NCBI RefSeq assembly: GCF_030812675.1
Contig: NZ_JAUSTE010000003.1
Coordinates: forward strand, 186,001-250,000
Origin: Sinomonas atrocyanea
Lineage (GTDB): Bacteria; Actinomycetota; Actinomycetes; Actinomycetales; Micrococcaceae
DNA: 64,000 nt
Direction: 5' to 3'
Below, in pieces: positions 1 to 64,000 of the stretch (its first letter is position 1; each line of letters opens with the position of its first letter). The notes under the pieces are model-generated. The model did not search any database. It worked only from the letters and a program-made list of their open reading frames with translations, and was not told the origin of the DNA. Made by a program: the position numbers and the translations under genes.

Positions 1-567
1 GTAGCCCTGTCCGGCGACCGCCTCGATCTCCCGCCGGAACTGGTCCCTGTCCACCATGGTGTGCGGCGTGAATGCCGTGAGCTCGAGGGTCTCCACGAGG
101 TCAGTGCGGGCGGGCTCGGAGGCGAAGGCGACGAGCACCTTGCCCATCGAGGTGCAGTGCAGCGGCCCCCGGCGGCCAGGCTCTCCACTGACGCTCACCG
201 AGTGGCTGCCCTGGACGTGGTGCACGTAGAGCTGGTGGTGCCCGTCGATGACGGACATGAGCGCGCTCTCGGCGGTCTGGTCGGCGAGCCGGCGGAGCAC
301 GGGCAGGGCGGAGCCTGCGAACCCGTGCCGGTGGGCGACGCGGCTGGCCAGGGAGAAGGTCTGGAGCCCGAGGCTGTAGCGGCGGCTGACCTCGTCGACG
401 CACGCGTAGCCGTCCCGCACGAGGGCGGCGGCCAGGCGGTGGGCCGTGCTCAGGGGGAACCCGGCCCTCCTCGCCACCTCCGAGAGGGACGCCCCGTCGG
501 GGTAGTCGCCGAGCAGAGTCAGCAGCAGCAGGGCCTTCCCGACCATGTCAGGAGGAGTCTGGGTCAT
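1..567 (-). CDS. IclR-family transcriptional regulator (3' end outside window)
   Basis: Reading the minus strand from ATG 567 gives 189 codons open to the window edge, so about 60 C-terminal residues are missing compared with the usual ~250. The N-terminus carries a winged HTH (residues about 5-60, with GASLSEVARRAGFPLSTAHR), followed by the start of the IclR effector domain. The gene is divergent from a sugar-acid-type permease operon, the usual layout for an IclR regulator of catabolism. Two TTCCAT-type palindromes lie in the shared promoter region and are its likely operators. The effector cannot be deduced; a product of the permease operon is the obvious guess. Confidence 0.88.
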   Translation of the reverse strand, partial: MTQTPPDMVGKALLLLTLLGDYPDGASLSEVARRAGFPLSTAHRLAAALVRDGYACVDEVSRRYSLGLQTFSLASRVAHRHGFAGSALPVLRRLADQTAESALMSVIDGHHQLYVHHVQGSHSVSVSGEPGRRGPLHCTSMGKVLVAFASEPARTDLVETLELTAFTPHTMVDRDQFRREIEAVAGQGY

Positions 568-588
568 GGCCCCAGTATGCCAGAACCA

Positions 589-603
589 TTCCACGATATG
601 GGA
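589..603. promoter_or_regulatory. Putative IclR operator, copy 1
   Basis: TTCCACGATATGGGA is an imperfect inverted repeat with a 3-nt centre, 22 bp upstream of the IclR start. It matches the better copy at 694-708 at most positions. Confidence 0.5.
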
Positions 604-693
604 GGGGATGCCGGTAGGAGGAAATTTCTGGTCGCGACCCCTTGTGCACCCGCGCGGGAGGGCGCAGACTGGATTCCAAGTGGCGACAAGCCC

Positions 694-708
694 TTCCATC
701 ATATGGAA
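694..708. promoter_or_regulatory. Putative IclR operator, copy 2
   Basis: TTCCATCATATGGAA has perfect 6-bp arms (TTCCAT/ATGGAA) around a 3-nt centre. It lies 20 bp before the permease start, so binding could block that promoter. The length and TTCCA arms fit known IclR-type sites; the assignment rests on position. Confidence 0.6.
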
Positions 709-728
709 CATCACAGTGAGGTGATCTC

Positions 729-2048
729 ATGTCCGACTCCGCCATGCGCCCCGGGTCCACCCGGGCGGCCGCGGCCTCTCCTGGCCATGCACGCTGGGCC
801 CGGCTCCTTCCGATTGCATTCGTGACCTATTCGCTGGCCTATCTGGACCGCTCGAACTACTCGATCGGCGTGGCCGGCGGGATGAAGGGCGACCTGCATC
901 TGGATGCGGGGGTCTCGGCGCTGCTGGGAGCCCTGTTCTTCCTTGGCTACTTCCTCTTCCAGGTGCCCGCCGGCATCTATGCCGAGCGGCGCAGCGCCCG
1001 CACCCTGATCTTCTGGAGCCTGCTCGCCTGGGGCGTGCTGGCCTCCCTGCAGGGCGTGGTCTCCTCCGTCCCGTGGCTCATGGTGGTGCGCTTCCTCCTC
1101 GGCGTCGTCGAGGCCGCCGTCCTGCCGGCCATGGTGATCTTCCTGAGCCACTGGTTCACGAAGGCCGAGCGCGGACGCGCCAACACCTACCTGATCCTCG
1201 GCAACCCGGTCACGGTCCTGTGGCTCACGGCGGTCTCCGGCTACCTCGTCGAGGCGACGTCGTGGCGCTGGATGTTCATCATCGAGGGCGTTCCGGCCAT
1301 CGTCTGGGCCTTCGTGTTCCGGGCGCTCGTCGCCGACCACCCGCACCAGGCGGCCTGGCTCAGCAAGGAGGAGCGCGGCTACGTCGAGGACGCCCTGGAC
1401 GCCGAGCAGCGCGCGATGACCCCGGCAGCCTCGCTGTGGAGCGCGCTGCGGTCCCGCAACGTCGTCATCCTGTCCGTGCAGTACTTCCTGTGGAGCCTCG
1501 GCGTCTACGGGTTCGTCTTCTGGCTGCCGTCGATCGTGAAGGCCGCGAGCGGCGAGGGGATCGGGATGACCGGCCTCATCTCCGCCATCCCGTACGTGTT
1601 CGCCGTGATCCTCATGGTCGTCAACAGCCGGCTCTCGGACCTCTCCGGCCACCGCAACCGCTACGTCTGGCCATGGCTGGCGCTCAGCGCCGTCGCGTTC
1701 TACGGCTCCTACCTCATCGGGCCCAAGAACTTCTGGGCGGCCTTCGTCCTCCTCGTGGTCGCGGGCGCGGCCATGTACGCCCCGTACGGGCCGTTCTTCG
1801 CCGCGATCCCGGAGCTCATGCCGCGCGAGGTGGCAGGCCCCGCCATCGCGCTGGTGAACTCCCTCGGCGCCCTCGGCGGCTTCGTCGGCTCCTACTTCGT
1901 GGGCTGGCTCGACGGCGCCACGGGCTCGAGCAGCGCCTCCTTCCTGCTCATGGCCGCGAGCCTCGCCGGATCCGCCGTGCTCATCCCCTTCGTCCGGCCC
2001 CGCGCGGCCGCGCCGTCCCGGTCCACGCTCCGCACCGCGGAGTCCTGA
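729..2048 (+). CDS. MFS permease, anion:cation symporter (ACS) type
   Basis: A 439-residue protein with about 12 hydrophobic segments. Early residues include YLDRSNYSIGVAGGMKGDL, typical of the ACS group that takes up sugar acids (glucarate, galactonate, hexuronate) and some aromatic acids. It should act in the cytoplasmic membrane as a proton- or cation-coupled importer. An AGGTGAT ribosome site precedes ATG 729. It is the first gene of an operon with a FAH hydrolase, a KDG-type kinase and two RuMP-type enzymes (gap to the next gene 1 bp), so its substrate is probably a sugar acid or related carboxylate. The exact substrate is unknown. Confidence 0.85.
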   Translation: MSDSAMRPGSTRAAAASPGHARWARLLPIAFVTYSLAYLDRSNYSIGVAGGMKGDLHLDAGVSALLGALFFLGYFLFQVPAGIYAERRSARTLIFWSLLAWGVLASLQGVVSSVPWLMVVRFLLGVVEAAVLPAMVIFLSHWFTKAERGRANTYLILGNPVTVLWLTAVSGYLVEATSWRWMFIIEGVPAIVWAFVFRALVADHPHQAAWLSKEERGYVEDALDAEQRAMTPAASLWSALRSRNVVILSVQYFLWSLGVYGFVFWLPSIVKAASGEGIGMTGLISAIPYVFAVILMVVNSRLSDLSGHRNRYVWPWLALSAVAFYGSYLIGPKNFWAAFVLLVVAGAAMYAPYGPFFAAIPELMPREVAGPAIALVNSLGALGGFVGSYFVGWLDGATGSSSASFLLMAASLAGSAVLIPFVRPRAAAPSRSTLRTAES

Positions 2049-2049
2049 G

Positions 2050-2814
2050 ATGCGCGTGTGCAGGATCGCCCATGCCGGCGGCACGGACTACGCGAGCTGG
2101 GACGGCGGGGAGTTCGCCGTGCTCGCCGACCCCTTCGCGGGCCGGCCGCGGCACACCGGCACCCGCATCCCCGCCGCCGGGGCCCGGCTGCTCGCGCCGG
2201 TCGAGCCCCGCACCGTGGTCGGCATGGCCCGCAACACCGGCCCCGAGGACCGGGCCCTCCCCCCGCGGGCGTTCCTGAAGGCCGCCCGCACCGTGGTCGG
2301 CCCCGGGGCCGCGCTGCGGCTGCCGGACGACGCCGGCCGGACCGTGGCCGAGGGCGAGCTCGCCCTCGTGATCGGCCGGGACACGTCGGGAGTGCGGGCC
2401 TCGGACCTGCTCTCCTGCGTCCTGGGCATCACCGTCGCCAACGACGTCACGGACCGGGACGCCCAGGGAGGCGACCCGCTCTGGACCGCTGCGAAGAGCC
2501 GGCACACGTTCACCCCCGTCGGGCCCTGGATCGACACGGACCTCGACCCGGCGGACCTCTCCATCACCGTGGACGTCAACGGGGCCGAGGCGAGCCGGGC
2601 GTCCACGGCCGGGCTGGCCCGCGACCCGGGCGAGATCCTCGCCTATCTCGCCCAGCTGATGCCCCTGGGGCCGGGTGACCTCGTCCTCACCGGCGCTCCG
2701 GGACGCGACGTCCCGCTCACGCCCGGGGACTCGGTCTCCGTGCGCATCGACGGGCTCGGAGAGCTGGGCAACACCGTGGAGGCCGGGTCGCCGAGGCAGG
2801 AGGCCGCGGCATGA
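2050..2814 (+). CDS. Fumarylacetoacetate hydrolase (FAH) family protein
   Basis: A 254-residue FAH-fold enzyme. Visible family features are the metal-binding E-x-E (Glu101/Glu103 in EGELALVIGR), Asp132 in NDVTDRD, and the catalytic-loop lysine Lys149 followed by TFTPVGPW. Family members hydrolyse acylpyruvates or decarboxylate/hydrate 2-oxo acids, including 2,4-diketo-3-deoxy sugar acids. The last codon overlaps the kinase start (ATGA), so the two are translationally coupled. With a KDG-type kinase next door, a 2-keto-3-deoxy acid or its oxidised form is a plausible substrate; this is inferred from context. Confidence 0.8.
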   Translation: MRVCRIAHAGGTDYASWDGGEFAVLADPFAGRPRHTGTRIPAAGARLLAPVEPRTVVGMARNTGPEDRALPPRAFLKAARTVVGPGAALRLPDDAGRTVAEGELALVIGRDTSGVRASDLLSCVLGITVANDVTDRDAQGGDPLWTAAKSRHTFTPVGPWIDTDLDPADLSITVDVNGAEASRASTAGLARDPGEILAYLAQLMPLGPGDLVLTGAPGRDVPLTPGDSVSVRIDGLGELGNTVEAGSPRQEAAA

Positions 2815-3773
2815 GCCCGGACCTGGACGCCGTAACGTTCGGCGAGGCCATGGCCATGTTCATGGCGTGCGAGCCCGGCCCACTGCACGAGGTCACCACG
2901 TTCGAGCGCGGCCTGGCGGGCGCGGAGACCAACGTCGCCGTCGGGCTCGCCCGGCTCGGCCACCGGTCGGGCTGGATCGGGCGCGTGGGGGCCGACCCGT
3001 TCGGGACGTACGCCCTCGAGACCCTCCGCGCCGAGGGCGTGGACACGGGCGCGGCGACGGTGGACGACACCGCCCCCACCGGCTTCCAGCTCAAGGGCCT
3101 GTCCCTCGGGGGCGACCCCGAGGTGCGGTACTTCCGCGCGGGCTCCGCCGGGAGCCGGCTCGCCGCGAGCGAGGCGGCCGACGCGTGCATCGCCTCGGCC
3201 CGGCACCTGCACCTCACCGGCATCCCGCTCGCACTCTCGCCGAGCACCCGGGCCTTCGCACTGCGCGCCCTCGAGGTGGCCCGCGCCCACGGCGCGACCG
3301 TCTCCTTCGACCCCAACATCAGGCCCACCCTGTGGACGAGTGAGGCCGAGCTGATCGAGTGGACGAACGCCGTCGCGAGCAGGGCCGACTGGGTCCTGCC
3401 GGGCCGCGCCGAGGGGCTGCTCCTCACCGGCCGGGACAGCGCCGACGGCATCGCCGACTTCTACCTCGCGCTCGGCGCCTCACGGGTCGCCGTCAAGGAC
3501 GGCGCGGCCGGCGCGTCCCTCCACACCGCGGGGGGCCGGTGGGACCACGCGGGCTTCCGGGTCAGCGTGGTCGACACCGTCGGGGCGGGCGACGGGTTCG
3601 CCGCCGGCTTCATCAGCGCGCTCCTCGACGGGCTCGACGACGCCTCCGCCCTCGAGCGCGCGAGCGCCGTCGGCGCCCTGGCCACCACCCACCGCGGCGA
3701 CCGCGACGGCCTCCCCACCCGGGAGCAGCTCGCCGCCTTCACCGCCGCCGCCACCCTGGCGCCGGCTCCCTGA
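2811..3773 (+). CDS. kdgK: PfkB-family sugar kinase, probably 2-keto-3-deoxygluconate kinase
   Basis: A 320-residue ribokinase-fold kinase. The C-terminal PfkB signature D255-TVGAGDG places the catalytic base at Asp261, and the N-terminal GGAETNVAVGLARLG-like segment forms the sugar site. It most resembles KDG kinases, which phosphorylate 2-dehydro-3-deoxygluconate to KDPG. Its start overlaps the FAH gene by 4 bp, and an 18-bp gap separates it from the hexulose-phosphate synthase gene. No KDPG aldolase is in this operon, although one lies at 57.4 kb. A fructokinase or another 2-keto-3-deoxy acid kinase cannot be excluded. Confidence 0.72.
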   Translation: MSPDLDAVTFGEAMAMFMACEPGPLHEVTTFERGLAGAETNVAVGLARLGHRSGWIGRVGADPFGTYALETLRAEGVDTGAATVDDTAPTGFQLKGLSLGGDPEVRYFRAGSAGSRLAASEAADACIASARHLHLTGIPLALSPSTRAFALRALEVARAHGATVSFDPNIRPTLWTSEAELIEWTNAVASRADWVLPGRAEGLLLTGRDSADGIADFYLALGASRVAVKDGAAGASLHTAGGRWDHAGFRVSVVDTVGAGDGFAAGFISALLDGLDDASALERASAVGALATTHRGDRDGLPTREQLAAFTAAATLAPAP

Positions 3774-3791
3774 CCCGAGGAGGACACCCCT

Positions 3792-4445
3792 GTGGAGCTC
3801 CAGATAGCACTCGACCGCATCCCCCGGGAGCGGGCGCTCGCCCTCGCGCGGGCCCTGGCCCCCTCTGCCGACGTCATCGAGGTGGGCACCTCGCTCATCA
3901 AGGCGCACGGCATGGGGCTGCTCGCCGAGATCGCAGCGGCAGCGGGGTCCACCCCCGTCCTCGCGGACCTCAAGACGGCCGACGACGCCGCGACCGAGTT
4001 CCGGATGGCGTTCGAGGCCGGCGCGCGGTCGGCGACCGTCCTCGGCGTCGCCCATGACGCGACCATCGAGAAGGCCGTCCGGACGGCGCAGGACCACGGT
4101 GCGGAGACCGTCGTCGACCTCATGGCCACGAGCGAGGAGCGGCGGGCCGGGTTCGCCGCAGACCTGCCCGACGAGGTAGTCCTGGCCGCCCATGTGGCCA
4201 AGGACGTCCAGGCCGCGCACGCCGGCCCCGCGAGCCTGCTCGGCGAGTGGGCGGCCGGACGCAGGCTCGCGCTCGCCGGCGGACTGGGCGTGGACGACCT
4301 GCCGGCGCTCGCCGCCCTCCCGCGCCTGCGCGTGATCGTGGGCGGCTCCGTGACGGGCGCGCCCGATCCCCTCGCCGCCGCGGAGCAGCTCCGCGACCGC
4401 ATCGACAGCCTGAACAGCCCCGAGAGGACCCGCAGTGGCCGATGA
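3792..4445 (+). CDS. hxlA: 3-hexulose-6-phosphate synthase-like (HUMPS/OMPDC superfamily)
   Basis: 217 residues starting at GTG 3792 behind GAGGAGGA. A single TIM barrel carries the suprafamily motif D59-L-K61-T-A-D64 and the phosphate-binding VGGSVTGA near the C-terminus. HPS condenses formaldehyde with ribulose 5-phosphate; the sister enzyme KGPDC decarboxylates 3-keto-L-gulonate 6-phosphate. A phosphohexuloisomerase follows with an 11-bp overlap, which favours HPS. In the RuMP cycle the pair would fix or detoxify formaldehyde, fitting the one-carbon genes at 5.7-9.0 kb on the other strand. The sugar-acid operon context leaves a decarboxylase role open. Confidence 0.78.
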   Translation: MELQIALDRIPRERALALARALAPSADVIEVGTSLIKAHGMGLLAEIAAAAGSTPVLADLKTADDAATEFRMAFEAGARSATVLGVAHDATIEKAVRTAQDHGAETVVDLMATSEERRAGFAADLPDEVVLAAHVAKDVQAAHAGPASLLGEWAAGRRLALAGGLGVDDLPALAALPRLRVIVGGSVTGAPDPLAAAEQLRDRIDSLNSPERTRSGR

Positions 4446-4989
4446 TCCCCTGACCACGATCGCCCGCGAACTGGAGCCGGTCCTCGCGCGTGTCGACCGC
4501 GACGAGCTCCACGCGACGGTGCACGCGCTCGAGGAGGCGCCGCGTGTCTTCGTCACCGGCGAGGGCCGCTCGGGCCTCATGGCGCGGGCCTTCGCGATGC
4601 GTCTCATGCACCTGGGCCTGACCGTCCACGTAATCGGAGAGACCACCACCCCGGCGGTCGGCGCCCGAGACCTCCTCGTGGCCGTCTCCGGGTCCGGCAC
4701 CACGGGCCACACCGTGCAGATCGCCCAGTCCGCCGCGGCGGCCGGGGCACGGGTGCACGCGGTCACCTCGGACCCTGATTCCCCGCTCGGTCAGCTCGCC
4801 GGGACGCGGCTCGTCCTCCCGGCCGCCACGAAGTACCGGCGCCCGGGCGAGGCCCCCAGCATCCAGCCGCTCTCGAGCCTGTTCGACCAGGCAACCCACC
4901 TGGCGCTGGACGCGGCGTGCCTGATCCTCGCCGGGCGGAGGCAGGTCGACAACGCCGCCGCCCGGGCGGCGCACGCCAACACCGAGTAG
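4435..4989 (+). CDS. hxlB: 6-phospho-3-hexuloisomerase (SIS domain)
   Basis: 184 residues from GTG 4435, preceded by GAGAGGA and overlapping hxlA by 11 bp. A single SIS domain shows the HPI pattern GEGRSGLMARAFAMRLMHLG (about residues 42-61) and a VSGSGTTGHT phosphate loop. It converts hexulose 6-phosphate to fructose 6-phosphate in the ribulose monophosphate pathway. The last codons and stop lie in the first unit of a 35-bp tandem repeat (4981-5050). Confidence 0.85.
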   Translation: MADDPLTTIARELEPVLARVDRDELHATVHALEEAPRVFVTGEGRSGLMARAFAMRLMHLGLTVHVIGETTTPAVGARDLLVAVSGSGTTGHTVQIAQSAAAAGARVHAVTSDPDSPLGQLAGTRLVLPAATKYRRPGEAPSIQPLSSLFDQATHLALDAACLILAGRRQVDNAAARAAHANTE

Positions 4990-5050
4990 GCGGCGGACCC
5001 GAGTAGGCGGGCGGCACCGAGTAGGCAGCGGACCCGAGTAGGCGGGCGGC
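4981..5050. repeat. Two-unit 35-bp tandem duplication over the hxlB stop
   Basis: Units 4981-5015 and 5016-5050 differ at one base. Each holds two internal copies of the CCGAGTAGGC core. The first unit contains the final Thr-Glu-stop of hxlB, so the duplication added a second copy of the gene end between convergent hxlB and padR. Confidence 0.9.
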
Positions 5051-5059
5051 CGCGCCGGA

Positions 5060-5680
5060 TCAGGCGCCGGTGGCGCGTGTGCCGGCCCACCCGCCGTCGG
5101 CCGCCTCGAGACCCTCGACGAGCTCGAGGCCGCGGCGCGCCCAGGCGATCTCCGACCGTGCGCGGTCCACGAGGCCCTCGTAGGTGAAGCGCTTGAAGGC
5201 CACGGTCCGCTCGCGCGCCCCGGGCTCGGTCACCGCGAGCCTGCGGGCCAGCATCGGGTTCGCGACGGCGTCGATGCGGCGGAGCTCGCCCTCCCACTGC
5301 GCCAGCTCGCCCTCCCACTGCGTGATGTGCGCGCGGAAGAACTCGCGGGCCGCCGCCGGCGTGGCCGCCTCGAGGTAGGCGGCGCGCAGGTGGGCGGGGT
5401 CGCGGACCCGCGCGTACTCGAGCGGGGTGCCCATCCAGTCGAGGAAGGCCCGCTCCCCCGCCGGGGTGACGTGGTAGACCCGGCGCGTGGCGCGCTGGCC
5501 TCTGGCCTGCTCCTCGCCCTCAATGAGGCCCTCGGCCTCCATCTTGCGCAGCTCGGGGTAGATCTGGGAGTCGGGGGCGTGCCACACGTGCCCCACCGAG
5601 AGGGAGAACTGCTTCTGCAGGTCGTAGCCCGAGAGCGGGCCGACCCGGAGCAGGGCGAGCAGCGCGAACCTCAGGCTCAT
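5060..5680 (-). CDS. PadR-family transcriptional regulator
   Basis: An N-terminal PadR winged helix (LLRVGPLSGYDLQKQF, then a YPELRKMEAEGLI wing) is followed by a Vir/PadR C-terminal dimerisation helix region, about 206 residues in all. I chose ATG 5680 because AAGGAGGT lies 4 bp upstream; a GTG 18 bp earlier (5698) is in frame but has no such site. PadR proteins often control phenolic-acid and aromatic detoxification genes. It lies 60 bp after the ligM/purU/metF operon on the same strand and may be its last gene or its regulator. Confidence 0.85.
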   Translation of the reverse strand: MSLRFALLALLRVGPLSGYDLQKQFSLSVGHVWHAPDSQIYPELRKMEAEGLIEGEEQARGQRATRRVYHVTPAGERAFLDWMGTPLEYARVRDPAHLRAAYLEAATPAAAREFFRAHITQWEGELAQWEGELRRIDAVANPMLARRLAVTEPGARERTVAFKRFTYEGLVDRARSEIAWARRGLELVEGLEAADGGWAGTRATGA

Positions 5681-5740
5681 CGGACCTCCTTGAGACACGG
5701 ACTCGGCACGGGGCGGTGTGCCCCGTGCCGAGTTCCCAAC

Positions 5741-7192
<1,452 letters not shown>

Positions 7193-8065
7193 TCAGAAGA
7201 CGATGGTCTGGTTGCCGTGCCGGATCACGCGGTCCTCGGCGTGCCACTGCACGGCGCGGGAGAGCACGGCGCGCTCCACGTAGGCGCCGCGGGCCTGGAG
7301 GTCGGCGGCGGTGTGGGCGTGCGTGGCGCGGGCCACGTCCTGCTCGATGATGGGTCCCTCGTCGAGGTCCTTGGTCACGTAGTGGGCGGTCGCGCCGATG
7401 AGCTTCACGCCGCGCTCCTTGGCCTTGCGGTAGGGCGCGGCCCCGATGAACGCCGGCAGGAACGAGTGGTGGATGTTGATCAGCGGGACCCTGACCCGGT
7501 CGAGGAAGTCCGCGGAGATGATCTGCATGTAGCGGGCGAGGACCACGAAGTCGACGTTGCCCGCCAGGAGCTTGAGGATCTCATCCTCGGCGCCGGACTT
7601 GTCCGGGCCGGCGGAGGGGACGTGGAAGAACGGGATGCCGAACGAGCGCACGTCCTCCGCGGTGTTGGTGTGGTTGGAGATCACCATCGGGATGGTCACG
7701 GGCAGTTCGCCCCGCCGGTGCCGCCACAGCAGTTCGAGGAGGCAGTGGTCCGAGGTCGAGGCCATGATGGCCATCCGCTTGGGCACGGACAGGTCCGTGA
7801 GCGTCCACTGCATGTCCAGCGGGCCGAGGGTCGCGGCAAGGTCCGCCTCCAGATCCGGCATCGCGAGCGCGAGGTCGGGCCGGATGAACTCGACCCGCTG
7901 GAAGAAGTCCCCGCCCGTGGGGTCGGTGGAGTACTGGTCGAGCGTGACGATGTTGCCCTGGTTGCGGGTCACGAGCGCCGCGACGGCCGCCACGATGCCA
8001 GCCTTGTCGGGCCCGTGCACGATCAGGCAGGCGCGGTCCTTCCGGGCTTCGGTGTGCAGTGCCAT
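7193..8065 (-). CDS. purU: Formyltetrahydrofolate deformylase
   Basis: A 290-residue protein with an N-terminal ACT domain (about 1-85, GPDKAGIVAAVAALV) and a C-terminal formyltransferase fold containing NIHHSFLPAFIGAAPY and DLDEGPIIEQD (the catalytic His and Asp regions). It hydrolyses 10-formyl-THF to THF and formate, regenerating free THF. Placed 6 bp after metF and 39 bp before ligM, it completes a one-carbon disposal line for demethylation. The bifunctional FolD needed between MetF and PurU is not in this window. Confidence 0.93.
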   Translation of the reverse strand: MALHTEARKDRACLIVHGPDKAGIVAAVAALVTRNQGNIVTLDQYSTDPTGGDFFQRVEFIRPDLALAMPDLEADLAATLGPLDMQWTLTDLSVPKRMAIMASTSDHCLLELLWRHRRGELPVTIPMVISNHTNTAEDVRSFGIPFFHVPSAGPDKSGAEDEILKLLAGNVDFVVLARYMQIISADFLDRVRVPLINIHHSFLPAFIGAAPYRKAKERGVKLIGATAHYVTKDLDEGPIIEQDVARATHAHTAADLQARGAYVERAVLSRAVQWHAEDRVIRHGNQTIVF

Positions 8066-8071
8066 GGCGGC

Positions 8072-8959
8072 CTAGGACCGTTCGGCGGTGAAGGTGCGCA
8101 CCCAGTCGGCGGTCGCCTTGAGGCCGCCGAACGTGTAGAAGTGCAGGCCGACCTTGCCGGGGATCCCCGGGTGCGGCCACGCGTCCGTGAGGGCGGAGGC
8201 GAGGTCGTCGACGAAGTGCTCCGGCCCGGCCTCGCCGAGCAGGTTCGTGAGGGAGAAGCCGTACTTCTTCACGATCATGGCGTTGGCGCCCACGCCGAAA
8301 CGCCGCGCGAAGCCCAGGAGTCGCTTGATCCCGGCCGGGCCCGGGGTGCCCACGCGGATGGGGGCCTCGATGCCCTTGGCGCGCACGCCCGCGATCCATT
8401 CGGCCACCGGCTCGGTGTCGAAGGCGAACTGGGTGAGGATGACGGCGCCGAGCCCCTGGTCCTTCAAGGCCGCGGCCTTGTCCTCGAGGGCCCGGGCGAG
8501 GGTCTCCTTCGAGATGTCGGGGTGGCCCTCGGGATAGCCGCCGATGCCGACCTCGCGCACGCCGTACTGCTGGAGCACGCCGCTGGAGATGACGGCGAGC
8601 GAGTCCTCGTAGGGGCCCTCCGGGACGGACGGGTCGCCGCCCACGGTGAACACGTGCTCGCTCGCGCCCACCTCCTGGAGGCGGCCGAGGAACTCCTCGA
8701 GCTCGCCCTGGGACTTGAGCCGGCGCGCGGAGATGTGCGGGACGGGCGTGAACCCGTGCTCGCGGACGGCCTTCGCCGCGGCCACCCGCATCTCGAGGTC
8801 CTCGTTGCCGAGGAAGGTGATGTTGATCCGCGTGCCGGCCGGGATGTGGTCCTTGGCCTCGAGCAGGCCCGGCACGTCCTTGCCGGTCATCTCGAGCGAG
8901 AAGTTGTCGATCAGCTGCAGCGATGCTTCGCGGTTCGCCGCGGGTGCGCTCTTTGCCAC
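8072..8959 (-). CDS. metF: Methylenetetrahydrofolate reductase
   Basis: A 295-residue flavin TIM barrel typical of MetF, with NFSLEMTGKDVPGLLEAKD at the N-terminus, VGGDPS in the middle and a central ILTQFAFD strand. In biosynthesis it makes 5-methyl-THF. In demethylation operons, as with SYK-6 ligM/metF, it oxidises 5-methyl-THF back to methylene-THF. First gene of metF-purU-ligM, directly behind a good promoter at 9005-9033. A second, methionine-dedicated MetF elsewhere in the genome would support a catabolic role. Confidence 0.9.
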   Translation of the reverse strand: MAKSAPAANREASLQLIDNFSLEMTGKDVPGLLEAKDHIPAGTRINITFLGNEDLEMRVAAAKAVREHGFTPVPHISARRLKSQGELEEFLGRLQEVGASEHVFTVGGDPSVPEGPYEDSLAVISSGVLQQYGVREVGIGGYPEGHPDISKETLARALEDKAAALKDQGLGAVILTQFAFDTEPVAEWIAGVRAKGIEAPIRVGTPGPAGIKRLLGFARRFGVGANAMIVKKYGFSLTNLLGEAGPEHFVDDLASALTDAWPHPGIPGKVGLHFYTFGGLKATADWVRTFTAERS

Positions 8960-9004
8960 GTTCGGGACTCCTTTCGCACGGGCGCCACGTTGCGTCCTGT
9001 GTTG

Positions 9005-9033
9005 AATCTAACTATCTACATAGGGAATGTCCA
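9005..9033 (-). promoter_or_regulatory. Promoter of the metF-purU-ligM operon with embedded palindrome
   Basis: On the minus strand a -35 TGGACA (9028-9033) and -10 TAGATT (9005-9010) are separated by exactly 17 bp. The spacer contains CTATCTACATAG (9012-9023), an inverted repeat CTAT-N4-ATAG that could be an operator. The rest of the gap up to the aldehyde dehydrogenase stop holds no gene. Confidence 0.6.
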
Positions 9034-9172
9034 TAGGTATTGCGGTCAGAGTTCTGCGCGCTGCCACGACGTGCCGCGGTGCGGCCGGTGAAGAACCCCC
9101 GGGGCGGGCGGAGGCGAGGAGGAGGGCCAGGCGCGGGCGCCGCGCCGCGGTCGGCGCCTGCGCCCGCTCCCC

Positions 9173-9202
9173 CATTGTCCTGGCCGGCATTGTCCTGGCC
9201 GG
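9173..9202. repeat. 15-bp tandem repeat, two exact copies
   Basis: CATTGTCCTGGCCGG occurs at 9173-9187 and again at 9188-9202, just downstream of the aldehyde dehydrogenase stop on the minus strand. No function is evident. Confidence 0.85.
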
Positions 9203-9208
9203 GTACAG

Positions 9209-10711
9209 CTACCCGGCCGCGAGGGCGTCCGGGTCGAGGTGGGCCACCGAGCGGGTGTCCTGGAGGGCGCGCACACCCTCGATCCCCTGCTCCCGGCCCA
9301 GCCCGGACTGCTTCATGCCGCCGAACGGCGCGCGCAGGTCGAGCCGGGTGGCGCCGTGGTCGTTGACCCACACGTATCCGCACACGAGCTGGCGGGCGAT
9401 CCGGTCCGCGTGCGCGGGGTCCGCGGACCAGACGGAGCCGCACAGCCCGGCCCACGTGTCGTTCGCGGCCCGGACGGCCTCCTCCTCGGTGTCGAACGGG
9501 AGGATCGGGATGACCGGGCCGAACTGCTCGTGCGTGACCACGCGCAGCGCCGGGTCCGGGTCGACCACGAGCGCGGGGCGCAGGAAGTTGCCGCCGGACA
9601 GCTCGGGGTCGGCGGGCAGCGTGCCGAACTCTCGCACGTCGGCGCCGGAGGCCTTGGCCTCCTCGATGAGCTCGGCCACGAACGCCTTCTGCACGGGCGA
9701 GTGCAGCGGGCCCATGGTGGTGCCCTCGTCGAGGCCGTAGCCGATCACGGCCTTCTCGAGCCGGGCGGCGAGGCCTGCGACCACGTCGTCGAGCCGGGAG
9801 CGGTGCACGTAGACGCGCTTGGCGTTCATGCAGATCTGGCCGGTGGTGTCGAAGATGGCCGCGTAGAGGCGGTCCAGCTCGGCGTCGTCGAGGGTCGCGT
9901 CCTCGAGGATCACGGCCGGGTCGTTGCCGCCGAGCTCGAGCGTGACCCTGGTGAGGGATCCCGAGGCCATCTCCATGATCTTCTTGCCGCCCGCGACGGA
10001 TCCGGTGAAGCAGACCTTGGCGATGTCCGGGCTCGTGATGAGCGCGGACATGTCCGCGTCCTTGCCGGTGACCACGTTGAGCACGCCGGGCGGGAGCTTC
10101 TCGGCGATGCGCTGGACCACGCGGGTGGTGGCGAGCGGGGTGGTGGGCGGCGGCTTGACGATCGCGGTGTTGCCGGCCAGGAGCGCGTGCGGCAGCGAGG
10201 CGCCCAGGATCGCGATGGGCCAGTTGAACGGCACGATCACGGTGACCACGCCGAGAGGCTGGTACGCGACCGTCGTCGTCACCGGGATGCCCGGCGCGGG
10301 CGCCAGGACGGTCGCGGCGTCGACCTGGTCGGCGAGCGCGAGGGCGAGGTTCCAGCGGATCTCGAAGACGAGGGAGTCGACCCATGCCTCGAGGCGGATC
10401 TTGCCGTTCTCCTGGGACAGGATCGCGGCGTCCTCGTCCCGCGCCTCCGCGATGCCCTCGATCGCGGACCTCATCCGCTCGGCCCGTTCGGCCGCACCGA
10501 GCGCGCTCCAGGCCGGGTAGGCAGCCTTGGCGGCGGCGATCGCGTCGTCGACGTCGGCCGCGCTCGCCGCGGCCGCGTGGCCGACGACGGTCCCGGGCTT
10601 GCCGGGGTCAGCCACCTCGAGCGTCGCGGCGGCCCGGCGTTCGGCGCCGCCGATGTACAGGCCCGTGGTGACGGGCGCCGCGGGGGCCGCGGGGTCCAGT
10701 GTCTCGGTCAT
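9209..10711 (-). CDS. NAD(P)-dependent aldehyde dehydrogenase
   Basis: About 500 residues in the classical ALDH fold: the PFNWP oxyanion/cofactor motif, the catalytic-base region LELGGNDPAVIL and the nucleophile Cys in TTGQICMNAKRV. ATG 10711 is preferred because AAGGAG sits 10 bp upstream; an in-frame GTG at 10720 is too close to that site. It is the last gene of the minus-strand operon with the LigM-like protein, the PrpF-like isomerase and the extradiol dioxygenase. It may oxidise a ring-cleavage semialdehyde or an aromatic aldehyde such as vanillin. The substrate is inferred only from neighbours. Confidence 0.82.
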   Translation of the reverse strand: MTETLDPAAPAAPVTTGLYIGGAERRAAATLEVADPGKPGTVVGHAAAASAADVDDAIAAAKAAYPAWSALGAAERAERMRSAIEGIAEARDEDAAILSQENGKIRLEAWVDSLVFEIRWNLALALADQVDAATVLAPAPGIPVTTTVAYQPLGVVTVIVPFNWPIAILGASLPHALLAGNTAIVKPPPTTPLATTRVVQRIAEKLPPGVLNVVTGKDADMSALITSPDIAKVCFTGSVAGGKKIMEMASGSLTRVTLELGGNDPAVILEDATLDDAELDRLYAAIFDTTGQICMNAKRVYVHRSRLDDVVAGLAARLEKAVIGYGLDEGTTMGPLHSPVQKAFVAELIEEAKASGADVREFGTLPADPELSGGNFLRPALVVDPDPALRVVTHEQFGPVIPILPFDTEEEAVRAANDTWAGLCGSVWSADPAHADRIARQLVCGYVWVNDHGATRLDLRAPFGGMKQSGLGREQGIEGVRALQDTRSVAHLDPDALAAG

Positions 10712-10760
10712 GGTCTCCACACTCCTTCGTGCGGTGTTGTGGGTGGGTACCTCTAGGGTG

Positions 10761-11714
10761 TCACTGCCGCACGGCTGGCGTGCCGTGCGTGTGGAAGGTC
10801 TCGATGGTCTTCATGCCCCAGGCCTGGCCCTTCTTCCGCTCCTCCTGGCTCCACTCGACCACGGGCGAGTCGGGGTCGAGCAGGAGGCGGGCGCCCGCGT
10901 TGGCGAACTCGATGCGGTTCCCGCCCGGCTCCCAGACGTAGAGGAAGAAGGTCTGGTTGATGGCGTGCTTGTGCGGGCCGGACTCGATGTGGATGCCGTT
11001 CTCGAGGAAGATGTCTGCGGCCTTGAGGATGTCCTCGCGGGTGTCCGGGGCGAAGGCGACGTGGTGGAGGCGGTTGCCGTGCTTGAGCCAGTCGTCGGAG
11101 TAGACGATGTCGTAGGACTTGTTGTTGAAGTGGAACCACCAGGCCGCGTAGCCGCCGTCGTCGAGCTTGATGCGCTCGGACTCGCGCCCGCGCAGGGCCC
11201 TGGCGACGAACTCGCCGTTGGCCACGACGTCCTTGGCGAGGTAGTTGATGTGGTCGAGCCGGCGGGCGTTGACGCCGCGGCCGGGGAAGCGGGAGGCCTG
11301 GTTCTTCAGTGCCGGCCTGTCGTCCGTGGCCTCGTACCGCTCGGTGTCGTAGTAGATCCCCATCTCGTGCCCGTCGGGGTCGCGGAAGGTGAACGTCCGG
11401 CCGGTGCCGACCTCGCCGTCCTCCCAGCCGATGCCCAGGCCCATCTCCTCGATGGCCCGCACGCGCCGGTCGAGGGCCTCGGCGCTCGTGGTGCGGAAGG
11501 TGGTGCGGCCCACGCCGGCGTCGTCCGAGGCGGTGAGCTTGATCGTGTAGAGCTGGTACTCGTCCCACGTGCGCAGGTACACGGAGTCCCCGGCCTCGGC
11601 GACGACCCGCATGGCGAGCAGGTCCTGGAAGAACCACAGGCTCTTCTCGAAGGTCGGGGTGAGGAGCTCGACGTTGCCCAGGTGGGCCACGTCGAACGAG
11701 GTGTAGTCGGTCAT
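10761..11714 (-). CDS. Type I extradiol (catechol 2,3-dioxygenase-like) ring-cleavage enzyme
   Basis: 317 residues, two vicinal-oxygen-chelate domains. The iron site is intact: His155 (RLDHINYLA), His217/218 (NRLHHVAFAPD) and Glu269 (GGNRIEFAN). The family opens catechols next to the diol with O2 and Fe(II). It lies 36 bp after the PrpF-like gene, with the aldehyde dehydrogenase downstream. The expected substrate is a catechol made by the LigM-type demethylase, perhaps protocatechuate- or gallate-like. Type I enzymes are not the usual partners of LigM, which feeds LigAB-type enzymes, so this combination is notable. Confidence 0.85.
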   Translation of the reverse strand: MTDYTSFDVAHLGNVELLTPTFEKSLWFFQDLLAMRVVAEAGDSVYLRTWDEYQLYTIKLTASDDAGVGRTTFRTTSAEALDRRVRAIEEMGLGIGWEDGEVGTGRTFTFRDPDGHEMGIYYDTERYEATDDRPALKNQASRFPGRGVNARRLDHINYLAKDVVANGEFVARALRGRESERIKLDDGGYAAWWFHFNNKSYDIVYSDDWLKHGNRLHHVAFAPDTREDILKAADIFLENGIHIESGPHKHAINQTFFLYVWEPGGNRIEFANAGARLLLDPDSPVVEWSQEERKKGQAWGMKTIETFHTHGTPAVRQ

Positions 11715-11750
11715 TGCTGTCCTCTTTCGTGCTGCGGGCGCGTGGGGCTG

Positions 11751-12881
11751 CTACAGGCGGGGGCGCGGGAAGACGCGCCCGTCGAAGATCTTCCGGGCGG
11801 TGCGCAGGGCTGCGGAGCGGACGACGGCGAGCCCTCCGGGGGCGCCCCCCTCGCCGGCGGTGCCGCTCCCCGCAGTCGCGGCCGGTGCGAGGGCCACGTC
11901 GACGTCGAAGTGCCCGGTGGGGTGCTCGATCCGGAACGGGGCGCCCTCCTCGGGCAGGGCCGCGAGGGCGTGGCCCACCGAGCCGGGCGCGAGCACGCCG
12001 GCCGCGGCGGTGAGGGCGCCGAGCACGCCGATCGAGGTATGGACGCGCACGGGCAGGAAGCTGCGGGTGGCGACCGCTCCCCCGGCGCGCGGGGCGGAGA
12101 GCAGGACGAGCTTGGGGACCGTCGTGCCGCTCACGTCCCCCATGCCCATGAGCTCGGCCGCGGCGGCCCTGATCTTCGCGATCCTGGCGGCGAGGTCGGC
12201 GTCGGCCTCGAGGTCGGCCGGCGCCTCGTCGCCGCGCACGCCGAGGTCGGCGGCGCGGATCAGGACGCTGGGCATGCCGTTGTCCACGCACGTCACCTCG
12301 ACCCCCTCGACCGTGTCGAGGACGCTGCCGGTCGGGAACAGGGCCCCGGTCGAGGAGCCCGCGGTGTCCTCGAAGTCGAGCGAGATCGCCCCCGCGGTGC
12401 CGGGCACGCCGTCGATCGCGAGGTCGCCGTCGTAGTCCACCGCGCCGCCAGGGGTGGCGAAGCGGGCGGTGGCGACGCTGTCGCTGTTGACCATGCGGAT
12501 CCGCACCTCCGTGCGCTCGGGCCCCGCGGGGACGAGGCCGCGCTCCACGGCGAAGGGGCCGACCCCGGCCAGGAGGTTGCCGCAGTTCTGCCGGTCCGTC
12601 ACGAAGGCCTCGTCGACGCCGAGCTGGAGGAAGAGGTAGTCGACGTCGGCCGATCCGCTGCCGCCGCCTCCGCGATCGGGCGAGGCGGAGACGACGGCGA
12701 CCTTGCTCGTGAGCGGGTGGGCGCCGCCGAGGCCGTCGATCTGGCGCGGGTCGGGCGTGCCCATGATGCGCAGGAGGAGCTCGTCGCGGGCGGCGGGGTC
12801 CGCGGGCAGGTCTGAGGCGAGGAAGTACGCGCCCTTGGAGGTGCCCCCGCGCATCAGGAGGCAGGGGATCCCATCAGGCAT
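11751..12881 (-). CDS. PrpF-family isomerase (4-oxalomesaconate tautomerase-like)
   Basis: 376 residues from ATG 12881, whose first 8 bp overlap the end of the upstream LigM-like gene. The diagnostic N-terminus RGGTSKGAYF (11-20) and the CGN motif at Cys100 (RQNCGNLLAG) mark the PrpF/GalD branch of the diaminopimelate-epimerase fold. Relatives isomerise aconitates or tautomerise 4-oxalomesaconate after gallate or protocatechuate meta-cleavage. Its position between a demethylase and an extradiol dioxygenase fits processing of a tricarboxylic or keto-enol ring-cleavage product. The exact substrate is not known. Confidence 0.82.
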   Translation of the reverse strand: MPDGIPCLLMRGGTSKGAYFLASDLPADPAARDELLLRIMGTPDPRQIDGLGGAHPLTSKVAVVSASPDRGGGGSGSADVDYLFLQLGVDEAFVTDRQNCGNLLAGVGPFAVERGLVPAGPERTEVRIRMVNSDSVATARFATPGGAVDYDGDLAIDGVPGTAGAISLDFEDTAGSSTGALFPTGSVLDTVEGVEVTCVDNGMPSVLIRAADLGVRGDEAPADLEADADLAARIAKIRAAAAELMGMGDVSGTTVPKLVLLSAPRAGGAVATRSFLPVRVHTSIGVLGALTAAAGVLAPGSVGHALAALPEEGAPFRIEHPTGHFDVDVALAPAATAGSGTAGEGGAPGGLAVVRSAALRTARKIFDGRVFPRPRL

Positions 12882-14280
12882 TGGCACGGTACACGGTCCT
12901 GGCGAACTCGTGGTACGGGGCCGGGGCCACCGTGGCGCGGATGCGGACCTGGCGGTGGTCGGCGTCGACCGAGGCCTTGCGGGAGATGGGGTCCTCGCCC
13001 CAGACGACCTCGACCTCGGCGCCGTCGGGGACGTCGGCGTCCAGCGTCGCCAGGGACATGTAGAGCTGGTCGTAGGCGACGTAGCCTGCGTCGGTGGAGA
13101 TGCCCGCGCGGCGGCCGGCGTGGATGACCTCGTCCATCTGGAACAGCCCGTAGCGGGCCTTGGGGAAGTCGAGGTACTTGGCCGGGGTGCCGGGCTCAAG
13201 CTGGGAGCGCACCACGGCGGCGACGTCCTCGGCGTCCCAGATGAGCGTGACCTTGCGGCGGCGCTGGTTCTCGGCGTGCCGTTCGAGGGCCTCGCGGCCG
13301 TGGAAGTCGTGGTCGAACCGCACGGACCGGCCCAGCCCGATGTCGTAGGGGGTCATGTAGTAGTCGTGCACGTCCTCGGAGTAGAGGGAGCCGCCGATCG
13401 ACCCGGCGCGGGCGGCGGGGAGCCAGGCGCGGTACTCGGCGAGGTCGTCGTCGAAGATGGCCGGGAAGGGGGTGGGCACCCAGCCGGACTCCAGGGGGGA
13501 GGCCGAGTAGGCCTTGGCGCCGACGCGGCGGATGCCGAACTCCTCGCCCGCCTCCATGAGGGCGGCCAGCACCGTCTCGTGGTCCTCCCAGGGGCCGTAG
13601 AACTCGAAGCCCGGCTGGCCGGCCATCCCGTGGCGGAGGGCCTTGACCGGGCGGCCGGCGATCTGGACGTCGCCGATATGGAAGAACTTGATCTCCGGGA
13701 TGGGTCCGGCGAAGACCTTCTCCATGACCTCGTTGGCGCGCGGGCCCTGCAGCTCGTACCGGTAGAACGTGGGCGGGCCCTGGCGCATGTGGGAGTTGGC
13801 CTCGAGGCGGTGGTGCACGTCCTGGCCGGCGGCCGCGGCCTTCTCGACGTTGAAGCGGACCCAGTCGATGAGCAGGTGGTGGCCGATCAGCACGAGCCCC
13901 TCGGGGGCGTCCTCGTGGTAGAAGAGGATGCCGTCGCCGATGAGGTACCCGTCCTGGTTGACCGCGATGAGCTGCTTGGCCACCCCGGGGCGGAAGGTGC
14001 CGAAGGTGTTGGGCGAGATCGAGGACAGCAGCGGGATGAGGTCCGAGCCGCCGAGGAAGAGCTGGGTCATGTGGTGCGACTGGTCCATGAGGGCCACGGT
14101 CGTGTTCCACGCCCGCTGCTCGTCGCGCCAGTTCGTGAATTCGGGCGCCACCGGGAACGTGAACGCGGGCCAGTCCTGGTTGCGCAGCAGCTCGACAGGG
14201 CCGCCCGCTCGGGCGATCGCCTCCGCCAGGGACTCGGTGGCGGCCCGTTGCCCGGTGCCTGCCAGTGATTCTGCGGTCAT
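12874..14280 (-). CDS. LigM/DesA-type THF-dependent demethylase, divergent copy 2
   Basis: 468 residues from ATG 14280 (AAGGG upstream). It keeps the family landmarks DQSHHM, GDGILFYHED, KALRHGMAGQPGFE and AKAYSASPLESGWVPTP, with the conserved tyrosine at 258. It is clearly less similar to copies 1 and 3 than they are to each other; for example it begins RNQDWPAFTFPV instead of RNSQ-G-YIYPV. It leads an operon with the PrpF-like isomerase, extradiol dioxygenase and aldehyde dehydrogenase, so it probably demethylates that pathway's own methoxy compound, possibly a syringate- or 3-O-methylgallate-like one. Confidence 0.82.
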   Translation of the reverse strand: MTAESLAGTGQRAATESLAEAIARAGGPVELLRNQDWPAFTFPVAPEFTNWRDEQRAWNTTVALMDQSHHMTQLFLGGSDLIPLLSSISPNTFGTFRPGVAKQLIAVNQDGYLIGDGILFYHEDAPEGLVLIGHHLLIDWVRFNVEKAAAAGQDVHHRLEANSHMRQGPPTFYRYELQGPRANEVMEKVFAGPIPEIKFFHIGDVQIAGRPVKALRHGMAGQPGFEFYGPWEDHETVLAALMEAGEEFGIRRVGAKAYSASPLESGWVPTPFPAIFDDDLAEYRAWLPAARAGSIGGSLYSEDVHDYYMTPYDIGLGRSVRFDHDFHGREALERHAENQRRRKVTLIWDAEDVAAVVRSQLEPGTPAKYLDFPKARYGLFQMDEVIHAGRRAGISTDAGYVAYDQLYMSLATLDADVPDGAEVEVVWGEDPISRKASVDADHRQVRIRATVAPAPYHEFARTVYRANA

Positions 14281-14364
14281 CGTCGACCCTTCCCTTCGCG
14301 CGTGTCGGCCGGGCCCCGACGAGGGCCCCGGAGGGGGTGTCCTGCCAGACAACCACGGGCCTAG

Positions 14365-15882
<1,518 letters not shown>

Positions 15883-15889
15883 GCCCTAC

Positions 15890-15919
15890 GCCGGCAGGGC
15901 CGCTCCGGGCCCTGCCGGC
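15890..15919. terminator. Bidirectional hairpin between ligM copy 3 and gntR
   Basis: A perfect 12-bp stem (15890-15901 with 15908-15919) and a 6-nt loop, just after the demethylase stop and before the convergent gntR stop. No T-tract follows, as is common in high-GC actinobacteria. Confidence 0.75.
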
Positions 15920-15929
15920 GCCCTCGGCG

Positions 15930-16637
15930 CTAGACGGCCTCGCGGGCCGTGACCTCCCGGAGGGCCTCGATGACGCTGAGCAGGTGGGCCCGGACGGCCC
16001 GCTCGGCGGCCTCCGGGTCGCGGGCGAGGATCGCGTCGATGATGGCGGTGTGCTCGAGCACGGAGACCTTGGCTCGGGCGGGGCGGGACGAGAGCCTGAA
16101 CTGGTGCCGCACGCTCTGGGCGTGCAGCCGGGCGAGCACGTCCGAGGCCGTGGCGTGGTGGCTGAGCTCGCGCACCCGGACATCGAGGGCCCTGTTCAGG
16201 CGGGAGTACTCGACGAGGTCGCCCTCCTCCACTGAGGCCGCCATGTCGTCCCTCAGCCGGGCGAACTCGGCCGCCTGCTCGTCGGTGAGGTGCTCGGCGA
16301 CCTTCGCGGCGCACAGGCCCTCGACGCCGATGCGCACCTCGAGGATCTCGATCGCCTCGTCCACCGAGATGGCCCGCACGCGCGAGCCCTTGTTGGGCAG
16401 GCGCTCCACGAGGCCCTCGCCCGCGAGCTCCAGCAGGGCGGTGCGCACGGTGGCGCGGCTGGCGGAGAAGGCGGCGCTCAGGTCCGCCTCGATGAGCCGC
16501 TGGTTGGGCGCGTACTCGCCGCGGACGATCGCGTCGCGGATCTGGTCGGTCACCGGTGCGTGGGCCCCACCCTCGGAGGGCGCGCCGCCCGCAGGCGACA
16601 CGGCCGCCGTCGCCTCGTTCACCGCTGCTGGCGCCAT
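15930..16637 (-). CDS. GntR-family (FCD/FadR type) transcriptional regulator
   Basis: 235 residues: an N-terminal winged HTH (about 28-93; IRDAIVRGEYAPNQRLIEADLSAAFSASRATVRTAL) and an all-helical FCD ligand domain with the metal-ligand helices expected of the family (about 100-225). ATG 16637 follows CAGGAAG. It is divergent from the DUF1932-type dehydrogenase and the liv operon. An ATTGT-N2-ACAAT palindrome in the shared gap, plus relatives at the liv and demethylase promoters, make it the likely local regulator of aromatic uptake and demethylation. The effector is unknown. Confidence 0.86.
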   Translation of the reverse strand: MAPAAVNEATAAVSPAGGAPSEGGAHAPVTDQIRDAIVRGEYAPNQRLIEADLSAAFSASRATVRTALLELAGEGLVERLPNKGSRVRAISVDEAIEILEVRIGVEGLCAAKVAEHLTDEQAAEFARLRDDMAASVEEGDLVEYSRLNRALDVRVRELSHHATASDVLARLHAQSVRHQFRLSSRPARAKVSVLEHTAIIDAILARDPEAAERAVRAHLLSVIEALREVTAREAV

Positions 16638-16686
16638 GGTCCGCTCGCTTCCTGGAGAGCCCTCGCGGCCCGGACGGAGCCGCGAT

Positions 16687-16698
16687 ATTGTCTACAAT
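16687..16698. promoter_or_regulatory. Putative GntR operator (gntR/dehydrogenase intergenic)
   Basis: ATTGTCTACAAT has 5-bp inverted arms around CT, placed midway between the divergent starts 16637 and 16725. FCD-type GntR proteins typically bind short palindromes of this kind. Confidence 0.6.
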
Positions 16699-16724
16699 CT
16701 TAGAACCAATCGCGGGAGGACCGC

Positions 16725-17516
16725 ATGCGCATCGCCGTCCTGGGCCTCGGTGAGGCCGGAACCATCTACGCGACGGACCTGGCCGCGCACGGGGCACACG
16801 TCGCCGCCGCGGATCCCCGCGCCGCCGCCGCCCCGCCCGGCGTCGTGCTCGTCCCCGGCACGGCCGAGGCCGTCACGGGCGCCGCCCTCGTGCTGAGCCT
16901 CGTCGGCGCCCGCGCGGCCTCCGCCGCCCTCGCCGAGGCGCTGCCCGCGATGGCGCGCAGCGCGGTCTTCGCCGACCTCAACACGGCGGCGCCCGAGGAG
17001 AAGCGCCGCCTCGCTCAGCAGGCGGCCGGGGCCGGGGTGCGCTTCGCCGACGTCGCCGTCCTCGCCCCGGTCCCCCGGGCGCGGATCGCCACGCCGCTGC
17101 TCGTCAGCGGCCCCGGCGAGGCCGCACTCACCGCCCAGCTCGCCGAACTGGGCATCCCGGCCACGTCGGCCGGCCCGGAGCCCGGCGCCGCCGCCGGCCT
17201 CAAGCTCCTGCGCAGCGTGTTCATGAAGGGGCTCGCCGCCACCATCCTCGAGGCGGTGACGGCGGCGAGCGCCGTCGGGGCCGCCGGCTGGGTCACCGAC
17301 CAGATCGCCGCCGAGCTGGGCCCGGACGGGGCGGCCCTGGTCCAGCGGCTGCTCGAGGGCACGCGCCGGCACGCCGTGCGGCGCGAGGAGGAGATGCTCG
17401 AGGTGCGCTCCTACCTCGATGCCCTGGGCTCCGCGCACCCCATGACGGACGCGACCATCGAGTGGCTCCGCACGGTGTCCGCGGCGGCACCTCCATCCGG
17501 CATCCAAAATCGTTGA
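16725..17516 (+). CDS. NAD(P)-binding dehydrogenase, 6-phosphogluconate/3-hydroxyisobutyrate type with DUF1932-like C-terminus
   Basis: 263 residues beginning with a Rossmann glycine motif GLGEAG (7-12), then FADLNTAAPEEKR and a helical C-terminal domain with GLKLLRSVFMKGLAATILEA, the substrate-lysine region of beta-hydroxyacid dehydrogenases. GGGAGGA precedes ATG 16725. It probably oxidises or reduces a hydroxy acid. It is divergent from gntR and sits 90 bp before the liv transporter operon, so it may act on the imported compound. The substrate is not identifiable from sequence. Confidence 0.72.
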   Translation: MRIAVLGLGEAGTIYATDLAAHGAHVAAADPRAAAAPPGVVLVPGTAEAVTGAALVLSLVGARAASAALAEALPAMARSAVFADLNTAAPEEKRRLAQQAAGAGVRFADVAVLAPVPRARIATPLLVSGPGEAALTAQLAELGIPATSAGPEPGAAAGLKLLRSVFMKGLAATILEAVTAASAVGAAGWVTDQIAAELGPDGAALVQRLLEGTRRHAVRREEEMLEVRSYLDALGSAHPMTDATIEWLRTVSAAAPPSGIQNR

Positions 17517-17541
17517 CAATCTCGTCTCCGATCCGTAGCTT
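17509..17541 (+). promoter_or_regulatory. Promoter and GntR-like operator of the liv operon
   Basis: A consensus -35 TTGACA (17513-17518), a 17-bp spacer and -10 TAGCTT (17536-17541). The -35 lies inside ATCGTTGACAAT (17509-17520), the reverse of an ATTGTCAACGAT box resembling the gntR sites. Repression by blocking the -35 is suggested. Confidence 0.6.
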
Positions 17542-17606
17542 CAATGCCAAGCGGCTGTGATCCGTTCCACAGGCCGCGGGCAAAGACGCACAACGGAGGT
17601 ACGCCG

Positions 17607-18389
17607 ATGGCAGCACGCCTGAGCCTGAGCGACGTGAACCTGCACTTCGGCGGCGTCAAGGTGCTCCAGGACGTGAGCTTCGAGGTCGAGCCCGGCACGA
17701 TCTTCGGACTCGTCGGCCCCAACGGGGCGGGGAAGACCTCGCTCTTCAACTGCATCAGCGGCCACTACCGGCCGAGCTCCGGCTCGATCACGATCGACGG
17801 CACCGAGGCCGTGGGGCGCGCGCCCTCGCACCTGGCCCGGATCGGCCTCTCCCGCACGTTCCAGCACCCTGCACTCCAGCTGCGGGCCACCGTCCTGGAG
17901 AACGTGGTCCTCGGCGGCCACACCCGCCTGCCGGGCGGGCCGCTCTCCTGGGCCCTCGGACTGCCGTTCACCGGCCGGGCCGAGCGGGCCATGCGCACCG
18001 AGGCGCTCGGGCTCCTCGACCGCGCGGGCCTCGCGTGGGCGGCGGACCGGCCCGCGGACGAGCTCTCGCACGGGCTCCACAAGGGCATCGAGCTGTGGCG
18101 GGCCCTCCTGGCCCGGCCGTCGCTGCTCCTGCTCGACGAGCCGGCGGCCGGCCTCTCCCACGGCGAGGTCGAGCAGCTCATCGCCACCGTGAAGCAGGTG
18201 CGCGACCAGCAGGACATCACGATCGTGATCGTCGAGCACCACATGGGCCTCATCTCCGCCCTCACGGACCGCGTGGTGGTGCTGGACCACGGCCGCAAGC
18301 TCATGGAGGGCACCGCGGCCGAGGCCCAGGCCGATCCGCGGATCATCGAGGCCTACATCGGGAAGGACGCGGCCGATGACGCTGCTTGA
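17607..18389 (+). CDS. livG: Branched-chain-type ABC transporter ATPase LivG
   Basis: 260 residues from ATG 17607 (GGAGG 8 bp upstream). Walker A is GPNGAGKT (37-44) and Walker B LLLLDEPAAGL. The ABC signature is unusual: ELSHGLHKGIEL replaces the usual LSGGQ-like or LivG LPYGQQ-type sequence. LivG pairs with LivF on the cytoplasmic face to power the LivHM permease. In this context the cargo is more likely an aromatic or organic acid than an amino acid, as HAAT-family importers are often recruited for these. It overlaps livF by 14 bp. Confidence 0.85.
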   Translation: MAARLSLSDVNLHFGGVKVLQDVSFEVEPGTIFGLVGPNGAGKTSLFNCISGHYRPSSGSITIDGTEAVGRAPSHLARIGLSRTFQHPALQLRATVLENVVLGGHTRLPGGPLSWALGLPFTGRAERAMRTEALGLLDRAGLAWAADRPADELSHGLHKGIELWRALLARPSLLLLDEPAAGLSHGEVEQLIATVKQVRDQQDITIVIVEHHMGLISALTDRVVVLDHGRKLMEGTAAEAQADPRIIEAYIGKDAADDAA

Positions 18390-19086
18390 ACTCGACGGCG
18401 TCACTGCCTCCTACGGACCCGTCCAGGTGCTCGAGGGCGTCTCGCTCACGGTGCCGGAGGGCGGCGCCGTCGGCGTTCTCGGGGCGAACGGCGCGGGCAA
18501 GACCACCACCCTGCGTGCCATCAGCGGCACCGTCCGCACCGGCGGGACCATCCGGTTCGCCGGCCGGGACATCCGCGGGCTGCGTCCCGACCAGGTCGCC
18601 GGGCTCGGGATCGCGCACGTGCCCGAGGGCCGCGGCACGCTCGCCCAGCTCAGCGTGCGCGAGAACCTCGCCGTGGGCGCCTACCTGCGCAAGGACCGCA
18701 GGCAGATCGAGAAGGACATCGACTACTGCCTCGAGCTGTTCCCGAACCTCCGGAACAGGATCGGCTCGCGGGCCGCGGCGCTCTCCGGCGGCGAGCAGCA
18801 GATGCTCGCCGTGGGCCGGGCGTTCATGGCCAAGCCCAAGCTCCTCCTGCTCGACGAGGCCTCCCTGGGCCTCGCGCCCAGCACGGCGAAGACGGTCTAC
18901 GACGCCATCCGCCGGCTCCGCGTCGAATCGGGCATCGCGATGCTCGTGGTCGAGCAGAACGCCAACCTCGCGTTCTCCCTCGTCGACACCGCCACGGTGC
19001 TCGAGACGGGGCGGACCGTGCTGACAGGGACCTCCTCCGAGCTCAAGGGCATGGACGAGATCCGCCGCGCCTACCTGGGGGGCTGA
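18376..19086 (+). CDS. livF: Branched-chain-type ABC transporter ATPase LivF
   Basis: 236 residues with a complete ATPase set: Walker A GANGAGKTT, signature LSGGEQQMLAVGRAFM and Walker B LLLLDEASLGLAP. It is the second ATPase of the HAAT importer. Start 18376 overlaps livG, and livH follows 5 bp later, so the operon is tightly coupled. Its signature is canonical, in contrast to LivG, so the two ATP sites of the heterodimer may be asymmetric. Confidence 0.9.
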   Translation: MTLLELDGVTASYGPVQVLEGVSLTVPEGGAVGVLGANGAGKTTTLRAISGTVRTGGTIRFAGRDIRGLRPDQVAGLGIAHVPEGRGTLAQLSVRENLAVGAYLRKDRRQIEKDIDYCLELFPNLRNRIGSRAAALSGGEQQMLAVGRAFMAKPKLLLLDEASLGLAPSTAKTVYDAIRRLRVESGIAMLVVEQNANLAFSLVDTATVLETGRTVLTGTSSELKGMDEIRRAYLGG

Positions 19087-19091
19087 ACCCG

Positions 19092-19973
19092 ATGGAGACC
19101 TTCATCCAGCTCGTGGTCGACGGCCTCTCGACCGGCTCGATCTACGCGGCCCTCGCCCTCGCGATCGTGCTCGTGAACCAGGCGACGGGCCTGATCAACT
19201 TCGCCCAGGGCGGCCTCGCCGTCCTCTCCGCCTATTTCGCGTATGCGTTCGTGCAGGCGGGGCTGCCGCTCCTGGCCGCGGTGCTCCTGGCGATCGTCCT
19301 CTCGTTCTGCCTCGGCGCGCTCGTCGAGCGGTTCCTCATGCGCCGGTTCGAGCGCGGCGACCCGGACACGGCAGTCGTCGTCACGATCGGCCTGCTTACC
19401 CTCGTCACGGGCATCGTCGCGGTCCTGTGGGGCTACAACAACCTGCAGTTCCCCTCCCTGTTCCCCCTCACGAGCGTCAACGTCCTCGGCGCGGTGGTCA
19501 GCGTCCGCTCCCTCGCCACCACGGTGACGATCGTGGCGATCATGGTCCTGCTGCAGGTGCTGTTCATGCGCACCAAGCTCGGGCTCGCGCTGCGGGCCGT
19601 GGCGGACAACCCCGCCTCCTCCGCCCTCTCCGGCCTCCCGGTGGGGCGGCTGCTGATGGTCGGCTGGGGACTCGCGGCCGCGCTCGGTGCCATGGCCGGA
19701 GCCCTCGTCGGCCCGCAGCTGACGCTCACCCCCGGGATGCTCGACGGCGCCCTCGTCTACGCGCTCGCCGCGGTGATCCTGGGCGGCCTGGACAGCCCGA
19801 TCGGGGCCGTGGCCGCCGCCTGGGGCATCGGGGTGCTCGAGAACCTCGTCGCCGTCTACGTCCCGCTGATCGGGCACGACCTCAAGATCGCCGTCCCGTT
19901 CGCGCTGATCTTCGTCATCCTGGTCCTCCGTCCCCAAGGCCTGTTCGGCAGGAAGGTCGTGGTGCGGGTCTGA
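19092..19973 (+). CDS. livH: Branched-chain-type ABC permease LivH
   Basis: 293 residues with about 8 hydrophobic helices. The N-terminus GLSTGSIYAALALAIVLV and the LINFAQGGLAVLSAYFAY segment are typical of LivH. The central EAA-like loop ALRAVADNPASSALSGLPVGRL contacts the ATPases. It forms the membrane pore with LivM, which starts inside its stop codon (TGATG, 19971-19975). Confidence 0.9.
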   Translation: METFIQLVVDGLSTGSIYAALALAIVLVNQATGLINFAQGGLAVLSAYFAYAFVQAGLPLLAAVLLAIVLSFCLGALVERFLMRRFERGDPDTAVVVTIGLLTLVTGIVAVLWGYNNLQFPSLFPLTSVNVLGAVVSVRSLATTVTIVAIMVLLQVLFMRTKLGLALRAVADNPASSALSGLPVGRLLMVGWGLAAALGAMAGALVGPQLTLTPGMLDGALVYALAAVILGGLDSPIGAVAAAWGIGVLENLVAVYVPLIGHDLKIAVPFALIFVILVLRPQGLFGRKVVVRV

Positions 19974-21091
19974 TGGGCGCAGCACTGAAGTCCCGGGGGG
20001 CCCGGATCGGCATCGCCGTCCTGGTCGCCATCCTCCTCCTCGCGGCCCCGCTCTTCCTGCCCGCGATCGCCAACCAGAGCCTCGTGCGCATCGGGGTATA
20101 CGCCGTGGCCGTGCTCGGGCTGAACATCGTCATGGGCTACACCGGCCAGGTCAACCTCGGGCAGATCTTCTTCCTGGGGCTGGGCGCCTACGTCACCGCC
20201 TACGGCGTCACCCACGGCTGGAACATCGTCCTCGTGTTCGTCGCGGCCGCCGTCATCACCGGGATCGTGGGGCTGCTCGTGGCCCTCGCCGCCGCGCGCC
20301 TCGGCGGCCTCGCGATCGCGATGGTCACGATCGCCCTGCCGATCGTGGGCGTCCCGCTGGCCAAGCGGCTCGACACGTTCACCGGCGGATCCCAGGGCAC
20401 CTCGGCGATCTTCTCGAACGCCCCGGACTGGTCCGGCCTGTTCAACGACCAGTGGCAGTACTACATCGTCCTGGTCGTGGCCGGCGTCGGATTCCTCCTG
20501 GCCCGGCGGCTCGTGCGCGGTAAGTACGGGCGCGCGTTCGCCGTGGTGAAGGGCAACGAGTCGGTGGCGGCCTCGATGGGCGTCTCGCCGTACTGGACCA
20601 AGGTCCTCGCCTTCACCATCGCCTCCGTGTTCGGCGGCGCGAGCGGCTTCCTCTACATGGCGGCCGTCCAGTACACCTCCCCCGAGACGCTCAGCTTCGG
20701 CCACTCCATCAGCCTGCTCGCGGCCATGGTGATCGGCGGGGCCGGCAGCATCGTCGGCTCCCTGATCGGCGGGGCGTACTACATCCTCGTGCCGCAGCTG
20801 ACCAACGCCATCGACCCCAACCTGACCACCATCAGCCAGGGCGTGATCCTCCTCGCGGTGCTGTTCCTCCTGCCCGACGGGCTCGTGAGCCTGCCCCGCG
20901 TCCTCAGGCGGCTCGGCCGCCGCGGCACCGCATCGCGCGCGGGCGGCGCCGCCCCGCCGGCGGGCACCGCCGCCGACAAGCACCACTCCAGCGCTGCGGG
21001 GACTCCCCCGCAGAACACTCCCGCGCAGGTTCCGACCCCGGACGCGGCGCCGGAGGCACCCGAGAAAACAGAGAGGCACGGTCGATCATGA
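19973..21091 (+). CDS. livM: Branched-chain-type ABC permease LivM
   Basis: 372 residues from ATG 19973, overlapping the livH stop. A multi-helix permease with the LivM hallmarks GYTGQVNLGQIFFLGLGAY and the EAA-like stretch KGNESVAASMGVSPYWTKVLAF. An extended, low-complexity Ala/Pro/Thr-rich C-terminal tail of about 60 residues follows the last helix; such tails are common in actinobacterial versions. Its stop overlaps the start of the binding-protein gene (ATGA). The in-frame open sequence upstream of 19973 is a shadow of livH. Confidence 0.88.
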   Translation: MGAALKSRGARIGIAVLVAILLLAAPLFLPAIANQSLVRIGVYAVAVLGLNIVMGYTGQVNLGQIFFLGLGAYVTAYGVTHGWNIVLVFVAAAVITGIVGLLVALAAARLGGLAIAMVTIALPIVGVPLAKRLDTFTGGSQGTSAIFSNAPDWSGLFNDQWQYYIVLVVAGVGFLLARRLVRGKYGRAFAVVKGNESVAASMGVSPYWTKVLAFTIASVFGGASGFLYMAAVQYTSPETLSFGHSISLLAAMVIGGAGSIVGSLIGGAYYILVPQLTNAIDPNLTTISQGVILLAVLFLLPDGLVSLPRVLRRLGRRGTASRAGGAAPPAGTAADKHHSSAAGTPPQNTPAQVPTPDAAPEAPEKTERHGRS

Positions 21092-22344
21092 ACGTTCGGA
21101 AAGGGACACGGGGGCTCCTCGGCGCCGTCGCGATGGCGTCGGTCCTTGCGCTCTCGCTGACAGGATGCCGCGGCAGCGCGCAGAGCGGCAGCGGGGGCAC
21201 GGCGGCATCGCCCGGCATCACGGACACGAGCATCACGCTCGGCATCACCACCCCCCTCAGCGGCGCGACCGCTGGCCCCGGCACCTGCACCGTCGCAGGC
21301 GTCAAGGCCTACTTCGGCGCCAAGAACGCCGAGGGCGGGGTGAAGTTCGGCGACGGCAAGACCCGCAAGGTGGACATCAAGACCTACGACGACGCCTACG
21401 ACCCGCAGAAGTCGCTCTCCAACTTCCAGCAGATGGTCTCGGACAACGTCTTCGCCGAGGGCGTGGGCCTGGGGACGCCGACCAACCGCGCGTTCCGCGA
21501 GGCCGCCATCAGCCAGAAGGTGCCCCAGGTCCTCGTCATGACGGGCGATCCGACCTTCAGCGACCAGAAGCAGAGCCCGTGGCAGCTCGGCCTCGTGCCG
21601 GCCTACCAGAACGAGGGTGGGGCCTTCGGCAAGCTGCTGGCCTCCTCCGGAGGGACGCACAAGGTCGCGATCCTGTCCCAGAACGACGACTACGGCAAGG
21701 GCTACGTCTCCGGCTTCAAGGACGCGATCAAGGGCGCCTCGAACATCAGCGTGGTCGGCGAGCAGACCTACGAGGCCACCGACACGTCGGTGGACGCACA
21801 GATCACCCAGTTGGCCGCGACCGGCGCGGACGTGTTCTTCAACGCCATGTCCATCACCCCGCTGACGATCGCAACCCTGCAGAAGGCCCAGCAGATCGGC
21901 TGGAAGCCCAGCTGGTTCCTGCCCTCGAACACCTCGAGCCCCACGGCCATCCTGCAGCCGGGCGGGGCCTCGGCCTACCCTGGCATCTACTCGGTGGCCT
22001 TCTCCAAGGCCCCGCAGAGCCCGGAGTTCGCCAAGGACCAGGACGTGGTCAAGTTCCTCTCCGACCTCAAGCAGTACGCGAACTACCAGGGCATGCCGGC
22101 GTTCCCCCACTGCATGTGGAGCTACATCGCCGGAGCCACGCTCGACCAGGCGTTCCAGAAGATGACCGATCCCACGCGCGACTCCTTCATGAAGGCCCTG
22201 CGCAGCATCAAGGGCTTCAACGCCCCGCTCATGCTCCAGGGCACGAGCGTGGACACCACCATGGACGGCCAGCCGGCCATCTCCTCCGTGCTCGTCCAGA
22301 AGTACAACGGCAAGGGCTACGCCACGGCCCAGAAGTTCGGCTGA
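21088..22344 (+). CDS. livK: ABC transporter substrate-binding lipoprotein (LivK/HAAT family)
   Basis: 418 residues. A lipoprotein signal with lipobox LTGC (Cys27) anchors it outside the membrane. The mature part is a type I periplasmic-binding fold (GITTPLSGATAGPGTC, then NDDYGKGYVSGFKDAI and TYEATDTSVDAQITQL). It captures the ligand for LivHMGF. An aromatic carboxylate ligand is plausible from the gntR/demethylase neighbourhood; branched-chain amino acids cannot be excluded. It ends the operon. Confidence 0.87.
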   Translation: MNVRKGTRGLLGAVAMASVLALSLTGCRGSAQSGSGGTAASPGITDTSITLGITTPLSGATAGPGTCTVAGVKAYFGAKNAEGGVKFGDGKTRKVDIKTYDDAYDPQKSLSNFQQMVSDNVFAEGVGLGTPTNRAFREAAISQKVPQVLVMTGDPTFSDQKQSPWQLGLVPAYQNEGGAFGKLLASSGGTHKVAILSQNDDYGKGYVSGFKDAIKGASNISVVGEQTYEATDTSVDAQITQLAATGADVFFNAMSITPLTIATLQKAQQIGWKPSWFLPSNTSSPTAILQPGGASAYPGIYSVAFSKAPQSPEFAKDQDVVKFLSDLKQYANYQGMPAFPHCMWSYIAGATLDQAFQKMTDPTRDSFMKALRSIKGFNAPLMLQGTSVDTTMDGQPAISSVLVQKYNGKGYATAQKFG

Positions 22345-22407
22345 CGGTCGCCCACCTCTTTTCCTGCGGCGACTGACGACGGCGCCGGACGGCGGTACCC
22401 TTCGGGC

Positions 22408-23202
22408 ATGACGCAGGACCGTTGGCGCAAGCTCACCGAGTGGCCCACGCTCGTGGCCGCCGTCGTGTTCCTCGGCGCCTACTCGGTGCAGGTCATCGGC
22501 AATCTGCCGCCGCGGGAGGGCGCGTGGGCGGAGGGGCTGCTGTGGGCAGCCTGGGCCGTGTTCGTGGTGGACTATGCGGGGCAGCTGTGGCTCGCGCCCC
22601 GGCGCGGCCGGTGGTTCGTGCGCAACCTGCACGAGCTCGCGATCCTGGCCCTGCCGGCGCTGCGGCCGCTGCGGCTCGTGACGTTCCTCCGGGTGGTGCA
22701 CAACAAGGCCGGCTACGCCCTGCGCGGCCGCCTCGTGGTCTACGTGATCGCCGCGGCCGGGATGCTCATGTACTGCGGGGCGCTCACGGTCGAGGACGTC
22801 GAGCAGAACGTGCCGGGGTCCAACATCCGCAGCTTCGGGGCGGCGATCTGGTGGGCCCTGGAGACGATCACGACGGTGGGCTACGGCGACCACTACCCGG
22901 TGACGGTGATCGGCCGGCTCGTCGCGGCGGCGCTCATGGTCTCCGGCATCGCCGTCCTCGGCGTGGTCACGGCCTCCATCGCCGCGTGGCTCGTCGAGAC
23001 GATGACGTCGCAGACCGCCGCGGAGTTCGAGGCCGGGGTCGAAGAGGTCGAGGCCGAGGTCCAGGACGTGGAGGCCGAGGTCGAGGCGATCGACCAGAGC
23101 CTCGAGGCGAAGGTCCAGGCGCTGACCGAGCGGGTCGAGCGGCTCACCGCGGCGCTCGAGGCCCGCGAGGCCGAGCGCCGCGGCACCTGGCCCGGGGCCT
23201 GA
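22408..23202 (+). CDS. Voltage-gated-type potassium channel
   Basis: 264 residues. An S1-S4-like N-terminal half, including the basic stretch LRPLRLVTFLRVVHNKAG reminiscent of an S4 sensor, leads into a pore with selectivity filter TTVGYGD (155-161) between two helices. The last ~70 residues are a strongly acidic coiled coil (repeated EVEAEV units) that could tetramerise the channel. It should conduct K+ across the cytoplasmic membrane. It looks unrelated to the catabolic operons on either side. Confidence 0.88.
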   Translation: MTQDRWRKLTEWPTLVAAVVFLGAYSVQVIGNLPPREGAWAEGLLWAAWAVFVVDYAGQLWLAPRRGRWFVRNLHELAILALPALRPLRLVTFLRVVHNKAGYALRGRLVVYVIAAAGMLMYCGALTVEDVEQNVPGSNIRSFGAAIWWALETITTVGYGDHYPVTVIGRLVAAALMVSGIAVLGVVTASIAAWLVETMTSQTAAEFEAGVEEVEAEVQDVEAEVEAIDQSLEAKVQALTERVERLTAALEAREAERRGTWPGA

Positions 23203-23220
23203 CGCCCGGAGCCGCCCGGC

Positions 23221-24714
23221 TCAGCCGGCCAGCTCGGCCCTCAGGTCCCGCTTGAGGATCTTGCCGGTGGGGCCCTTCGGCAGCTGCTCCACGATCCGCA
23301 CCTCGCGCGGGTACTTGTAGGCGGCCACCTGGGACTTCACGAACTCGCGCAGCTCGTCTGCCGTCGCGGCACCGGGGGCGCTGAGGGCGACGACGGCGAC
23401 CACCTCCTCGCCGAGCTCGGCGTGCGGGGCGCCCACCACGGCGGCCTCGGCGACGGCCGGATGCTCGTAGAGGACCTCCTCGACCTCGCGCGGGTAGACG
23501 TTGTAGCCGCCGCGGATGATGAGGTCCTTCTTCCGGTCCACGATCGCGTAGCAGCCGTCCGCGTCGGACCGGCCCATGTCCCCCGTGAGGAACCAGCCGT
23601 CGCGGATGGCCTCGGCCGTGGCGTCGGGCCGCTTCCAGTAGCCCTTCATGATGTTGTGCCCGCGCACCGCGATCTCGCCCACCTCGCCCTGCGGGACCTC
23701 CTCGCCGTCGAGCCCCACGACCCGCAGCTCGACGCCTTCCACGGCGGTGCCGATCGAGCCGGGCTTGCGGAGGCGGTCCGGGTGGTTGAACGCGGCCACG
23801 GGCGAGGTCTCGGACAGTCCGTAGCCCTCGAGGATGATGCAGCCGAACTCGTCCTCGAACCGGTGCAGGACCTCCACGGGCAGAGCCGCGCCACCGGAGA
23901 TGCACACGCGCAGCGAGGATGTGTCGTAGCTGCGGTGGTCGGGCACGGCGAGGAGCGCGCTGTACATCGTGGGGACGCCGGCGAACACGGTCACGTGCTG
24001 GGCGTCGATGATCTCGAGCGCGGCCTGGGCGGAGAACCGCGGCAGCAGCGCGATGGCCGCGCCTGCCATGACCGTCGTGTTGAGCGCGCAGGTCTGGCCG
24101 AAGGTGTGGAACAGGGGCAGCCCGCCGAAGACCACGTCCTCGGACGTCAGCGTCAGCAGGGTGCGCACGGTCAGGTCCGCGTTGCGGATGAGGTTGCTGT
24201 GGGTCAGCTCGGCGCCCTTGGGACGGCCGGTGGTGCCGGAGGTGTAGAGGATGACGGCGGTGTCCCCGTCCGCGCGCTCGGTGACCTGTCCGAGCGGCTC
24301 CTCGTCCGCGAGCGCCGCGGTGAACGTCCCGCGGCCGACGGCGACCACCCGCGCCCCGCCGGCGTGGGCGCCCTCGGCCGCCTCCTGGGCGACGTCCTCC
24401 GCAGCGAAGAGGACTGTGGCGCCGGAGTCCTCGAGGTAGTAGGAGATCTCGCGCTGCTTGAGCAGGGGGTTCATGGGCACCACCACCGCCCCCGCGCGGA
24501 GGGCGCCGTAGTAGAGGGCCGCGAACTCGGGCACGTTGGGCAGCATGACCCCGACCCGGTCCCCCGGCTCCACGCCCGAGCGGACGAGCAGCTTGGCGAC
24601 GCGGGCGGCCGCGCCCGCGAGGTCCGCGTACGTCCAGGCCTCCCCGCCGCACGTGATGGCGGTGCGCGTTCCGTGGGCGACGGCGGTGGACTCGAGGTAC
24701 GCGGCAAGGTTCAT
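23221..24714 (-). CDS. Acyl-CoA synthetase (AMP-binding, FadD-like)
   Basis: 497 residues of the ANL superfamily. The P-loop-like A3 motif ILYTSGTTGRPKGAEL, the A5 motif GYGLSETSP, the A8 hinge region GDMGRSDADGCYAIVDRKKDLIxxGG and the C-terminal catalytic lysine in PTGKILKRDL are all present. It activates a fatty or aromatic acid as its AMP ester, then its CoA thioester. It is convergent with the channel gene, 18 bp apart. The chain length or aromatic nature of the substrate cannot be read from the sequence. Confidence 0.86.
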   Translation of the reverse strand: MNLAAYLESTAVAHGTRTAITCGGEAWTYADLAGAAARVAKLLVRSGVEPGDRVGVMLPNVPEFAALYYGALRAGAVVVPMNPLLKQREISYYLEDSGATVLFAAEDVAQEAAEGAHAGGARVVAVGRGTFTAALADEEPLGQVTERADGDTAVILYTSGTTGRPKGAELTHSNLIRNADLTVRTLLTLTSEDVVFGGLPLFHTFGQTCALNTTVMAGAAIALLPRFSAQAALEIIDAQHVTVFAGVPTMYSALLAVPDHRSYDTSSLRVCISGGAALPVEVLHRFEDEFGCIILEGYGLSETSPVAAFNHPDRLRKPGSIGTAVEGVELRVVGLDGEEVPQGEVGEIAVRGHNIMKGYWKRPDATAEAIRDGWFLTGDMGRSDADGCYAIVDRKKDLIIRGGYNVYPREVEEVLYEHPAVAEAAVVGAPHAELGEEVVAVVALSAPGAATADELREFVKSQVAAYKYPREVRIVEQLPKGPTGKILKRDLRAELAG

Positions 24715-24738
24715 TGGGGACTCCTCGGCAGGAAGCTA

Positions 24739-24756
24739 CTGTGGCGTAGGCCACAG
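24739..24756. promoter_or_regulatory. Palindrome upstream of the acyl-CoA ligase gene
   Basis: Perfect 7-bp arms CTGTGGC/GCCACAG with a 4-nt centre lie 25 bp before the ligase start. A second palindrome, CTGAGTCTCAG, is at 24774-24784, next to a possible minus-strand -35 TTGACC (24784-24789). The first is of TetR-operator size; no TetR gene lies beside it. Confidence 0.45.
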
Positions 24757-24823
24757 ATGATTGAACCGTGAAACTGAGTCTCAGGTCAATCGGAATCCAG
24801 TCCCAGACCGCGCGGGCAGCAGG

Positions 24824-25585
24824 CTACGGCGCGAGGTGGGCGTCGCGGAGGGCCGCCGCGAGGTCCTCGGGGGCGCCCGGCAGCGGCCGCCGTCCCCACA
24901 GCCCCAGGTAGAGCTCCGCTGCCGGGCCCTCGACCGTGCCCAGCAGTGCCTGGTCGCCGCCGCTCCCGGCCACCGCCGGCGTGACGAGCGCCTCCGCCGG
25001 CCGGCCGTCGTCGTGCGTCACGGCGAAGCAGACGACGCCGGGCAGTCCCCCCGAGCGGCCGAGCCTCACCTGGCGCGGGTAGAAGCCCTCGAGGACCTCC
25101 CGGATGCCGTCGAGGGCGAGGTCCTCGGGGATGCTCCAGGCGTCCGCGCGGCCGAGGGCGTCGAGGAGGTCGAAGGTGTGGACGGCAAGCTCGTGGACCT
25201 GGCGGCGGGCCCAGAACGACGCCGTCCGCTCGCCCCAGAGCGTCCACGCGGGGGCGTCGGGCCCGGCGGCGCGCAGCACGGCGACCAGGTGCGCCGCGCT
25301 CGCCCGGTACCAGCCGACGGGCGCCTCCGTCTCCGGGCGGCCCTCGAGGCGCGGGGCGTGCTCGGCGCCGAGCGCGGCGGCAGCCCAGCGGTGGATGCCC
25401 GCGAGGTGGTCCACGAGGTCGCGCACCGTCCAGCCGGGGCAGGCCGCCACAGGCTGGGCGAGGTGCGGATCCTGGTCTGCGGCCCCCGCGGCGGCGTCGG
25501 CGAAGCCCCCGGCGAGCGCGGCGACGCGGTCGAGGGCCTCGCCGAAGGCCTCCCTGCGTGCGTCGGCCGGCGCGGCGGGCGTCAC
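24824..25585 (-). CDS. Maleylpyruvate isomerase/DinB-like (mycothiol-dependent family) protein
   Basis: 253 residues from GTG 25585, which overlaps the stop of the upstream hydrolase gene (GTGA). The N-terminal half is a four-helix DinB-like bundle (ACPGWTVRDLVDHLAGIHRWAA), whose His residues usually bind a divalent metal. A C-terminal MDMPI-like domain follows (WARRQVHELAVHTFDLL). Relatives use mycothiol or act as S-transferases/isomerases; most are uncharacterised. Presence of this family fits an actinobacterium. Confidence 0.72.
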   Translation of the reverse strand: MTPAAPADARREAFGEALDRVAALAGGFADAAAGAADQDPHLAQPVAACPGWTVRDLVDHLAGIHRWAAAALGAEHAPRLEGRPETEAPVGWYRASAAHLVAVLRAAGPDAPAWTLWGERTASFWARRQVHELAVHTFDLLDALGRADAWSIPEDLALDGIREVLEGFYPRQVRLGRSGGLPGVVCFAVTHDDGRPAEALVTPAVAGSGGDQALLGTVEGPAAELYLGLWGRRPLPGAPEDLAAALRDAHLAP

Positions 25586-26385
25586 GCGGGCGTCTGCTGC
25601 GCCGCGAGGAACTCCTTCACGGCCGCGGCGAAGACGGCGGCGTCGACGTTGTGGGTCTGCCCCTCGAGCGTGCCCGTGCGGGCGCCGGGGATGGCCGCCG
25701 CGGCCTCCTGGGCGGCGGCGGGCATGAACGCCGGGCTCGCGCCGCCGGTGAGGACGAGGGTCGGGGCGGCGATGCTGCCGAACACGTCCTGCGGGACCAC
25801 GCCGTCCCGGCCCATCGCAGCGTTGTCGTACGCGAGGGTCGGGGCGAGGCGCACGGCGGCGGCCCACGTGGGCGACTGGCGGGTGCTGTCGATCGCCGCG
25901 TCCGGCAGGCCGACGTAGCGCAGGAAGGTGGTCAGGGCGCCGTCGTGGTCCCCGGCCTCGAGCCTCGCGTCGAGGGTCTCGGTGTACTCGCGGGCGCGGG
26001 CCCGGCCGCCGTCGTCGGTCATGAACGGCGGCTCCCACATCACGAGCGCGCGCACGGGCAGCACGGCGGCGGCCCGGGCGGCGAGGGCAGCGCCCGAGGA
26101 GAGGCCGACGACGGCGGCCGCGGTCCCGCCGTCGTGCGCGGCGCGGTCCAGGAGGGCGCCGATGTCCTCGATCTCCCGCTCCGATGCGAACGGCAGGGTG
26201 TCCGTGCTGTCGCCGCGCCCGCGGCGGTCGTAGTTGTAGACCGTGAAGCTCTCGGCGAGGGCGTCCGCGAGGTGGGCGTCCCCGAGGCGGTCCACGGTGG
26301 CTCCCGAGACGAGGATGAGCGGGGCCCCGGTGCCGAGGCGGTCGTAGGCGATGGTGGTTCCGTCGGCTGAGGTGAGACGTTCCAT
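25582..26385 (-). CDS. Alpha/beta-fold hydrolase
   Basis: 267 residues with the usual fold: YNYDRRGRGDS strand-turn, nucleophile elbow GLSSGAA (serine in G-L-S-S-G), an acid-containing TLVLTGGASP region and a C-terminal His in GQTHNVDA. The oxyanion stretch after strand 3 is short (VSGATVDRLGD). Likely an esterase or other small-molecule hydrolase. It is co-transcribed with the downstream DinB-like gene (4-bp overlap) and starts 9 bp after the WS/DGAT stop. The substrate is unknown. Confidence 0.8.
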   Translation of the reverse strand: MERLTSADGTTIAYDRLGTGAPLILVSGATVDRLGDAHLADALAESFTVYNYDRRGRGDSTDTLPFASEREIEDIGALLDRAAHDGGTAAAVVGLSSGAALAARAAAVLPVRALVMWEPPFMTDDGGRARAREYTETLDARLEAGDHDGALTTFLRYVGLPDAAIDSTRQSPTWAAAVRLAPTLAYDNAAMGRDGVVPQDVFGSIAAPTLVLTGGASPAFMPAAAQEAAAAIPGARTGTLEGQTHNVDAAVFAAAVKEFLAAQQTPA

Positions 26386-26394
26386 GGGCCCACG

Positions 26395-27831
26395 CTACCC
26401 GGTGAACCGGACCAGTTCACGGTGCAGCAGCGCCGTGAGCCGATCCTGCTCGGGGACCACGTCCGGATCGCCGAGGACGGCGACGACGAGCTGGCCGGCG
26501 TAGGAGAGGACTGTGAAGCACACGCCCACGTTGCCGGGGGTCATGCTCGCGGGCACGATCCGGGTGATCGGGTGGCCGGCGAGGAAGAGCTGCTCGGCGG
26601 GTCCGCGCATGTTCGAGAGGAACGTGTTCACGAGGCGCTGACGGTCGATGAAGTGCTGGAAGGCGCCGGCGCGGGCCAGCGCGCGGAAGGCGACGCCGAG
26701 CGGGCCGGCGGAGGCCCCGCGGGGCGCGTTGCGGCGCGCCTGGGACTGCGCGGCGACGCGGGCGAGGCGCACGGCGGGGTCGGGGTCTGCGGGGACCTCG
26801 ACGGGGACCACGCCGTTGGCGTTGCCGAGCGTGCCCGCCTCCGTTCTCCGACGGGACGAGATCGGGACCGAGACGACGAACCGCTCGGGCGCTTCGCCGC
26901 GGGCGCGCAGGGCGGTGCCGAGGGCGCCCGCGACCGCGACGAGGAGCACATCGTTGACGGTGCAGCGGCGGGCGTGGGCGGCCCCGACGACGTCCTCGAG
27001 CGGGACCGAGAGGGCGGTGATGCGGCGCCGGCTGCCCGTGGGCCGGTTGAACGCCGTGCTCGGGGCGCGCAGCCGCTCCCTGGGGCCGCCGCTGCTCCCG
27101 CGGCGTCCGCTGCGGCGGCCGAGCAGTCCGAGCTCGCGCAGCCCGGCGGCGGCCGCCGCGAGCGTGCGCGGGGCCGCAGCAAGGGCGCCGAGGCGCTCGC
27201 TCCAGGCGTCCACGAAGAGCTCGCTCGGCCGGGGTGGTGGCTGGGGGAAGGCCGGTGGAGGCGGTGCGGGCGGGGTGGCGCCCGGCGCGGGCGTGGCCCC
27301 CGGCGCGGGGGTGGCGCCCGGCGCGGGGGTGGCGCCCGGCGCGGGGGTGGCGCCCGGCGCGGGATCCGCGAGGGCGGCGAGGACCGCGAGGCCGCCGAGC
27401 CCGTCCGCCAGGGCGTGGTGGGCCACGAACACGAGGGCCGCCGGCCCGCCCGGTCCGCCTGGCAGCCAGTGCGCCGCCCACGGCGGCCGGTCCCGCGGTA
27501 GCCGCTGGCACGCGATCCGGGCGGCGGCGTCCAGCAGCCGCTCGCCGGCCGCGAGCGGGCGGGCCTCGGCGAGGTGGCGGGACAGGGTGAATTCCGGGTC
27601 GTCGATCCACACCGGCCGTCCGCAGCCGGGCGGAGGCGCCAGGAGCCGGCGGCGCAGGCGGGGGACCCCGGGGATCCGCTCCTGAAGGGCGGCGGCGACC
27701 TCGCCGAAGGTGGGCGCGGCCCCCGGGCCGAATTCGAGGACCGCGGCGATCTGCATGGGGGCGGGGCCGCGGTCGGTCGCGAGCACGGTGAGGTCGTTGC
27801 TGCTGATGCGCTCGATCGGTGTCCGCGTCAC
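26395..27831 (-). CDS. Wax ester synthase/diacylglycerol acyltransferase (WS/DGAT) family
   Basis: 478 residues from GTG 27831 with GGAGGA upstream. The catalytic HHxxxDG is present as HHALADG (about residue 137), with the C-terminal WS/DGAT domain containing NDVLLVAVAGAL and FLSNMRGP. Family members transfer acyl-CoA chains to alcohols or diacylglycerol to make storage lipid. A tandem APGATP run interrupts the protein between the two halves (coded by 27275-27364). It starts a minus-strand group with the hydrolase and DinB-like genes. Confidence 0.85.
   Translation of the reverse strand: MTRTPIERISSNDLTVLATDRGPAPMQIAAVLEFGPGAAPTFGEVAAALQERIPGVPRLRRRLLAPPPGCGRPVWIDDPEFTLSRHLAEARPLAAGERLLDAAARIACQRLPRDRPPWAAHWLPGGPGGPAALVFVAHHALADGLGGLAVLAALADPAPGATPAPGATPAPGATPAPGATPAPGATPPAPPPPAFPQPPPRPSELFVDAWSERLGALAAAPRTLAAAAAGLRELGLLGRRSGRRGSSGGPRERLRAPSTAFNRPTGSRRRITALSVPLEDVVGAAHARRCTVNDVLLVAVAGALGTALRARGEAPERFVVSVPISSRRRTEAGTLGNANGVVPVEVPADPDPAVRLARVAAQSQARRNAPRGASAGPLGVAFRALARAGAFQHFIDRQRLVNTFLSNMRGPAEQLFLAGHPITRIVPASMTPGNVGVCFTVLSYAGQLVVAVLGDPDVVPEQDRLTALLHRELVRFTG
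27275..27364. repeat. Five-unit 18-bp tandem repeat inside the WS/DGAT gene
   Basis: Five contiguous 18-bp units, consensus gtggcgcccggcgcgggg on the plus strand, with single-base differences in units 1, 2 and 5. They encode five APGATP hexapeptides in the linker. The length is a multiple of 3, so copy-number changes keep the frame. Confidence 0.93.
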
Positions 27832-27979
27832 CGCTGCTCCTCCGCTGGATTCCCGCCGTGTCGCCGGCGTGGGGGCCAGCGTAGGTGCAGGTGCTCTCGG
27901 CGGGTAGGTGCATCCGGCCCGATCGCCACGTTCCGCCCCCGGAGCCTGTTCTGTCGGAGGGGTTGGCTAGGGTGAGGAG

Positions 27980-30673
27980 ATGATCGTCGAGTTCGGGTGG
28001 TTCCTCGATCGCGCGCCGTGGGCGTACGCGAGCCCGGGGCTTAACCGCGTGCGGGTGGGCCGCAAGAACCTCATCGGACTCCTGCAGACGCGTCTCGGGC
28101 TCACCCGCCCCGAGGTGCCCAACGCCGAGCGCGTGAGCCAGTACCTGCGCCGGCTCGAGCACCTCGACGCGCCCGGCGCGTGGTTCCACCACTCGCTCGC
28201 CGCCGATCCCTGGTCCACCGCCCACGAGCTCCTCGCGGCCCGCGAGGATGCCGTCGCCAACGGCTGGGACGGCACGCTCGACGGCGCGGCCTCGCCCCTG
28301 CTGGAGACCCTCGCCGCCGCGGAGCGCCTCGGCAGGGACGCGGGCCGCCCGCTGGCCGCGGACGGCCCGCTCGCTCCATCGCTCGCGGACGACGTCGTGG
28401 AGCTGCTCGCGGAGCTCGAGTCCTCTCCCCTGCCGCTCGGCATCGACGAGCTCGTGCTCCAGCACCCCGAGGAGACCTTCCCGGCCGTGTGGCGCCGGAT
28501 CATCGGGGCCCTGCGCCGGCGCGGGGTCAGGATCAGCGAGGCCCCGGAGCCCGCGCGCACGCCCGAGCTGACGGTCCTGGCCGCGGAGACCGAGTGGGAG
28601 GCCGCCGAGCACGCCGCACGCTGGCTCGCGGCCAACGCCAACGGGAGCACCGCCGTCGTCTGCTCGGACCCCACCGGAGTGCTGGACCAGTACCTCGCCC
28701 AGCACGGCAGCCCGCGGCTCGGCGTGGGCGCCCGGTCGGCGTGGCGGGCCCAGGACCAGCTCATCCCCCTCTTCTTCGAGCTCGTGTGGGAGCCGGTCAA
28801 CGTACACCTGCTCGCGGAGTTCCTCACGCTGGAGGACTCGCCGGTCAAGCGCCGCGCGGCCCGGCACCTGCTGCGCGCGCTCAGCCGCGAGCCCGGCACC
28901 CGCGGGCCCGTGTGGGACGCCGCGATCCGGGCGATCGGCGAGGACGAGGCCCTCGGCCCCGAGCTCGCCGCCACCCTGGATCGGCTCTTCAGCACGGGCC
29001 TGCTCCCCGAGGCGGAGCACCGGCTGCCCAGCGGGGCGCAGCTCGTCGACGCCACGGCCTGGTTCGCGGCGGCGCTCACGGCGCGGGCCGCCGCAGTGCC
29101 GCGGCTGCAGCCCACGGCCGCGCAGCTGCGCCGCGTCCTGGCGCTCGTGGCCCCGCTGCGGCACGTCGGCCGCAGGGACCTCCGGCGGATCATCGCCTCC
29201 GTCGTCACGCCCGGCGCCGAGGCGCTCGTGCCGGCCGAGGCGGCGCCCTGGCTGCGCCTGAACCACCTCGTGGAGCTCGGCGAGGACGTCGAGGACGTCC
29301 TCTGGTGGGGGTTCCAGTCCGCCTCCGCGCCCACGGTGCGGCGCTGGGACCCGCACGACGCCGCCTCGCTCGCCCGGGTTGGCGTCGAGCTGCCCACCCC
29401 GCAGGACCTCACGGCGCTGGCGGTGCGCGGGACCCTCGCCGCGGCGGCCCGGTGCCGCAGGCTCGTGCTCGTGCAGGCCGCGCAGCGCAACGGAGAGCGC
29501 GTGGGCCCGAATCCGCTGCTCGAATCCCTCGTGGAACGCTACGGCCCCCCGGCCGGGACTGGGGCCGGACTCAGCGGGCGGATCGAGCGGGCCACGCGGG
29601 CACCGCGGCAGCTCACCGACGGGGACGGCATGTGGCGCCTCGCCGGCCGCACCGCACGGCTCGCCCGGGCCGCCGCCCGCCGGCCCGGGGCGCCCGCTCC
29701 GGTGCAGAAGGTCGGGGCGAACCCCGCGCTGGCCCCGGAGACCATGTCCTACTCGCAGCTCGACGTGCTGCTGGGCTGCTCGATGCGGTGGGCGCTCGAA
29801 CGCAAGGGCGGCCTGCGCGTGCCGGACGCGGCGGACATCCCGGAGGGCAGCCGCATGATCGGCTCGTTCGCGCACCGCGTCATCGAGGTCCTGCACGGGC
29901 GGCTGCGGGCGGCCCACCGGGCCGTGCCCGAGGACCGGGAGATCGCCGAGGTCATCGATGAGCTGCTCCCCCAGCTCGCCTCCGAGCTGCTCCTGCCCGG
30001 GCAGAAGGCGCGCCGGCTCACGGTAGTGGACGCGGTCACGGTCGCCGCGCGGGAATTCTTCCGCGGCCTCGAGAAGGGCGGCGTGACGCTGCAGGAGGTC
30101 GAGAAGCCGGTCGCGAAGGACCTGCAGCTGGTGACCAGGGACGGCGTCCTGACCGTCCCGGTGCGCGGCAGCGCGGACGCGGTGGGGATCGACGAGGCGG
30201 GCCGCACCGTGGTGGTGGACCTCAAGTGGTACAGCTCCGCCAAGCACCTGCGCCAGAAGATCAAGGAGGGCACCGCCCTGCAGCTGGCCCTGTACCAGTG
30301 GGCGCTGCACGAGGGCGAGGCCCCGCCGGACGACCCGACCGCGTACTTCCTCCTCAAGCAGCACGCGTTCGCCTCCGCGCACGCCCACTTCGGGACGGCC
30401 ATCCCGCGCGACGAGGACCCCGGCCAGCTGTGGGGCCGGGCCGTGCGGTCGGCCGAGTTCACGGTCGAGCAGGTCCTCGCCGGCAGGGTGACGGCGACCG
30501 GGCCTGTGGAGCAGGCGTTCGCCGCGGCGCAGGCCGAGGCGGCGGCCGCCGAGGGCGGGGAGCCCACCACGGTCAAGGACGCGGAGACCGCGGTGGGCCG
30601 CCTGTACGTCGAGCCGGGCTGCCGGTTCTGCCGGTTCGGGGCCCTGTGCGGGCTGAAGGGGGACTACTCATGA
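27980..30673 (+). CDS. AddB/RecB-like PD-(D/E)XK nuclease with Fe-S cysteines
   Basis: 897 residues. The C-terminal third is a RecB-type nuclease: GSFAHRVIEVLH, then Asp733 in RGSADAVG and Asp747-Leu-Lys749 in VVVDLKW. Four cysteines (600, 881, 884, 890) are arranged like the iron-sulphur cluster of AddB and Cas4. The N-terminal region looks like an inactivated helicase domain without a clear Walker A. Its last bases overlap the helicase gene (ATGA), so the two probably form one complex acting on double-strand DNA ends, in repair or in defence. Confidence 0.78.
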   Translation: MIVEFGWFLDRAPWAYASPGLNRVRVGRKNLIGLLQTRLGLTRPEVPNAERVSQYLRRLEHLDAPGAWFHHSLAADPWSTAHELLAAREDAVANGWDGTLDGAASPLLETLAAAERLGRDAGRPLAADGPLAPSLADDVVELLAELESSPLPLGIDELVLQHPEETFPAVWRRIIGALRRRGVRISEAPEPARTPELTVLAAETEWEAAEHAARWLAANANGSTAVVCSDPTGVLDQYLAQHGSPRLGVGARSAWRAQDQLIPLFFELVWEPVNVHLLAEFLTLEDSPVKRRAARHLLRALSREPGTRGPVWDAAIRAIGEDEALGPELAATLDRLFSTGLLPEAEHRLPSGAQLVDATAWFAAALTARAAAVPRLQPTAAQLRRVLALVAPLRHVGRRDLRRIIASVVTPGAEALVPAEAAPWLRLNHLVELGEDVEDVLWWGFQSASAPTVRRWDPHDAASLARVGVELPTPQDLTALAVRGTLAAAARCRRLVLVQAAQRNGERVGPNPLLESLVERYGPPAGTGAGLSGRIERATRAPRQLTDGDGMWRLAGRTARLARAAARRPGAPAPVQKVGANPALAPETMSYSQLDVLLGCSMRWALERKGGLRVPDAADIPEGSRMIGSFAHRVIEVLHGRLRAAHRAVPEDREIAEVIDELLPQLASELLLPGQKARRLTVVDAVTVAAREFFRGLEKGGVTLQEVEKPVAKDLQLVTRDGVLTVPVRGSADAVGIDEAGRTVVVDLKWYSSAKHLRQKIKEGTALQLALYQWALHEGEAPPDDPTAYFLLKQHAFASAHAHFGTAIPRDEDPGQLWGRAVRSAEFTVEQVLAGRVTATGPVEQAFAAAQAEAAAAEGGEPTTVKDAETAVGRLYVEPGCRFCRFGALCGLKGDYS

Positions 30674-33600
30674 GCGCGCGCCTGCTGCAGAACGTCACGA
30701 TGGTCTCTGCGAGCGCGGGGACGGGGAAGACCTACACGCTCACGGAGAAGATCGTCCAGGAGATCGCTGCCGGCACCCCGGCGGAGAAGATCATGGCCAC
30801 GACCTTCACCAAGAAGGCCGCCGGCGAGCTGCGGGAGCGGATCGCGGCCCGGCTCCTCGACGCCGAGCGCACGTCGCCTGCCCTCGCGGCGGCGTCCCAA
30901 CAGCTCGGAGCGAGCCTGATCGGCACGGTCAACAGCGTCTGCGGGCAGCTGCTCGCGGAGTACGCGATCGACGCCGGCCTCTCCCCCGCGCTCGAGGTGA
31001 TCGGCGAGGACCAGCTCCAGGCCATGTTCCGGCTCGCCACCGACGAGGTCCGGGCCCGGCACGCCGAGGAGCTCGCCCCCATCGCCGTACGCCTGGGCAC
31101 CCACCCCGACCTCGCCCAGGGGTACGGGGTGGAGTCGTGGGAGGAGACCCTCCAGCGGATCGTGAACCTGGCCCGCGCCAACCAGCTGGACGCCAACGCC
31201 GTGCGGGCGTGCGCCGACCCCTCGTGGGCCGGCTTCCGGGGCTTCCTGGACCCGCCCGGGGAGGACCGCCGCGCCGAGTGGTTCCGCGAGCTGCACGCGC
31301 TGCGGGCCGAGCTGGACCGGACCGTGGCCCGCGGCGTGCACGAGGACGGCAGCGCCGCGAACCTCACCACGAAGTCCTTCCAGGAGAACCACCCCAAGGT
31401 CCTCGACAGGATCGCCCGGGCCCAGAGCGTCGAGACGACCCCGTGGGAGGTGTGGCGCGGCTTCCTCGGCTCGGGCGCCCCGGCGCCGCTGAAGAAGATC
31501 TTCGGCCCGCTGCGCGACCGGATCGCCGCGGGGCTGCTCTCCAACCCGGTGCTCCACGCGGACCTCGAGGGCTACGTCCGCGGGCTGTTCCGCTGCGCGG
31601 CGGACTCCCTCGACGCGTACGAGCAGTTCAAGCGCGAGAACGCCCTCATGGACTTCGTGGACCAGGAGGCCAGGGTCCTCGACCTGGCCCGGCACAACCG
31701 CGCCTTCCGGGAGTCGTTCCGCGCCCGCATCGACGTGCTCGTGGTGGACGAGTTCCAGGACACGAGCCCGCTGCAGCTGGCCCTGTTCCTCGAGCTCGGA
31801 GCCCTCGTGCGCCGCTCGGTGTGGGTGGGGGACCCGAAGCAGGCCATCTACGAGTTCCGCGGCACGGACCCGGAGCTCATGGAGGCCGTGATGGCCCAGG
31901 TCCCGGCCGAGCGGCGCGAGCAGCTCTCGCACACGTGGCGTTCGCGGCAGGCGGTCGTGGACCTCTCCAACGCCGTGTTCGAGCGGGTCTTCGCCGACCA
32001 TGGGATGGCGGCCGAGTCCGTGCACCTCGAGCTGCCGCCCGCCCGCGCCGCCGCCTACGGCGCGGACACGGGGAGCGTCGAGGCATGGACCCGGCCGGCG
32101 GGCCGGGCCGAGGACCGGCTCCGTGCCACCGCAGCCGGGGTGAAGGACCTGCTGGAACGGCGCCCCGGGCTGCGGCCCTGCGACGTGGCCGTCCTGGCCC
32201 GCACCAACGCCGAGGTCCGCGCGGTCGCGGCGGCGCTCGACGCGCTGGGCCTGCGGGCCAGCCTGGACCCGCGCGCCCTCGGCGGCGCCCGCGAGGTGCA
32301 GCTCACCCGCGCCGGGATGGCGTACGTCGCCGACCGGTACGACACCGTGGCCCTCGCCGAGCTCGTGGCCCTGCACCCGGAGCACCCCTCGCACCTGGTG
32401 TGGCAGCAGGAGCTGCTCGGCGCCGTCGTGCCCCGGGAGCGGGTCCGCAACGAGGCCGGCGAGGTGGTGGCCGGCCCCCGCCTGGTGCACGATGCGTGGC
32501 GGGCCGCGCCCGTGGTCGCGGCCCTCGACACGCTGCGCGGGCAGGCCCCGGCCGCGACGCCCACGGAGGTCCTCGAGGCCGTGACCGGCGTGCTGGGCCT
32601 GCCGCGGCTGATCGCCGGCTGGTCCGCCCCCGAGCGGCGGCTGCGGAACCTGGACGCGTTCCGGGGCGCCGTGGAGCTGTACTACGAGCGGTGCCGGGCG
32701 CTCCGGGAGCCGGCCACGCTGCGCGGGTTCCTCGAGTTCTTCGCCTCGGACGAGCACGAGTCGGCGGAGAACTCCGGCCCGGATGTGGTCAACGTGCTCA
32801 CGTACCACCGGGCCAAGGGGCTCGAGTGGCCCGTGGTGGTCATGGAGAGCCTGGACAAGGAGGCGAAGGCGCGCCCGTTCGGCACGGGTGTGGAGCAGAC
32901 CCGCGAGCTGGACCTCGCCGATCCCCTCGCGGGGCGGTGGATCCGGCTGTGGCCCAGCCCGTTCCCCTACGGCGGGTCGGGGCTGGACCAGCGGGCCCAG
33001 CAGTCCGAGGCCGCCGCGCGGTTCCTCGCCCGCGAGCAGCGCAACCAGGCCCGGCTCATGTACGTCGGGATGACCCGCGCCGCGGAGACCACCGTGCTCA
33101 CGGCGAAGAACGGCTCCCCGGGGCTGCTCAACGACCTCGGGATCGAGGGCCTCGTCGCGTGGAAGGCGGCCGAGGAGCCCGCCGACGGATCCGTGCCGGT
33201 GTGCCGGGAGACAGCGGTCCCGGCCCGGCTCGCGTGCCTGCAGCCGGCGGAACCGGTGACGGACGACGGCGAGTGGTCGCCGCGGTTCGTCGACCCTCCC
33301 GCGGCGGGGACCGGCGTCGTGCGGCGGCCGGCCCGGCTGAAGGCGAGCGAGGTGCCCTCGGAGGGGCTCGAGGCCGAGATCCGGGAGGCCGCCGTGCTCG
33401 GCACGCCCCTGGCAGCGCACGGCTCCGAAGACTGGGGCGCGGTGGGCAGCGCGGTGCACGCCTACCTCGGGACGGAGTTCCGCACCCTCGACCCCGCCGG
33501 GCGCACGCGCCTCGCCGAGCGCCTCGTTGAACGCTGGGGTGTCGCGCGGACCATCGACGCCTCGCTGCTCACGGCCGCCGGCGAGCGCTTCGAGGCGTGG

Positions 33601-33891
33601 CTCGACGCCGAGTTCCCCGGCTGGGTGCGCCACCGCGAGGCGGCCATCGGCTGGCGGCCGGAGGGGCAGACCATGGAGGGCTGGATCGACCTGCTGCTCG
33701 AGGGCCCGGACGGGTTCGTGCTCGTGGACCACAAGACGTATCCCGGCCACGACCCGGCGGGGCACATCCGCGCCCACTACCTCGGGCAGATGGACACCTA
33801 CCGGCGCGCGGTCCAGGCTGCGACCGGGCGTCCCGTGGTGCGGGTGCTCATGCACCTGCCGGCGCTCGGGCGGGTGTACGAGGTGGCGTGA
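30670..33891 (+). CDS. UvrD/AddA-like helicase-nuclease
   Basis: 1073 residues from ATG 30670, overlapping the previous stop. Superfamily 1 helicase motifs: Walker A ASAGTGKT (14-21), TTFTKKAAGELRER (Ia), motif II DEFQD (360-364), VGDPKQAIYEFRG (III) and YHRAKGLEWPVV (V). A C-terminal RecB nuclease shows AVGSAVHAYLG, Asp1007 and Asp1020-His-Lys1022. With the preceding gene it matches a two-nuclease AddAB arrangement, which processes broken ends for recombination. Whether it is the cell's main system or an accessory one next to the island cannot be told here. Confidence 0.85.
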   Translation: MSARLLQNVTMVSASAGTGKTYTLTEKIVQEIAAGTPAEKIMATTFTKKAAGELRERIAARLLDAERTSPALAAASQQLGASLIGTVNSVCGQLLAEYAIDAGLSPALEVIGEDQLQAMFRLATDEVRARHAEELAPIAVRLGTHPDLAQGYGVESWEETLQRIVNLARANQLDANAVRACADPSWAGFRGFLDPPGEDRRAEWFRELHALRAELDRTVARGVHEDGSAANLTTKSFQENHPKVLDRIARAQSVETTPWEVWRGFLGSGAPAPLKKIFGPLRDRIAAGLLSNPVLHADLEGYVRGLFRCAADSLDAYEQFKRENALMDFVDQEARVLDLARHNRAFRESFRARIDVLVVDEFQDTSPLQLALFLELGALVRRSVWVGDPKQAIYEFRGTDPELMEAVMAQVPAERREQLSHTWRSRQAVVDLSNAVFERVFADHGMAAESVHLELPPARAAAYGADTGSVEAWTRPAGRAEDRLRATAAGVKDLLERRPGLRPCDVAVLARTNAEVRAVAAALDALGLRASLDPRALGGAREVQLTRAGMAYVADRYDTVALAELVALHPEHPSHLVWQQELLGAVVPRERVRNEAGEVVAGPRLVHDAWRAAPVVAALDTLRGQAPAATPTEVLEAVTGVLGLPRLIAGWSAPERRLRNLDAFRGAVELYYERCRALREPATLRGFLEFFASDEHESAENSGPDVVNVLTYHRAKGLEWPVVVMESLDKEAKARPFGTGVEQTRELDLADPLAGRWIRLWPSPFPYGGSGLDQRAQQSEAAARFLAREQRNQARLMYVGMTRAAETTVLTAKNGSPGLLNDLGIEGLVAWKAAEEPADGSVPVCRETAVPARLACLQPAEPVTDDGEWSPRFVDPPAAGTGVVRRPARLKASEVPSEGLEAEIREAAVLGTPLAAHGSEDWGAVGSAVHAYLGTEFRTLDPAGRTRLAERLVERWGVARTIDASLLTAAGERFEAWLDAEFPGWVRHREAAIGWRPEGQTMEGWIDLLLEGPDGFVLVDHKTYPGHDPAGHIRAHYLGQMDTYRRAVQAATGRPVVRVLMHLPALGRVYEVA

Positions 33892-33937
33892 GTCCAGGCG
33901 CCCCGCGCCGCCGGGCCTACGGGTCCTCCGGGCTGAG

Positions 33938-34016
33938 TTGAGGGGTCATGTCCCTGAGTTGAGGGGTCATGTCCCTGAGGGATATGACCCCTCAACGTTG
34001 GGATATGACCCCTCAA
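33938..34016. repeat. Four-copy TTGAGGGGTCATRTCCC palindromic cluster
   Basis: Two direct copies (33938-33954, 33959-33975) are followed by two inverted copies (33979-33995, 34000-34016). Copies 2 and 3 can pair as a near-perfect 17-bp stem with a 3-nt loop; copies 1 and 4 extend it. It lies between the convergent helicase and the gene at 34025, so it could terminate both. It also looks like a REP-type mobile palindrome. Confidence 0.85.
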
Positions 34017-34024
34017 GGTGGGGC

Positions 34025-34477
34025 CTAGGGGGCCAGACTGTCGCCCGCGGCGCTGTCCCGAAGCCCCGTGAGCGGCGGCCCGGCGTACCCGTACTGGTCG
34101 AGGTCCTTGCCGTCGGTGATCACAGTGCGCGCCGGGACGTCGGCGAAGACGATCGGCCAGTCGTTGGCTGCGTCGTCGTCCCGCATCGCGTGCTGGCGCG
34201 CGTAGTCCTGGGAGAGCGTGACCCAGTCACCGGAGTTGATCTGGCCGACGCCGGGGGGAAGGGCGCGGTAGATGCGGACCAGGGCCTCGGGCGCGTGGCG
34301 CACCCTGTGCAGCTGGTGCCTCGTCTCCTCGTCGCACTCGCCGTACCCGTGGTAGCGCGGATTGCTGAAGGCGTCGGCGCCGAGGACGTCGGCCAGTTCG
34401 GGGATGGTCAGTGCCCGCTCGCCACCCCTCGGAGCCAGGGGCGAGCTAGTGTAGGGCATCCCTCCACGGTACCGCAC
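34025..34477 (-). CDS. Hypothetical protein, possibly ADP-ribosyltransferase-like
   Basis: 150 residues from GTG 34477 (GGGAAG just upstream; ATG 34459 is an alternative). The stretch VRIYRALPPGVGQINSGDWV, followed by TLSQDYARQHA, resembles the arginine strand and S-T-x-[EQ] turn of small ADP-ribosyltransferase-like domains of phages and plasmids. I cannot see a convincing catalytic ExE. It is an orphan gene on the edge of the accessory region. The family assignment is tentative. Confidence 0.5.
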   Translation of the reverse strand: MRYRGGMPYTSSPLAPRGGERALTIPELADVLGADAFSNPRYHGYGECDEETRHQLHRVRHAPEALVRIYRALPPGVGQINSGDWVTLSQDYARQHAMRDDDAANDWPIVFADVPARTVITDGKDLDQYGYAGPPLTGLRDSAAGDSLAP

Positions 34478-34608
34478 GCTTCCCGGCCCAGAGTTCGCCG
34501 CTGTCCTCAGGCCCCGCAGTGGAGGATACTGGTCCGTTACGGCCGTCGGCCGTCCGCGGCGTCTCCTCTGGCCCGGCTCCGCTCCTTCCCCCGTGAGGAA
34601 GTTCCCCC

Positions 34609-34845
34609 ATGAACGAACGTGAGGCGTCCCTGGTGGTGCGCGCCGGAGCAGAGCTGCTCGCGGGTGTTTCCTCGGACCCGCGCTCGAACGAGGGCTACAA
34701 CGCCGTGAAGGCCAACATCTCCGCCGCCCTGGACAGCCTCGCCGAGGCGCTGCAGAACTTCGAAGGTGCCGGCCGGCAGCCGAACCGGTCGAAGGGCTGG
34801 ATGGAAGACCTCCGGCGGGTGGCAGACGACCTCGCGGGCCGATAG
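34609..34845 (+). CDS. Small hypothetical protein (78 aa)
   Basis: ATG 34609 is preceded by GAGGAAG at proper distance. The product is helical and acidic (AVKANISAALDSLAEALQNFE), without transmembrane segments or recognised motif. It stands alone, divergent from the ART-like gene. Product unknown; a genuine gene is plausible from the ribosome site and composition. Confidence 0.5.
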   Translation: MNEREASLVVRAGAELLAGVSSDPRSNEGYNAVKANISAALDSLAEALQNFEGAGRQPNRSKGWMEDLRRVADDLAGR

Positions 34846-34962
34846 GTGATGGTCCGCACTGACTTCGGGCCGCCGTCCGTTGACCGGGGAGACCGGCGGC
34901 CGGGACAATGGCTGGACTGAGGGAACCTGTCTCCTGGTCTCGGGGTCTCGACAGGATGGACC

Positions 34963-35199
34963 ATGAAGATGAAGAAGCTCAGGGGCACGGTGGCGGTCGC
35001 CGCCTCGCTGCTCCTGATCGGGCCGGCAGTGGAAGCTGCCGCGGCCCCGCCGCCTCCCCCTGCCTGCGGCTACTCGTGTCCGGGCCTCGTGGTGGTGGGC
35101 AACTGGCTGTGGCTGCCGAGCATCGGGGTCGACGAGTACCAGTGGGCCTACGTCACGCCGGGCTCGCCCTACTGGCACCTGCTGCGGTTCCCCGTGTGA
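34963..35199 (+). CDS. Small secreted protein (78 aa)
   Basis: A clear signal peptide (MKMKKLRGTVAVAASLLLIGPAVEA) has an Ala-x-Ala site near residues 25-28. The mature part of about 50 residues contains a Pro-rich start, two cysteines (CGYSC) that could pair, and many Trp/Tyr. AGGA lies 9 bp upstream. No family recognised. Its stop is 72 bp from the left end of the IS481 element. Confidence 0.5.
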   Translation: MKMKKLRGTVAVAASLLLIGPAVEAAAAPPPPPACGYSCPGLVVVGNWLWLPSIGVDEYQWAYVTPGSPYWHLLRFPV

Positions 35200-35266
35200 G
35201 CCCGCAGCTGTCAGCCCGCATCCGGGTCACCGCGCCTCAGACCACCGTGCCCTGGGCCGCGAGGCG

Positions 35267-36265
35267 CTAGCTGTAGTGCCCAGCCAGGTTGTTTGGCATC
35301 CGGCTGATGGGCGGGAGCTTGCCGATGGCGGTGTGGGGCCTGTGGTGATTGTAGAAGTGGAGCCATGCCGGGAGCGCGGCGCGGCGGGCTGATTCCGAGT
35401 TGTAGTGCTTCGTGTGGGCCCAGCCCTCGGCGAGGGTGCGGTGAAAGCGTTCGATTTTGCCGTTGGTCTGCGGGCGGCGGGGCCGGGTGAACTTCGGTTT
35501 GATCCCCAGCTCGGTGCAGGCGTGCCTCCAGGCGTGCGAGCGGTAGGCGGGTCCGTTGTCCGAGAGCACCCGCTCGACCCGCACGCCGCGGTCGGCGAAC
35601 CAGGAGACAGCCCGCTGGAGGACCTCGATGGCGGTGTCGGCTCGTTCGTCGTCATGGATCTCGGCGTAGGCGACGCGGGAGTGGTCGTCGATGACGGTAT
35701 GGACGAAGGCGTGGCCGGTGAGCGGGCCGCGGTTGTTGCCCTTGCGCCGGTTCACGTCGGTTGCTGCGCGGTTCTTCCCGCCCTGGGCCCGGCCGACGGA
35801 CCGCCAGCCGCCGCCGATCGGGATGTTGCCGAGTTTCTTCACATCGACGTGGATCAGGGCACCCGGCTTCTCGTGCTCGTAGCGGCGGGCCGGCTCTCCG
35901 GTCTTCACATCGATGTGGGAGAGCCGGTTGAGCCTGCAGCGGACCAGGACGGCGTGGACGGTCGAGGCGCTCATCCCGAGCCTGGCAGCGATCTGGACGG
36001 GGCCGAGGCGCTTTCTGATCCGAAGGTGCACGATCTTCTTCACCTTGGGCTGCGGGGTCCTGTTCGGATGGGAGTGAGGCCGGCTCGATCGGTCGCCCAT
36101 TCCCTCGGACCCGAGCTCGACATAGCGGCGGGCCCACTTCGCCGCGGTGGGGTACGAGACGCGGAAGTACTCGGCTGCGGCCGAGACCGACCAGCCATCG
36201 TCCACGATCAGCCGGGCAAGCCGGAGGCGTTGGCGCGGAGTCAGCGCCGCGTTAGCGTGAGACAC
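35267..36265 (-). CDS. IS481-family transposase
   Basis: 332 residues from GTG 36265, which has AGGAGG at ideal spacing; a longer frame to 36328 lacks such a site. An N-terminal HTH (DDGWSVSAAAEYFRVSYPTAAKWARRY) is followed by the rve/DDE domain: Asp in HVDVKKLGNIPIG, Asp in LSDNGPAYRSHAW and Glu in NGKIERFHRTL. It inserts and excises the element. The stop codon TAG is read from the CTAG at 35267-35270, outside the terminal repeat, so the target sequence supplies it. Confidence 0.92.
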   Translation of the reverse strand: MSHANAALTPRQRLRLARLIVDDGWSVSAAAEYFRVSYPTAAKWARRYVELGSEGMGDRSSRPHSHPNRTPQPKVKKIVHLRIRKRLGPVQIAARLGMSASTVHAVLVRCRLNRLSHIDVKTGEPARRYEHEKPGALIHVDVKKLGNIPIGGGWRSVGRAQGGKNRAATDVNRRKGNNRGPLTGHAFVHTVIDDHSRVAYAEIHDDERADTAIEVLQRAVSWFADRGVRVERVLSDNGPAYRSHAWRHACTELGIKPKFTRPRRPQTNGKIERFHRTLAEGWAHTKHYNSESARRAALPAWLHFYNHHRPHTAIGKLPPISRMPNNLAGHYS

Positions 36266-36369
36266 GAGAACCTCCTGGTTCAGAGCGGAAGCGGTAGCAG
36301 CTCCACTCTGCCGGGAGGTTCTCGTCACATCACAGCACCCAGATCAAACAACGTCCCTGGGTACTACAT
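35271..36369 (-). mobile_element. IS481-family insertion sequence
   Basis: Imperfect 24-bp terminal inverted repeats at 35272-35295 and 36345-36368 (both begin TGTAGT, then CCCAG, and end GTTGTTTG). CTAG flanks both sides (35267-35270 and 36370-36373), separated from the repeats by one base, consistent with the NCTAGN target known for IS481. The element is about 1.1 kb, intact and probably recent. Confidence 0.88.
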
Positions 36370-36440
36370 CTAGGCTCTCACGCCTGCCCGCGACACCGGC
36401 AGGCGAGCAGCTCACCGTAGCCCTTCTCGAGTCGCTGTAC

Positions 36441-37904
36441 GTGAACGGAGGCACATGGACTTCGTTGACGACCCTGGCTAAGCATCTCGGTAACGCACGA
36501 GTCTTCCTAGCGCTGCTCGAGGAACACCGCTCGGTCACGGATCTACGCTCGGGTGGTCTGACACCAGGGGATGTGTGGGGCATGATCATCGCGAGCTCGC
36601 CCCGCGGGGCGTCGCAGCGAAGCCTCCGGACCTTCCTCGCTCGCGCATTTCCGTCCATCCGCGAAGACGGAGAAGGGTTCCGCGCCTACCTCTCGGCGAG
36701 GTCCCTCGTCGTCGACGAACCCGATGTCGCGGGTTACGCCCCGGACGTGGCAGATGAGATCGAGCGCATCGCCAAGGATTGGGTCGGCCGGTGGTTCATC
36801 CGCCACCGTCAGGCCGTAACGGACGGGCTCGGTTCCCTCCCGAGGGACTGGTTGACCGTTGATGCGGACCGCCTTCTAGGCGGTCGCACGGACTGCCCTG
36901 CTGCTTTCAGAGTGGAACGGGATGACCTGGCCGCAGCCATGGTCCTGCTGGCGCTGGCCGACAATAAGGGTCCGAACCTCTCCACCATCCTGTCCTACAC
37001 AGCCGACTCAATCGAACGGGTCAACGACGATGCGGCCTTCGTGACCGGCATCAAGGCCCGCAATCGCGAGGTCCTGCGCACTCCCGCCCCCGCGGGAGGA
37101 CTGTTCAGCTATGGCGGACTCCTCGAATTCGTCACCGCTGCCACACGGGTCGAGAGACACATCCGGAACGAGGGTGAAGACTTCGACCGGCTTCTATTCG
37201 TCTGCACAGGGAAGACCACGGTCATGAACGGCAGTGCAGTCAATTTGTGGTGGGAGAAGGCGACCACGGGCCTAGCCGGGGAAGTTTCGCTGCCGACGTC
37301 CGTGAGCTTCCGTCGGCTTCGCAAAGCGGCCCTGCTGCGCGGGAAGCACAAGCGGTTCCAGGTGATCGGCCAGAAGCCTGCCACTAGCCGCCTGTACCTG
37401 GCGGATGCAGTTCCGGATGTCATCCTGGTGCCGGGCCTTCTCGACACGCAGGCCAAGGTGGCGGCCTACTGGCGCCAGAAGACGAGCGGCAACCCGTTTC
37501 AGGACGTGACGGGGCCAGCACCTGAGGACGCGGTCAGGGCATTGTCGGGCGCGGAGGCGGTGATGGACGTTGGGGTCGCAGCATGCGTGAGCAATGGCCA
37601 GTCGCCGACTGACGCTGAGAAGCCGTGCGGCCTTGGCCCAGTGGCCTGCTTCATTTGCCCGAACGGGTACCGCGTCCCGGAGACGATCCCGGGGCTTATC
37701 GCTGCGGTCGAGTTTACCGACGGAATCCGACGCTACGAGCCCGACGAATGGCTCTCAGGCGAAGCACCACTGCTGAACACGCTGGCCAGGAAGTCCCTGG
37801 AGCAGTTCCCCCAGCCGCTGGTCGATGCGGCCCCGCCCGACCAGATAGAGAACGCCAGAGCCCTGATCGCCTGCGTGTATGTCGAAACGAGGATCCGTGA
37901 CTGA
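36441..37904 (+). CDS. Recombinase-module protein 1 (TnpA-like, uncertain), possibly 5'-truncated by IS481
   Basis: 487 residues if started at GTG 36441, but no ribosome site precedes it. The frame stays open upstream into the IS end (… LTVALLESLY before it), so the true start may have been lost to the insertion. The middle contains VSFRRLRKAALLRGKHK and TQAKVAAYW, weakly like an arginine box and tyrosine box of tyrosine recombinases. A CGLGPVACFIC cysteine patch follows. It overlaps the clear recombinase gene by 26 bp. Base composition is less GC-rich than flanking DNA. Confidence 0.6.
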   Translation: MNGGTWTSLTTLAKHLGNARVFLALLEEHRSVTDLRSGGLTPGDVWGMIIASSPRGASQRSLRTFLARAFPSIREDGEGFRAYLSARSLVVDEPDVAGYAPDVADEIERIAKDWVGRWFIRHRQAVTDGLGSLPRDWLTVDADRLLGGRTDCPAAFRVERDDLAAAMVLLALADNKGPNLSTILSYTADSIERVNDDAAFVTGIKARNREVLRTPAPAGGLFSYGGLLEFVTAATRVERHIRNEGEDFDRLLFVCTGKTTVMNGSAVNLWWEKATTGLAGEVSLPTSVSFRRLRKAALLRGKHKRFQVIGQKPATSRLYLADAVPDVILVPGLLDTQAKVAAYWRQKTSGNPFQDVTGPAPEDAVRALSGAEAVMDVGVAACVSNGQSPTDAEKPCGLGPVACFICPNGYRVPETIPGLIAAVEFTDGIRRYEPDEWLSGEAPLLNTLARKSLEQFPQPLVDAAPPDQIENARALIACVYVETRIRD

Positions 37905-40113
37905 GATCACCGCCCGAATTCACAGCCTCCCACTCCAGGGCGCAGCCCACCGGTTGGACGACAGCGTTGACCTCCGGGATCTGATCCCGGACGGGGAGAG
38001 CATCACGGACCCCCTCCGGTACAGTCGCGACCTCTGGTCATTCGCTGGCTACCCAGTGGTGAATCAAGGCATCCCCTCGTTGGACTTTACCGGGATTCCT
38101 GCCCGATGGCGGGGAACCGTCAAGGACTGGATCCTGCTCCGGCTCAACCCCGGGCTGGCCGAGGACGGACGCTCGGGCCTGGACACGAATGCCGTCATGG
38201 CCGGCGCCGCGGCCGCGGAGCGGCCCATCAAGCCCATGAGTGCTGTGGCCTATGTCCTCTGCTTCGCCGTCTCCTTATCGATCATCGATCGGAACGGATG
38301 GACCAGCATGTCCACGAAGCATTGGAACGCCTTCGCCCGGGCACTGCGCGAACAACTCCCCGAAGCCTCACCACAGACCCTCGCCGGGTACGCCCGGCCT
38401 CTGGGCAATCTCTGGGCGGTCAGGGACGTCTTGCGCCTGCCGCAGATGTTCGGCGGCCGGCCGTTCGATGGGAGGGCAGTCGACACTGTGTTCAAGGTAC
38501 CGACCCGGGGAGAGAACGTTGAGCGTCCGGCACCCGAGCTGTGCGGACCCGTGCTCGGGCTGTGCTTGTGGATCCTGGACCACTGCGCCGATGATGTCTT
38601 CGCCCGGCTCGGGCGTCTCGCAGCAGCTCCCGACCTAACTGGCCAGTCCAAACGCGTCCAGACCGCGGCGGTCCGGAAGCTGCTCGAGGATTGGGAACGC
38701 TCGGGACGGGCGCTGCCAGCCGCCGTCATGCCGCTGACCGGGCAAGCCTCACCGGCCTGGGCCACCTTCTTCAAGCTTGCCGGCGTCGACCACAAGGTCT
38801 TTAAGAGCCGGCCTACGGAGCTGGTGCGCATCGTCGAACGAATCCGCCGTGAGCGGGGGCTCTCGTTCGACGAGGACGGCTTCGACCTCCCCGTCAAGCA
38901 GATCATTGGGCCCGACGGTGTGAGCCGCCCCTGGATCCGTGGGCTACCGGCCACCCGGTATGGTCTGGGCCTGGACCACTGGGCGACGGTCCTCGGCTAC
39001 GCCAGCGCATTTGTGACCACCATCTTCACGACCGTGCGGGACCGCGAACTCGCGGCCCTCCCACACGACTGCCTCCGCCCGGGCACCTATGAGCGGGGGG
39101 ACCTCGACGTCCCGGTCATGCGCATGCGCGGCTACCTTGTGAAGAACCGAACCCCTACTAATGCGACCTGGGTTGTCGGCGAGGACGTGATCCGCGCGGT
39201 TGAGGTTGTCCACCGCCTCAAGGAGCTGTACCGGCTCCCGCCTGCGCTGCACCCGCAGACCGGCGAGGAGCTCTTGTTCCACCCGTACCTAGGAGGCGGA
39301 TCCGTCGAGGACCGCTCCGCGCACAGCATCCAGCTCGCCGGGCCGTACCTGCGCAGGTTTGAATCGAGTGCCGAGCACCTGTGCGCGCTTGGCTTCATGC
39401 CGCCGCTGCCCGAGATGCCCAAATGGCTGCCGCACCGCACTGTGCGGATCACCGGGATTGAGGCCTACGCTAACCAGGCCTGGGGCGACGCTCTTGCTGC
39501 AGCCCAGGGCCATTGGTCCAGCCGGAAGGTCGCCGAAGGTTACTACGGTCACCTGCCCAACAGTGTCTACATCGCGGACCCCGAATCGATCGAGGAGGCC
39601 CGGATGATCGCGACCGCTCAGACCCTCATCGATGCCGCCGCGCAGATCGCGGACGACCCCGGCTTGGTCACAGGCGCCGGGAAGGACCGCTTCGAGGTCG
39701 TCCTCAAGGATGCAGACGCTCATGAGCTCGCGAACGCCCCGGTCACCGCGAGGCAGCTGAAGAAGATCGCCAAGGCCAACCCCAACGTTTATGTCGGGGA
39801 ATTCACGGTCTGCGTCCACGGACCCGGGGGGCTCTGCGGCAATGAAGCCGAGGCGGACTTCAGGCTCTGCCGCCCTAACGTGTGCCGCAACTCTGCTCTG
39901 ACGCAGGGGAACAGGGCCCGCCTTGAACTGCGCCGGAGAGGCCTTGACGGCAAGCCAGGCGTGTTCGAGAGGTCCAGACGCAAGATCGAGGCCGATGCAC
40001 CGGAACTCCAGGCAGAATTCGAAGGCCGCTCTGATTCCGACCTCCGGGACCTCGCCCTCGCAGAGCTCCCGGGACGCTACGCCGCAGCAGCCCGGACAAA
40101 GGAATGGGAATGA
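37879..40113 (+). CDS. Tyrosine recombinase of a Tn554-type trio (TnpB-like)
   Basis: 744 residues from ATG 37879 (GTG 37897 is an alternative). Catalytic elements of phage-integrase type: Arg387 in FTTVRDRELAAL, the box II region LPHRTVRITG (His519, Arg523; spacing one longer than HxxR), His545 in QGHWSSRKVAEGYYGH, and the nucleophile Tyr555 or 556. A C-terminal cysteine-rich tail (CVHGPGGLCG, CRPNVCRNS) may bind zinc. It should cut and join DNA at element ends together with the neighbours on both sides. It overlaps the next gene by 4 bp. Confidence 0.8.
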   Translation: MSKRGSVTEITARIHSLPLQGAAHRLDDSVDLRDLIPDGESITDPLRYSRDLWSFAGYPVVNQGIPSLDFTGIPARWRGTVKDWILLRLNPGLAEDGRSGLDTNAVMAGAAAAERPIKPMSAVAYVLCFAVSLSIIDRNGWTSMSTKHWNAFARALREQLPEASPQTLAGYARPLGNLWAVRDVLRLPQMFGGRPFDGRAVDTVFKVPTRGENVERPAPELCGPVLGLCLWILDHCADDVFARLGRLAAAPDLTGQSKRVQTAAVRKLLEDWERSGRALPAAVMPLTGQASPAWATFFKLAGVDHKVFKSRPTELVRIVERIRRERGLSFDEDGFDLPVKQIIGPDGVSRPWIRGLPATRYGLGLDHWATVLGYASAFVTTIFTTVRDRELAALPHDCLRPGTYERGDLDVPVMRMRGYLVKNRTPTNATWVVGEDVIRAVEVVHRLKELYRLPPALHPQTGEELLFHPYLGGGSVEDRSAHSIQLAGPYLRRFESSAEHLCALGFMPPLPEMPKWLPHRTVRITGIEAYANQAWGDALAAAQGHWSSRKVAEGYYGHLPNSVYIADPESIEEARMIATAQTLIDAAAQIADDPGLVTGAGKDRFEVVLKDADAHELANAPVTARQLKKIAKANPNVYVGEFTVCVHGPGGLCGNEAEADFRLCRPNVCRNSALTQGNRARLELRRRGLDGKPGVFERSRRKIEADAPELQAEFEGRSDSDLRDLALAELPGRYAAAARTKEWE

Positions 40114-40580
40114 ACCTCAGCGCAAAAGAGCTCGCCGAAGCCCTCCGGCACGCACTCACCTCTGAAAACGTTCCCGTGCCGTTGAAAGCACTCATCGCCG
40201 CCGTCCTAGCTGCCGCGAAAGGCAAGGCGCCCACGCGACTGGGCATGGCCACCATCGGGCGCTTCTCCCACGGAAGCTCCCAGACCCACTACGGGGCCCT
40301 CCTCGATGCCCTCGTCGAGCGGATACCGGCCGAGGTCTCCGCCATGGTGCCGGGTGACATCGACCCAACAGCCGCAGCACGGCTGCGCCAGGAGCTCCAA
40401 AAGCGTGACGAGACGATCTCAGAACTTAGGAGGGACCTCTCCGAGACCCTTGACCGCCACGCCTCACTGCAGAGGTACGCCCTTGCCCTCCACCATCAGG
40501 TCCGCGAGCAGGAGCAGCGAGACGCCACCGAGAGTGGCGCCTCCGTCCGGACGCTTCACGCCGTCGACGCCTGGGAATGA
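40110..40580 (+). CDS. Small helical accessory protein of the recombinase trio (TnpC-like)
   Basis: 156 residues from ATG 40110 (ATGA overlap with the recombinase; ATG 40104 also in frame). The first half looks like an HTH (ATIGRFSHGSSQTHYGALLDAL), the second a coiled coil (RLRQELQKRDETISELRRDLSETLDR). This matches the third gene of Tn554-like modules, which helps orient or regulate transposition. Confidence 0.65.
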   Translation: MNLSAKELAEALRHALTSENVPVPLKALIAAVLAAAKGKAPTRLGMATIGRFSHGSSQTHYGALLDALVERIPAEVSAMVPGDIDPTAAARLRQELQKRDETISELRRDLSETLDRHASLQRYALALHHQVREQEQRDATESGASVRTLHAVDAWE

Positions 40581-40927
40581 ATCCCTCAATGGTTCAGTGA
40601 CACCGAAACGAACGGGTCTGAATTCGCTTCGATCACCCGCGCAAAAGCCTGCTGTGTGGCTCCGCTGAATAGCGCCATGCTACCCCGCGGGTCAATTCGC
40701 TGAACTGATACTAAGGCCGGGAAACCGTGGGCCTCGGGCAAGGGGGAGCATTGGTCTCCCGCTAGCCGGCCGTCCACCGGACGCTACGACGGCGCCCGCA
40801 GTGAGCTGCAAGTCCGAGATTTCGGAGGCGTCTGTTTCCCCTGTGGACCGCCCGAGAAGATGCCCGGTGAGCGGGCGGGGGCAATTAACACGGCAGGGAC
40901 GGTGCCGTCTAGGTCTGGGACCTTCGC
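40581..40927. other. Gene-free stretch after the recombinase trio
   Basis: No reading frame with a ribosome site or family resemblance. The right end of the recombinase-borne element should lie here or further right, but I see no repeat that would fix it. Confidence 0.5.
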
Positions 40928-41623
40928 TTATTTCATCCCTAGCCAGTTCAGCGCGGCATCGCCAGCGACTACCGTCCCCACACTGGCCACCCACGAGGCC
41001 CAGCCAACTCTCCGAGTGCGCCTGTCTGCGTACAGCTTGGCTTCGCTCCGGCGCTCAATGACGGGCCGGTTTCGCCGACGCTCCCACGCCGTCATCGGTC
41101 GACAATGCTCATCGAGGAGCTTCCGGAGCTCGTCGGCGGAGGCGTGGTCGTCCGGTCCAGGTTCGGCGGGCAGAAAGGATCGGATCACCACGAAGGCTTC
41201 CTCGGACAATGGCCCGCTGGAAACCCGCTCCGGTTCTGCAAGCAGCGCAACCGAGACGGATTGAGGATGGGCGACGGCCCCGTCATCGGAGGCTATTGGG
41301 CGCTTCTCAGCCTCGAGCGTCACCGCTTGGAGGGCGCGGTCCGGCTGTTCGAGGAGGGCCTGATGCGAATCCGCCCATGCAATGTTGCCCAGAAGCGCCC
41401 TTACTGTGCCGCCGGCTCCAGCGAACTCTTCCAGCCGCGCCCACACCGCTTTGAGTCCCTCGGCATCCCGGAACCTAAGGGGCCAGGAGCGGTAGACCCC
41501 CGACGTTCGCACGTAGACCTCCGGCTGCCATGGGCGGCCGGTGGACGGAGTGAAATGCACCCAGCCGTCGACCGGACCGTTCCATGAAGCCAGTGGTGCG
41601 CGAAAGAAGTTCCCCCAACCCAT
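40928..41623 (-). CDS. Hypothetical protein with C-terminal membrane anchor
   Basis: 231 residues. A Trp-rich N-terminus (GWGNFFRAPLASWNGPVDGWVHF), a central helical, acidic part, an Arg-rich juxtamembrane stretch (ERRRNRPVIERRSEAKLYADRRTRR) and a last hydrophobic segment (ASWVASVGTVVAGDAALNWLG) suggest a cytoplasmic domain tethered to the membrane. The ribosome site is weak. No family recognised. Part of the island by position and composition. Confidence 0.5.
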   Translation of the reverse strand: MGWGNFFRAPLASWNGPVDGWVHFTPSTGRPWQPEVYVRTSGVYRSWPLRFRDAEGLKAVWARLEEFAGAGGTVRALLGNIAWADSHQALLEQPDRALQAVTLEAEKRPIASDDGAVAHPQSVSVALLAEPERVSSGPLSEEAFVVIRSFLPAEPGPDDHASADELRKLLDEHCRPMTAWERRRNRPVIERRSEAKLYADRRTRRVGWASWVASVGTVVAGDAALNWLGMK

Positions 41624-41675
41624 GGCACAGAGCCTAACCGGATCAGCAGTCAGGTCCCTCGCAGCCCCGCCCGCG

Positions 41676-41692
41676 ATCGTTTTGGAAACGAT
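41676..41692. promoter_or_regulatory. Palindrome in the gap before the malic enzyme stop
   Basis: ATCGTTT-TGG-AAACGAT, perfect 7-bp arms, between the hypothetical gene and the convergent malic enzyme end. It could be an operator or a weak terminator. The remaining gap 41624-41855 shows no gene. Confidence 0.4.
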
Positions 41693-41855
41693 GGTTTGCG
41701 AGACGGAAAGAGTTGGACCTCGCGCCCGCGCGAATCTTCAGGGTTCGTCTTGTAACGCTTGGCGTGTACGCGCCTTTGTTCTGGTTCCCCCCGTTCTTGA
41801 TCCGGTCGCGAGGCGCGGCGCCCAGCCCCCCTCCGGCCCGGCGGGGAGGGAGCGC

Positions 41856-43049
41856 CTACTCGCCCGGGACGACCGCCGCGGCCACCGCGGCGGTGACGGC
41901 GGGGGCGACGCGGGGGTCGAGGGGGCTGGGGACGATGTAGTCGGCGGAGAGCCCGTCGAGGGCGAGCCCGGCGATCGCGCGGGCGGCGGCGATCTTCATC
42001 GCCGGGGTGATCCGGCGCGCCCCCGCGTCCAGGGCGCCGCGGAAGATCCCCGGGAAGGCGAGCACGTTGTTGATCTGGTTCGGGAAGTCGCTGCGGCCGG
42101 TGGCCACGACGGCCGCGTGGCGGGCGGCGACGTCCGGGGCGACCTCGGGGTCCGGGTTGGACAGGGCGAACACGATCGCGCCCTCGGCCATCCCGGCCAG
42201 GTGCTCCTCCGGGACCGTCGAGGACGAGACCCCGATGAACACGTCCGCCCCGGCCAGCGCCTCCGCCGTGCCGCCGGCAACCCGGCGCGGGTTGGTCCGG
42301 GCAGCGTACTCGGCCTTCATCGCGTTCCTCGGCTCGGCCAGATCGCCGCGGCCGGCGTGGATGGCGCCCTTGGAGTCGAGCAGGACCACGTCGGTCAGGC
42401 CCGAGGCGAGCAGGATCTCGGCGATCGCGATCCCGGCTGCCCCGGCGCCGGCGATCACGGCCCGCATCGAGGACAGCTCCTTGCCCACCACCGTCGCGGC
42501 ATTCGTCAGCGCCGCCAGGACCACCACGGCAGTGCCGTGCTGGTCATCGTGCATCACCGGCATGTCCAGGGCCTCGATCAGCCGGGCCTCGAGCTCGAAA
42601 CAGCGCGGCGCGGCGACGTCCTCGAGGTTCACCGCCCCGAATGATGGCGCGATCCGCACAATCGTCTCGACGATCTCGTCCACGTCCGTCGTGTCCAGCA
42701 CGATCGGGATAGAGTCCAGCCCGGCGAAGGTCTTGAACAGGGCGCTCTTGCCCTCCATCACCGGCAGCGACGCCGACGGGCCGATGTCCCCCAGCCCCAG
42801 CACCGCCGTCCCGTCCGAGACCACCGCGACCAGCCGCGAGGCCCACGTGTGCGTCCGGGCCAGAGAGGGGTCGGCCGCGATCGCGCGGGACACCTGCGCG
42901 ACTCCGGGCGTGTACGCGATCGAGAGGTCCCGCTTCGTCGCGAGCGGGCGCTCCACCGCGACGGAGAGCTTCCCGCCCTCGTGCGCGGCGAAGATCTCCT
43001 CCGAGCTGATCGCGTCGACGGAACGAACGAACTTGGCGCTGGCAGTCAT
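41856..43049 (-). CDS. NAD(P)-dependent malic enzyme (decarboxylating)
   Basis: 397 residues, the usual length of the short bacterial form. N-terminal malic domain with AYTPGVAQVSRAI and VVSDGTAVLGLGDIGP, the metal region GAVNLEDVAAPRCFE, then the NAD-binding domain with GAGAAGIAIAE. AAGGAG precedes ATG 43049. It converts malate to pyruvate with CO2 and NAD(P)H. It sits downstream of the MHS transporter gene on the same strand (170-bp gap with a hairpin). Pyruvate from dicarboxylates or from the meta pathway may be its context. Confidence 0.92.
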   Translation of the reverse strand: MTASAKFVRSVDAISSEEIFAAHEGGKLSVAVERPLATKRDLSIAYTPGVAQVSRAIAADPSLARTHTWASRLVAVVSDGTAVLGLGDIGPSASLPVMEGKSALFKTFAGLDSIPIVLDTTDVDEIVETIVRIAPSFGAVNLEDVAAPRCFELEARLIEALDMPVMHDDQHGTAVVVLAALTNAATVVGKELSSMRAVIAGAGAAGIAIAEILLASGLTDVVLLDSKGAIHAGRGDLAEPRNAMKAEYAARTNPRRVAGGTAEALAGADVFIGVSSSTVPEEHLAGMAEGAIVFALSNPDPEVAPDVAARHAAVVATGRSDFPNQINNVLAFPGIFRGALDAGARRITPAMKIAAARAIAGLALDGLSADYIVPSPLDPRVAPAVTAAVAAAVVPGE

Positions 43050-43171
43050 GTTGTCTCCTTGGATGGTGGGTTTCCCGCCCTGTTCGCGGCGGGCGCCTGG
43101 TTGGAAGGTCAGGTGTAGTCAGAACGGCATCCGACCATTGAGAGCGGCCCAATGGCCGCGGGGAAGAACAT

Positions 43172-43202
43172 GGGCCCCGAGCAGGATCGCTGCCCGGGGC
43201 CC
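43172..43202 (-). terminator. Hairpin after the MHS transporter gene
   Basis: GGGCCCCG (43172-43179) pairs with CGGGGCCC (43195-43202), 15-nt loop, 18 bp past the transporter stop. A smaller hairpin GCGGCC/GGCCGC is at 43144-43159. No T-tract. Confidence 0.6.
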
Positions 43203-43219
43203 GTGGATGCCGAACCGTC

Positions 43220-44557
43220 TCAGATGGCTGCAGCCCTGGACGCCTCTTCGGCCTGGGCCTGCTGGCCCACTTCTCGTCGGCCCCAACCGCCCGGCAGGAG
43301 TGCCACAGACACCATCGAGATGACGGACACGATCACCATGTAGACCACGATCGAGTCGCTGGTCCCGGTGGAGGCCAGGAGTGCAGTGGCGATCATCGGG
43401 GCGAAGGCGGAGCCGGCGATCTGACTGATCGTGTAGCCCACCGATGCCCCGGAGTACCGGACCTCGGGCGAGAAGACGAGCGCGAAGAGCGACCCCGTCA
43501 CACCGGCGGCCGGGGCCATGGCGACGCCGAATACCAGGACCACGGCGACGAGGAAGTTCAAAACGCTGCCAGTGTTGATCAGCATGAATGCCGGCCAGAT
43601 CACCGCGCCCATGGCAGTGGCTCCGAGGAAGTACATCGTCTTCCGCCCCCACTTGTCGGAGAGTGCGCCGAAAACGGGGTAGAGGACGACAGCGACGAGT
43701 CCGGCGGCGAAGACGCTCAGGAGCACGGCCACCCGGTCGATCTTCACGCTGGCGGTGGCGTAGCTGACCAGGTACGACATCGTGATGTAGGCGAAGACGC
43801 CCTGGCTCAGGTACGTTCCGGCGACCAGGAAGATCTCCTTGGGGTGCTTCCGGAACGCGGCGGCGATCGGGACGCGGACGAGGTCCTGCTTCTGCCGGGC
43901 GGCCGCGAAGGCGGGACTCTCGGCGATGGTCAGGCGGATGACGAGGCCCACTGCGACCAGCAGCGCGCTGATCAGGAACGGGATGCGCCAGCCCCAGGCG
44001 AGGAACTGGTCATTCGGCAGGAGCGCCATGAGGAGGAACGCGACCGTGGCCAGGCTCGTCCCGGCTGGGGCGCCCATCTGCGGGAAGGCGCCGTAGAACC
44101 CCTTCTTGCCCCGCGGTGCGTGCTCCACCGCCATCAGAGTGGCACCGCCCCACTCGCCGCCCACCATGAATCCCTGGACGAGGCGGAGGACAGTCAGCAG
44201 GATGGGCGCGGCCAGGCCGATCTGGGCGTACCCGGGAAGAAGTCCCATGAGGAACGTCGAAGCGCCCATGCCCACGAGCGAGATCACGAGCATCTTCTTG
44301 CGCCCCACACGGTCACCGAAGTGCCCGAAGACGATCCCGCCGAGGGGGCGGGCGAGGAAGCCCACTCCGAAGGTGGCGAATGCCAGCAGCGAGCCGAGCA
44401 GCGGCGTTGCCTCGGGGAAGAAGAGCTTTGGGAAGACGAGGGCGGCCGCCGTTCCGTAGATGAAGAAGTCGTAGTACTCGATGGTGGTTCCGATGAGGCT
44501 TGCTGCGGCGACGCGCGCCGGCGTTCCCGATCGGCCCGGAGATGTCGTCGTCGACAT
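43220..44557 (-). CDS. MFS transporter, metabolite:H+ symporter (MHS) family
   Basis: 445 residues from ATG 44557 (AAGGAGA upstream); the longer frame to 44674 crosses the operator region and is rejected. Typical MHS features: TTIEYYDFFIYGTAAALVFPKLFFP at helix 1, the GHFGDRVGRKKML loop and LRLVQGFMVGGEWGG. Family members carry shikimate, citrate, proline/betaine and aromatic acids. It is divergent from the MDR/isochorismatase genes, with shared GCATGC-type operators, so it probably imports the substrate of the meta-cleavage pathway. Confidence 0.88.
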   Translation of the reverse strand: MSTTTSPGRSGTPARVAAASLIGTTIEYYDFFIYGTAAALVFPKLFFPEATPLLGSLLAFATFGVGFLARPLGGIVFGHFGDRVGRKKMLVISLVGMGASTFLMGLLPGYAQIGLAAPILLTVLRLVQGFMVGGEWGGATLMAVEHAPRGKKGFYGAFPQMGAPAGTSLATVAFLLMALLPNDQFLAWGWRIPFLISALLVAVGLVIRLTIAESPAFAAARQKQDLVRVPIAAAFRKHPKEIFLVAGTYLSQGVFAYITMSYLVSYATASVKIDRVAVLLSVFAAGLVAVVLYPVFGALSDKWGRKTMYFLGATAMGAVIWPAFMLINTGSVLNFLVAVVLVFGVAMAPAAGVTGSLFALVFSPEVRYSGASVGYTISQIAGSAFAPMIATALLASTGTSDSIVVYMVIVSVISMVSVALLPGGWGRREVGQQAQAEEASRAAAI

Positions 44558-44601
44558 ACTGCTCTCCTTGGTGCGGTGGATGGGTCTCATGCATTGGTCT
44601 T

Positions 44602-44613
44602 CTAGCATGCCAG
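44602..44613. promoter_or_regulatory. Putative GntR operator, copy 1 (CTAGCATGCCAG)
   Basis: One mismatch from the perfect palindrome at 47480-47491. It lies 45 bp upstream of the transporter start, just downstream of a candidate minus-strand promoter. Confidence 0.6.
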
Positions 44614-44660
44614 TAGCAAAAGTAAGACAGGTCACACTCACATGCAAGAGGCAAGAATGC

Positions 44661-44689
44661 TTGCATGCCAGCATGCTTGTTTGTAGCGT
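44661..44689 (+). promoter_or_regulatory. Promoter and operator copy 2 for the MDR/isochorismatase/gntR genes
   Basis: -35 TTGCAT (44661-44666), 17-bp spacer, -10 TAGCGT (44684-44689). The spacer holds two GCATGC cores (44663-44668, 44671-44676), overlapping the same family of boxes as at 47480. Confidence 0.5.
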
Positions 44690-44748
44690 GGATCACAGCC
44701 GGTGCAATCGCACCGATGCCTTCTCCCCACTGCTGCAAAGGAGCAGAG

Positions 44749-45861
44749 ATGAGCCTGATGCAGGCTGCGCGCCTCCACGAGGTTGGCAAGCCCTTCCAGA
44801 TCGACCAGATCGAGAAGCCCGCTCCCGGGCCGAACGACGTGATCGTAGAGGTCAAGGCATGCAACGTCGTGCCGAACCTGCGCAACGTCATCACGACCTA
44901 CCCGGAGTGGTTCCCATTCCTGCCGCTCCCGAAGCTTCCCGCCATCTACGGGCTCGATGCCGCCGGCGTCGTCTCGGCCGTCGGTTCGCAGGTGCGCAAC
45001 GTCAAGCCCGGAGACCGGGTGTACGTCAACCCGGGACGCGACTCGGGCGACTCGCACGCCTCCCGGCGCGGGGAGCGGATCAATGACCCGGCCTACACCT
45101 TCCAGGGCTACTTCGGCTTCGGCCCGGGCTCCCAGGAGATCTTCGAGGACTACCCCCACGGGGGCTTCTGCGAGTTCATGAAGGCCCCGGCCGACGGCGT
45201 CGTGGTCCTCCCTGAGAGCATCTCCTTCGAGGAGGCCTGCCGATTCGGGTATCTGGGAACGTCGTACTCGGCGCTGAAGAAGGCCGGGGCCGGGGCCGGC
45301 ATGTCAGTGCTGGTGCACGGTGGGACCGGCACGCTCGGCCTCGGCGCGGTGCTCAACGCACTGGGCATGGGTGCGACCAAGGTCTTCGCCGTCGCCCGAG
45401 ACCGCGAGCTCCTCGAGCGTGTGCGGCAGCTCGATCCGCGCCGGGTGCACACGCTCTCCTACGGCGACGAGCCCGAAGGCGACTGGGTCCGCCGGCACAC
45501 CGGCGGCCTCGGCGCGGACATCTTCGTCGACGCGATCGGCCCGGGCGCTCCGAAGGAGACCACGCTCTCCGGGATCGAGTCCCTCCGGCGCGGCGGCCGC
45601 ATGGCCAGCATCGGCGGCATGTCGGAAGAACTGCCGGTCGAGATGTTCCGGCTCATGTGCTTCCAGATCAGCATCATCGGCTCCCTCTGGTTCACCGTGG
45701 GGGATGCCCAGGACATGGCCGAGATGGCAGCCGCGGGCACGCTCGACCTCTCCGTCTTCGAGCACGAGGTCTATCCGCTGTCCGAGGTGAACGAGGCCCT
45801 GGACGCGGTCGAGAAGCGCAAGGGCGGCTTCACCAATGTCGTCGTCACCCCCGGAAGCTAA
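44749..45861 (+). CDS. MDR-family oxidoreductase without the usual zinc ligands
   Basis: 370 residues from ATG 44749 (AAGGAG 6 bp upstream). The GroES-like N-terminal domain has Cys38, but the following positions read NVVPN, and the normal G-H-E motif is Gly68-Leu-Asp70, so the catalytic zinc site looks incomplete. The nucleotide fold with GGTGTLGLGAVLNALG is intact. An NAD(P)H-dependent reductase/dehydrogenase of the zinc-less type is likely. It starts an operon with an isochorismatase-like protein and gntR. The substrate is unknown, presumably aromatic or a side-chain alcohol/aldehyde. Confidence 0.75.
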   Translation: MSLMQAARLHEVGKPFQIDQIEKPAPGPNDVIVEVKACNVVPNLRNVITTYPEWFPFLPLPKLPAIYGLDAAGVVSAVGSQVRNVKPGDRVYVNPGRDSGDSHASRRGERINDPAYTFQGYFGFGPGSQEIFEDYPHGGFCEFMKAPADGVVVLPESISFEEACRFGYLGTSYSALKKAGAGAGMSVLVHGGTGTLGLGAVLNALGMGATKVFAVARDRELLERVRQLDPRRVHTLSYGDEPEGDWVRRHTGGLGADIFVDAIGPGAPKETTLSGIESLRRGGRMASIGGMSEELPVEMFRLMCFQISIIGSLWFTVGDAQDMAEMAAAGTLDLSVFEHEVYPLSEVNEALDAVEKRKGGFTNVVVTPGS

Positions 45862-45871
45862 GGAGCCGGCC

Positions 45872-46480
45872 ATGGAACTCGATCCCACCACGACCGCTGT
45901 CCTCGCAATCCACTGCCAGGGCGACGTCATCAGCGCCGAGGGCGCCTTCGCTCCCTTCTTCTTCGACGAAGTCTGGCGACGCAAGGTGGTCCAGAAGGTC
46001 GGCGACCTGCTCGACGCCGCGCGCGCAGCAGGCAGCACGATCGTGTACACCCGGGTGGCCTTCCGCCCCGACTACACCGACCTCGTCCCCAACTCGCCCC
46101 TGCTGCAGGGCGTCGTCCAGGGAGGGTCCTTGAAGGAGGGCAGCCCTCTCGCCGAGATCGTGGAGCCCCTCACGCCGCACCCGGACGACGCCGTCGTCAC
46201 GCATCAGTCCGTCGGAGGCATGACCCCCGAACTGGAGGCGCTCCTCGCGGGGCGCGGCATCAAGACGGTGCTCGTGGCGGGAGTGGCCACGAACGTCAGC
46301 GTCGAGAGCACTGCGCGCGCCGCCGTCGACCGGGGCTACCAGGTCTTCATCGTCGAGGACGCCTGCTCCGCGGCCACCGCCGCGGTCCATGAGGCGGCGG
46401 TCGAGTCGATGGGGCTGCTCGCCCCGTCGGTGCAGGTCGCCGACGTGGCCCGCGCCTTCGCACCCGCCCACAGCGCGTGA
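45872..46480 (+). CDS. Isochorismatase-like protein with altered catalytic residues
   Basis: 202 residues from ATG 45872 (AAGGAG). The fold is recognisable (AVLAIHCQGDVI, VLVAGVATNVSVESTARAAVDRGYQVFIVEDA). However, the canonical Asp-Lys-Cys triad is replaced: His14 stands where Asp is expected, Thr110/His111 where Lys is expected, and Ser143 where the nucleophilic Cys sits in GxATxxCV. It may be a non-hydrolytic member or use a different chemistry. It lies 10 bp after the MDR gene and 68 bp before gntR. Confidence 0.75.
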   Translation: MELDPTTTAVLAIHCQGDVISAEGAFAPFFFDEVWRRKVVQKVGDLLDAARAAGSTIVYTRVAFRPDYTDLVPNSPLLQGVVQGGSLKEGSPLAEIVEPLTPHPDDAVVTHQSVGGMTPELEALLAGRGIKTVLVAGVATNVSVESTARAAVDRGYQVFIVEDACSAATAAVHEAAVESMGLLAPSVQVADVARAFAPAHSA

Positions 46481-46540
46481 CAACTCGGGTGGGGGCCGGC
46501 GGCGCTGCTGGTCCCCACCCCTCGCGAAGGAGCTGGAATA

Positions 46541-46552
46541 CTAGCATTATGG
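46541..46552. promoter_or_regulatory. Partial operator at the gntR start (CTAGCATTATGG)
   Basis: A half site CTAGCAT immediately before, and overlapping, ATG 46549 of the GntR gene. It could allow autoregulation. Confidence 0.4.
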
Positions 46553-47271
46553 CCAACGACCTCTTCTCATCCTCAGCACAGGCGGCCCCTGCCGCCGGCG
46601 GCCGGCTGTCCGCCCACGTGTACGCCGCAGTGAAGACCCGTCTGCTCGAGGGTGAGATCCGCGCAGGCGCGCGCCTGTCCGTCGCTGACCTGCGAGGGGA
46701 ATTCGGGGTCAGCAAGCAGCCCGTGATGGAGGCGCTCCGTCTCCTTGCCGGCGACGGACTCGTCGAGATCCTCCCTCAGATCGGCTGCGTCGTCACCGCA
46801 TACCCCCAGCAGGAGGTCCACGACTTCTTCCGCATGTTCGCCGGGTTCGAAGGCGCCATCGCGGCGGTCGCGGCCACGCGGAGCACCCCGCAGGCCATCC
46901 GTGACCTCGACGCCATCTCGGCTCGGATCGACGAGGTCGCGCAGAACCCGGACGACCTCGTGCGGGCCCGCGGATACCGGGAGCTCAACCGCCAGTTCCA
47001 CGAGCAGATCCACCGGATGGCCGCTTCACGGATCATCACGACCACCAGCCGGCGCATGTGGGACCTCAGCGACTTCCTCATCAACACCCATGGCGCACCC
47101 CATCCCCTGGCCTCCCATATCGACGAGCGGCAGCGGGACCACAACCGCATCCGGGAAGCCCTCGACGCCCAAGACCCGGTCGCAGCGGAGGCCGAGATGG
47201 AGCGGCACATCCTCGAGACCACCTCGCTCTTCGAGGAAGCCCCGCAGCGGATGGGGGAGCGCGCCTCGTAG
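46549..47271 (+). CDS. GntR-family (FCD) regulator of the meta-cleavage cluster
   Basis: 240 residues from ATG 46549. Winged HTH at about 25-90 (VKTRLLEGEIRAGARLSVADLRGEFGVSKQPVMEALRLL), then an FCD domain with the conserved NRQFHEQIHR helix and a terminal His-containing helix (DHNRIREAL). AAGGAG lies rather far (about 17 bp) upstream. It sits between the MDR/isochorismatase genes and the hydroxylase operon. CTAGCATGCTAG-type boxes flank both, so it probably represses the cluster until an aromatic acid binds. Confidence 0.86.
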   Translation: MANDLFSSSAQAAPAAGGRLSAHVYAAVKTRLLEGEIRAGARLSVADLRGEFGVSKQPVMEALRLLAGDGLVEILPQIGCVVTAYPQQEVHDFFRMFAGFEGAIAAVAATRSTPQAIRDLDAISARIDEVAQNPDDLVRARGYRELNRQFHEQIHRMAASRIITTTSRRMWDLSDFLINTHGAPHPLASHIDERQRDHNRIREALDAQDPVAAEAEMERHILETTSLFEEAPQRMGERAS

Positions 47272-47422
47272 CGCTTCAGCACCTCGACTACGGGAGGCGG
47301 CGGCATCCGCCACTCGCAACGGAGCCGGACGCGGTGTCGCACCGGGCGCCGTCCCCGTCCCCGTCCGCGGAAGCTGGCGGCTGTGGGCGCTGCCTGAGCC
47401 CGACCCACCGCTCCATTCGACC

Positions 47423-47450
47423 GGCCCCCTCCTAACTGCTGGAGGGGGCC
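47423..47450 (+). terminator. Hairpin after gntR
   Basis: GGCCCCCTCC (47423-47432) pairs with GGAGGGGGCC (47441-47450), 8-nt loop. It separates gntR from the hydroxylase promoter. The 150 bp before it show no gene. Confidence 0.7.
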
Positions 47451-47468
47451 TCACTCATCCCCGGCCTC

Positions 47469-47497
47469 TTGTTTACCGGCTAGCATGCTAGTAGTCT
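47469..47497 (+). promoter_or_regulatory. Promoter and perfect GntR operator of the hydroxylase/meta-cleavage operon
   Basis: -35 TTGTTT (47469-47474), exactly 17-bp spacer, -10 TAGTCT (47492-47497). The spacer is filled by the perfect 12-bp palindrome CTAGCATGCTAG (47480-47491). Binding there would exclude RNA polymerase. Confidence 0.7.
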
Positions 47498-47535
47498 TGA
47501 AGGCATGCCGCAGATCACACAAGGACGTGAGGGCC

Positions 47536-49374
47536 ATGACATCCAATTTCAATGACATCGTCGGGGCCGCGGACATCCGAGACCGCCACGTGGACGATAC
47601 CTCTTTCGACACCGACGTCTTCGTCGTCGGCACCGGGCCGATGGGCGCGACGGCGGCTCTGGCTCTGGCCACCTACGGGGTGCGCACGATGATGGTCTCC
47701 CAGTGGTCCTGGCTGGCGAACACGCCCCGCGCGCACATCACGAACCAGCGCGCGGTCGAGGTGCTGCGGGACCTGGGCCTCGAGGAGGAGGCGAAGCTCT
47801 ATGCGGTGCCGTGGGAGAAGATGGGGGACACCCTCTTCACCACCTCGCTGGCCGGTCCCGAGGTCGCGCGCCTGCAGACGTGGGGAACCGGCGACCTGCG
47901 CTCCGGGGACTACGTCAAGGGCAGCCCCTGCACGATGCTGGACATCCCGCAGACCTACATGGAGCCGCTCCTGGTGAAGAACGCGGCCGAGCGCGGCGCG
48001 AAGGTCGCCTTCTCCACCAAGTACCTCGGGCACCAGCAGGACGAGGAAGGGGTCACGGTCCGCCTGCTCAACCGGACCTCCGGCCAGGAGTACAGCGTCC
48101 GCGCCCGCTATCTCATCGGCGCGGACGGGGCCAAGAGCCAGGTCGCGGAGGAGCTCGGCCTGGAGTTCGTCGGCCACACGGCCAGGGCCGGGACAGCCTA
48201 TGTCCGCTTCCGGGCCGACCTCTCCCAGTACGTCCAGCACCGCCCCAGCATCCTGCACTGGATCATGAACCCGGCTGCGGACTTCGGCGAAATCGGCATG
48301 GGGCTGCTGCGGTGCATCCGGCCCTGGAACGAGTGGATTGCCGGCTGGGGCTTCGACAAGGACGCGGGCGAACCCGACCTCTCCCACGAGAAGGTCCTCT
48401 CCCAGATCCGCACCCTCGTCGGAGACCCGACGCTCGAGCCCGAGATCGAGGGCACCTCGGTCTGGTACGTCAACCAGCAGCACGCCCTGACCATGTCCAA
48501 GGGCCGGGTCTTCTGCGGCGGCGATGCGACCCACCGGCATCCGCCGAGCAGCGGCCTCGGGTCCAACACCTGCATGCAGGACGCCTTCAACCTTGCCTGG
48601 AAGCTCGCCTACGTCATCAAGGGCCACGCCGGCCCCGAGCTGCTCGAGAGCTACTCCGCCGAACGCGCCCCCGTCGGTGCGCAGATCGTCGCGCGCGCCA
48701 ACCAGTCGCGCCTGGACTATGCCCCGCTGAGGGAGTGCTTCGTCACCGACGCCGGGAACGGCACCCGCACCGTCGAGGCGGGCCTCGCCCGCCTCCGGGC
48801 CGCCACCCCGGAGGGAGCGCAGCTGCGCGCCAAGATGGCCGAGGCCCTGGAGCTGAAGGACCACGAGTTCAACGCGCAGGGAGTCGAGCTCAACCAGCGC
48901 TACGCCAGCACCGCCGTCGTGCCGGACACCAAGGCCGGGGAGGAGGTCTTCGAACGGGACGCCGAGCTCTACCTCCAGGCGACCACACGCCCCGGGGCGA
49001 AGCTGCCCCACGCCTGGCTGGTGGACCGATCGGGCCGGCGCACCTCCACTCTGGACGTGACCGGGCACGGCCGGGTCACGCTCGTCACCGGGCTGTCGGG
49101 GAAGGCGTGGAAGGAGGCCGCCTCAAGGCTCGGTCTCGCGTTCCTGCGGACCGTCGTCGTCGGCGAGCCCGGCTACGAGGACCCCTACGCCTACTGGGCC
49201 CGCATCCGCGAGGTCGATGAGGCCGGAGCCATCCTGGTCCGCCCGGACGGGTATGTCGCCTGGCGGCAGAGCGAGGCCGTCTGGGACCCGGACGAGGCCG
49301 AAGCCCAGTTGCGCGAGGCGCTCGGCCACGTCCTCTCGGCCCCCGTGGCCGACCGCGTCCTCTCCGCCCACTAG
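47536..49374 (+). CDS. FAD-dependent aromatic hydroxylase (TfdB/MhpA-like)
   Basis: 612 residues from ATG 47536 (GTGAGG upstream). Class A flavoprotein monooxygenase: FAD GxGxxG as GTGPMG (32-37), the DG motif YLIGADGAKSQVAEELG and the GD motif GRVFCGGDATHRHPPSSGLGSNT. The C-terminal thioredoxin-like domain (VELNQRYAST, LPHAWLV, GRVTLVTGLSGKAW) matches phenol/2,4-dichlorophenol hydroxylases. It should hydroxylate a phenolic substrate to a catechol using NAD(P)H and O2, feeding the MhpB-type dioxygenase two genes downstream. The ring substituent is not known. Confidence 0.86.
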   Translation: MTSNFNDIVGAADIRDRHVDDTSFDTDVFVVGTGPMGATAALALATYGVRTMMVSQWSWLANTPRAHITNQRAVEVLRDLGLEEEAKLYAVPWEKMGDTLFTTSLAGPEVARLQTWGTGDLRSGDYVKGSPCTMLDIPQTYMEPLLVKNAAERGAKVAFSTKYLGHQQDEEGVTVRLLNRTSGQEYSVRARYLIGADGAKSQVAEELGLEFVGHTARAGTAYVRFRADLSQYVQHRPSILHWIMNPAADFGEIGMGLLRCIRPWNEWIAGWGFDKDAGEPDLSHEKVLSQIRTLVGDPTLEPEIEGTSVWYVNQQHALTMSKGRVFCGGDATHRHPPSSGLGSNTCMQDAFNLAWKLAYVIKGHAGPELLESYSAERAPVGAQIVARANQSRLDYAPLRECFVTDAGNGTRTVEAGLARLRAATPEGAQLRAKMAEALELKDHEFNAQGVELNQRYASTAVVPDTKAGEEVFERDAELYLQATTRPGAKLPHAWLVDRSGRRTSTLDVTGHGRVTLVTGLSGKAWKEAASRLGLAFLRTVVVGEPGYEDPYAYWARIREVDEAGAILVRPDGYVAWRQSEAVWDPDEAEAQLREALGHVLSAPVADRVLSAH

Positions 49375-49394
49375 CCACAGACAAGGAAATCCAC

Positions 49395-50258
49395 ATGCCA
49401 ACCGTCGAAATCCCCGCCTACACCACCGACGCCTTCTTCGGGCTCGAGGACAAGTGGCTCGAGACCGCACCGGGCGAGCTGACCCACTACCACGAGCTCG
49501 GCGAGGGGACGCCCATCCTCTTCCTCCACGGCTCCGGCACCGGCGTCACCGCCGCCGCGAACTGGTGGCTCAACCTCCCGCAGATCTCCGAGCTGGGACG
49601 GTGCATCGCCATCGACTCCATCGGCTACGGCCAGACCGTCGACGCCGAGGGCACCGAGTACGGGATCAAGGCCTGGGTCGAGCACGCCGTGCGCGTGCTG
49701 GACGCCCTCGGCATCGAGAAGACCTGGATCGTGGGCAACTCCCTCGGAGGCTGGGTCGCGTTCCAGTTCGCGATCGAGCACCCCGACCGCCTCCTGGGCG
49801 TCGTGTCGATGGGCACCGGTGGGGCGAAGAAGACTGCGGCCCTTGCCGGCCACTCCAACCCCGAGCTGAGCGAGGCGGGCGTGCGGCGCACCCTCGAGCA
49901 GTTCGTTGTGGACAAGTCGCTCGTGACCGACGAGCTCGTCTCGCTCCGCTACGCCTCGGCCCTGAACGACACCGCCTCCGACCGCCTCGTCCGCGTGGTG
50001 GAGGCGCGCGACCGCGACCGCTTCGAGCTCCCCCTCGACTTCGACGCCCTCGCGCGGCTCGAGGTGCCCGTGCTCCTGATCCACGGGGTGCAGGACGTGG
50101 TCATCCCCGTCTCCCGCACTTGGGACCTTCTCAACGTGATCCCCCACGCGGACGCCCACATCTTCAGCCAGTGCGGCCACTGGTCGCAGGTGGAGCGCTC
50201 CGACGAGTTCAACACGGTCATCAAGCAGTACCTGGGCGCCCGCGGCCTCGGTCGCTGA
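49395..50258 (+). CDS. mhpC: Meta-cleavage product hydrolase (MhpC/BphD type)
   Basis: 287-residue alpha/beta hydrolase with FLHGSGTGVTAAANWW (oxyanion hole), the nucleophile elbow GNSLGGW, the acid in HGVQDVVIP and the base His in SQCGHWSQVE. It cleaves the C-C bond of a ring-opened dienoate to release an organic acid and 2-hydroxypenta-2,4-dienoate. AAGGAAA precedes ATG 49395; gap of 20 bp to the hydroxylase. The acid released depends on the unknown side chain (for example succinate for 3-(2,3-dihydroxyphenyl)propionate). Confidence 0.88.
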   Translation: MPTVEIPAYTTDAFFGLEDKWLETAPGELTHYHELGEGTPILFLHGSGTGVTAAANWWLNLPQISELGRCIAIDSIGYGQTVDAEGTEYGIKAWVEHAVRVLDALGIEKTWIVGNSLGGWVAFQFAIEHPDRLLGVVSMGTGGAKKTAALAGHSNPELSEAGVRRTLEQFVVDKSLVTDELVSLRYASALNDTASDRLVRVVEARDRDRFELPLDFDALARLEVPVLLIHGVQDVVIPVSRTWDLLNVIPHADAHIFSQCGHWSQVERSDEFNTVIKQYLGARGLGR

Positions 50259-50286
50259 GCCCCGAGATAGAAAGCAGGAGGAAGCC

Positions 50287-51234
50287 ATGACCCAGGCACT
50301 CGTGTGCATGTCCCACAGCCCGCTGCTGGAGCACGCCAACCCGCCCGCGGAAGCCAAGGCCGCCGTCGAGGCCGCCTTCGACCAGGCGCGCCAGTTCGTG
50401 GCCGACTTCGACCCCGACCTCGTGGTCAACTTCGGCCCCGACCACTACAACGGATTCTTCTACGACCTCATGCCCCCGTTCTGCATCGGCTACGAGGCCT
50501 ACGGCACCGGGGACTACAACTCCTTCGAGGGCAAGCTCGATGTCCCCACCGAGCTCGCCGGAGAGCTGGCGCAGTTCGTGATCGACCGCGACATCGACAC
50601 GGCGATCTCGCGGCGGATGGAAGTCGACCACGGCGCAGTCCAGCCCATGGAGATCCTCTACAACGGAGATGCCGCAGCCAAGCCCGTCATCCCCGTCTTC
50701 GTCAACTCCGTCGCCCCGCCCTTCTCGAAGGTCCAGCGCATCCGCAAGTTCGGGCAGGCCATCGGCGAGTTCTTCAAGGACTCGGACAAGAGGGTGCTCT
50801 TCATCGGCTCCGGCGGCCTCTCCCACGACCCGCCCGTGCCGCAGATCGCGACCGCCACCCCCGAGCAGCGGGAGTTCCTCACCGTCGGCCGCCACCCCAC
50901 CCCCCAGGCAAGGGCAGTCCGCGAGGCGCGCACGATCGCCACCGCCGAGGCCTTCGCCCGGGGCGAGGCAGAGATCATGGACCTCAACCCCGACTGGGAC
51001 CGGGCCTTCCTCGAGGTCTGCAAGTCCGGCAGAGTCGAGGACTTCGACGCCTACCAGGCCGAGGAGATGAACCGCGTCGCAGGGCATTCCTCCCATGAGG
51101 TGCGCACCTGGGTGGCCGCCTACTCCGCGCTCCGCTCCTGCGGAGAATACGAGGTCACCTACGAGTTCTACCGGCCGATCAAGGAATACATCGCCGGCTT
51201 CGGCGTGACCACAGCCGTCCTCAAGCAGCCCTGA
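50287..51234 (+). CDS. mhpB: Class III extradiol dioxygenase (MhpB, LigB superfamily)
   Basis: 315 residues with the LigB-type metal-ligand regions: CMSHSPLLE near the N-terminus, NFGPDHYNGFF and EVDHGAVQPM. The length and motif order are those of 2,3-dihydroxyphenylpropionate 1,2-dioxygenase. It opens the catechol ring meta to yield the substrate of the MhpC-type hydrolase. GGAGGA precedes ATG 50287. It is structurally unrelated to the type I dioxygenase at 10.8 kb, so the window holds two independent ring-cleavage routes. Confidence 0.9.
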   Translation: MTQALVCMSHSPLLEHANPPAEAKAAVEAAFDQARQFVADFDPDLVVNFGPDHYNGFFYDLMPPFCIGYEAYGTGDYNSFEGKLDVPTELAGELAQFVIDRDIDTAISRRMEVDHGAVQPMEILYNGDAAAKPVIPVFVNSVAPPFSKVQRIRKFGQAIGEFFKDSDKRVLFIGSGGLSHDPPVPQIATATPEQREFLTVGRHPTPQARAVREARTIATAEAFARGEAEIMDLNPDWDRAFLEVCKSGRVEDFDAYQAEEMNRVAGHSSHEVRTWVAAYSALRSCGEYEVTYEFYRPIKEYIAGFGVTTAVLKQP

Positions 51235-51250
51235 CCCACGAGGAAGACGA

Positions 51251-52045
51251 ATGACACAGACAGCCAGCCTCGCCGTCGCCGAGGCCGACGAGCGTCTCTA
51301 CCAGGCCCTCCTCAGCGGCGCCCCGTGCCCGCCCGTGCGCGACCTGCTCGGCAGCGACCTCGACGCCGCCTACCAGGTCCAGGAGCTCGGCATCCAACGC
51401 CGGGTCGCCGCCGGAGCATCACGGGCAGGCCGCAAGGTCGGCCTGACCTCGGCCGCCGTCCAGAAGCAGCTCGGCGTGGACCAGCCCGACTTCGGGGTCC
51501 TCCTGGACGAGATGCTCGTCTCCGGCGAGGGCCCGGTCGACGGGACCGCCCTCATCGCGCCGAAGGTCGAGGCCGAGATCGCATTCGTGCTCGCCGCCGA
51601 CATCGACGACCCGTCCCCCGACCAGGTGCGCCGTGCCGTCGACTACGCCGTCCCGGCCCTGGAGATCGTCGACAGCCGGATCCGGGACTGGGACATCAGC
51701 ATCGTCGACACCGTGGCCGACAACGCCTCCAGCGGCCTCTACGTCCTCGGAGAGAACAGGGCAACCCTGCAGGAATTCACCCCCGCAGAGGTGGACATGT
51801 CCCTCACGAGCAACGGTGAAACCGTGTCGCGCGGAACGGGGGCCGCGTGCCTCGGCGATCCCGTGGCCGCCCTGATCTGGGTCGCGCAGACCGCTGCCCG
51901 GCTCGGGCGTCCCCTGCGCGCGGGCGAAGTCGTCCTCTCGGGGGCACTGGGACCGATGGTCCCCTTCCTCCCCGGCCAGACCATCGAAGCAACCATCACC
52001 GGCCTCGGGACCGTCCGGGCCGCACTGAACCAGGAGAAGCCATGA
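51251..52045 (+). CDS. mhpD: 2-keto-4-pentenoate hydratase
   Basis: 264 residues of the FAH-like hydratase fold. [23 protein letters not shown], the metal-binding [12 protein letters not shown] and [10 protein letters not shown] are diagnostic. It hydrates 2-hydroxypenta-2,4-dienoate to 4-hydroxy-2-oxovalerate. Its stop overlaps the start of the acylating dehydrogenase gene (ATGA). Confidence 0.9.
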
Positions 52046-52986
52046 CCGCAAAGGTCGCGATCATCGGATCCGGGAACATCGGAACCGACCTCATGTTCAA
52101 GGTCAAGAGGCTCTCGGAGCACCTCGAGATGGCCGCCCTCGTGGGCATCGACCCCAACTCGGACGGGCTTGCACGCGCCCGCCGCATCGGCGTCGCCACC
52201 ACCTCGGACGGCGTCGAAGGCCTGATCGCCATGCCCGAGTTCGACGGGATCGAGATCGTCTTCGACGCGACCTCCGCCGGCGCCCACGTCCACAACGCCA
52301 AGGCCCTCGCCCCCTACAACAAGCGCCTCATCGACCTCACCCCGGCCGCAGTCGGGCCGTTCGTGATCCCGCCCGTGAACCTCGAGGCGCACCTCGACGC
52401 TCCCGACGTGAACATGGTCACCTGCGGCGGCCAGGCGACCATCCCCATGGTCGCGGCCGTGGGCGGGGCCGCCCCCGTCCACTACGCCGAGATCGTCGCC
52501 TCCATCGCCTCGAAGTCGGCCGGCCCCGGCACCCGGGCGAACATCGACGAGTTCACCGAGACCACCTCCGAGGCCATCGTCGAGGTAGGCGGCGCCGCCG
52601 CCGGCAAGGCCATCATCGTCCTCAACCCCGCAGAGCCGCCCGTCATCATGCGCGACACCGTGCTGTGCCTCGTGGACCGCCTCGACGAGGCCGGGCGCGC
52701 TGCCGTCGAGCAGTCCGTGGCCCAGATGGCCGCCAGTGTCGCCGAGTACGTCCCCGGCTACCGCCTCAAGCAGGGCGTCCAGTTCCAGGACGAGGGGCCC
52801 GAGGTCGACCCCCTCGTCCCGGCCGAGCGGCGAAGCGGGAGCTACACCCGGGTGACAGTCTTCCTCGAGGTCGAGGGAGCCGCCCACTACCTGCCCTCCT
52901 ACGCCGGCAACCTGGACATCATGACCTCCGCGGCACTGCGCGTCGCCGAGAAACTCGTCACCACACGAGAGGAAGCAACCCGATGA
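52042..52986 (+). CDS. mhpF: Acetaldehyde dehydrogenase (acylating)
   Basis: 314 residues from ATG 52042 (GGAGAAG). Rossmann start [17 protein letters not shown] and the catalytic cysteine in [12 protein letters not shown]. It converts acetaldehyde, channelled from the aldolase, with NAD+ and CoA to acetyl-CoA. It overlaps mhpD before it and mhpE after it by 4 bp each, as expected for the stable aldolase-dehydrogenase complex. Confidence 0.93.
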
Positions 52987-54017
52987 CCACCGAGACGAAC
53001 GACTCGCCCGTGCGCGTCTTCCTCCAGGACGTGACCCTGCGCGACGGCATGCACGCCGTGCGCCACCAGCTCTCCGTCGAGAACGTCCGCAAGATCGCCG
53101 CAGCGCTCGACGCCGCCGGAGTGGACGCCATCGAGGTCTCCCACGGGGACGGGCTCGCCGGCAGCAGCCTGACCTACGGCCCGGGCAGCAGCACCGACTG
53201 GGAATGGATTGAGGCCGCCGCAGAATCCGTGCAGAACGCGCGCCTGACGACCCTCATCCTGCCGGGCATCGGCACAGTCAAGGAGCTCCGCCGCGCCTAC
53301 GACCTCGGAGTCCGCTCGGTCCGGGTGGCCACCCATTGCACCGAGGCCGACGTCTCCGCCCAGCACATCTCCACAGCCCGTGAGATGGGCATGGACGTCT
53401 CCGGCTTCCTGATGATGTCCCACATGGCCCCCGCCGAGGAGCTGGTCAAGCAGGCCCTCCTCATGGAGTCCTACGGGGCCAACTGCGTCTACGTCACCGA
53501 CTCGGGCGGCGGGCTGACCATGGACGGGGTCCGGGCCCGCGTGCGCGCCTATCGGGACGCCCTCCGGCTGGAGACCGAGATTGGCATCCACGCGCACCAG
53601 AACCTCTCCCTCGCCGTCGCGAACTCGGTGGTGGCCGTCGAGGAAGGCGCCTACCGTGTCGACGCCTCCCTCGCCGGGCACGGGGCAGGAGCGGGGAACA
53701 CGCCCATCGAGCCGTTCGTCGCCGTCGCCACCCTCCAGGGCTGGCAGCACCACGCCGACCTGTTCGCACTCCAGGACGCCGCCGACGACCTCGTCCGCCC
53801 CCTCCACGACCGCCCCGTCCAGGTCGACCGGCAGACGCTCACCCTCGGCTACGCCGGCGTCTACTCCTCCTTCCTGCGCCACGCAGAGAAGGCCGCGGCG
53901 ACCTACGGCCTTGACGCCCGGGACATCCTCGTCGAGGTCGGCCGCCGCAGCCTCATCGGCGGCCAGGAAGACATGATCGCCGACGTCGCCCTCGACCTAC
54001 TCCGGTCGAAGGCCTAA
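52983..54017 (+). CDS. mhpE: 4-hydroxy-2-oxovalerate aldolase
   Basis: 344 residues from ATG 52983. HMGL-like TIM barrel: [15 protein letters not shown] with the metal-binding Asp, [13 protein letters not shown], and [15 protein letters not shown] with metal-binding histidines, plus the C-terminal communication domain. It splits 4-hydroxy-2-oxovalerate into pyruvate and acetaldehyde, which passes to MhpF. Confidence 0.93.
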
Positions 54018-54030
54018 GAACCGCGGCCCC

Positions 54031-54065
54031 GCCCGCAGTCGCTCTCCCCGTGCGCGGCTGCGGGC
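54031..54065 (+). other. Hairpin between mhpE and the ThDP enzyme gene
   Basis: GCCCGCAG (54031-54038) pairs with CTGCGGGC (54058-54065). It may reduce read-through into the downstream gene; no T-tract. Confidence 0.45.
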
Positions 54066-54119
54066 GCGGTCGCCCTAGCCCAGCCACCGCCAGGACCACA
54101 GTCGGAGACCAGGAAAGCA

Positions 54120-55844
54120 ATGACGCTCCCAACGGAAACACTCCCCGCCGAAACCGCGATCACGCTTGTACCGGCATCCGGGCCCGTAGGCGAAGAGGGG
54201 GCCGTCCTGCCCGCGCGCAAGTCCGCTGGGCACGTGATCGTCGACTCCCTCGCAGCCCACGGCGTCAAGCGCACGTACGTCGTCCCGGGCGAGTCGTTCC
54301 TGGACGTGCTCGACGGGCTGCACGGAGCCGACATCGAGACGATCGTCTGCCGCCACGAGGGCGGCGCGGCGTATATGGCCGAGGCGGACGGGAAGATGAA
54401 CCAGCTCCCCGGCGTGGCCATGGTCACCCGCGGGCCCGGCGCCGCGAACGCCCACGTGGGCCTGCACACCGCCTGGCAGGACTCGACCCCGATGGTCCTG
54501 TTCGTGGGCCTGATCCCGTTCGCCCACCGCGACCGCGAGGCGTTCCAGGAGTTCGACATCAAGTCCTGGTTCGACACCGGCGCCAAGCGCGTCATGGTCC
54601 TCGACCACCCCGAGCGCGCCTCCGAGATCGTCGCCGAGGCCATGTTCGCCGCGATGAGCGGCCGCCCCGGCCCCGTCGTCGTGGGCCTGCCCGAGGACAT
54701 CATCCAGCAGGAGGTCGACGCGACGATCCACCCGGTCATCCCGGTGGCCGAGGGCGGCATGACCGTCACCGACTGGAAGGCCCTCAAGGCCGCCCTGTCC
54801 CAGGCGGAGAAGCCGCTCTTCGTGGTCGGCGGCAACGACTGGACCCAGGACGGCGCCACCGCCCTGACCAACTGGCTCGAGGACCACAGCATCCCCGCCG
54901 CCGCGGAATGGCGCTGCGAGGGCACCATCCCGTTCGACTCCCCCTCCTACGTCGGCCCCATCGGCTACGGCCGCCCCAAGCCGACCTACAACCTCCTCGA
55001 GGAGACGGACCTCCTCGTCTTCGTCGGCACCGTACCCGGGGACGTCATCACCGACGGCTTCCTCGTGCGCCAGGACTGGGCGAAGAAGAACTTCCTCGTC
55101 ACCATCGACCCGTCGCTGCGCGGGCGCTCGGGCCCGGTCTCCTACCAGATCGTGGCCAAGCCCGACTCGTTCGTGCGCGACCTCGTCCTGATGAACCTGC
55201 CCGCCCGCGAGCAGTGGAAGGCCTGGACCGAGCGCATGCGCGGCGAGCAGGAGAAGTTCGCCGCCCTCCCGCCGGCCACGCCGACGGACGGGCCCGCGCG
55301 CATGGACACGCTCATGGCCCACCTCGTCCGTTCGCTGCCCGAGGACGCCATGGTCACCCTCGGCGCCGGCGAGCACACCAACTGGGCCCACCGCTACTTC
55401 CCCACCCAGCGCTACGCGTCCATGATCAGCGCCCGCAACGGCTCCATGGGCTACTCCGTGCCCTCGGCCATCGCCGCCTCGCTCGCGAACCCCGGCCGCC
55501 GCGTGGTCACCATCGCCGGGGACGGCGAGTTCCTCATGAACGGCCAGGAGCTCGCCACCGCCGCCCAGTACGGCGCGACCCCGCTCGTGGTCGTCATGGA
55601 CAACCAGGAGTACGGCACCATCCGCTCCCACCAGGAGCGCCACTACCCCCACCGCGTCTCCGGCACCCAGCTGAAGAACCCGGACTTCGCCCTCATGGCC
55701 CAGGCCTTCGGCGGCTACGGCGTCCGCGTCGAGAAGGACGCCGACGTCCCGGCCGCCCTCGAGAACGCCCTGCGCGCCATCGACGAGGAGGGCACCTTCG
55801 CCCTCATCCACCTCATCGTCGAGCAGCGCGTCAAGGCCTACTGA
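54120..55844 (+). CDS. Thiamine-diphosphate-dependent enzyme (acetolactate synthase/benzoylformate decarboxylase-like)
   Basis: 574 residues with the three ThDP domains. The N-terminal PYR domain has the catalytic Glu in CRHEGGAAYMAEADGK; the middle domain follows (VVGGNDWTQDGATAL); the C-terminal PP domain has the Mg/ThDP motif GDGEFLMNGQELATAAQYG with downstream Asn (VVMDNQEYGTIR). AGGAAAG precedes ATG 54120. It decarboxylates a 2-oxo acid or ligates aldehydes. It is not part of the standard Mhp pathway, so it may prepare the substrate (for example from an aryl-glyoxylate or -pyruvate) or use its products. Confidence 0.82.
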   Translation: MTLPTETLPAETAITLVPASGPVGEEGAVLPARKSAGHVIVDSLAAHGVKRTYVVPGESFLDVLDGLHGADIETIVCRHEGGAAYMAEADGKMNQLPGVAMVTRGPGAANAHVGLHTAWQDSTPMVLFVGLIPFAHRDREAFQEFDIKSWFDTGAKRVMVLDHPERASEIVAEAMFAAMSGRPGPVVVGLPEDIIQQEVDATIHPVIPVAEGGMTVTDWKALKAALSQAEKPLFVVGGNDWTQDGATALTNWLEDHSIPAAAEWRCEGTIPFDSPSYVGPIGYGRPKPTYNLLEETDLLVFVGTVPGDVITDGFLVRQDWAKKNFLVTIDPSLRGRSGPVSYQIVAKPDSFVRDLVLMNLPAREQWKAWTERMRGEQEKFAALPPATPTDGPARMDTLMAHLVRSLPEDAMVTLGAGEHTNWAHRYFPTQRYASMISARNGSMGYSVPSAIAASLANPGRRVVTIAGDGEFLMNGQELATAAQYGATPLVVVMDNQEYGTIRSHQERHYPHRVSGTQLKNPDFALMAQAFGGYGVRVEKDADVPAALENALRAIDEEGTFALIHLIVEQRVKAY

Positions 55845-55930
55845 ACGGGATGCCCATCGCTCCTCCTGGCGCGAGCCCCGCAGCCGCCTGCCCGGGAATC
55901 CGCTCCAAGCGGACCTGCGTCACCGTGGCC

Positions 55931-56512
55931 TCAGCCGTGCTCGAGGCTCAGGTAGCGGTAGACAGTTGCCCGGCCGACGCCGATGACCCGTCCGATGTCG
56001 GCCGGCTTGAGGCCTTGGGCCTTCAGCTCCCTTGCCCGTTTCACCCTCGGGTCATCGAGTGTGACTTCGCGGCGGCCGGCTCGGCGGCCGTTGGCCGCGG
56101 CGGCTGCCATGCCGGCTCTGGTGCGTTCGGAGAGCTGGTCGCGTTCGAGCTGGGCGAAGGCGGAGATGATGGTGATCATGGCCTGGGCCATGGCGCCTCC
56201 GAGCTCGGTGTCGGGGTCGGTGGTGATGCCGTCGCGCAGGGAGCGGAACTTGATGCCCTTGGCCTTGAAGGTGTCGAGGAGCTCGAGCAGGTTGCGGGTG
56301 TTGCGCCCGAGCCGGTCCAGCTTCCACACGACGACCTCGTCGCCGCGGCTGAGGCGGTCGAGCATCCTGTCCAGCTCGGGGCGGCTGGCCCTGGTGCCGC
56401 TGACTCCGTGGTCGCGGTAGATCCGCTCACACCCCGCGGCCTCTAGATCCCTGATCTGCAGGGCGGTGTCCTGCTCCGCAGAACTCACCCGCGCATAGCC
56501 AAGTCGCGCCAT
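55931..56512 (-). CDS. Serine recombinase (resolvase/invertase)
   Basis: 193 residues: the catalytic domain starts MARLGYARVSSAEQD with nucleophile Ser10, continues with YRDHGVSGTRASRPELDRML and VVWKLDRLGR (catalytic arginines), and has the long helix QLERDQLSERTRAGM. The C-terminal Hin-type HTH is GLKPADIGRVIGVGRATVYRYL. It cuts and rejoins short sites, either resolving cointegrates or inverting segments. It stands alone between two catabolic clusters and may be a remnant of a transposon that brought one of them in. Confidence 0.9.
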   Translation of the reverse strand: MARLGYARVSSAEQDTALQIRDLEAAGCERIYRDHGVSGTRASRPELDRMLDRLSRGDEVVVWKLDRLGRNTRNLLELLDTFKAKGIKFRSLRDGITTDPDTELGGAMAQAMITIISAFAQLERDQLSERTRAGMAAAAANGRRAGRREVTLDDPRVKRARELKAQGLKPADIGRVIGVGRATVYRYLSLEHG

Positions 56513-56826
56513 CCCGTCCCCGCCGTCCAGTCAAAGGCCAAATCTCATTGATGTTGAGAATACTGGAGTGAGACACATTGCTTGGACAACCAAGCCCCAC
56601 ACACTCCGTTGAATTTTCAAGGAAGTTCTGTCCGTGCCGGGGAGGAGGTTCTGTCCGGCATGGACGTCTCGTTAAAGGAATCTTTGGTGCGCTGCCCTAT
56701 GTGGTCATCCGCACTCAGAAGCATCGAGTTGAGTCTGTGTCCACGGCGAGGACGCCCCCCCGAGCGGTGGACGCGTGGGTTGCTTCGAACTGCTGTTCAC
56801 TGGTCTGAGAGAGCGGCGTCGAATCG
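56513..56826. other. Gene-free stretch upstream of the serine recombinase
   Basis: No credible gene. A TCTCA-N7-TGAGA inverted repeat about 30 bp upstream of the recombinase start could be part of a res-type crossover site. Composition is less GC-rich than the flanking operons. Confidence 0.4.
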
Positions 56827-57381
56827 TCAGGGCATCGGCCGGTGGTCCGCCAATGTGTCGTTGTCGAATTCAGTCAGGCGGACGCCGGTCCAGGTGCATT
56901 CCTGGCCACCGTGCTTCGTCCAGTATTCGTGCCAGTGGGCGAGCTTCCAGCGGTCCCGCTCGAGGCCGCGTTCCCGCAGGCGCTGCTGGAGTGTGGTGGG
57001 GGAGACGCGGACGCGGATCACCTCGACGTCGACCGGGGGCAATTGGAAGCGATTCCGGGCGGCGGTGATGAAGTCGGGGTCGGAGAGGTATGGGCTGAAC
57101 GGGGCGTCGATGACCACGGGGCGGCCGAGGCGGAGGTTGGCTCCGGCGACGTCCAGGAGTGAGTCGTATTCGAGGGGCAGGATGTGCTCGAGGTAGAACT
57201 CGTTGGACTCGCGGTCTCCGGGATCGTAGCCGGCGGCAGCGAGGGCGGCCTCGACGAAGCGGGCGCTCATCGCATCTTTGTCGAGGTAGGCCGCGGCGTG
57301 CTCGCGGGCGAGGTGCTGGGCTACGGTCGACTTGCCGGAGCCGGCGGTGCCGATGATGATGCGCAGGGTCGGCTCGGTCAT
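56827..57381 (-). CDS. P-loop kinase/ATPase coupled to KDPG aldolase
   Basis: 184 residues from ATG 57381, overlapping the aldolase stop (ATGA). Walker A is GTAGSGKS (11-18), with YLDKDAMSARF, VVIDAPFSPYLSD and the Arg-rich lid LQQRLRERGLERDRWK. This resembles gluconokinase or zeta-toxin-like small-molecule kinases rather than PfkB kinases. The tight coupling suggests it phosphorylates the sugar acid whose dehydrated, phosphorylated form the aldolase cleaves. It is longer at the C-terminus than typical gluconokinases (about 165-175 residues), and the substrate is uncertain. Confidence 0.7.
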   Translation of the reverse strand: MTEPTLRIIIGTAGSGKSTVAQHLAREHAAAYLDKDAMSARFVEAALAAAGYDPGDRESNEFYLEHILPLEYDSLLDVAGANLRLGRPVVIDAPFSPYLSDPDFITAARNRFQLPPVDVEVIRVRVSPTTLQQRLRERGLERDRWKLAHWHEYWTKHGGQECTWTGVRLTEFDNDTLADHRPMP

Positions 57382-58025
57382 CGGCGCGCTTCCTCCACGG
57401 CTGCGAGGAACTCCTTGGCGGCGGCGGTGACCCTGGTGAAGTCGCCGTCGGGCTGCCATGCCTTGGTTACGGCGCTGCCGACCCCGACGCCGGAGACGCC
57501 GGCGGCGAACCATTCGGCGACGTTCTCGGTCGTCACGCCGCCGGCGGGCATGATCGGCAGGTGCGCCAGGGGTGCGAGCACGGCCTTGGCGTAGGGGATG
57601 CCCGCGCCTTCGGTCGGGAAGAGCTTGAGGATGTCCGCGCCGGCCTCGGCCGACTCGAGCAGCTCTGTCGGGGTGGACGCGCCGCTGATGGTGGGCACCT
57701 GGTAGCGGTTCGCCACGCGGATCATCTCGGGGTTGAGCTGCGGGCTGACCAGGAAGGCCGCCCCGGCGCGGATGCACTCGTATGCGGCGTGGCCGTCCAG
57801 GACCGTCCCTGCGCCGACCGCGACGCCTTCGGGGGCGTACTGGCCGGCCAGGCGGCGGACGAGGTCCACCGCGCCTGGGATGGACAGGGTGATCTCGAGT
57901 GCTCGGAACCCGCCGTCGATCGCGGCGTGCGCGACGCGTTCGGCGGTGTCGGCATCGGGTAGACGGACGATGAGGACCGCCCCGGAGTCATCGATCGTGC
58001 GCAGTGTCCGAAGCTTGGTGAACAT
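57378..58025 (-). CDS. eda: 2-keto-3-deoxy-6-phosphogluconate/4-hydroxy-2-oxoglutarate aldolase
   Basis: 215 residues from ATG 58025 (GGGAGGA upstream; a longer frame to 58103 crosses the promoter). Class I aldolase: Glu44 in ALEITLSIPG and Schiff-base Lys134 in ADILKLFPTEG. It splits a 2-keto-3-deoxy phospho-sugar acid into pyruvate and a triose phosphate or aldehyde. It is divergent from the Gfo/Idh-LacI operon with tandem LacI-like operators between, so it belongs to the same regulon. Substitutions around the active site (SIPG, LFPTE) may mean a non-KDPG substrate. Confidence 0.85.
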   Translation of the reverse strand: MFTKLRTLRTIDDSGAVLIVRLPDADTAERVAHAAIDGGFRALEITLSIPGAVDLVRRLAGQYAPEGVAVGAGTVLDGHAAYECIRAGAAFLVSPQLNPEMIRVANRYQVPTISGASTPTELLESAEAGADILKLFPTEGAGIPYAKAVLAPLAHLPIMPAGGVTTENVAEWFAAGVSGVGVGSAVTKAWQPDGDFTRVTAAAKEFLAAVEEARR

Positions 58026-58052
58026 CTGGGTTCCTCCCGTGGAAATGATCCG

Positions 58053-58082
58053 TTGACAAGACTCTCTCACCGTCCCTATGGT
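58053..58082 (+). promoter_or_regulatory. Promoter of the Gfo/Idh-LacI operon
   Basis: -35 TTGACA (58053-58058), 18-bp spacer, -10 TATGGT (58077-58082), directly followed by two LacI-like operators. Confidence 0.6.
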
Positions 58083-58085
58083 GAA

Positions 58086-58112
58086 TGCAACCGATCTCAG
58101 CAACCGATCTCA
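58086..58112. promoter_or_regulatory. Tandem LacI-family operators
   Basis: TGCAACCGATCTCA (58086-58099) and AGCAACCGATCTCA (58099-58112) share one base. Both have the central CG and the A-N-CG-N-T spacing of LacI-family boxes. A third copy is at 62777-62790. The LacI gene at 59247 is the likely binder. Confidence 0.65.
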
Positions 58113-58127
58113 TTGAGGAGATTCCCG

Positions 58128-58277
58128 ATGGTGCACTTCGAACCGCGAGCCGATGGCGCCGTCTGGTTCTCCCTGCGGGACGCTGCCGGGGCCGATCTCG
58201 GTACGGGCCGGGAGAGCGCTTCGACCCCAGGCCACCGCTCGCCCGGCGGCCAAGCCGGACTCGGGGTGTCCTCGTGA
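58128..58277 (+). CDS. Small ORF (49 aa) leading the Gfo/Idh operon
   Basis: ATG 58128 has a strong GAGGAG site. The product begins MVHFEPRADGAVWFSLRDAA and becomes low-complexity. Its stop overlaps the GTG start of the dehydrogenase (GTGA), so its translation should feed the next gene. It may be a leader peptide, or the remnant of a larger protein. No family recognised. Confidence 0.5.
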   Translation: MVHFEPRADGAVWFSLRDAAGADLGTGRESASTPGHRSPGGQAGLGVSS

Positions 58278-59254
58278 ACCGGGCACGCACCGTCGTCTTC
58301 GGGGCCTCGCACTGGCACGTCCCGCTCTGTGCTCCGGCGATGGCCGAGGTGCACGATGTCGTCGGGCTCTCCGACGAGGACCCGGGACGCGTGCGGGAAC
58401 TGGCCGAACTGTGGGGCGCCCCGGTCGAGGCCGACTGGCGCCGCCTGCTAGAGCTGGAGGATGTGGAGCTCGCCTACGTCTTCAGCCCGCATGACCGCAT
58501 GCCTGAGATCTGCCGGGCGCTGATCGGCAGGGGCGTTCCCTTCGTCGTGGAGAAGCCGATCGGCACCTCACTGGGGCAGCTGGAGGACGTCCGGCGCGCC
58601 GCCGAGGAGGCCGGGGTCCCGGCCACCGTTCCGCTGGTGCAGCGCGGCGGCCCGGTGGACAGCTGGCTGGCGAAGGCCGGCCGGCCGGTGTACGAGAGGC
58701 TCTCGTTCATCGCCGGCCCCCCTGAGCGCTACGAGCGCAACGGCAACCCATGGATGCTCGACCCGGAGCGGGCCGGCGGCGGCTGCCTGGCCAACCTGGG
58801 CCCACACTTCGCCGACCTGTTCCTGCGCGGCAGCGGCAACACGGGCGCCGAGGTCACCGCGCGGCTGTCCTCTGCCCTTCACGCCGGGGCCGTCGAGGAC
58901 CACGCAACCCTGGTCCTGACCGCCCCGGACGGCCGGGAGGCGATCGTCGAAGTGGGGTATGCGTTCCCGCACTCGGAGCTGCAGCGCTACTGCAGCTACT
59001 CGTCCGCGGGCGAGGCCGGATTCGCCTCGATCGACACGGACGGGTCGGCCGTGTTCACCGGGCTCGACGGGCGCACCGAGAGAGCCGTCATCAACGTCGA
59101 CAGCGACCCTCTCTACGATCCGTTCGTGCGGCAGGTTGCGCGCACCCTAGGCGAGGGCTTCCGCGGAATGCCGACGCTGGGCGAGCTGGAGGACGCGATG
59201 CGGATCATCTGGCACGCCTACGAGGTCCAACGAGAAGGAGTACACCGTGGCTGA
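58274..59254 (+). CDS. Gfo/Idh/MocA-family oxidoreductase, first copy
   Basis: 326 residues from GTG 58274. N-terminal Rossmann part (TVVFGASHWHVPL; the glycine motif is degenerate), the family's EKP motif in VVEKPIGTS and a C-terminal substrate domain with GGGCLANLGPHFADLF holding the likely catalytic His. It oxidises a sugar, inositol or sugar acid with NAD(P)+. Its stop overlaps the GTG of lacI. The degenerate glycine loop (GASHWH) is unusual. Confidence 0.8.
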   Translation: MNRARTVVFGASHWHVPLCAPAMAEVHDVVGLSDEDPGRVRELAELWGAPVEADWRRLLELEDVELAYVFSPHDRMPEICRALIGRGVPFVVEKPIGTSLGQLEDVRRAAEEAGVPATVPLVQRGGPVDSWLAKAGRPVYERLSFIAGPPERYERNGNPWMLDPERAGGGCLANLGPHFADLFLRGSGNTGAEVTARLSSALHAGAVEDHATLVLTAPDGREAIVEVGYAFPHSELQRYCSYSSAGEAGFASIDTDGSAVFTGLDGRTERAVINVDSDPLYDPFVRQVARTLGEGFRGMPTLGELEDAMRIIWHAYEVQREGVHRG

Positions 59255-60233
59255 TCTCAGCATCGACGTCGTCGCCAGGGAAGCGGGCGTGCACCGTTCC
59301 ACGGTCTCGCGCGCCTTCTCCCGCCCGGAAGCGGTCAAGGCGGAGACGCGCGAGCACATCCTGCGCGTTGCGGAGAAGCTCGGGTACACGATGAGCCCGC
59401 TGGCCCAGGCCCTGCGGCGCAAGACGAGCACCCTCGTGCCGCTGATCGTGCCTGACATCACCAACCCCTTCTTCGCCGAGCTCGCCAAGACGATGACCGA
59501 GGCGGCGGGGGAGCGCGGCTACCAGCTGATGCTGTGCGTCACCAACGGCGACGACGTGCAGACTGCCGGGTACCTGACGGCGATGCAGTCGCTGTACGCG
59601 CCGTTCGGCATCATCGCCCCCTCGACGCGGGTGGACATCGACGCGCTGATGCAGTTCGACTTCGGGCAGCGGCTGGTCGTGATCGACCGCGTGGACCAGA
59701 ACGCCGGCGTCCCGACCGTCACGGTCGACAGCCGCCGCGGCATCAAGCTCGCCTTCGAGCACCTGCGCTCCCTCGGCCACCGCCGGATCGGCTACGTCTC
59801 GGGCATCGCAGGAACGCACACCGCCCAGGACCGCATGGACGCCTACCGCGACCTGGCCGAGGGCGAGCCGATCGTCCTGGACAGCGGCGCCGACACCGAG
59901 GCGGGCGGGCGTGCCGCCGCGCACTTCGCCGCGATGGCCGACCGGCCCACGGCGATCATCGCAGCCAACGACATGGTCGCCTTCGGGGTCATCTCCGCCC
60001 TCGCCTCCCAGGGCTTCCGCGTCCCCGAGGACGTCTCGGTGGTCGGCTTCGACGGGCTCGCCCTGGGAGCCCGCTTCAACCCGGCCCTGACCACGGTCCG
60101 CCAGCCGATCGCCGACATGGGCAGCATCGCGATCGAACTCGCCGAGAAGAAGGCAGCGGACGGATCGGCCGGGCATATCGTCCTGGAGCCGGAGCTGCTG
60201 GTGCGGGCCTCCACCGCAGGGCCACGGCCATGA
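59247..60233 (+). CDS. LacI-family transcriptional regulator
   Basis: 328 residues from GTG 59247. HTH and hinge: IDVVAREAGVHRSTVSRAFSRPEAVK, then a periplasmic-binding-type effector domain (TLVPLIVPDITNPFFAEL, AIIAANDMVAFGVISAL, DVSVVGFDGLALG). It is embedded in the operon it probably controls through TGCAAYCGATCTCA boxes at 58086-58112 and 62777-62790. The effector is likely a sugar or sugar acid of this pathway. Confidence 0.92.
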   Translation: MADLSIDVVAREAGVHRSTVSRAFSRPEAVKAETREHILRVAEKLGYTMSPLAQALRRKTSTLVPLIVPDITNPFFAELAKTMTEAAGERGYQLMLCVTNGDDVQTAGYLTAMQSLYAPFGIIAPSTRVDIDALMQFDFGQRLVVIDRVDQNAGVPTVTVDSRRGIKLAFEHLRSLGHRRIGYVSGIAGTHTAQDRMDAYRDLAEGEPIVLDSGADTEAGGRAAAHFAAMADRPTAIIAANDMVAFGVISALASQGFRVPEDVSVVGFDGLALGARFNPALTTVRQPIADMGSIAIELAEKKAADGSAGHIVLEPELLVRASTAGPRP

Positions 60234-60802
60234 GCGCCCCCACGCATGGGAAGCTGGCCCGCGTCCCCGGCCTCCGGCACGCCGACCACGTCGCCTTCAC
60301 CGTGCCCGATCTCGACGAGGCGGTCCGGTTCTTCGTAGAGGCCTTGGGCGCCGAGGAGCTCTACCGCTCCACCCGGGGACCCGACGCGGACTTCATGCCC
60401 GAGAACTTCGCCGTGCCGCAGGACGCGCGCCTGACGCTGGCAATGCTGCGCATGCCTCCGAACCTGAACGTGGAGCTGTTCGAGTGGGACACCTCGGACC
60501 GCCGCACCGAGCACCCCCGCCACAGCGACGCCGGCGGCCACCACCTGTGCTTCGTTGTGGACGACGTCGACGAGGCCCTCGCAGCGCTCCGCAGCATCCC
60601 CGGCGTGCGGGTGCTCGGCGACCGCAAGGAGGTCGCCGGCGACAGCCCCAGGGTCGCGGGCAACCGATGGGCCTACTTCCTCACCCCCTGGGGGCTGCTG
60701 ATGGAGATCGTCGACCGCTCCAGGGTGGCCGACCCGCCGCCCCTGGTCGGCCCCGCAGACTGGCTCGCCGCAGCCCCCCAGAACCCCAGAAAGGACCAGT
60801 GA
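60230..60802 (+). CDS. VOC-family (glyoxalase/dioxygenase fold) protein
   Basis: 190 residues from ATG 60230 (ATGA overlap with lacI). Two beta-alpha-beta-beta-beta modules: RHADHVAFTVPDLDEAVRFF with a first metal His, VELFEW with Glu, GGHHLCFVVDDVDEAL with a second His, and LMEIVDRS with the last Glu. A metal-dependent lyase, isomerase or epimerase is likely. Its setting between a LacI regulator and a sugar isomerase suggests an epimerase- or isomerase-like role on a keto sugar acid. Confidence 0.8.
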   Translation: MSAPTHGKLARVPGLRHADHVAFTVPDLDEAVRFFVEALGAEELYRSTRGPDADFMPENFAVPQDARLTLAMLRMPPNLNVELFEWDTSDRRTEHPRHSDAGGHHLCFVVDDVDEALAALRSIPGVRVLGDRKEVAGDSPRVAGNRWAYFLTPWGLLMEIVDRSRVADPPPLVGPADWLAAAPQNPRKDQ

Positions 60803-60804
60803 CC

Positions 60805-61707
60805 ATGCGTCTCGCAGGCCACACCCTCGGAACCCCGGGACAGACCGTCCCCGAGGCCCTGGCGCTGTTCGCGGCCGCCGGGCTCGACGCCGCCGAGGTG
60901 ATCTACCAGGACGGCTACCGCTCAGCGCTGCCGCTGCGCGACCGGCGCTCGGCCCGAGAGGCCCGGCGGGCCTCGGAGGACCTGGGCGTCCCGATCGTCG
61001 GACTGACCCCCTACACGACCGGGATCAACGCCCTCGAGGAGGGCCAGTGGCGGAGCGCGGTCGACGAGTTCCGCGGCGCGATCGAGATCGCCCAGGCCGT
61101 CGGCGCCGCCCGGCTGCGGGTCTACGCAGGCTCCTGGCACCCCGGCGACCGGGACCACGGCGCCCACTGGGACCGGCTCGTCGCAGCCCTGCGCACGCTG
61201 GCCCCGGAAGCCTCCGACGCCGGGGTTCGCCTCTGCGTCGAGAACCACTTCGGGACCATGACCCAGTCCGCGGCCGAGACGGCACGGCTCGTGCGGGAAG
61301 TGGACCATGAGGCGGTGCGGGTCCTCTACGACCAGGCCAACCTGACGTTCACCCACGACGAGCCTTACGAGGAGGCGCTGCGCGTCCAGGGAGACCTCAT
61401 CGGGCACGTGCACGTGAAGGACCTCGTCTTCACCGACCCGGACGCACCGTTCCAGGCCTCCGAGACCGCCCGGGTCGCAGCGTCCGAGCGCGCCGTGCGC
61501 TCCCGCGTCGTCGGCGAGGGCGTCGTGCCCTGGGCCGGAATCCTCGCCTCCCTCGCCGCTCTCGGCTACGACGACGTCCTCTCCCTCGAGTACGAGTACC
61601 GCTGGCACCCCCAGGACCTGCCCGAGCCGGCGGTCGGCTTCGCCCGGTCCGCGGCCGCAGTGCGCGCCGCCCTCGCCCAGACGGCTGTCCCCGGGAGCGC
61701 CCGGTGA
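60805..61707 (+). CDS. Sugar phosphate isomerase/epimerase family (AP endonuclease 2 fold)
   Basis: 300 residues; ATG 60805 has AAGGA 9 bp upstream (GTG 60799 would overlap the VOC stop). A xylose-isomerase-like TIM barrel with metal ligands in RLCVENHFG (Glu), VLYDQANLTF (Asp), HVHVKDL (His) and LSLEYEYRW (Glu). It interconverts keto and aldo forms or epimers of a sugar, inosose or sugar acid. Its stop overlaps the GTG of the second Gfo/Idh gene. Confidence 0.83.
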   Translation: MRLAGHTLGTPGQTVPEALALFAAAGLDAAEVIYQDGYRSALPLRDRRSAREARRASEDLGVPIVGLTPYTTGINALEEGQWRSAVDEFRGAIEIAQAVGAARLRVYAGSWHPGDRDHGAHWDRLVAALRTLAPEASDAGVRLCVENHFGTMTQSAAETARLVREVDHEAVRVLYDQANLTFTHDEPYEEALRVQGDLIGHVHVKDLVFTDPDAPFQASETARVAASERAVRSRVVGEGVVPWAGILASLAALGYDDVLSLEYEYRWHPQDLPEPAVGFARSAAAVRAALAQTAVPGSAR

Positions 61708-62705
61708 GCGCGCAGGCCAGGATCCGCGTCGGCGTCGTCGGAGCGGGAAACATCGCCTCCATCGCCCAGCTGCCCAGCCTGGTCAAGCGGGACGACGTCG
61801 AGCTCGCCGCGCTCGTCTCGCGCCGCCCCGACCCCGGGGCGCTGATGCGCCGCTGGGGTTTCGGCGCCGCCTACACCACGGTCGAGGACATGCTCGCAGC
61901 CGAGGACCTGGACGCCGTCTTCGTCCTGACCCCGCGCTCCGAGCACGCGCACGCCGTCGAGACCTGCCTGCGCCGCGGCGTGGACGTGTTCTGCGAGAAG
62001 CCCCTCGCGCCCTCGGCCGATGAGGCCGAGCGCCTGGCCGACCTCGCCGACGAGCACGGCCGCATCCTCATGGTCGACTTCAACCGCCGCTACGCCCCGG
62101 TCTATGTGGCAGGGCGCGAGGCCTTCGGAACCGATGGGGCGGCGTTCTGCGTCGCGCAGAAGAACAGGCCCGGGTCGGAGTACCGCGCCACGTTCGAGAA
62201 CGCCATCCACATGGTCGACCTGCTGCGCTGGTACTGCGGCGGCGAGGCCGTCGAGGTGAGCGCGCACGCCGCGGGCGAGGACCCCTGGCAGGAGGACGGG
62301 GCCGCCGCGCTCATCCGCTTCGACACCGGCAGCACCGGGGTCCTGATGGCTGCCCGCACCGCGGGCGCCTGGAACGAGAAACTCGACGCCTATGGCGCCG
62401 GACGCTCCGCCGAGATCCGGGCCCCTGAGTCCGTCGCGATCACCGTCGACGGCACCACCACCGTCCGTGACCTCAGCTCGGAGGCCTTCGGCTGGGCCAC
62501 CGCCACGGAGACCCTGGGCTTCGCCGAGGCGGTGCACCACTTCCTCGACCGCCTGGCAGACCGAAGCCAGCCCCTCACCAGCGGCCGCGACGCCGTCGCC
62601 ACCCAGAGGCTCCTCGAGCGCATCCTCCATTCCGCCGGGCTGCCGACCGGTGAACAGGAAGGCCGCCAATGGGAAAGCCACGCAACCAACACCGCCCGGC
62701 GCTGA
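61704..62705 (+). CDS. Gfo/Idh/MocA-family oxidoreductase, second copy
   Basis: 333 residues from GTG 61704 (GTGA overlap). Intact Rossmann motif GVVGAGNIASIAQLPSL, EKP in VFCEKPLAPSADEA and catalytic-type His in ENAIHMVDLLRWY. Likely an NAD(P)-dependent dehydrogenase acting with the first Gfo/Idh copy and the isomerase on the same compound. Its divergence from the first copy suggests consecutive steps rather than redundancy. Confidence 0.86.
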   Translation: MSAQARIRVGVVGAGNIASIAQLPSLVKRDDVELAALVSRRPDPGALMRRWGFGAAYTTVEDMLAAEDLDAVFVLTPRSEHAHAVETCLRRGVDVFCEKPLAPSADEAERLADLADEHGRILMVDFNRRYAPVYVAGREAFGTDGAAFCVAQKNRPGSEYRATFENAIHMVDLLRWYCGGEAVEVSAHAAGEDPWQEDGAAALIRFDTGSTGVLMAARTAGAWNEKLDAYGAGRSAEIRAPESVAITVDGTTTVRDLSSEAFGWATATETLGFAEAVHHFLDRLADRSQPLTSGRDAVATQRLLERILHSAGLPTGEQEGRQWESHATNTARR

Positions 62706-62776
62706 GCCCGCAGCCGTCCTGATCCAGAGCCCTTCGGGCACGGGATCCTCGCCCGGGACCGCTCATCGCCCTGTAA

Positions 62777-62790
62777 TGCAATCGATCTCA
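62777..62790. promoter_or_regulatory. LacI-like operator upstream of the MHS permease
   Basis: TGCAATCGATCTCA differs at one base from the box at 58086-58099. It lies 49 bp before the permease start. Confidence 0.65.
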
Positions 62791-62839
62791 CTCAACCACC
62801 CAGACCACCCAGCAACACCCCAGGAGCAAGGAGAGTTCA

Positions 62840-64000
62840 ATGACGACCTCGAAAGATCCGTTCGGGACGTCCAACGTGCCGACGACGCCCCACGCGCTCG
62901 GCCGCCCGGCCCGCCCCGTGAACATGATCGCCGGCACGCTCGGCCACTTCGTCGAGTGGTACGACTGGTACGTCTACGGGCTGCTGGCAGCGGTGTTCTC
63001 GGGACAGATCTTCCCGGGCCACTCGGCCTTCGCATCCCTGATCGCGGCGCTGCTCACCTACGCGATCGGGTTCGTGGTGCGCCCGCTCAGCGGGATCATC
63101 ATCTCCCCTCTGGCCGACCGGTTCGGCCGGCGGGCCGTCCTGACCCTCTCCATCTCCGGGATGGCCCTGGGCTCCCTCATCGTCGGCCTCACCCCGCCGT
63201 TCGCGGCGATCGGCTACCTGGCACCGGTGATGTTCCTGGTTGCCCGCCTCCTCCAGGGAATCTCGGCCGGCAGCGAGGCGCAGAGTGCGATCGCCTTCAT
63301 GGTCGAGCACGCTCCCGCGAACAGGAGGGGCCTGTTCGGCTCCTTCTCCAACATGGCCAGCGGCCTGGCGACCCTCGCGGCCACCGGCGCCGGGGCGATC
63401 GTGACCTCTTCCTTCTCCAAGGCCGACCTGGCCGCCTGGGGATGGCGGCTGCCCTTCATCGTCGGCGGCGTCCTGGGCGTGATCGGCCTGATCATGCGGG
63501 CCCGAGCAGACGAGACGCCCGAGTTCGAGGCGACGGCCATCGTCGACCAGCGGTCGGCGTGGTCGCGCCTGTGGGCCCTGCTCCGCGAGCACCCCAAGGC
63601 CCTGCTGCAGACCGCGGCGCTCTCGGCCCCTGCGGTGGCCTACTACACCTGGGCCACCTTCCTCCCCACCTACGCCAGCCTCACCACCGGCCGGGACCTG
63701 GCTTCCTCCCTCGCCGGCAGCGTCATCGGCCTCGCACTGCTCGTCGTCATCGTTCCGATCTGCGGTGCGCTCTCGGACCGGCTCGGGCGGCGCAAGATCT
63801 TCCCGATCATCGGCGCCATCGGCATGGTCGTGCTCTTCTACCCCCTGCTCCTGCTGCTGAACCAGCCCGGCTTCGGTGTCTACGTCCTGGTCTCCGCCTC
63901 CGGTTGGGTGGTCCTGGGCATCTGGCAGGCCGTGTACCCGACCATGCAGGCCGAGCTGTTCCCGGCCGCGGTCCGGGTCTCGGGCATCGGCCTCGCCCAC
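62840..64000 (+). CDS. MFS transporter, MHS family (3' end outside window)
   Basis: 387 codons from ATG 62840 (AAGGAG upstream), open to the window edge; about 50 residues should be missing. Helix 1 LGHFVEWYDWYVYGLLAAVF, loop ADRFGRRAVL and LLQGISAGSEAQSA are typical MHS. It probably imports the substrate of the Gfo/Idh-KDPG aldolase cluster, since it carries the same LacI-like operator. Confidence 0.87.
   Translation, partial: MTTSKDPFGTSNVPTTPHALGRPARPVNMIAGTLGHFVEWYDWYVYGLLAAVFSGQIFPGHSAFASLIAALLTYAIGFVVRPLSGIIISPLADRFGRRAVLTLSISGMALGSLIVGLTPPFAAIGYLAPVMFLVARLLQGISAGSEAQSAIAFMVEHAPANRRGLFGSFSNMASGLATLAATGAGAIVTSSFSKADLAAWGWRLPFIVGGVLGVIGLIMRARADETPEFEATAIVDQRSAWSRLWALLREHPKALLQTAALSAPAVAYYTWATFLPTYASLTTGRDLASSLAGSVIGLALLVVIVPICGALSDRLGRRKIFPIIGAIGMVVLFYPLLLLLNQPGFGVYVLVSASGWVVLGIWQAVYPTMQAELFPAAVRVSGIGLAH

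Follow-up and report, generated by a model that had tools for sequence, protein, structure and literature searches.

The gene island described here, from the soil bacterium Sinomonas, probably serves the GntR-controlled breakdown of methoxybenzoates (syringate, 3-O-methylgallate and vanillate), with a VOC-type enzyme acting as a type I gallate dioxygenase that replaces the LigB-type GalA or DesB. Every gene named in the initial annotation is confirmed at 9209-22344 of the window (the whole stretch of 64,000 nucleotides analysed). The cluster extends beyond that description: we additionally note LigM2 inside that interval and LigM1, PurU and MetF just outside it. Rfam searches over the whole window returned nothing at the gathering score. 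We infer every substrate and every activity in the pathway set out below.

Table 1 Features of the island, with window coordinates, strand and basis of assignment
Feature	Position	Strand	Basis
PadR-family regulator	5060..5698	-	Pfam PadR over cut-off
LigM1, THF-dependent vanillate/3-O-methylgallate O-demethylase	5741..7153	-	NCBIfam NF047885, 882.4 bits (cut-off 580)
PurU, formyl-THF deformylase	7193..8065	-	TIGR00655, 342.7 bits (cut-off 285.95)
MetF-like methylene-THF reductase, divergent	8072..8959	-	Pfam MTHFR, 28.6 bits (cut-off 24)
Aldehyde dehydrogenase (ALDH), last operon gene	9209..10720	-	Pfam Aldedh, 421 bits
Proposed gallate dioxygenase, a type I extradiol enzyme of the VOC family	10761..11714	-	Family models, residues, neighbourhoods
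4-Oxalomesaconate (OMA) tautomerase LigU/GalD, PrpF-type	11751..12881	-	NF033377, 475.9 bits (cut-off 440)
DesA-like THF-dependent O-demethylase, first operon gene	12874..14280	-	Below DesA and LigM cut-offs
Operator box ATTGTCACCAAT	14391..14402	.	Between divergent DesA-like and LigM2 genes
LigM2, THF-dependent vanillate/3-O-methylgallate O-demethylase	14467..15882	+	NF047885, 896.3 bits (cut-off 580)
GntR/FCD regulator	15930..16637	-	Pfam GntR and FCD over cut-off
Operator box ATTGTCTACAAT	16687..16698	.	Between gntR and dehydrogenase gene
NAD-binding beta-hydroxyacid dehydrogenase with DUF1932	16725..17516	+	Pfam NAD_binding_2 and DUF1932
Operator box ATCGTTGACAAT	17509..17520	.	Upstream of importer genes
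LivG, LivF, LivH, LivM, LivK, HAAT-type ABC importer	17544..22344	+	Family models

We propose the following route. The DesA-like enzyme would remove one methyl group from syringate to give 3-O-methylgallate, and LigM1 and LigM2 would remove the second to give gallate; the latter two would also convert vanillate to protocatechuate, for which the genome carries both protocatechuate 3,4-dioxygenase subunits (pcaH and pcaG, over their cut-offs). MetF and PurU would turn methyl-tetrahydrofolate into tetrahydrofolate and formate. The VOC dioxygenase, with Tyr201 in place of the catalytic histidine, would open gallate directly to OMA, which the LigU-like isomerase, followed by LigJ and LigK, would take to pyruvate and oxaloacetate. 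LigI may salvage pyrone dicarboxylate, should the dioxygenase accept 3-O-methylgallate too, while the ALDH most likely oxidises an aldehyde to syringate or vanillate and the HAAT system would import a pathway precursor.

Methoxyaromatic catabolism, already suggested by the initial annotation, is supported by two of the three LigM/DesA-type O-demethylases in the island, LigM1 and LigM2, which lie over the NCBI LigM cut-off; LigM1 groups in the tree with LigM of SYK-6 (5x1i). The third, the DesA-like protein of the operon, forms its own clade in the demethylase tree, from which SesA is absent, and scores 483.5 bits against the DesA model NF047633 (cut-off 800) and 447.2 bits against the LigM model NF047885 (cut-off 580). 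Because it falls below both cut-offs, syringate is a guess at its substrate. The MetF-like protein scores far under the NCBIfam MetF cut-offs. A PadR gene beside LigM1 is conserved in four loci (L029, L057, L058 and L072), and PadR is the probable regulator of the LigM1/PurU/MetF unit.

The ring-opening candidate is indeed of the VOC rather than the LigAB type: the LigB domain (PF02900) is absent from the protein, its sole Pfam match is Glyoxalase (PF00903, E 0.001), and the fold of its structural model is predicted to be type I extradiol. Against the catechol 2,3-dioxygenase model TIGR03211 it scores 302.7 bits, under the curated cut-off of 320.2, which two relatives reach (Roseomonas, 354.9; Nonomuraea, 320.2). 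The His, His, Glu metal ligands are kept, H155, H218 and E269 aligning to positions 155, 214 and 267 of homoprotocatechuate 2,3-dioxygenase (HPCD), and Tyr201 aligns to the catalytic His200 of that enzyme. This tyrosine is present in 90 of 90 clade members and in none of 13 outside sequences, which carry histidine (11), isoleucine (1) or leucine (1). Arg243 and Arg293 of HPCD, which we take to be its carboxylate-binding residues, are not kept in the alignment, and this counts against a gallate substrate. The enzyme also has a conserved C-terminal block, ERxKGQAWG..FHTHGTP. It shares 34% identity with each of the catechol 2,3-dioxygenases 3lm4 and AphC (7q2a) and about 26% with HPCD, but all three differ from it in having the catalytic histidine and in the C-terminal block. 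The closest solved relative by sequence (PDB 9wgj, 357.5 bits), deposited as a catechol 1,2-dioxygenase, is Tyr-type too, and databases commonly auto-name clade members catechol 2,3-dioxygenase or VOC family protein.

The surroundings of its relatives point to OMA as the product. Among 80 loci fetched by VOC family, with neighbours counted within 5 kb, an OMA tautomerase accompanies the VOC homologue in 62, LigK in 66, a GalB-type hydratase in 52 and LigJ in 8. One or more of the four are found in 69 loci; no locus carries a LigA or LigB marker. In 28 loci the tautomerase, LigK and a hydratase occur with no LigM, DesA-like, LigI, LigAB or ALDH gene (at least 45% identity) within 5 kb, and therefore the VOC enzyme alone must supply OMA there; gallate is the known substrate that yields OMA by one cleavage step. 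The model of the LigB-type (GalA-type) gallate dioxygenase exceeds its cut-off of 412 in none of 24 VOC-bearing genomes (best, 107.9 bits). On pAt of Agrobacterium tumefaciens the VOC gene is found together with GalB, LigK, the tautomerase and a tannase, and tannase relatives (41-42%) occur in three further loci. The His-type relatives (two from Thermus and those of Rhodococcus pyridinivorans, NAH7 and Variovorax) have catechol-route genes beside them, namely dmpG and the gene for acetaldehyde dehydrogenase.

Some relatives count against this reading. Eleven of the 80 loci, two from Sinomonas among them (L029 and L030), have no OMA-pathway gene within 5 kb, and a Tyr-type gene of Chimaeribacter (L142) likewise stands without such neighbours. 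Genome G009 has a DesA-like-VOC-ALDH arrangement with no adjoining tautomerase and only a 38% tautomerase relative elsewhere, and genome G010 has no tautomerase relative at E 1e-40. LigAB coexists with the VOC gene in both genomes and LigAB-type genes adjoin it in Roseomonas (L024), so the VOC enzyme is not always the sole ring-opening candidate. In G010 a gene named Gfo/Idh-type by inspection, with no family match, follows LigAB.

The remainder of the gallate route is present in the Sinomonas genome. What was first called a PrpF/GalD-type isomerase is a 4-oxalomesaconate tautomerase, with LigU (6p3j, 377.9 bits) as its best solved relative, and ligJ-ligK-ligI lie on another contig (C20), where LigK passes its family cut-off and LigJ and LigI match their solved namesakes (463 and 378 bits). 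No LigB-type gallate or protocatechuate dioxygenase, LigAB included, was found in this genome at the sensitivity used, its only PF02900 (LigB-family) matches being MhpB and a DOPA-dioxygenase-like protein. A LigB-type gene at 50287-51234, considered as a rival ring-opener, was rejected as MhpB in a 3-(2,3-dihydroxyphenyl)propionate-type cluster. The initial annotation had proposed a candidate undescribed pathway matching neither the standard protocatechuate 4,5- nor the gallate pathway. For gallate the lack of a match does not hold: on our best reading the set is the gallate (OMA) pathway with its LigB-type dioxygenase exchanged for the VOC enzyme, with two further LigM enzymes, and with the hydratase LigJ, the aldolase LigK and the pyrone dicarboxylate hydrolase LigI encoded elsewhere under the same operator.

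The similar ATTGT boxes reported earlier are real and beyond chance. With at most one mismatch, ATTGTNNACAAT matches the window at 14391, 16687 and 17509, each time 5' of an island transcription unit, against 0.10 matches expected, and none of 100 shuffles reaches three. The palindrome ATTGTnnACAAT is found five times in the genome (4.12 Mb). Four of these sites lie at promoters of the proposed pathway: three in the island and one before ligJ, with ligK and LigI in the same regulon. The fifth, on contig C8, was set aside as unrelated because it lies inside an open reading frame. A control pattern, the box reversed, has three genome matches as well, which counts against the box as an operator. 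Among the relatives the box is present in 67 of 80 loci; these boxes total 125, where five simulated sets gave between 3 and 7. We propose that the GntR/FCD regulator reads these boxes.

The ALDH has no place in gallate cleavage, and its presence in the operon counts against that reaction. None of its listed matches passes an NCBIfam equivalog cut-off. Homologues of at least 45% identity occur in seven loci; six of these also have a LigM/DesA-like gene, and the remaining one is a contig of 3 kb. The 51 loci lacking LigM/DesA-like genes hold no such homologue. We favour syringaldehyde or vanillin as substrate. The DUF1932 dehydrogenase has homologues in 34 of 80 loci. LivK homologues occur in seven of 80, all with a LigM homologue as well, and the importer probably carries an aromatic acid; because matches to solved binding proteins are weak (best E about 6e-11), LivK itself is given no ligand.

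The ALDH does gain a place in the operon order if the VOC protein acts instead as a protocatechuate 4,5-dioxygenase of type I. Protocatechuate, available from vanillate via LigM, would then be cleaved to 4-carboxy-2-hydroxymuconate semialdehyde, which the ALDH would oxidise to OMA for the tautomerase, bypassing LigC and LigI; the closest solved ALDH relatives by sequence are annotated as hydroxymuconic semialdehyde dehydrogenases (4go4, 268 bits). We consider this unlikely, and rejected it as the main role, because the 28 loci hold the full OMA set without such an ALDH, LigI or LigAB nearby and the genome already has pcaHG for protocatechuate; the tracking of the ALDH with LigM/DesA-like genes also speaks against it. 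Rather unlikely, too, is that the enzyme mainly cleaves 3-O-methylgallate, to the methoxy ester CHMOD or to pyrone dicarboxylate, with LigI then yielding OMA and gallate a side substrate. LigI belongs to the same regulon as ligJ and ligK, yet LigAB was not found in the genome, and pyrone dicarboxylate must therefore arise from some other source; Pseudomonas NGC7 opens 3-O-methylgallate directly, according to PMC12314914, and in Sinomonas ASV486 the VOC gene comes after DesA-like, MetF and PurU genes. However, a LigI relative at E 1e-40 is absent from 21 of the 24 VOC-bearing genomes searched, none of the 28 loci has a demethylase gene within 5 kb, and the operon contains no CHMOD esterase candidate.

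The database names would make the enzyme a plain 2,3-dioxygenase of catechol or substituted catechols, with incidental OMA neighbours; this reading is very improbable and was rejected on the sub-cut-off TIGR03211 score, the tyrosine replacing the catalytic histidine, and the 69 of 80 relatives near OMA-pathway genes where His-type relatives keep catechol-route company. We give the least credence to an island for some other methoxylated or methylenedioxy compound, such as a lignan or alkaloid fragment, entering through the DesA-like enzyme. SesA, a sesamin demethylenase of the same superfamily, was reported from Sinomonas sp. no. 22, but the same report treats SesA and BrdA as distinct from DesA and LigM (PMC5547118), and the island enzyme falls in with the latter two, both in its model scores and in the SesA-free tree.

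Read as a gallate route, the island displays features of several known systems. PMC12314914 describes the route of Pseudomonas putida KT2440 (GalA, GalD, GalB and GalC), and the sequence from gallate to OMA, tautomerase, hydratase and aldolase is common to Sinomonas. KT2440 has a LigB-type dioxygenase and the LysR regulator GalR, whereas Sinomonas has a VOC-type enzyme, GntR/FCD, LigJ as the hydratase and a link to tetrahydrofolate-dependent demethylases. The syringate/vanillate route of Sphingobium SYK-6 (DesA, LigM, DesB, LigU, LigJ, LigK, LigI) has the same reaction order, and Sinomonas possesses LigM plus LigU-, LigJ-, LigK- and LigI-like proteins. It differs in its type I enzyme, DesB being type II (PMC3962378), in a DesA-like protein under the DesA cut-off, in another regulator and in the HAAT importer. 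Rhodococcus opacus pRop44186_a (L027) likewise carries a DesA-like gene (54.9% identity) accompanied by MetF and PurU, and also holds PIG-L and LigK, but its LigAB-type dioxygenase, alpha/beta hydrolase and isomerase resemble a 3-O-methylgallate route.

We lean, by a modest balance of probability, towards the Tyr-type VOC clade of Actinomycetota and Pseudomonadota being a second, unrelated invention of a gallate dioxygenase, one working with tyrosine where others of its fold use the catalytic histidine, which Actinomycetota would have placed under GntR/FCD control via ATTGTnnACAAT and Micrococcales joined to tetrahydrofolate-dependent demethylases in a syringate pathway. To our knowledge, known gallate dioxygenases are all LigB-type. 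Our literature search, with subscription papers and preprints outside its scope, did not turn up a type I enzyme, although one may be published. The DesB paper states that a catalytic base stands beside the axial hydroxyl in every extradiol dioxygenase (PMC3962378). With tyrosine at the aligned position, the clade would offer a natural experiment on the need for the conserved extradiol histidine; the third hydroxyl of gallate may perhaps be used in proton transfers. If the gallate dioxygenase reading is true, annotation hides a gallate dioxygenase as catechol 2,3-dioxygenase, substrate predictions would change for many genomes, and lignin conversion would gain a new enzyme; gallate, on which the breakdown of tannin and of syringyl lignin converges, would have a second, non-homologous ring-opening enzyme.

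The genes named in the initial annotation were all found in the window, and its demethylase is present but not alone, as the window holds three GCV_T-type demethylases. LigM1 and LigM2 cluster with SYK-6 LigM in our tree, while the operon's own demethylase is called DesA-like only, because of its scores against the DesA and LigM models. In a tree built without SYK-6 DesA, it forms a clade that is sister to a second DesA-like group including Rhodococcus opacus, in which the DesA-like cluster comprises MetF, PurU, LigAB-type genes, a hydrolase, PIG-L and LigK. The same cluster (4759-18953 of locus L027) also carries Mur-ligase, pabB, folP and FolD-type genes, which might supply folate for demethylation. 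PurU and a divergent MetF come after LigM1, with recycling of the C1 unit as their predicted role. PurU followed by the VOC-type dioxygenase gene is seen in Sinomonas sp. ASV486, where the order is DesA-like-MetF-PurU-VOC, and in a second Sinomonas genome (G010). The PrpF-type gene passes the cut-off for 4-oxalomesaconate (OMA) tautomerase (475.9 against 440), its nearest solved relative being LigU.

Features of the window, with scores against NCBI models where available
Feature	Position	Strand	Score
Gene set adjoining the island	729-4989	+	
LigM1	5741-7153	-	LigM 882.4 bits (cut-off 580)
VOC gene, type I extradiol dioxygenase	10761-11714	-	
DesA-like, operon's own	12874-14280	-	DesA 483.5 bits (cut-off 800); LigM 447.2 bits
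LigM2	14467-15882	+	LigM 896.3 bits (cut-off 580)
GntR/FCD regulator	15930-16637	-	
DUF1932 beta-hydroxyacid dehydrogenase	16725-17516	+	
CoA ligase	23221-24714	-	
Mycothiol-dependent maleylpyruvate isomerase-type protein	24824-25588	-	
3-(2,3-dihydroxyphenyl)propionate-type cluster	46477-55844		MhpB 475 bits (over cut-off)

The gene set adjoining the island encodes an MFS transporter, a fumarylacetoacetase-family hydrolase, a KDG-kinase-like PfkB, a 3-hexulose-6-phosphate synthase-like protein (157 bits, below the cut-off of 200) and a 6-phospho-3-hexuloisomerase (207.4, over the cut-off of 160). This set, which also adjoins LigM1 in Sinomonas cellulolyticus, could serve formaldehyde fixation or sugar acid use.

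The nearest relatives of the VOC enzyme (92-93% identity) are from S. cellulolyticus and Sinomonas sp. ASV486. Loci were fetched with a four-sequence alignment, and the best 80 of 580 related stretches, 60 of them reaching 4.9 kb or more in each direction, were searched for marker proteins (E 1e-8, half coverage). At distances of up to 5 kb from the VOC gene, these best 80 held tautomerase in 62, LigK in 66, a GalB-type hydratase in 52 and LigJ in eight; 69 had at least one of these OMA genes, and 54 had tautomerase, LigK and hydratase together. LigM lay within the same distance in 27 of the 80, and the marker search placed LigAB there in none. In 28 of the 54 full-set loci, no LigM, DesA-like, LigI, LigAB or aldehyde dehydrogenase gene (45% identity) was found within 5 kb. 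Annotated plasmids of Agrobacterium (together with tannase), two Thioclava and Rhizobium SL42 share the order GalB-VOC-LigK-tautomerase, and that in Nonomuraea is GalB-LigK-tautomerase-VOC. OMA genes were absent nearby in 11 of the 80 loci (L029, L030, L048, L051, L052, L056, L095, L097, L105, L106 and L107), some of which are short contigs, and OMA-type neighbours were not found for the Chimaeribacter VOC gene. In Roseomonas the VOC gene adjoins LigAB-type genes; at 5046-7963 of locus L024 these stand immediately ahead of a VOC gene with Tyr at the catalytic-His position and an importer, with a ring-hydroxylating oxygenase and a GntR gene too, so that two ring-opening enzymes are adjacent.

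Could another dioxygenase feed OMA? The genome of the window (32 contigs, estimated 100% complete) has LigK on another contig, C20 (383.4 bits, cut-off 304.5), adjoined by proteins nearest to solved LigJ/OMA hydratase and to LigI. Its LigB-family matches are two, a DOPA-dioxygenase-like protein below the cut-off and MhpB, which belongs to the window's propionate-type cluster. That cluster has its own GntR and includes a flavin hydroxylase, a hydrolase, a hydratase, acetaldehyde dehydrogenase, 4-hydroxy-2-oxovalerate aldolase and a TPP enzyme. Protocatechuate 3,4-dioxygenase beta and alpha pass their cut-offs, as does catechol 1,2-dioxygenase; protocatechuate is therefore served by a separate route, and the VOC gene is the candidate OMA feeder. 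We also searched 24 VOC-bearing genomes (from 26 loci), 18 of them among the 28 loci without demethylase, LigI, LigAB or aldehyde dehydrogenase nearby. None of the 24 exceeded the cut-off (412) of the LigB-type gallate dioxygenase model, with weaker matches of 22 to 108 bits in 16, and three had a LigI relative at E 1e-40. A one-step supply of OMA suggests gallate as the substrate of the VOC enzyme.

Among 15 Sinomonas genomes, five carry the VOC gene (>90% identity), three the tautomerase (>90% identity), and nine each LigJ and LigI, including all five with the VOC gene. Window-type ligJKI occurs in two genomes (G002 and G003), where no LigA/LigB marker was found within the 19 kb fetched. In G005, G009 and G010 another type of ligJKI is followed by LigAB, which is therefore also held by two VOC-bearing relatives; this weakens the sole-enzyme argument there and leaves it unaffected for the window's genome.

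The palindromic box ATTGTNNACAAT, allowing one mismatch, occurs three times in the window against 0.10 expected. The 4.12 Mb genome has five sites, the remaining two being one 58 bases ahead of where the ligJ match starts and one within an open reading frame of contig C8. Read backwards, the pattern matched three times. At least one box was present in 67 of the relatives' loci (best 80 of 580), with 125 boxes in total where five simulated sets gave 3 to 7, and in 53 of 78 loci, two being too short, the VOC operon had a box in the 400 bases ahead of its first detected gene. In gallate-only species the boxes precede GalB or LigK; in others they precede DesA-like, LigM, LivG, GntR or LigJ. We infer that the GntR regulator binds them.

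An aldehyde dehydrogenase like that of the operon occurs in seven loci (best 80 of 580), six of which also contain LigM or DesA-like genes, the seventh being a 3 kb contig, and in none of the 51 loci without such genes. This co-occurrence makes an aromatic aldehyde, such as syringaldehyde, a likelier substrate for it than an aldehyde from ring cleavage. LivK homologues, from the importer, are likewise found in seven of the best 80 of 580, with LigM in every one. The maleylpyruvate isomerase-type gene lies downstream of the importer and adjoins the CoA ligase gene. The DUF1932 dehydrogenase recurs with gallate genes in 34 loci (best 80 of 580) and, by annotation, also in Thioclava, Rhizobium, Agrobacterium and Roseomonas.

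Support is good for the family identities and for the regulon; the substrates are predictions. Most likely, the island is a GntR-regulated system that converts methoxybenzoates to gallate, with a type I gallate dioxygenase as the ring opener.
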